A stretch of 20,433 bases of DNA from a virus. The notes beneath the pieces were generated by a model. That model saw only the letters and a program-made list of their open reading frames with translations. It ran no database searches and was not told the DNA's origin. The stretch lies in the IMG/VR virus record IMGVR_UViG_3300037223_000011, positions 1 to 20,433 of that record; one strand, written 5' to 3'. Positions 1-20,433 of the stretch are shown here, piece after piece. Positions within the stretch are counted from its first letter, which is position 1. Every line of letters starts with the position of its first letter. The translations under genes and the position numbers were made by a program.

Positions 1-124
1 CTACCGAGCCGCTCATCGTGGCGGTGCCGGGGGCGCCTGCCCCAGCTCCCGTTACCCCCACGCCATAGGCACCTGCGGTCTGGCAACCGACAAGCAACGC
101 GAGAGCGAGTAGTAGTTTCTTCAC
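1..124 (-). CDS. Lipoprotein-like exported protein, N-terminal fragment
   Basis: Partial gene: the first 41 codons are visible and the rest lies beyond the left edge. It starts at GTG (124-122), since the overlapping ATG at 126-124 is followed at once by TGA. A purine-rich AAGGG lies just upstream, overlapping the end of the GH5-like gene, whose stop is 7 bases before the GTG. The protein begins VKKLLLALALLVGC, a basic start and hydrophobic core ending in LVGC, which fits a lipobox with Cys14 as the lipidated residue. The visible mature part is rich in Gly, Ala and Thr. From the signal I infer Sec export and perhaps lipid anchoring. It is the third gene in a row here with an export-type N-terminus. 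The function cannot be told from this fragment. Confidence 0.6.
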   Translation of the reverse strand, partial: MKKLLLALALLVGCQTAGAYGVGVTGAGAGAPGTATMSGSV

Positions 125-131
125 ATGCCCT

Positions 132-2357
132 TCAATGCAGATAAGGCGCTGGCGTTGCCAGCGCAGAGAAGCCGTAGCGCGGGTTGGCCACCCCATCAAG
201 CCCGGCCGCAGTGAGGTCCGACGGCGCGTTGCGCGCGTAGACTCCCGGGCCGGTCAATGTTTGTCCGTACCAAGCACTAAACGAGGTATTACCCATGCCC
301 AGGTTGTTGTCGTCGATGGCCCACTCTATCCAACCGATCCCGTATGCCTCTGCTGCGCCTATGACCTGCTGGAAGCTGATGGTGGTCTCGGAACCCCCTG
401 AGCAACAAGCCGATGACGTGCCATCGGTGCCGGGACCAAACTCACCGAAGATGGTCTCCATGTTGTTGGCTGCGTCAAGCGCAGCGAACGTGGATGCCAT
501 TGTCAGGTAGCTGAGGTTGTTGTTGCCAGAATTGTTAGGCGACGCGGTGCTGTTCCCGTACACCTGTCCGCCGTTGGTATAGGCGCTGAAGCCGGAGCTG
601 TTGACAGTGAGTGTTACGGTCCACGCGCCCGATGATCCGCCGAGCGTCGGGCTGCCGGCCCACGTGCCGTTGAGCTGAGTCATGCCGTTGGCGCCAATAA
701 CGGTGTATCCCGTGGTGTAGGAGTCTATGCCGCCGTACGTCCACAACGGGTTGGTGGCGCCCGTGCTACTCATCGTCAGAATCGTATTGCCACCTGAGCT
801 TGTGACCCCGGTGATGTTGCCGACGAAGTTATTGGTCTGCCCGTAGAGGTGGATCGAGAAAAGGATGTTCTGCTCCGGGTCATCCGCCTCTAGCGTGGGG
901 CCGTATGCCTGCACATCAAACGGGTCTTGGCCAGAGCCGCCGGAGTCAATGATGATCGGGCACGTGTAGCCCGCGCCGCGCAGATTGCTGATAGCGGTGG
1001 CGTAGCTGGTTTCCCAGGTCGTTGAGTAAGACGGTCCCCACTCGTTTGCAATGTTGAGCGCCATCTCGCTCATGTACGGCGCGAAGCTCGACTCGTTAGC
1101 CGTCCACCAGCTCACGACGCTCGCGAGATCGGTCGGCGAGGTATCGCCACTCGTGCCGGTTCCACTGCATGTGGTGGAGTTTGTAGGGACATAGGCGACG
1201 GTGGCGATGGGGAAAATACCCGCTGCGATGTAGCTGGACATCAGGCTGGTGTAGTTAGAGACGGTGCACGCACCATCCCAGATGCGCACCGTGTTTGCTT
1301 GGGTGGGCGGCAATCCGGTGGCGGCACTGCTGTTGTAGTGGAGCTGGTTGTCCCCGCGGATCATGAACGGCTTGCCGTTCGGATCGTAGAGCTTGCCGCC
1401 GAGCTGAAAAAACCCGTAGGCCGTGTTGTAGGCCGGCCGACTCATGGTTCCGTTACTGGCGACGTTCATCAACCCTGTCGCGGTGGCTGTGTTGCTCGCG
1501 GAGTCCGTCACCTTGAGCGAGATCTCAACCGCGCCACTCAGAGTAGGCGTGCCGGATAGAAGGCAGCCGCTCGAAAGGGTCGCCCAAGCGGGCAGTCCGC
1601 TCGTGGCTGTGCAGACATATCCAGAGCCGCTACCGGCGAAGGCGTTGAGTTGCGTCTGATAGTAGCTGCCGGTGATGGCCGGCGGCAGACGAAGCAGCCC
1701 GTCGGTGTTGTCCACGCCCTGAAATACCAGCGCACCGCTGACGGTCAGCGCTTCCGTCTGCGTCGCGGTGGCGCCATTCTGGTCGGTCACCGTGACAGGG
1801 ATGGACTGGTTCGCGTTAGTCGCGCACATGACCGTGCCGTCGTAGCTCACTACACACGGCGAGCCGGCGGTCGTGGTGACCCAGTACGGCGTGAGTCCGC
1901 CGGATATTTTGAGACGGTAGGCGGTGTACCCGCCGCTCGGGCCGGTGATGCCCGTCGGGCTCAGAATGGCCAACGAGCCGCTGTTGGTCGGCGTAAACGT
2001 GAACTGTTTTTGCGCGGTGGCGCCAGTGTTGGTGTCCGTGACCTGATAGGTGACGGTCTCCTGCTCGACTATCTCGGGGGTGCCGCTGACCACGCAACTC
2101 GGCGTGATGTAGTTCCATATCCCGAAGTTCGGTTGCGCCGAGACCATCGAGCACGCATAGCTGCCGCTGCTGCCGGTGATGGATAGGGTCTGGGCCATCG
2201 TGGACCCGACGGCTGGCGCGGTGAGCGTTGCGGTTGAAATCTGCAACATGCTGCTGCCGCTGACACCCGAGCCGCCCCGGGCCATCCGCGCATCAACGGA
2301 AGTGGTCGTCAGTAGTACGAGAAAGAGGCCGAGCAGAATAGCGGGGATGCGGCGCAT
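132..2357 (-). CDS. Secreted GH5-like glycoside hydrolase with Ig-like domains
   Basis: 741 residues. The start is ATG at 2357, two bases after the upstream stop; an in-frame ATG at 2375 lies inside the previous gene and would spoil the signal peptide. Residues 1-24 look like a Sec signal (MRRIPAILLGLFLVLL, cleavage near SVDA-R). Three Ig-like beta domains follow at about 40-122, 129-205 and 210-299, each with two cysteines. A cellulase/mannanase-type GH5 region spans about 314-700: strand 1 NTVRIW (Arg358), acid/base in IANEWG (Asn438-Glu439), IHLYG (His503, Tyr505), nucleophile in FGEFG (Glu639), and GWIEW (676-680). A module at about 516-603 interrupts the barrel. By family knowledge it would cleave beta-1,4-glucan or mannan-type chains; the substrate is not known. 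It may act as a virion depolymerase or as a secreted enzyme made during infection. The GH5 call is strong; the role is inferred. Confidence 0.8.
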   Translation of the reverse strand: MRRIPAILLGLFLVLLTTTSVDARMARGGSGVSGSSMLQISTATLTAPAVGSTMAQTLSITGSSGSYACSMVSAQPNFGIWNYITPSCVVSGTPEIVEQETVTYQVTDTNTGATAQKQFTFTPTNSGSLAILSPTGITGPSGGYTAYRLKISGGLTPYWVTTTAGSPCVVSYDGTVMCATNANQSIPVTVTDQNGATATQTEALTVSGALVFQGVDNTDGLLRLPPAITGSYYQTQLNAFAGSGSGYVCTATSGLPAWATLSSGCLLSGTPTLSGAVEISLKVTDSASNTATATGLMNVASNGTMSRPAYNTAYGFFQLGGKLYDPNGKPFMIRGDNQLHYNSSAATGLPPTQANTVRIWDGACTVSNYTSLMSSYIAAGIFPIATVAYVPTNSTTCSGTGTSGDTSPTDLASVVSWWTANESSFAPYMSEMALNIANEWGPSYSTTWETSYATAISNLRGAGYTCPIIIDSGGSGQDPFDVQAYGPTLEADDPEQNILFSIHLYGQTNNFVGNITGVTSSGGNTILTMSSTGATNPLWTYGGIDSYTTGYTVIGANGMTQLNGTWAGSPTLGGSSGAWTVTLTVNSSGFSAYTNGGQVYGNSTASPNNSGNNNLSYLTMASTFAALDAANNMETIFGEFGPGTDGTSSACCSGGSETTISFQQVIGAAEAYGIGWIEWAIDDNNLGMGNTSFSAWYGQTLTGPGVYARNAPSDLTAAGLDGVANPRYGFSALATPAPYLH
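549..818 (-). other. Module inserted in the GH5-like domain (E1 FCCH-like repeat)
   Basis: This stretch encodes residues about 514-603 of the GH5-like protein, between the active-site IHLYG motif and the FGEFG nucleophile. It contains GMTQLNG, SGAWTVTLTVNSSGF and AYTNGG. This pattern recalls the short beta modules of phage fibres annotated as ubiquitin-activating enzyme E1 FCCH-like. The same pattern occurs in the 662-residue protein at 13019-13150. The family name rests on motif memory only. Confidence 0.5.
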
Positions 2358-2359
2358 GT

Positions 2360-3496
2360 CTACGCACCACCACACGGACCGAACGCGATGTGGTCATTGC
2401 TGGCCACTGTGCCGGATAGCGTCGCGCTGGTAGTCGAGTGGGAGGTCTGGTGCAGACTGTCCGCTGTCGTGGTCTCATCATCGGCGCTGCAGTGCCAACC
2501 GTTAGTCGCGGTCGGTAATGTGATCGTGACGGTAGATGCCCCGGTCGTGCCGGTGCACTGGAAAAACCCGATGGACGTTCCGGTGGTTCCCGTCTTGGTG
2601 ATGGCCGAGCACGCACCAGTCCCTGTGATTGAATACTGCGCGCCCGTATCGATGAGATAGGTAACGGTCGTGGAGGGGGCGTAGACGTGAGCCGTGGTGG
2701 TGGACAGCAGCGGCAGGTTGGCGGTCACCGTGCCCGCGCCATCTGTCACCGAGCCACTGGCGGAAGCAACCGTCTGGTTGCAGTCCAGCGTCGTGCCGTT
2801 GGATACGATCTCCCACGTGTCGCCCGCTGGGATGCCCGTTCCCGACACGCATCCGCCGCCTGAGTTTATCGTCGGCGTGGTGGAGACTGCCTCGGTGGAG
2901 GCTGAGTAGTTGACGATGGTTGCCGACATGCCGGCCGCGAATACAGTGGCGCTTATTGCTGGAATCGTGGCTGTGCCGCCGCCCGTGATGTTGGAGTAAA
3001 TCACGCCGCCCATGTCCGTCGAGGCCACGGTCGGAGATACGGTGACGGTGCGGCGCGGGACAGTAGTTCCAATGACCCCGCTGCTGAGCGAAATCGTTGA
3101 AGCGAGCTGCGCGCAGCCCATCACTGTGGTTGCTGAGTTGTCGAGCAGACACGGAGCCGTGGCGCCGACGACTGTAGTAGTGCCGGGGGTGACGCTGCCG
3201 CTGCTAGAGGTGTGGCAAGCGCCATCGGCGCCGAGGTACTGCACGCCACTGCATGTTGAGAACAGTGAGATTATATCGGTCGCGAGCGCGTTGCCGTGGC
3301 TGTAGAGGTTGGACGAGTTGCCAAACATCGAGAAAAGCGCCGTGATGTTGGCATTGTCTTTCTGTGCCCATGCGCGCGCGTTATCGCCGTTGCCGGTATT
3401 TGGTCCGGTGCCGATGTTGATAACCTGCTGCGCGGGGGGCTGCGCCACGGCGGCGAGCGGCAGGCACAGCAGCAGGATGGCCAGTAGTCGTTTCAT
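2360..3496 (-). CDS. Exported fibre-like beta-rich phage protein
   Basis: 378 residues, starting at ATG 3496 in an ATGA overlap with the upstream gene; the frame stays open further upstream, but only this start gives a clean signal sequence. Residues 1-18 (MKRLLAILLLCLPLAAVA, cleavage AVA-Q) look like a Sec signal. Residues 26-55 carry the pattern NIGTGPNTGNGDNARAW followed by NANITALF, a motif common near the N-terminus of phage tail-fibre and other virion-associated proteins. The rest is rich in Thr, Ser and Gly and looks all-beta. The end (ITLPTATNGWHCSADD, then SATLSGTV and IAFGPCGG) resembles C-terminal modules of phage fibre-like proteins. About ten cysteines are spread along the chain. 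It is probably a receptor-binding or surface protein. The signal peptide is odd for a virion part assembled in the cytoplasm. Confidence 0.7.
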   Translation of the reverse strand: MKRLLAILLLCLPLAAVAQPPAQQVINIGTGPNTGNGDNARAWAQKDNANITALFSMFGNSSNLYSHGNALATDIISLFSTCSGVQYLGADGACHTSSSGSVTPGTTTVVGATAPCLLDNSATTVMGCAQLASTISLSSGVIGTTVPRRTVTVSPTVASTDMGGVIYSNITGGGTATIPAISATVFAAGMSATIVNYSASTEAVSTTPTINSGGGCVSGTGIPAGDTWEIVSNGTTLDCNQTVASASGSVTDGAGTVTANLPLLSTTTAHVYAPSTTVTYLIDTGAQYSITGTGACSAITKTGTTGTSIGFFQCTGTTGASTVTITLPTATNGWHCSADDETTTADSLHQTSHSTTSATLSGTVASNDHIAFGPCGGA

Positions 3497-3966
3497 GTGT
3501 ACACCAATGAGCCGTTGCTGTTGAGTGCCGGCAATCCGAACTGATTTAACGCGATGACGCGCCCGTCTGTTTGCAGGGTCACAATGATGCGCGACCATCC
3601 CATACGGTCGGGCGACCATGTTTCATCCACGTAGGTGACCAACCAATTATCGAGCGGCGCGCCCGGGGTTTGCGGAAAGAGCAGAAGATCCCCACCGCGC
3701 GTGGAGACGCGGTTGATGGCGAGCGGTGCGCCGTACATGATCACGGTGCGCATCACGCCTTGCAGATTAAAAAAGTTGATGTGATCGATGTCGCGGCCCG
3801 AGGGAGGCTGGACCTGCGCGAACACGGTAAATGGAGTGGCATAGGACCCCGACGGGTTGCCGTTGCCGTCGGTCACATAGCCTTGCGAAGCAAGGTAGAT
3901 GACGCAGATATCGGGGTTGACTGATTGGACCGGGCCGCGGGCGGCGGTGTACAGATTCAACGTCAC
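3493..3966 (-). CDS. Probable tail-completion / head-tail joining protein
   Basis: 157 residues, GTG start at 3966 inside a GTGA overlap with the gp10-like gene. The middle resembles a small phage family found after HK97 gp10-like genes: a beta strand FTVFAQVQPP, then HINFFNLQGVMRTVIMYG (63-79), a strongly conserved-looking STRGGDLLLFP (88-98), and WSRIIVTLQTDG near 124-135. Members I recall lie at the head-tail junction, where they would close the head or cap the tail, but I cannot give a firm family name. The position right after the DUF4054 and gp10-like genes supports a connector role. The last 20 residues (NQFGLPALNSNGSLVYT) are an extension with the look of fibre-type sequence. Confidence 0.6.
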   Translation of the reverse strand: MTLNLYTAARGPVQSVNPDICVIYLASQGYVTDGNGNPSGSYATPFTVFAQVQPPSGRDIDHINFFNLQGVMRTVIMYGAPLAINRVSTRGGDLLLFPQTPGAPLDNWLVTYVDETWSPDRMGWSRIIVTLQTDGRVIALNQFGLPALNSNGSLVYT

Positions 3967-4415
3967 GTGGTCACCCGGTACGCCACCGCGTCGCGCATCT
4001 GCCCGGTATCGATGAGCGGTTTGCTGAATCCCTTACGCTTGATGGTGGATGGCCGTAGCGCGGGAGAGGAGAATGCGTTTATCGAGACGACCAGCGCGTC
4101 CTTGATGGATTCGCCTATTGATGCGAACGCGCTCGCGGCGTCGTAGTTGAGCGCCTTCATGGCCTTTGCCACATCGTCGCCCCAGTGCTTGCTCTCCTCG
4201 GCGATCATGCGGCGGAAGAATGGGCGCGGCACCTGATTCACAGTCCCGAACTCATTCCAGAACGCGACCTGCGCGATCTTCAGCCCGTCGGGGTATTCAG
4301 CGGTTTCTAGGAATCCGACCTGCACGTTCTTAGCGTTGCTGGCGACATTGAGACGGGATGCTAGATAATCGCGCATGCGAGAGCCGCCGCTGAAACCTAG
4401 GTTTACTGTGGCCAC
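3963..4415 (-). CDS. HK97 gp10-like neck / tail-completion protein
   Basis: 150 residues from GTG 4415, overlapping the end of the DUF4054 gene by 13 bases; an ATG at 4376 would give a protein 13 residues shorter. I prefer GTG because family members usually have a short lead such as VNLGFSGGSRMRDYL before the basic helix. Visible family features are a strand VQVGFLE (31-37), YPDGLKIAQVAFWNEFGT (41-58), PRPFFRRMI (63-71), a helical middle, RPSTIKRKG (121-129) and PLIDTGQMRDAVAY (133-146). These match the HK97-gp10 / minor tail component family, which sits at the head-tail interface and helps complete the tail. It overlaps its downstream neighbour (GTGA), so translation is probably coupled. Confidence 0.82.
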   Translation of the reverse strand: MATVNLGFSGGSRMRDYLASRLNVASNAKNVQVGFLETAEYPDGLKIAQVAFWNEFGTVNQVPRPFFRRMIAEESKHWGDDVAKAMKALNYDAASAFASIGESIKDALVVSINAFSSPALRPSTIKRKGFSKPLIDTGQMRDAVAYRVTT

Positions 4416-4858
4416 GCGTTCCAACCCCCGGGGCCGCCGACACCGCCGTCGCCACACGGCGCGACATATCGAGCCGTGCGCCACGGGAGCATCATCTGCC
4501 ACACCATCGCGCCCCACTGCGTTTGAATCCAGAACGCCTGCGTCTTGCCGACCGCGCTTGACCACTCGATCTGCGCTGTGACCGAGCCCTCGGTGCCGCT
4601 GATTACGCGGCCCACCGCACCCGATGGAGGTTTGCCCCATGCGCCGTTGAGCAGCGCAGTGACGTGCGCCGTGATGAGGTTCAGCAGATTGGCCCGGGTC
4701 GGTGCGTCCTGCACCACTGAGCAGTAGGAATTACCCAGCAGCATCGTCGCGAGGGTGAAGTTGTTTGTCAGAGTCTCCTGCGGCAGAAAGGCGAACGCCG
4801 GGTATGCAGCCGCAAACGCCTGCGCGTTGAAGGTCACGATACCCGGCGTGAAGCTCAC
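4403..4858 (-). CDS. DUF4054 head-tail connector (adaptor) protein
   Basis: 151 residues, GTG start in a GTGA overlap with the preceding gene. The N-terminus FNAQAFAAAYPAFAFLPQETL matches the opening of DUF4054 proteins (a target region F..FPEF...). LLNLITAHVTALLNG (58-72) and a late TQWGAMVWQMMLPW (about 112-125) are the other family signatures. DUF4054 proteins lie between the capsid genes and the gp10-like gene and are taken as head completion or adaptor proteins that bind under the portal. The last 25 residues are rich in Gly, Pro and Trp (GDGGVGGPGGWNAWPQ), a flexible tail of unknown use. The family is well supported; the adaptor role comes from gene order and family knowledge. Confidence 0.8.
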   Translation of the reverse strand: MSFTPGIVTFNAQAFAAAYPAFAFLPQETLTNNFTLATMLLGNSYCSVVQDAPTRANLLNLITAHVTALLNGAWGKPPSGAVGRVISGTEGSVTAQIEWSSAVGKTQAFWIQTQWGAMVWQMMLPWRTARYVAPCGDGGVGGPGGWNAWPQ

Positions 4859-5292
4859 AGCGGCTCAGCGTAGGTCGCCGGCTCGGCGCGCTTCATGCGG
4901 GCGTCATTCTCTTGCGCCAGCGGCTCAAGTCCGGTGCGCACGTCGTGGCGCTCCTTGGCGATGCCCTCGGCACGGCTTTGAGCATTGGCGCCGTCGGTCA
5001 CAAAGACGAGCCCGTTGCGCATGAACTCCCGGTCCTTGTTCTTCGGGTACCACTCATCCCAAAAGCTCTTGTCCACAGCCGTGATCGCGTAGTCGAACGC
5101 TGCCCGCGACTTTTTCTCGGTCTGGTTATAGAGGCTGCACGCGCCCTTGAGAGTGATCTGCTTCCCGGCATTGCGGGCCTGCATGAAGTTTTCCTTGTCC
5201 GCCGGCGCGAGGAGCTCAAGGATCATTCCGTGCGGCAGCTTGCAGCCAACCAGCACGTGCTGGCCGCTAGAGGGTTTTTCGATGTCAACCAT
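4855..5292 (-). CDS. Conserved phage protein between capsid and connector genes
   Basis: 145 residues. The start is ATG 5292, set by a GGAG Shine-Dalgarno five bases upstream; the frame is open for another 26 codons upstream, inside the previous gene. The N-terminal half looks like a small beta domain (HVLVGCKLPHGMILELL, then KQITLKGACSLYN). The middle has VDKSFWDEWYPKNKDREFMRNGLVFV, and the end has TGLEPLAQE in a charged helix. I recognise this layout (CKLPNG..LEL, FWDEW, NGLVF, GLEPL) from hypothetical proteins of many proteobacterial phages placed beside head-completion genes, but I know no function. It is probably a head or connector accessory protein. It is not similar to its neighbours. 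Confidence 0.7.
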   Translation of the reverse strand: MVDIEKPSSGQHVLVGCKLPHGMILELLAPADKENFMQARNAGKQITLKGACSLYNQTEKKSRAAFDYAITAVDKSFWDEWYPKNKDREFMRNGLVFVTDGANAQSRAEGIAKERHDVRTGLEPLAQENDARMKRAEPATYAEPL

Positions 5293-5294
5293 AA

Positions 5295-5849
5295 CTACTC
5301 CGATAATGGTGGGATAAAGCTCGAAATGCGGATTACCGCGTTGGCTTGTCCGTTGCCCATCGCGGTCCACGGTGTCGCAATATACCCCCCGGTGACGTTG
5401 GACGCATAGGCGAGCCCGGTAGCCGGGTCGGTCCAGACCTGATTGCCGACCTGCGCGCCGAACGGAAACCTGGTGTTGAACACCCCGACTGTGGCGCCCA
5501 CGACCGGGTATCCAGCGCGGACGACTTGCAGCGGAAACGCCGCGGTGTTCACGTACGGATCGGTGGGATAGCCGGAGATGTTGAGCCCGGTGTCGGCCGG
5601 AAACGACTGGTAAACGCGCTGCCAGTTATAGGCATTGACGACCGGCAGCACGAACGCGAGCTGCGAGGTGGCGACCTGAGAGTTGGATAGGGTGCCGTTG
5701 GGGGCAATCCATCCGAAAATGCCGATGGCGACGCCGAGCGGGCCGGCGACCGCCGCAAGCGTGGCTAGTGGCGCACGCTCATAGCCGATGGCAACCGGCC
5801 AGTCGAATGGACTGCCGGCGCCATATCGGGCCGCATCGAAAGACGACAT
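5295..5849 (-). CDS. Capsid cement-type (Gp24-like) structural protein
   Basis: 184 residues, ATG start one base after the capsid gene stop. The chain looks all-beta. Two segments repeat those of the 326-residue protein on the other side of the capsid gene: PLGVAIGIFGWIAPNGT (37-53) against GGVTVGTFAWFNPVTG, and GYPVVGATVGVFNTRFPFGA (113-132) against GYPVVGMSQGEFWGLFSAG. That layout fits proteins annotated as structural cement protein Gp24 in phages with DUF2184 capsids, which are thought to bind the outside of the capsid lattice and stabilise it. It lacks the extra modules of its longer relative. Cement function is inferred from family and place; it could equally be a minor tail or head surface protein. 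Confidence 0.65.
   Translation of the reverse strand: MSSFDAARYGAGSPFDWPVAIGYERAPLATLAAVAGPLGVAIGIFGWIAPNGTLSNSQVATSQLAFVLPVVNAYNWQRVYQSFPADTGLNISGYPTDPYVNTAAFPLQVVRAGYPVVGATVGVFNTRFPFGAQVGNQVWTDPATGLAYASNVTGGYIATPWTAMGNGQANAVIRISSFIPPLSE
5298..5301 (-). promoter_or_regulatory. Ribosome binding site fixing the start at 5292
   Basis: GGAG on the minus strand, five bases before ATG 5292. It overlaps the end of the upstream cement-type gene and decides the start in favour of MVDIEKP over the longer open frame. Confidence 0.7.
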
Positions 5850-5850
5850 C

Positions 5851-6915
5851 TCATGCCAGCATCGTCACGACTGCGAACCGGCGGAACCAAATCGCGCCGT
5901 AGCCGCCGGACCATCGCTTCTGGCGCCAGCTCGAAGTGTCAACAACCATGTTGCCGGCCATCAGCTTGGTGGAGAACGCGCACTCGACAGTGCGCTGCCC
6001 GTCGATCTCCTCGGCAATCAGCATCACAAGCTCGCCCGCTGTGTTGTACGGGGTGCCGTACTCCGGGGCCGTCTCAAGACGCAGGTTCGGGAAATATTGC
6101 TCGATCAGCGCCTTCACCGTCATGGTGTTGTAGGGCGTGATCGCCATGAGCGCGGCGGACTGCTTCGGGCTCATCGCGAGGACCATTTTCGAGTCCATGC
6201 GGATCGTGCCATCCGACTGCGCCTGCAGCTGGATGTACATGCGCACGATGTCCTGATAGATCGTCGCGGCGGTCTGGGATCCGCCACCCTGCAGCCAGGA
6301 GTAAGTCGCGGTCAGTGATGGCGGGAGATACGGGTCATTGATGAGCCCGTAATTCTGCAGCCCAGCCACGCCGTAGAAGTAAACGTTGTTCAGCGCCTTG
6401 TTCAGCGTGAATACGTTGGACTCCTGCTGCTTCGCCGCCCAGTCGATCTTCGCGAGCCCCATGCGCCCGACTTCCAACTGTCCGTACTGCAGGAACGACT
6501 GAAAGAGGTAGTTCTGGCGCGTCGGGAAGTTGGCATTGACCGTGGTGCTGCCGGCCTGTGAGTAGTCGCCATAGGACGCGACCTCGCCCGACGGCTCGAT
6601 GGTTGCGAACATCGCCGAGGCGGCAAGCCAGTCACCCTTCATGGACTCGCCCGCGATGACCGCGGCCATCATGGGGGCGAAGATGATGGGGATAAGCTTG
6701 GGGTCAAACCAGTTGGCGAGGAACCACGGAATGCCTCCCGACGCCGTGGTGATGGTGGGCGACTGCACATCGTCCATCGCCATCGCCTGATCGGCGGTCA
6801 TGAGCTGCATGTGATCCATGCCCATGAGGTGAGCATCGCGCTTCACCCACTGCATGACCTCCGCTGCCCGGCCGTCTCGGATGGCTTTTTCGATCTTGGC
6901 GACTGTCATGTTCAT
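5851..6915 (-). CDS. Major capsid protein (DUF2184 family)
   Basis: 354 residues, ATG 6915; a second ATG two codons in (6909) is equally possible, since neither has a clear Shine-Dalgarno. After a helical, Met-rich N-terminus (about 1-50) comes ASGGIPWFLANWFDPKLI (58-75), typical of DUF2184 capsid proteins. The segment GDYSQAGSTTVNANFPTRQNY looks like the capsid E-loop region. Also visible are a long helix-like part at LAKIDWAAKQQESNVFTLNKAL and a C-terminal QKRWSGGYGAIWFRRFAVVTM. Length and order fit an HK97-fold major capsid protein of this family. It is flanked by two related cement-type genes and follows the protease-scaffold gene, the normal order for such a module. The family call is confident. 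Confidence 0.9.
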   Translation of the reverse strand: MNMTVAKIEKAIRDGRAAEVMQWVKRDAHLMGMDHMQLMTADQAMAMDDVQSPTITTASGGIPWFLANWFDPKLIPIIFAPMMAAVIAGESMKGDWLAASAMFATIEPSGEVASYGDYSQAGSTTVNANFPTRQNYLFQSFLQYGQLEVGRMGLAKIDWAAKQQESNVFTLNKALNNVYFYGVAGLQNYGLINDPYLPPSLTATYSWLQGGGSQTAATIYQDIVRMYIQLQAQSDGTIRMDSKMVLAMSPKQSAALMAITPYNTMTVKALIEQYFPNLRLETAPEYGTPYNTAGELVMLIAEEIDGQRTVECAFSTKLMAGNMVVDTSSWRQKRWSGGYGAIWFRRFAVVTMLA

Positions 6916-6918
6916 GGG

Positions 6919-7899
6919 TTACACCATCCAACTGCTGATCTTGCCTGCCTGCCCTACTGCGGCAGAGAAGGTGTTTGTCGAGGTGACCGTGTACTGCGCG
7001 TTGGTCGTGAGGTACGTTCCGGTGCTGCCCGCGGTGCCCGTGAGCTGCTCCAAAATCGAGACGTTGGACGTGGCCGGCAACCCGCCGCCGCCCGTCGCCG
7101 CGAGCCACTGCCCCGCAGCGAGCACGCCAGAGGCAATCGCCGTCACCGTGAGGATGCCGAACGCGTTGCCCGCCGCCGGCGCCGCAAGCGATGCCGTGAA
7201 CAAGGGGTTCGCCGGTATGGTCTGCATGCAGACGAACAGGGTCGGGGTCTGCGTGATGCCGTAGGCCGTGAACGCGGTCGTCGCCACGTTGGGGATCACC
7301 GCCCCGTCGTAGTTGGCAATGGTCCACGGCGATGCGCCGCCAGTCACGAAGTACGTACCAGCAGGAATTCCCGCCATGACCAGCACCATGCCGGCCGTGA
7401 TTGAGCCCGTGAGGGTGCCGATACCAGTTAGCGTGTTGCCGCCAGAGGTCGTGGCGCTCGTATCCGAGGCCGTGACCGAGGAGTTGTTGGCTGCGCCCGA
7501 GAGCCCGCCGCCCAGCGCGTTGGCGTACACATACTGCGCCGCGGTGCATCCGGCAGAGAACAGACCCCAGAACTCGCCCTGGCTCATGCCCACAACGGGG
7601 TAGCCGCCCGGGATCAACAGTCCGTTGAATCCGAGGAAACTGGTGATGAGCGCATCGCCACCACGTCGCACAAGCCCCATGAAGGAGTTGGCCTGGTAGT
7701 AGCTGGACGCGATGCCGGTTACCGGGTTGAACCATGCGAACGTGCCGACCGTGACGCCACCGGGAGAGGCCACATACTGGCCCGGGCCACCGATGACATT
7801 CGAGCGGATGTTGGCTCCCGCGAAGTCACCCGGAATGCCGGGGGACGGCATACGGACGACAGTGGTTTGGAAGCCGTCGGGACTGGTCACTGCTGGCAT
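6919..7899 (-). CDS. Long Gp24-like capsid decoration protein with extra modules
   Basis: 326 residues from ATG 7899, preceded by a strong GGAGG that overlaps the end of the protease gene. Residues 1-135 match the cement-type protein downstream of the capsid gene (GGVTVGTFAWFNPVTG at 47-62 and GYPVVGMSQGEFWGLFSAG at 99-117). Two modules follow: about 140-215 (TLTGIGTLTGSITAGM, then AGIPAGTYFVTGG) and about 246-313 (FGILTVTAIASGVLAAGQ, then GSTGTYLTTNAQYTV). The second is a beta module often seen in phage surface proteins. So the protein may be a capsid cement with surface-exposed additions. The end, AGQAGKISSWMV-like, is short and unfamiliar. The virion surface role is inferred. Confidence 0.65.
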   Translation of the reverse strand: MPAVTSPDGFQTTVVRMPSPGIPGDFAGANIRSNVIGGPGQYVASPGGVTVGTFAWFNPVTGIASSYYQANSFMGLVRRGGDALITSFLGFNGLLIPGGYPVVGMSQGEFWGLFSAGCTAAQYVYANALGGGLSGAANNSSVTASDTSATTSGGNTLTGIGTLTGSITAGMVLVMAGIPAGTYFVTGGASPWTIANYDGAVIPNVATTAFTAYGITQTPTLFVCMQTIPANPLFTASLAAPAAGNAFGILTVTAIASGVLAAGQWLAATGGGGLPATSNVSILEQLTGTAGSTGTYLTTNAQYTVTSTNTFSAAVGQAGKISSWMV

Positions 7900-7905
7900 G
7901 ATCGA

Positions 7906-9216
7906 TTACCTCCGGCCCGCACGAACGATGCCGAATTCTTCATAGAAGTCGGTTGAATTGGAACTGGTGTCCATCGCCAGCGATGCGTGTCGAGTGGCCT
8001 TGCGCGTCGCGCTCTGATGGACCTCGAACAGCGTCGCGTAGGTCTCAGGGCTGACGCCCTTGAGATTGATGCCGAGGTGGTCAAGCGCGAACTTGTACAC
8101 ATCATCGGCCGAGTCGAGCGCCATTGATATCTGGCCCACGACTGGCTTGACTGCTTCGCGAGCGGCGGCGAGCGCCTGCATCTCGCGGCGCATGTCGTCG
8201 CGCGCCTTGCGCACGGCGGAGTCGAGTTCGTCCTTGGTCACGGAGTCCTTGCCCTTGGGATTGAAGTCATCCTCATGCTCCTCGGCATCCTTGGCGGCCT
8301 TGGAGTCCCCATCCTCGTCGTCATCATCCTTGGCGGACTTCGCGTCCTTGGATTTGGCCTTTTTCTCCTCCTCCTCGGATTCGTCTTCGGCCTCTTCCTC
8401 GTCGTCCTTCGCTTTCGCGTCCTTCGCCTTTTTGTCCTTGGCCTTTTTGTCGCGGGCGCGCTCGTAGCATTCCTCTTTCTCGTCCGCGGACATGGAGTCC
8501 TTGCCGTGCTCGGTTTTCCACTCGTCCTCGGCGTCCTTCTTTTCGGCTTCGTCGAGCGTGGTGACGGACTTGTCAGGGGTCTCGCCCAGCGCCGCATCAA
8601 GCGCGAGGAGGTTCGCACCTGGGCGCAGGTAGGGGATTAGCCGCTGGATCAAAGTGAGGTTGCTCATATCGCGTAGGCCCTTTGGTAGTTCATCAGCTAC
8701 GTGAACGTCCGGGCCAGCGCGGCCCTCCGAAACAATCGCGACATGGTTGCCGCGAATGTTGATCATCTTGCCATCGTATGCCTGCCCGTCCAAGTTCCCG
8801 GGAGTCATGATCGCATCGTAACGGTAAGCGCTCGACAGCTCGCGCTTCTCCTCCGACTCGATCAGATCGATAGCTTCCTGAGTGGTGACCAGAATCGGCC
8901 GCGCAATCAGATACGGGTGCTCGTAGGTCACCTTGCCTATCGTGCCGACCACTGCTTCCTGATGCGGGTTTTGCGCATCGATAGCTATGTGCCGAACCAG
9001 CAGAGGCTTGCCCTCGAAGCTCGACGCCGCCTCGCGCAACGCATCCGCATCGCGATACAGACGATAGACTCTGGATGGGTCGAGCCCGAGTTTTTCCCAG
9101 TTGGGAATCTCCGCCCCGCGATAGGGACAGACATTCGCCTTGCTGATGCGGCATTCCGCGACCTTCAAGTGCCCGTCGAGGTCCTTGGAGCGGGATGTTG
9201 AGGTACCCATTGGCAT
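7906..9216 (-). CDS. Prohead protease-scaffold fusion (DUF2213)
   Basis: 436 residues. Residues 1-180 match DUF2213, a prohead maturation protease family: ISKANVCPYRGAEIP (24-38), a helical middle, ELSSAYRYDA (126-135) and IRGNHVAIVSEGRAGPDV (154-171). Ser128 or Ser129 and His158 are the candidate catalytic pair. Residues about 222-330 are almost entirely Lys, Asp, Glu and Ala, then a helical part (331-357) and a C-terminal domain that lacks low complexity. This fits a protease fused to a scaffold, as known in several tailed phages, where the enzyme cuts scaffold and capsid during head maturation. The start at 9216 or 9210 lacks an obvious ribosome site. An internal ATG at 8664 (MSNLTLIQ) might give a separate scaffold. 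It lies directly before the cement and capsid genes. Confidence 0.82.
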   Translation of the reverse strand: MPMGTSTSRSKDLDGHLKVAECRISKANVCPYRGAEIPNWEKLGLDPSRVYRLYRDADALREAASSFEGKPLLVRHIAIDAQNPHQEAVVGTIGKVTYEHPYLIARPILVTTQEAIDLIESEEKRELSSAYRYDAIMTPGNLDGQAYDGKMINIRGNHVAIVSEGRAGPDVHVADELPKGLRDMSNLTLIQRLIPYLRPGANLLALDAALGETPDKSVTTLDEAEKKDAEDEWKTEHGKDSMSADEKEECYERARDKKAKDKKAKDAKAKDDEEEAEDESEEEEKKAKSKDAKSAKDDDDEDGDSKAAKDAEEHEDDFNPKGKDSVTKDELDSAVRKARDDMRREMQALAAAREAVKPVVGQISMALDSADDVYKFALDHLGINLKGVSPETYATLFEVHQSATRKATRHASLAMDTSSNSTDFYEEFGIVRAGRR

Positions 9217-9240
9217 ACATGGGGAACGGAATATGGACTC

Positions 9241-9423
9241 TTACCTACGCTTGCGCAAGCGCATCGCCAGTTGCCTTTTAATTTCTGCGCGATTCATCAC
9301 GGCTACTTTCGTTGCGAGCACCGAGAGCCACACCGTTCCACACGTCACGCAGCGCTCGGCATTGTGCAGCGTCGCGCTCCCACAAACACGGCAGTCCCGC
9401 ATCGTAAGTGCCCGAATACTCAC
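9241..9423 (-). CDS. Small zinc-ribbon-like protein
   Basis: 60 residues. The GTG start at 9423 shares its first base with the stop of the upstream gene (TAGTG), pointing to coupled translation; an ATG at 9402 is the alternative. Cys11-x2-Cys14 (CRVC) and Cys25-x2-Cys28 (CVTC) form a two-pair zinc-ribbon pattern with a short loop, followed by a basic C-terminal helix (NRAEIKRQLAMRLRKRR). It could bind zinc and nucleic acid or protein. Its place immediately before the protease-scaffold gene suggests a role in head assembly or late expression, but nothing in the sequence proves this. The gene fills the space between two firm genes and has no rival reading. Confidence 0.55.
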   Translation of the reverse strand: MSIRALTMRDCRVCGSATLHNAERCVTCGTVWLSVLATKVAVMNRAEIKRQLAMRLRKRR

Positions 9424-9731
9424 TAATAACCGACGGGGAGGAGCCCTTGCGCCTCCGGGGCAATATCAACATTTGCCGTGGTCACCTGCACGTCAAACAG
9501 GTAACAGACGCCGGGTATCCCTCCGGAGACAGGCTGCAGGACCATCGTGTTGGTTGAATCGAGCGCCGCGGCGCCGTTGAGGATCGAGCTTGGGCTTGGG
9601 TCTACACCGGAGGCAACGGTCACCGTGAGGCTGGTGATCCCCGTGAGGAGGTTGCCGAGCGTGAGCTGATTGGCGAAATCGAAGATCAGCACCGTCTTGT
9701 AGGCGGGCAGTTTGTTGGGGAATTTAAGCAT
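9423..9731 (-). CDS. Hypothetical virion-type protein, 102 residues
   Basis: 102 residues from ATG 9731, which overlaps the stop of the repeat-protein gene by eight bases and has a GGAG nine bases upstream. Longer in-frame starts (to 9812) would run through the upstream gene. After LPAYKTVLIFDFANQLTLGNLL (8-29) the chain looks like one small beta-sandwich: SLTVTVASG (34-42), then ILNGAAALDSTNTMVLQPVSGG (50-71) and YLFDVQVTTANV (77-88). Phage proteins with this arrangement of beta strands occur near head and tail genes, often as short structural or adhesion modules. I do not recognise a named family. It closes the fibre-like block and may be a surface or fibre accessory protein. Confidence 0.6.
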   Translation of the reverse strand: MLKFPNKLPAYKTVLIFDFANQLTLGNLLTGITSLTVTVASGVDPSPSSILNGAAALDSTNTMVLQPVSGGIPGVCYLFDVQVTTANVDIAPEAQGLLPVGY

Positions 9732-11088
9732 TGTCGTCAGCTCCAACATACACGACATAGTTGAGCGGCGGCAGCACCACCTCAAACCGAGGGTCGCCAA
9801 CAATGGGCACAACCGGAACCAGCAGGTATAGCAGCAGATTGCGCTGCCCCGTATCTTGAGTCTGTGGAGCCTTGGCCCTCAAGCTAGGCGTCAGATCCAC
9901 CGCAAGTAGTGGTAGCAGGTTGGGTGCTCGAAGCACAACCAAGTCATTTGACTGCTGCGTATCCTGCGGGATCGCTCGACGCAGCACCACCGGCCAATCA
10001 CGCAGCGCGAACGGCGGAGATGCTTGTGCTGTCAACGTGCTCGTCAGCAAGTTCGGCGTCGCATCGTCCTGCGGTCGCGCGCCAACGCGAGGTTGACCGA
10101 GATCGACGCCGATGAACGGGAGAGGTACCGGCGCCAGCAGGAACGTGAGCAAATTACGCTGCGCTGTGTCCTGCGTCTGCGGCGCTCGCGGCCTCAGATT
10201 CGGCGTCAGGTCTACTGAAAAGAACGGCAGCAGAGTGGGCGCGTTGAGTACGATCAGGCCATTCGGCTGCTGCGTATCCTGCGTCGAGACGCCCTTGCTT
10301 GAGCGTCGCTGCGTCAGATCCGGCGGCATCGCCGGCAACGGTATCGGAGCGAGCAGGTACGGCAGTAGGTTGCGCTGCCCCGTATCTTGCGCACCGCGGG
10401 CCTTCACCGGCTGCGCGTAATCAGGTATCGCGATGAACGGCTTTGGCGCGACCAGCGTTTGAAATACGATGACGTTTGCCGGGATGTCAGGCGGTGCTGC
10501 CCTCGCCTTTGCGTAGCTCGATACCACGGCAGCGCGCTGCTTCGCGGTCGTTGTGATCTGTGACGCCGGCAGCAAGGTCAGTGGGATGGGCTGCTGGTCA
10601 ACTACCAACCATCGGCGCGGACCCGGGTATGAGCCATCATCGCCGGCTGCCGGGAACGTCAGGTATTGGTAAATGGCTACGTTGGCCGCATTCGTATCCT
10701 GCGGAGCCGCAGCTCGCGCCCGCAGGCTCGGCGTGAAGTCCACCGGGACAGTGGGCGCCCCCACCTGACCGGGCGGCAGTAGCTCTATCAGCAAGTTGGC
10801 CTGACCCGTGTGCTGCGCACCGCGAGTCTTTACTGGCTGGAAAGTCAGATCCGGTCCATTCATGCCAATCGGTAAAAGCTGCGCCGGAGGCTTCACTATC
10901 AGCAGTGAGCGCTGCGCGTCTGTGTGTTGAGCAGCTACGGCACGGCGTGGTTGGGCACTGTCCGCGTGCGACACCGATGGCAACGCGACAATCGCCAGCG
11001 TCGAGAGCAGCAGATTCGGCAGGACATCAACTGCCTGCGCCCGCTTGGCCGGGTAGCTGCTAAAGACTGGTGCGCGAAAAATGGCCAT
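9724..11088 (-). CDS. Repeat protein of about twelve 36-residue units, unknown function
   Basis: 454 residues, ATG start, no clear ribosome site. Nearly the whole chain is a tandem repeat with consensus roughly RNLLxxLLAPxPLPxxxVDLTPxLRxRAPQTQDTxQ. The anchor triplet QDT or QHT (or a worn form of it) falls near residues 18, 54, 92, 130, 200, 234, 270, 306, 340, 375 and 411; one anchor between 130 and 200 is missing. Spacing is 34-38 residues, and a three-unit block of 105 residues seems to have duplicated near the C-terminus. No signal peptide, membrane segment or catalytic motif is seen. The end (residues 430-454) leaves the pattern. Proline is frequent, so a regular extended or beta-solenoid-like rod is possible. 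It lies between fibre-type genes and capsid genes, so a virion surface rod is my guess. I recognise no family. Confidence 0.75.
   Translation of the reverse strand: MAIFRAPVFSSYPAKRAQAVDVLPNLLLSTLAIVALPSVSHADSAQPRRAVAAQHTDAQRSLLIVKPPAQLLPIGMNGPDLTFQPVKTRGAQHTGQANLLIELLPPGQVGAPTVPVDFTPSLRARAAAPQDTNAANVAIYQYLTFPAAGDDGSYPGPRRWLVVDQQPIPLTLLPASQITTTAKQRAAVVSSYAKARAAPPDIPANVIVFQTLVAPKPFIAIPDYAQPVKARGAQDTGQRNLLPYLLAPIPLPAMPPDLTQRRSSKGVSTQDTQQPNGLIVLNAPTLLPFFSVDLTPNLRPRAPQTQDTAQRNLLTFLLAPVPLPFIGVDLGQPRVGARPQDDATPNLLTSTLTAQASPPFALRDWPVVLRRAIPQDTQQSNDLVVLRAPNLLPLLAVDLTPSLRAKAPQTQDTGQRNLLLYLLVPVVPIVGDPRFEVVLPPLNYVVYVGADDNA
9741..9744 (-). promoter_or_regulatory. Ribosome binding site for the 102-residue protein
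   Basis: GGAG on the minus strand, nine bases before ATG 9731 and inside the end of the repeat-protein gene. It favours MLKFPNK as the start over longer in-frame starts. Confidence 0.55.
9830..11040 (-). repeat. Degenerate tandem repeat with period of about 105-108 bases
   Basis: This is the DNA level of the protein repeat. CTGCTGCGTATCCTGCG on the plus strand occurs at 9952 and again at 10267, 315 bases on, which equals three repeat units. GCGCTGCCCCGTATCTTG occurs at 9841 and 10372, 531 bases on, five units. The copies are alike but not identical, so the array is old or under selection at the protein level. Confidence 0.75.
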
Positions 11089-11091
11089 GTG

Positions 11092-11838
11092 CTACAGCCA
11101 GGCTTGGCCCATGAGCTGCGGGGAGCTGGCGCCAGCGAAGCTCGCGATTATCGCAAACGGGGCGTTAGCGCCGGTCCACGACCATAGCGCGGAGCTATCC
11201 TCAACAGAGGAAGTTATCTTGTAACCCGCGCTATACGCACCGCCGAAGTTGCCGCCGTTGTTGTCATAGAACCCAAAATTGGTAAATGCACCACCTACGC
11301 TGTTGTTGCTGGGTGGCGTAGTCAAGCCGATGGTTGACCCACCCGAGTAATTCATCGTAGATACAAAGGCCACCACCAGTTCACTGGCGTTGGCGTTGTT
11401 GCTCGGCAACGTCGCAGCAAGTGTCGTTGCAGTACCGGAGTTATTGTAGTTAGTCGCCGACTGGTCAATGGTTGCGATCCCAGATGCCTCAAGCGAGTTG
11501 AGGACAGGGGCAGCAGTGCCAGACACACCGCCAAAGCTAACCGTAATCGTGAGGGTGCCGCTGCCAGTCGCTGTGACTGATGAGCACCACCACAACTCTA
11601 CCCCACCATAATAGTTCCCAGGATCGTAGAGGTACGTGATACGCGAGTAAGTGTTACCCGCACTGTCGGCAACTCCGGTGACCACGGGCGTGCTTCCAAT
11701 TGCACCGCCTGACCTAAGTACTGTTGCCACAATCAGCGAGTTGCCCAACACTGGCTGGCTCAGTGTGATTGTGGATGTATAGGGAAGGGTGCCGGCGAAG
11801 CCGCTGTTCACATTAGTTTGTACGACGCTGATAGACAT
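11092..11838 (-). CDS. Beta-sandwich phage structural protein
   Basis: 248 residues, ATG one base after the stop of the 662-residue gene, stop three bases before the repeat-protein gene. The pattern is that of a beta-sandwich common in phage and bacterial surface proteins: LGNSLIVATVLRSGG (31-45), VTGVADSAGNTYSRI (53-67), ELWWCSSVTATGSGTLTITVSFGG, APVLNSLEAS, then ELVVAFVSTMNYSGG (152-166) and a closing WTGANAPFAIIASFAGA. The two halves look like facing sheets of one domain. No signal peptide is present, unlike the gene before it. It probably forms part of a fibre or spike. I know similar hypothetical proteins in phages but no named function. Confidence 0.65.
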   Translation of the reverse strand: MSISVVQTNVNSGFAGTLPYTSTITLSQPVLGNSLIVATVLRSGGAIGSTPVVTGVADSAGNTYSRITYLYDPGNYYGGVELWWCSSVTATGSGTLTITVSFGGVSGTAAPVLNSLEASGIATIDQSATNYNNSGTATTLAATLPSNNANASELVVAFVSTMNYSGGSTIGLTTPPSNNSVGGAFTNFGFYDNNGGNFGGAYSAGYKITSSVEDSSALWSWTGANAPFAIIASFAGASSPQLMGQAWL

Positions 11839-11839
11839 G

Positions 11840-13828
11840 CTAGTTCACCGTTGCGCCGTATTTATCGAAGTAGAGCGTCATGAGATCGCCGCCGCTGAGT
11901 AGAAGCTCAGGCTTGTATATGTCGTAACGGTTGCTACCGAAGGTCACGGGGCTGCCGGATGTGCCCGCAGAAACTATGGTCGATCCGTTCAGGTTGAATA
12001 ATCCATACTGGCCGGTGCCGTTCGTCGTGTTCGGGGATTCAAAGCCTGGCTGCGTAGCACCGAAATACGTCGATGAGGGTTCGCCCTGCCCTGTGATCTT
12101 TCCAGCGTTGTCCGGCCCTGTGCCGGTGAGGATCGTGGTCACGTAAGCCTGCGCGTCGTAGCCCGGGGTATTGCCTGTCCACGACGGGCCACCGCCGCTA
12201 CCGGGGCAACCAGTGATAGCTACCGTGCCGCCACTCTCTGCGGCCGTCGTCATCGCGCATGGATAGCCGAATCCGGAGACACTGGTGCTGTAGAACATCA
12301 AATATTCGTTAGCGGCGATATTGGCCATGTTGCCGGATGTGGTCGTCTGAATGGTCAGCGTCGAGCCATCGCTGGATGCGGTGCCCTGCCACTCCGAGAC
12401 AACATGCCCGCTCCACGTGCCCGACCCGAGCCCGAGATTCAGGAAGGGAACCTTGAGCGAACACCACGAACCAGAAGCGCATCCAGTGCCGTAGGAGCTG
12501 GTGGTGCCGTTGAGTATGGTTATTGAGCGATTCGAGTAGATGTCGCTCGTTGTGTACGCTGCACCGCCCGGGCGGGAGTGCACGGTGAAGCCGATATTCT
12601 GCCCATTGGATGTCAGGCGAACATCCAGAACGGCATAGCTGTACCCGCCCCAGTTCGCGTCATATCCAGGGGACTCAGGGGCCGCTGTGAACTGCTGGAT
12701 GTAAGCCCATCCAGGCGTGCTCATCGCGTAGGTGTCTGGGCTTTCAACGACCTGAGTCTGCGGGCACGCTTCCGCACCACCACCGCCGCCGACATTTGGT
12801 GAGGGGTCGGACCAAATTCCGTCTGAGCTGTAGCTGGCTGTCGGCGCCGTGCTCAGGTAGTAAGTGCCCGTACCCCCGTTTCCAGTTGTACCGGCATACG
12901 GCGTTCCACCCGTTACGAAGTACTCGATATAAGGGTTGCCGGGTCCGCCAGTCGCGGCCGATGACGCGATGGCTCCATCGCCGTCAGTGATGCCGCCGTT
13001 CGGCTGAACAGGCGGCGCGAGCGTGCCGCCACTCGTGTAGGTGCTGAACGCGCTGGAATTGATGTTGACTGTCGCAGTCCACGCGCCGCTAGATCCTCCG
13101 GTGGCAGTCACAGTACCGAACAGGCCGTTGATCTGCGTCATGCCGCTGACGCTTTGAAAGTACAACACATTCCCGTTATTGAACGGGTTGTAGGCCTGTA
13201 CAAGACTTGTAGTGACTACTGCAGACGCGGCCTTAGTGATACCGGATATATTCCAGATGGCAACCGAAGTGACCGTGAAGACGTTCTGGCCGCTCGTGAA
13301 AGTGGCCAGATAGTTGGTGTTCATGTAACCGCCGAAACCACCTCCAGAGTAGTTTCCGCAGCTATTGTTGGCGCCGTTGTTGTAGATCCAGTTAGCCGGG
13401 TAGGCAATGGCGCTCAACCCTGAGCCATTATTTGCATAGACGCCTATGACATTAGCTGTCTCCTGGCATGGCGTATTAACGCAGTTCAAACCAGTGATGG
13501 TCAGAGTGTAGTGACACGCCGAGCCGCTGCAGGCACTTCCCGAAGTAGGGTCAGCAACCTGAGAGCCGTTGTCGTAAATTGGATAGTCAGTCGGAGACCC
13601 GGACGCGCTCGCCGTCCAGTAAATGTCCATCGTATTGGTCGTGCAACCAGTGCCAGTGCCGGCGTTCTGACAACTGGTGCTGCCCTGATTCTCGTATGAG
13701 GCAGTGACGGCGGACGGCGCGCCGCCGGAGGCGACGATTGGCGCCGGCATGATGCCGTGCCCAGCCAGCGCGACAGAGCAGAGCAGCGCCGCGAACGCGG
13801 CGTGGAATACGGTTCGCAGCGCCTTCAA
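11840..13828 (-). CDS. Exported fibre-like protein with FN3-like and FCCH-like modules
   Basis: 662 residues with a TTG start (13828), supported by GGGAG eight bases upstream. Residues 1-22 (MKALRTVFHAAFAALLCSVALA, cleavage ALA-G) look like a Sec signal. Residues about 37-150 resemble a fibronectin-III-like domain (PSAVTASYEN, NTMDIYWTAS, YTLTITGL). Residues 228-270 carry GMTQING, SGAWTATVNI and YTSGG, the same module as in the GH5-like protein; 294-330 has GGTGTYYLST. The C-terminal half, about 355-662, is beta-rich with no motif I recognise. Cysteines pair closely at 53/62, 100/105, 116/121, 450/456 and 524/541, which would suit disulfides outside the cytoplasm. It could be a head-attached fibre, an adhesin-like spike or a secreted protein. 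The placement among head genes and the signal peptide together are unusual. Confidence 0.68.
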   Translation of the reverse strand: MKALRTVFHAAFAALLCSVALAGHGIMPAPIVASGGAPSAVTASYENQGSTSCQNAGTGTGCTTNTMDIYWTASASGSPTDYPIYDNGSQVADPTSGSACSGSACHYTLTITGLNCVNTPCQETANVIGVYANNGSGLSAIAYPANWIYNNGANNSCGNYSGGGFGGYMNTNYLATFTSGQNVFTVTSVAIWNISGITKAASAVVTTSLVQAYNPFNNGNVLYFQSVSGMTQINGLFGTVTATGGSSGAWTATVNINSSAFSTYTSGGTLAPPVQPNGGITDGDGAIASSAATGGPGNPYIEYFVTGGTPYAGTTGNGGTGTYYLSTAPTASYSSDGIWSDPSPNVGGGGGAEACPQTQVVESPDTYAMSTPGWAYIQQFTAAPESPGYDANWGGYSYAVLDVRLTSNGQNIGFTVHSRPGGAAYTTSDIYSNRSITILNGTTSSYGTGCASGSWCSLKVPFLNLGLGSGTWSGHVVSEWQGTASSDGSTLTIQTTTSGNMANIAANEYLMFYSTSVSGFGYPCAMTTAAESGGTVAITGCPGSGGGPSWTGNTPGYDAQAYVTTILTGTGPDNAGKITGQGEPSSTYFGATQPGFESPNTTNGTGQYGLFNLNGSTIVSAGTSGSPVTFGSNRYDIYKPELLLSGGDLMTLYFDKYGATVN
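13019..13150 (-). other. FCCH-like module in the 662-residue protein
   Basis: Encodes residues about 227-270, with GMTQING, GGSSGAWTATVNI and FSTYTSGG. The corresponding stretch at 558-695 encodes GMTQLNG, GGSSGAWTVTLTV and FSAYTNGG. The two are also alike at the DNA level around CGCAGTCCACGCGCC, which points to a shared mobile module. Confidence 0.55.
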
Positions 13829-13836
13829 GTGAATAT

Positions 13837-13841
13837 CTCCC
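13837..13841 (-). promoter_or_regulatory. Ribosome binding site for the TTG start at 13828
   Basis: GGGAG on the minus strand, eight bases upstream of TTG 13828 and just after the stop of the previous gene. It is the reason to accept the rare TTG start, which also gives a complete signal peptide. Confidence 0.65.
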
Positions 13842-13843
13842 GC

Positions 13844-14137
13844 CTACAGCATCAGGAGCGGGGAGATCGCACTACATTCGGCTCCCCGTTCCGTCAGCTT
13901 GTCGGCCAGCATGGCGCTCAACGCCTCGTACTCGGCCGGGTAGCGTGCCTGCACGCGCTGCAGGAACGTCACGTAGTCATGATCCTCGGCGACCTTCTCG
14001 GCGCGCCGCGACACAATCAAAGCCATCAGGGTCGCATCGTGCACCGGGCCATCTAGCGGAAAACCAATCGCGAGCGCCTCGGAACCACTCCGAAGCAACT
14101 CGCGATCAGCGATCCCATCGAACCCGAGGAAGTTCAC
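13844..14137 (-). CDS. Hypothetical phage protein, 97 residues
   Basis: 97 residues with a GTG start at 14137, four bases after a GAGG that overlaps the stop of the upstream gene. The chain is mixed and mostly helical: a first half with LLRSGSEALAIGFPLDGPVHDATLMAL, then a charged helix VSRRAEKVAEDHDYV, and YPAEYEALSAMLADKL (66-81) near the end. I see no metal-binding, membrane or catalytic motif. I recognise no family. It sits between a putative surface protein and the fibre-like block. A chaperone or assembly role for the fibre genes is possible, but only from position. Confidence 0.5.
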   Translation of the reverse strand: MNFLGFDGIADRELLRSGSEALAIGFPLDGPVHDATLMALIVSRRAEKVAEDHDYVTFLQRVQARYPAEYEALSAMLADKLTERGAECSAISPLLML

Positions 14138-14143
14138 CCCGCC

Positions 14144-14653
14144 TCAGTACGGCTCATAGATCATGTGCCCGCCGATTGCGCCGGCCGTGGTGCCGGTGAA
14201 CGCGGACAGTGACAGCTCCCCGAGTGATGCCGTGTTGCCCACGAGGGTGATCTCCTCGTCGCGGTCACGGGCCAGCCAGCGCGCCATGCCGCCGTATGCG
14301 TTGAACGGCAACACCAGCAAGCGCCCGAGAGTCGAGGAGCGCTGCGGGATCGTGGTCGCTGAGTTTCCGACGACCGGAGGTGCAGCGAGTGCTGCGGTGG
14401 CCGCGTCAAGCGCCTGGTCGATAGCGCCGCCGGCAACCACTGTTCCGCCGACGGTCGAGTCTCGGCCGAGCACCATGATCTGCGGCTGGCTCGTTGAGGC
14501 CGACTGGCCGCCCAGGAAAACCTCTAGGAGCGCGATCTTCTGGGTGGCCGAGCCGCCCTGAATGAGGCCCATGTAGGTTGTGTTGGCGAGGTTCGTTGTG
14601 TCGGCAGTCGCCGCCGTGGTCACGGTCGCGGTACCGAGGGATCGTTTAGCCAT
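14144..14653 (-). CDS. Putative virion surface / decoration protein
   Basis: 169 residues, ATG 14653 with GGAG nine bases upstream. The chain is rich in Ala, Thr and Gly and looks largely beta: KRSLGTATVTTAATADTTNLANTTYMGLIQGG (3-34), KIALLEVFLGGQ (39-50), PQIMVLGRDS (57-66), then LLVLPFNAYGGMARWLARD (111-129) and NTASLGELSLSAFTG (139-153). I recall hypothetical phage proteins with this same layout next to portal and head genes in proteobacterial phages, probably virion surface proteins. No enzymatic motif is seen. A decoration or minor capsid role is inferred from composition and place, not shown. Confidence 0.6.
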   Translation of the reverse strand: MAKRSLGTATVTTAATADTTNLANTTYMGLIQGGSATQKIALLEVFLGGQSASTSQPQIMVLGRDSTVGGTVVAGGAIDQALDAATAALAAPPVVGNSATTIPQRSSTLGRLLVLPFNAYGGMARWLARDRDEEITLVGNTASLGELSLSAFTGTTAGAIGGHMIYEPY

Positions 14654-14668
14654 TGATAAAAACTCCTA

Positions 14669-15031
14669 TTACGGTAAAAGAATCCGTGGGACATCCACGG
14701 TATCGAGCGACTTGCCTTTGTCCGCCGCTTCGGAGACTTCCTCTATCACGAAGCGCATCGGTTTGCAGGCTCCGCCCGCAGAAACCTGGGCGGCTTTGCA
14801 CGGATCGCAGATGTAGTGGTCACACGATTTGCACCACGCCCGCTCGCGCGTCCGCCACGGATTCTTGATGAGCTGCTGGCAGCAGTGGCTACAGGTGTAG
14901 GTCGCGAGCTCGTGGCGCCCACGGCCTAGCTCCGGTGCAAGACCCAAGCTGATGAGTAGCTCGGCGGGCACGCCGACGCCGGCATCGATCTCCAAATAAT
15001 TCTCATCGTTCAACTTGCTGTGAACGGACAC
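14669..15031 (-). CDS. Cysteine-rich zinc-finger protein
   Basis: 120 residues from GTG 15031, with GGGAG nine bases upstream; a longer frame up to 15139 lies inside the previous gene and looks unlikely. The middle carries three CxxC pairs: Cys47/Cys50 (CSHC, with Cys51 next to it), Cys67/Cys70 (CKSC) and Cys75/Cys78 (CDPC), with His72 between the last two. The pattern CSHCCQQ...RAWCKSCDHYICDPC is that of a compact double zinc knuckle or treble-clef-like domain. Similar small proteins occur among head genes of proteobacterial phages, with unknown role. It may bind DNA or a partner during packaging or head assembly. The helical C-terminal end (VIEEVSEAADKGKSL) is ordinary. Confidence 0.65.
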   Translation of the reverse strand: MSVHSKLNDENYLEIDAGVGVPAELLISLGLAPELGRGRHELATYTCSHCCQQLIKNPWRTRERAWCKSCDHYICDPCKAAQVSAGGACKPMRFVIEEVSEAADKGKSLDTVDVPRILLP

Positions 15032-15033
15032 GC

Positions 15034-15321
15034 CTAGTTGCTCCCGTTGACCCGCTTGCGCATGGTGTCCAAGGCGGTGAGGGCTCCGGGGCCGGCCGGT
15101 ATGATCCCGGGGCCGGCGGCGACCTGCTGTTGAGCCCAACCGAGGAACTGCTGCGCCATGACAAGCGCCACCTCGGGGCTCGGGCAGTTGTGCGTCTCAA
15201 CCATGCCGAGATACTGGCCATCCGGCACGGTCACAAAATGCAGTTGATTGTTGCCCGGCCCACCGCTTCGGAGGTGCCATTTGACCTGAATCTGTTGGGC
15301 GTGGGGTTGTTCTGGGGACAT
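15034..15321 (-). CDS. Hypothetical phage protein, 95 residues
   Basis: 95 residues. The start ATG 15321 has a GGAG five bases upstream, beside the stop of the MuF-like gene; the in-frame start at 15366 is inside that gene and less likely. The N-terminal half looks beta (QIQVKWHLRSGG, then QLHFVTVPDGQYLGMVE at 27-43). The second half is a helix (PEVALVMAQQFLGWAQQQVA, 48-67) and then a Gly/Pro/Ala linker (AAGPGIIPAGPGALTALD). I recognise no family. It is followed after two bases by the zinc-finger gene, and may work with it, but this is only proximity. Confidence 0.5.
   Translation of the reverse strand: MSPEQPHAQQIQVKWHLRSGGPGNNQLHFVTVPDGQYLGMVETHNCPSPEVALVMAQQFLGWAQQQVAAGPGIIPAGPGALTALDTMRKRVNGSN
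15041..15045 (-). promoter_or_regulatory. Ribosome binding site for the zinc-finger gene
   Basis: GGGAG on the minus strand, nine bases before GTG 15031 and inside the end of the 95-residue gene. It supports the short GTG start rather than the longer reading. Confidence 0.55.
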
Positions 15322-15326
15322 GGGTA

Positions 15327-15330
15327 CTCC
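15327..15330 (-). promoter_or_regulatory. Ribosome binding site fixing the start at 15321
   Basis: GGAG on the minus strand, five bases before ATG 15321. It overlaps the stop of the MuF-like gene and selects MSPEQPH as the start. Confidence 0.65.
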
Positions 15331-16127
15331 TACTGCAGCGCCGGGATAATAGCGCGGCTTGTGCACCGACAGTTAATTTCAGTTCCGGGCCATATGTTTT
15401 TCTTGACCGCCGGGTCGTACATGCCGGCCTTTATGACGTAGCGTTTTCCGTTCATGGCGACGTGCGTCGGCCGCGGAACCTTGCCGGCATGGGAGTGCAT
15501 CCAGACTGCCTCCTTGATGCCGAGCTCGGAGCGCCGCTGCTCCTCCATGACCGCCTTAGCCTTGCTGCTTTGGTCGCGGGCGATGAACGCGGCGCGCTTG
15601 AAGGACACCCCATAGGCGCGCTGGATGCCGGATGTGAGGGCGCCGAGCTTGCCGCCGGTCATCACCGCCTGCCACACGGAGGACTCGACGTCCTTGAGAA
15701 ACTGCTGCGGAATCGACTTGATGAGATTCACATTCTCAGCGATGACTGCGCGGTAGACCTGCGCCATGCCGGCGGTGGGCTCGAAGGCAACCGTAAAGCC
15801 CGCCTCCTTGAGTCGCCGTTTGAACATGCCGTCTAGGTTCCGCCTGTGCTCATTGGCGAAGGCGGTCGCGATATCGTCGCTGGCATTGTTCAGCCGGCGA
15901 ATCCAGCGCTTACCCCATCGGCGCATAGCATCGCGCAGCGCTGCGACCGGGCTCTCATCCTGCGCGCCTACGCCTATCTCGATGGGGCGGGCCTTGGCGG
16001 CGGCCTTGATGTGCAGCAGCATGGACTTTGCCATCGCCGTGATGAGCGCCTCCAGCCGGCGGCGATAGGCCATCTCCAGTCCTGCATTGGTGCGGATGGC
16101 CCGGAGGGTAGCTGGCTTGCTAGGCAC
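15330..16127 (-). CDS. MuF-like minor head morphogenesis protein
   Basis: 265 residues, GTG 16127 overlapping the portal stop by eight bases; an internal ATG at residue 19 is possible. The N-terminal two thirds are helical and basic (RRWGKRWIRRLNNASDDIATAF at 69-90). The C-terminal domain is typical of the phage Mu gpF / SPP1 gp7 family: FIARDQSSKA (181-190), EAVWMHSHAGKVPRPTHVAMNGK (206-228), and WPGTEINCRC (246-255). Such proteins bind the portal, are needed for head assembly and are injected or retained near the portal. The gene directly after portal is the standard place. No toxin or ADP-ribosylase domain is fused to the end, as occurs in some MuF proteins. Confidence 0.88.
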   Translation of the reverse strand: MPSKPATLRAIRTNAGLEMAYRRRLEALITAMAKSMLLHIKAAAKARPIEIGVGAQDESPVAALRDAMRRWGKRWIRRLNNASDDIATAFANEHRRNLDGMFKRRLKEAGFTVAFEPTAGMAQVYRAVIAENVNLIKSIPQQFLKDVESSVWQAVMTGGKLGALTSGIQRAYGVSFKRAAFIARDQSSKAKAVMEEQRRSELGIKEAVWMHSHAGKVPRPTHVAMNGKRYVIKAGMYDPAVKKNIWPGTEINCRCTSRAIIPALQ

Positions 16128-17583
16128 TGATGCGGACTTCTTCCTCGACGCCCTCGCTCTCCAAGTCCGGGGGCTCGATCACCTTGTCGACGTCAATGGA
16201 ATTGAAGCCAGAGTCGGGGTCGGACGCGAGATGGTCGCGCGCCTCATGGCCATCGATGATGCCGCTATCTACTGCAGCGACCAGCGTTTCCATGGTGGCC
16301 TTGCGCACCTCGGCAACTTCTGAGCCGGCGACCTCCTTCAGCGGCTTGAACTCGAAAGTGATGTCCGGGTCAATCTTGCCGTTGAGGTCTAGCTGGACGA
16401 CCTTGAGGATGATTTCAAGTGGCGGCCGATAGAGTTGCTCCTGCATCGAGTGCACCCAGTTGTGCCACACCTCGATCTCGCCTTCGGACGTAGCGTTCAG
16501 CCCAGCGGGCGAGACGCCCGTCATGATTATCAACGGCTGATGCGTCGGATAGGCCATGTGCTCTAGGGCCTGCCCCTGCAGCTCGCCCAAGCCGGTCAGG
16601 GACGCCTGCACCTGAGATAGCAGTTCGTCGTCCTTGTCGTGCAGGAAAATGCCCTGGTTGTCGCGATTTTTGGTGAACAGCTTGAGCCGGTCGAGCAATG
16701 CCTGGTAGGCCGCAGGATCGCCGCCCTGCAGTACGGTCGCCATGTCGGTGGCGAGCGTGATGATTGAGAAGTTGCTGATGAGCCGGCTGACACTATCGAC
16801 CGTCTTGAGCCAGCGCTGCACATACGGGTCGATAAGTTGGGTAAGCGACAGACCGCCGAAGTTGTAGGCGGGCTTGATGATGTCGGGGACTTCGCGCGAG
16901 ATGAATTTCAACAGCCGCGAGGCGTGCACCGATTGACCAAGGACAACCCATTGCTCAGGGTTATAGAACGTGGGGATCGTGGGGTCGTTTGAGTTCCACG
17001 TGATAGGCGTGATCCACATAGGCTCGATGGTGTTGAAGCCTTCGAGCTGGCCCTGCTCAATACCGCCCTCCTTGACTGCCAGCGGCAACTTGCGGATGGC
17101 GCCCTCGTCGCCGCGGAGCTTGATGTACACCATGCCGAGGCCATAAAAGCCGTCGTGCTCGGTGACCTTGCGGAACAGCAGTTGAACGCCGTGCTGCTCA
17201 AACGCCTTCTCGATCTGCGCGATGAGGTCGGACTTGTCGCCGTCGCCCTTGCTCGTAATCTTGATCCACTCGCGCGTCATCTCCTTCGCCGTCGTCTCGA
17301 CGGGCTGCCGGTATTCGGAGCGCTGAGAGAGCTCGGCGAGGTACGGGTAGCCCGGAAAGTAGAGACCGAAAGCGAGCTGGCCGGCGACGGTCTGCCCGCC
17401 CACGCCGCCGAGATAGCCTGCATATGGGTAGGTCGATCCATCGTCGAATGCCATCGCGGGGCGCTTGAACGGCAGTTGCGGCAGCGACAACTGGCGCCTG
17501 GATTGGTCGGCCGGCGGCCCGGGAGTCGAGGCGACGATGTGCCCGAGCATGGCTGGCGCTGACTTGGGTTTCGGCTTGGTCAC
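16120..17583 (-). CDS. Portal protein (DUF1073)
   Basis: 487 residues, GTG start in a GTGA overlap with the previous gene. An N-terminal Pro-rich lead (1-45) is followed by the portal body: ELSQRSEYRQPVETTAKEMTREWI (84-107), HDGFYGLGMVYIKL (143-156), QWVVLGQSVHASRLLKF (211-227), the clip/stem-like YNFGGLSLTQLIDPYVQRW, and SPAGLNATSEGEIEVW (358-373), a signature of DUF1073 portals. The C-terminus is acidic (SEGVEEEVRIS). The protein forms the dodecameric ring at one capsid vertex through which the terminase packages DNA. Its neighbours, large terminase upstream and MuF-like downstream, are as expected. The call is firm. Confidence 0.9.
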   Translation of the reverse strand: MTKPKPKSAPAMLGHIVASTPGPPADQSRRQLSLPQLPFKRPAMAFDDGSTYPYAGYLGGVGGQTVAGQLAFGLYFPGYPYLAELSQRSEYRQPVETTAKEMTREWIKITSKGDGDKSDLIAQIEKAFEQHGVQLLFRKVTEHDGFYGLGMVYIKLRGDEGAIRKLPLAVKEGGIEQGQLEGFNTIEPMWITPITWNSNDPTIPTFYNPEQWVVLGQSVHASRLLKFISREVPDIIKPAYNFGGLSLTQLIDPYVQRWLKTVDSVSRLISNFSIITLATDMATVLQGGDPAAYQALLDRLKLFTKNRDNQGIFLHDKDDELLSQVQASLTGLGELQGQALEHMAYPTHQPLIIMTGVSPAGLNATSEGEIEVWHNWVHSMQEQLYRPPLEIILKVVQLDLNGKIDPDITFEFKPLKEVAGSEVAEVRKATMETLVAAVDSGIIDGHEARDHLASDPDSGFNSIDVDKVIEPPDLESEGVEEEVRISA

Positions 17584-17822
17584 TTCGCCGCCTCTTGAGA
17601 TTGGTGCGCAATCAGCGACCCAGGACGAGGAACCGGGGGTGGGGCCACCTTGCGCTGCCGACGTTGTTTGCGGTTAGGCTGCCGCGCGACACTGACGGCT
17701 TGTCGCCTGTAATGCTCCATCATCAGAATTCTCGGCATGATGACGGACTCGAATGCCTGGTGCTCCAAGATGGCCCGCTTGTTCGTGAGCGCGTCTTGGA
17801 TCATCACGGCTCGCACCGCCAT
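17580..17822 (-). CDS. Small basic protein between terminase and portal
   Basis: 80 residues, ATG 17822 with GGAG five bases upstream, two bases after the terminase stop; its own stop overlaps the portal start (GTGA). The first half is helical (MIQDALTNKRAILEHQAFESVIMPRILMMEHYRRQA), the second is strongly basic and Pro-rich (RQPNRKQRRQRKVAPPPVPRPG). No known family is recognised. Placement and coupling argue for a packaging or portal-assembly helper, or a small DNA-binding protein; neither is shown by a motif. Confidence 0.6.
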   Translation of the reverse strand: MAVRAVMIQDALTNKRAILEHQAFESVIMPRILMMEHYRRQAVSVARQPNRKQRRQRKVAPPPVPRPGSLIAHQSQEAAK

Positions 17823-17824
17823 CC

Positions 17825-19399
17825 TTACTCCAATATTCGTGGGTCTATCCTCATTGGCCCGCCGCGCGGGGCGAAGGCAATCATAACCGCATCGGCGAGG
17901 TTCGGCGATGCCGAGCCGTCGGGTTGCTTATCCACCATCAGCTTTCCGCTGCTGGAAATCTTCCACTGCGGCTGGCATAGCTCGATGCACAGCTTGGGCA
18001 AGGCCTTGATGCTGCTGGACAGACTGATGAGTTTGTCGCGGTCATAGGGCATGCCGTGGACGGCCTGATGGGTGTTGTAGAACAGCATCGACAGCCACCA
18101 ATAGGCCTGAGCCTTGGCGTTCTGAAAGCGGTCCTTTGCCAGCACGTCGGTGCCGGGCACCTTGCGGTCGGGGTTGAATACCTCGCCCGAGCCGCGGAAG
18201 GCGGCGATGCGCAGCGGCCGAATGGCCCCCAGCCGGCGGCGCTCCGAGATGCGATTGGCTTCGGATCGCACGCCCGAGCCATAGCCGCCGTCGGCGTCAT
18301 AGTCGAAGCCGTCGAGGTTCAGGTCCTCGCAGAGTTGATAGGCGCGCTCGGCCGTGTCGCCCACGTCGCGCTGTTTTCCGCTCCATGCCATGCATTCAAT
18401 GACGCTGATGCCATGGCGTGCACAGAACGCGTTGAGGTCGCGACCCTGGTCTGCAATGTCGAGCGCCCCGCGGCGCACCCCGCTGACCACGATGTTTAGT
18501 CTCTTGTCGGCGTCGACGCTCGATTGAATCCACTCTGATGGGATGACGATACCCTCGACGCTGGCCTGATAGTTGATGTCCAGCTCTTGCGCGGTGATCA
18601 CCGGCCCCCACTGCTCAAGGAACTTGTCGTAGTCCTCTTGCGTGAATCGCGGGTTATCACGCCAATGAAACGTGAACTTCTCAGACTTGCCGTCGTGCAT
18701 GCGCTCAGCGAAGGTGTTTGTCATGCCGATGACGCTACTGACATCGATGCGGCAGTCGGTGGTTTTGGACAGAGAAGCATCGACCAGCGCATCGCGCTCA
18801 AGGTGAGCCGCCTCGTCCACGAAGTAGATCGTCACGCGCCCGCCGCGGCCGATGTTGTCACCGACCTCGCCAGTGATGGCTGATCCTCGCAGCGGGAACA
18901 GCAGCCGCATCTGCGCGGAATCGCGTTTCAGCTCAAAGCCGCCGCGCCACTCAAGCGGCAGACCCTCGATGTATGCGCGCGCCTTTTCAAACAGCGAGCC
19001 CATGTCGCCGGTGCGGTCAACCTTGTCCTGTTTGAAGCTGCCGAGGCCGACGGCGATGTTGTCGTACAGCACAGCGATGCTGACGGAGAACGCAACCACC
19101 AGCCATGAAAGACCCACGTCGCGGGACTTTTCTGTGCCGCCGTATTCGCCCGCGCGCCAGCGGGCATAGGCCCAGTCAACCCACTCGCGCTGCCGCGGGT
19201 CCAGCTTAAACGGCATGATGACTGCGCCGTGACGACGCACGTTTCGCGGGTCGACCGTGATGCCCCAGTCATTGATGAAGTCCGCGATGTGCGTCTGGTA
19301 GTAGCGACGCAGCTCATCGAAGGTGCGCGAGCCGGCCTGCACATAGCGGGCGCGCTTCCGGGTGCGGGCGCGGAATACGTCCGCGGCCACAGCGCTCAT
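17825..19399 (-). CDS. terL: Terminase large subunit
   Basis: 524 residues, ATG in an ATGA overlap with the small subunit. The ATPase part has a Walker-A-like loop EKSRDVGLSW (90-99), with Lys91 and Arg93 as candidate key residues and Gly96 and Ser98. Walker B is VTIYFVDE (189-196). A likely coupling motif is IGMTNTF (224-230), at the place where terminases have a Ser/Thr/Asn coupling stretch. The nuclease part has LDIADQGRD (313-321), the acidic YDADGGYG (367-374) and SPNLADAVMIAF (498-509), which fit the three acidic sites of the RNase-H-like fold. The enzyme pumps DNA into the prohead and cuts it. The length is normal. Confidence 0.9.
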   Translation of the reverse strand: MSAVAADVFRARTRKRARYVQAGSRTFDELRRYYQTHIADFINDWGITVDPRNVRRHGAVIMPFKLDPRQREWVDWAYARWRAGEYGGTEKSRDVGLSWLVVAFSVSIAVLYDNIAVGLGSFKQDKVDRTGDMGSLFEKARAYIEGLPLEWRGGFELKRDSAQMRLLFPLRGSAITGEVGDNIGRGGRVTIYFVDEAAHLERDALVDASLSKTTDCRIDVSSVIGMTNTFAERMHDGKSEKFTFHWRDNPRFTQEDYDKFLEQWGPVITAQELDINYQASVEGIVIPSEWIQSSVDADKRLNIVVSGVRRGALDIADQGRDLNAFCARHGISVIECMAWSGKQRDVGDTAERAYQLCEDLNLDGFDYDADGGYGSGVRSEANRISERRRLGAIRPLRIAAFRGSGEVFNPDRKVPGTDVLAKDRFQNAKAQAYWWLSMLFYNTHQAVHGMPYDRDKLISLSSSIKALPKLCIELCQPQWKISSSGKLMVDKQPDGSASPNLADAVMIAFAPRGGPMRIDPRILE

Positions 19400-19815
19400 T
19401 TGCGCGTGGCTACGCGCTCCAGCGTTCCGGACACATCCTCGCCCATAATCTCAAGGTAGGCCTTTGCCGCAGATTCTTCGCTGATATCCAGCGGCAGCAC
19501 ATTCGTGCGGATCGGCCCGCCATCGGCGCCCGTGTGCTCGACGCGCTGCACTTCGCGCCAACCCATTTGAGATTTGGTCCAGTAGATCGCCGCAGAGACG
19601 TTGCCCGCCATGGCCTGCTTGAACAGCGTGCCGCCAATCGCTGCATTCGCCTTGGCTTTGCCGAGATCCAGCTCGGCCCGATAGTGGCGATATAGCGTGT
19701 GCAATGAGCCGAGCCCGAGCAGGATCACGATATGGTCGTGCGGCACGCCGACCATCGCCCAGTTTTCGGCTTTCTTGCGCTGATCTTCGGTGGGTTTATG
19801 TTGAGGTTTGGCCAT
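19396..19815 (-). CDS. terS: Terminase small subunit
   Basis: 139 residues from ATG 19815, overlapping the end of the methyltransferase gene by 20 bases. An N-terminal helix-turn-helix-like region (EDQRKKAENWAMVGVPHDHIVILLGLGSLHTLYRHY, 10-45) is followed by helical KAKANAAIGGTLFKQAMAGNVSAAIYWTKSQMGW (53-86), a pattern of small terminases that ends in a typical KSQMGWRE. The C-terminal part (about 88-139) would bind the large subunit or the portal. It recognises the packaging site on phage DNA and loads the large subunit. Its place before the large subunit gene, coupled by ATGA, is standard. Confidence 0.85.
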   Translation of the reverse strand: MAKPQHKPTEDQRKKAENWAMVGVPHDHIVILLGLGSLHTLYRHYRAELDLGKAKANAAIGGTLFKQAMAGNVSAAIYWTKSQMGWREVQRVEHTGADGGPIRTNVLPLDISEESAAKAYLEIMGEDVSGTLERVATRK

Positions 19816-20433
19816 CGCGCGTCGCCTGTTTGCCGGTGAACTGTTCCCATCGCTTCACCGCAACGTCGCAGTACGCAGGCGACAACTCCATGGCATAGCA
19901 CCGGCGGCTTAGCTCCTCAGCAGCCATAATGCTCGTGCCACTACCACTAAATGGCTCGACGATAAGGTCGCCTTGGCATGAGTGGTTCATCACGAGACGC
20001 TTCCATAGCTCGATTGGTTTGGCGGTAGGGTGTAGGTCGTGCGCGTGAGGCTTGTCGTAGGTAAGAACGGTTGATGCGTTGTTTGGCACGTTATTGCGAA
20101 AGCCTGCCCCGTCACGCGTGCAGATCCATATCGGTTCGTGCTGCTGCTGGTAGGCGGCACCAGCCCAGAATGCAAATGTGTTTTTTACCCACACCAACTC
20201 CTTGCGCACTTCCCATCGATACTTTCTCAGGGAGTCGCACAAGACGAACATATGGCGGTTGACGCTGTAGCTGAAGATCAGGAGGTCCGTTGGAATGTGG
20301 TCCATGAACGACAGTAGCAACGACGGATCGATATCCGCTTCCTGATAGTTGGCATGTACCGCGCGCACCTTTGCGCTCACAGGCTTCAGACTATCGCGAT
20401 CCAAGTGCGCCTTTTCGTAGTTCACCGAGTACG
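19796..20433 (-). CDS. DNA methyltransferase (N6-adenine/N4-cytosine type), C-terminal part
   Basis: Partial at the right edge: the frame is open from 20433. Codons before the possible GTG at 20425 read ..-Tyr-Ser, so the edge cuts the catalytic DPPY motif (the visible part reads YSVNYEKAHLD). Downstream are KELVWVKN, HEPIWICTRDG (96-106 counting from the GTG), HPTAKPIELW (132-141) and the AdoMet-binding VEPFSGSGTSIMAAE (156-170), then RRCYAMELSPAYCDVAVKRW. DPPY before FxGxG is the order of beta-class enzymes. The HEPI stretch recalls the methylase half of ParB-methylase fusions that often sit before phage terminases, but the N-terminus is out of view. It may protect phage DNA from host restriction or mark it for packaging. 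Confidence 0.85.
   Translation of the reverse strand, partial: YSVNYEKAHLDRDSLKPVSAKVRAVHANYQEADIDPSLLLSFMDHIPTDLLIFSYSVNRHMFVLCDSLRKYRWEVRKELVWVKNTFAFWAGAAYQQQHEPIWICTRDGAGFRNNVPNNASTVLTYDKPHAHDLHPTAKPIELWKRLVMNHSCQGDLIVEPFSGSGTSIMAAEELSRRCYAMELSPAYCDVAVKRWEQFTGKQATRDGQTST

Follow-up and report, generated by a model that had tools for sequence, protein, structure and literature searches.

T4 Hoc is described as a string of folded Ig domains with a C-terminal capsid-binding domain (PMC10385173). Phage 7-7-1, a myophage of a soil bacterium, bears flexible capsid fibres, and its linker protein 1 is described as rather unstructured and in contact with the decoration protein (PMC12796354). In crAssphage, the BACON-domain protein forms a tandem carbohydrate-associated array whose repeat number changes (PMC6949934).

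The window analyzed here, the whole stretch of DNA under study, is a viral record of 20,433 bases with a Bcep781-like head module that includes terminase, portal, Mu F-like, maturation protease, and major capsid genes. These head genes flank a gene for a tandem-repeat protein, in keeping with the phage head region proposed in the original prediction. The strand of the gene, which had not been named, is the minus strand. The features of interest are the following.

5851-6915, minus strand: major capsid protein of the Bcep781-like type (phrog_264).
6919-7899, minus strand: minor head protein of the Bcep781-like type.
7906-9216, minus strand: maturation protease of the Bcep781-like type.
9724-11088, minus strand (ATG at 11088): tandem-repeat protein of 454 amino acids, with about 11-12 units of about 36 residues.
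11092-11838, minus strand: beta-rich protein of 248 amino acids, a putative passenger adhesin of the family whose domains are fused N-terminally to the repeats elsewhere.
11095-11115, minus strand: tag codons (LMGQAWL), immediately ahead of the stop codon of the 248-aa protein, from the tag statistics and the collection scan.
11840-13828, minus strand: beta-rich protein of 662 amino acids in the variable (passenger) slot, with no C-terminal tag and a weak E1_FCCH match below the cut-off.
13844-14137, minus strand: protein of 97 amino acids inside the cassette with no assigned function (open reading frame list, PHROGs search).
14144-14653, minus strand: putative jellyroll protein of 169 amino acids (MAKRS... 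to ...MIYEPY), a constant part, with homologues in more than 100 loci.
14669-15025 (start codon provisional), minus strand: Zn-ribbon-like protein (CSHC...CKSCDHYICDPC), a constant part.
15330-16127, minus strand: Mu F-like protein, a head gene.
16120-17583, minus strand: portal, a head gene.

Elsewhere in the window, a 747-aa protein (132-2375, minus strand) carries a cellulase (GH5) domain (PF00150, E 4.8e-9) and is a possible virion glycanase, and a DNA methylase (19796-20425, minus strand; PF01555, E 1e-19) adjoins the terminase genes. The maturation protease contains a 15-base tandem repeat (8404-8451) that encodes a Lys/Asp-rich tract.

The repeat gene starts 3 bases past the stop of the gene for the 248-aa protein. 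Its open reading frame lies exactly where it was predicted, and the expected architecture of about twelve repeats of about 36 residues with a QDT anchor has been confirmed. QDT-type anchors are found at residues 53, 91, 128, 198, 233, 269, 305, 338, 373, and 410, with a spacing of 33-38 residues and a single gap of 70 residues, the length of two degenerate units, giving about 11-12 slots once the N-terminal PNLLLSTL unit is counted. The unit consensus in the window protein is P[FL]xxVDLTPxxRxRAPQTQDTxQxNLLxxLLAP. In a self-comparison of the 454-aa protein, the best off-diagonal segments score 191, 112, and 100 at lags of 105, 36, and 141 residues, respectively. The maximum in 100 shuffles of the protein is 57, and the internal repetition is therefore far above chance.

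A three-unit block had been thought to be copied near the C-terminus. A copy is indeed present at lag 105, but the shared block covers ~58 residues, that is, two units within a three-unit period, and is 62% identical. The identity by codon position is 69% at the first, 76% at the second, and 43% at the third position. Since the third positions are much less alike than the first two, the copy is old and has been kept by purifying selection; it is not a recent duplication.

The N-terminal stretch LPNLLLSTLAIVALPSVSHA is signal-like, yet judged by relatives it is the first repeat unit; the relative L039 has APNLLLTTLAVVVAAAPF in its place. The protein starts with MAIFRAPVF, so that an RAPVF motif occupies residues 5-9. 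Among the family members with a short N-terminus, 20 of 57 have an RxPLF-like motif at position 4, 6, or 7, whereas random windows give 1 on average.

Searches with the window protein gave no family in Pfam at E<=1, no match in PHROGs at E<=0.1, no match in the PDB by protein or by profile, and no match by tblastn among 50,697 phage records. The view that the repeat belongs to no known family thus still stands. Peptide patterns of the protein found nothing among viral contigs, nor did a consensus built by hand or patterns taken from alignments give any match, and a DWPNP-type consensus found nothing among cultured phages. No paper naming the repeat motif, or the tag motif described below, was found in the open-access literature. 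A 111-column profile without an assigned function, phrog_35284, weakly matches residues 297-339 of the relative L007 (E 3e-4) and does not match the window protein.

The first relatives have been reached only via synteny. The 169-aa gene led to the locus L007; there, the slot that precedes the capsid gene encodes a 599-aa protein with PFAQTDWPNP units. Patterns made from such units retrieved 61 viral loci and 3 MAG loci, the 169-aa gene as a query retrieved 80 loci, and an iterated unit profile found repeat proteins in 117 loci (contigs), 94 of them distinct. For the repeats of these 94, neither Pfam nor PHROGs nor the PDB gave a confident match. The repeats have a median spacing of 33 residues, ranging from ~27 to 45 within proteins, and proline makes up 13% of the residues. 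The median number of detected units is 8 and the highest is 32, which agrees with the earlier suggestion that the repeat number has changed over time. The copies are conserved at the protein level, with third codon positions near random. In three relatives (L058, 4713-8822; L064; L075), the C-terminus consists of a second tandem repeat of ~10 residues (DSQTPNWTPV).

Sequence comparison places the window protein, as a divergent member, in a large and undescribed “PFxQTDWPNP”-type repeat family of uncultured phages, the tandem units of which measure about 30-38 residues. One of its units reads PFALRDWP, near the family core PFxxxD[WFL]xP, and its units carry an NLL arm. At E 1e-3, the window protein goes undetected by the unit HMM. 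Without composition correction, the unit profile gives the window protein 24 bits, where shuffles reach 13 at most, but with the HMMER composition correction it does not separate the protein from its shuffles, and the protein has therefore been counted as divergent. Its membership has been settled by direct BLASTP to intermediates. The best matches include L153 (E 5e-8, 52 bits), L044 (4e-6), L122 (5e-6), and L039, while the best of 200 shuffles of the window protein reaches 35 bits. Among ~7,000 open reading frames, 34 match at E<1, and every one of these belongs to the family.

On the evidence of gene order, the repeat gene closes what is a conserved cassette: a Zn-ribbon gene, a jellyroll gene, genes for variable beta-rich or lectin-like proteins, and the repeat gene. 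The window carries all of these in that order, and related cassettes also contain the open frame. Across loci, the repeat gene follows the jellyroll gene directly or beyond the variable genes, and in 118 of 130 loci the jellyroll gene is immediately preceded by the Zn-ribbon gene. Where at least 5 kb of downstream sequence is available, the repeat family occurs in 34 of the 46 loci fetched by the jellyroll gene alone; no repeat protein was detected in the other 12, some of which encode divergent proline-rich repeats. Conversely, both the jellyroll and the Zn-ribbon genes are present in 27 of the 28 loci fetched by the repeat that have at least 5 kb upstream. The Zn-ribbon motif of the relatives (VDHRASPG...CxHC...CxxCxxYICDxC, also CDxYICDxC) is conserved in nearly all cassettes.

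The 169-aa protein has been read as a jellyroll from its predicted fold. The AlphaFold model, built from 24 aligned sequences, is all beta, with a pLDDT of 89.9 and a pTM of 0.85. In Foldseek searches, the model matches uncharacterized phage proteins (best E 3.5e-6) and, weakly, PDB entries that include picornavirus capsid jellyrolls and C1q-like proteins (best E 2.4e-3). Queries with this protein, the jellyroll of L018, and the Zn-ribbon of L013 gave no match in the phage collection.

We propose that the cassette is mobile. It occurs alongside at least three unrelated families of capsid protein and three of terminase. The capsid families beside it are phrog_264 in the window, phrog_1357 in L007, and phrog_267 in L017, and the terminase families are phrog_2 in the window, phrog_38 in L013, and phrog_9 in L080. 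Other backbones include a P22-type head closure in L009 and a tail sheath in L083. In Orisa03, a cultured phage of the Bcep781-like type, the cassette slot contains small genes only. One Ignavibacteria MAG carries the cassette, and among 296 related genomes the jellyroll occurs in this same MAG only. Host assignment failed, the two alphaproteobacterial matches being weak and partial. In three loci, genes of the GIY-YIG type lie between the jellyroll and the repeat genes (L153, 8656-9438; L122, 8614-9540; L154, 8552-9187). That of L153 is confirmed by Pfam, and the pattern looks as if homing endonucleases target the cassette.

The variable slot holds different proteins in different loci, including Laminin_G_3 lectin-like domains, a tail-spike-like protein (L015), and an Ig-like domain family. 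Domains of the Ig-like family are also fused N-terminal to the repeats in many relatives. At least 140 residues precede the first detected unit in 29 distinct members, not all of them with a domain of this family. The 248-aa neighbor of the window repeat protein matches L099 by phmmer (E 2.8e-8) and the fused N-terminal domains by hhalign (prob 96, E 2.3e-9). Laminin_G_3 occurs both in repeat proteins (E 2e-10) and in tagged passengers. PASTA domains, which usually bind peptidoglycan, are found above the Pfam cut-off at the C-terminus of the repeat proteins of L061 (250-1539) and L086 (12459-13676); E-values of 1.6e-12 and 1.2e-6 were obtained for PASTA in repeat proteins.

Otherwise unrelated cassette proteins share a C-terminal tag with the consensus L-M-[GASP]-Q-[IAV]-[CW]-[LM]-stop (peptide form ASSPQLMGQAWL). 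The pattern L-[MFLQ]-[GASP]-Q-[IAV]-x-x-stop ends 44 of 7,063 distinct open reading frames, compared with 0.36 expected from the internal frequency of the motif. The codons for Leu, Gly/Ala/Ser, Gln, and Ile vary synonymously, so the tag is conserved as protein and not as a nucleotide signal. The possibility that the LMGQ peptide is a by-product of a ribosome-binding site was dropped on the same two grounds. When the last 12 residues were cut from 56 proteins ending in a less strict version of the tag, a few of which would be chance cases, the proteins formed 34 groups at E<1e-3. The viral collection was also scanned blind with a DNA pattern for the tag, which returned 10 contigs. Seven have an in-frame tag, all in a cassette, one of the seven having been read only as the truncated L166; no tagged open reading frame was found in the remaining three. 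The repeat unit and the tag occur together in a few small proteins (L012, 5130-5354; L164, 6217-6414; L068, 4632-5855). Bare single repeat units are rare in the passengers, and the repeat motif is thus no general docking tag.

The AlphaFold monomer model of the repeat protein shows no secondary structure, with a pLDDT of 42 and a pTM of 0.17, from an alignment of 18 relatives that is thin and in which the repeats align poorly, so that a trimeric fold could be missed. On the other hand, the jellyroll model indicates that modest alignments are enough for a folded protein. The difference between the two models favors a flexible tether over a rigid rod or tape measure, and the self-contained rod or solenoid suggested at first does not agree with the monomer model. 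A sequence that selection preserves although its chain does not fold by itself would resemble short linear binding motifs.

Based on these observations, we suggest that the repeat protein is a long flexible multivalent virion tether that displays adhesins, its units docking to a virion protein, for which the jellyroll is the best candidate; we give this reading an even chance of being correct. Attachment to the virion, one of the roles foreseen in the original prediction, would still be the likeliest for this protein. Each ~36-residue unit, built around a conserved PFxxxDWP or VDLTP core and an NLLxxTL arm, would serve as a short linear motif for docking, the rest of the chain being unfolded. 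A partner encoded in the cassette is more probable than the capsid protein, since the capsid families differ while the cassette is constant. The string would present lectin- or Ig-like domains at the phage surface, either fused to it or docked through the LMGQ[IA][CW][LM]-stop tag, and the displayed domains may bind glycans of the host cell or of the environment.

The main rival to this reading, which we consider rather unlikely, is a self-assembling head or neck fibre in which three chains wind into a shaft, one turn per unit, with terminal knobs, and which folds only as a trimer. The period, with its median of 33 residues, would suit such a shaft, the RxPLF-like N-terminal motif could be its anchor, and C-terminal domains such as PASTA are knob-like. 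The head-region location and the flexible capsid fibres of phage 7-7-1, the proteins of which have not been identified (PMC12796354), are also consistent with a fibre. However, the spacing ranges freely within proteins, unlike that of known triple beta-spiral shafts, the monomer model contains neither strand nor helix, and the proline content of the family is high.

In a second, improbable alternative, the chain would stretch across the capsid, with every unit gripping a single capsid or decoration subunit and thereby stabilizing the head. This alternative draws on the position of the gene inside the head operon of the window, the disorder in the model, and the likeness to linker protein 1 of phage 7-7-1 (PMC12796354). 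The same family, however, is found beside unrelated capsid proteins, its repeat number goes from a few to 32 with no lattice rule, its members carry fused adhesin, PASTA, and lectin domains, and Bcep781-like cultured relatives do not have the cassette. Still less probable is a non-virion protein, such as a late factor, secreted by the infected cell or located in its periplasm, whose co-expression with the head genes would be coincidental; disorder is common in such factors too, but the gene lies within the structural operons of several phage types, a tail-spike-like protein occupies the same slot in L015, and no clear signal peptide is present. The measuring device of the original prediction, or a scaffold, with the number of repeats fixing a dimension of the head or the tail, would fit the head-region location and the variation in repeat number between phages but is very improbable, because the family occurs alike with T7-type portal/connector, P22-type head closure, and tail-sheath genes, has no helices in the model, bears fused surface domains, and belongs to an accessory cassette absent from related cultured phages. 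A tail tape measure protein, long, alpha-helical, and encoded among tail genes, has been rejected since the repeat gene lies among head genes and its model has no helix.

Within the tether reading, a further proposal concerns the tag and is more tentative; we regard it as possible, though doubtful. Unrelated lectin, Ig-like, beta-helix-like, and glycine-rich proteins may share a 7-residue docking tag that is read by a constant part (the jellyroll, the Zn-ribbon, or the repeat string), in a plug-and-play display in which the disordered scaffold sets the valency and adhesins are exchanged while the tail fibres remain unchanged. If the tag and the string form such a general docking system, they would explain how adhesion domains are swapped independently of the tails, and the tag would be a short, fold-independent display tag for phage particles. 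The cassette is found in more than 100 environmental viral contigs and in none of the 50,697 phage records by tblastn. Being frequent in the former and undetected in the latter, it is apparently a common part of uncultured virions that has so far not been described.

By comparison, the systems closest in their working would be T4 Hoc and the linker and capsid fibres of phage 7-7-1, and the tests used here place the window protein in neither group. The crAssphage BACON units are folded beta-sandwich domains, whereas the units of the window are ~36 residues long and unfolded in the model. Flexibility and lack of structure would be shared with the 7-7-1 proteins, but no sequence link has emerged, and no cassette protein has been found in cultured phages. 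In nebulin and in the DPW/NPF strings of endocytic proteins, regular repeats of ~35 residues or short aromatic motifs within a disordered chain bind a repeated partner. These proteins are eukaryotic and unrelated in sequence, and the analogy is one of working only. Hoc is a string of folded Ig domains, while the window protein has no Pfam domain and would be a chain of proline-rich repeats, unfolded in the model, with a separate jellyroll and tagged passengers. In outline, both would be modular, accessory surface chains with Ig-like, variable, adhesive domains, encoded by a head-associated accessory gene.
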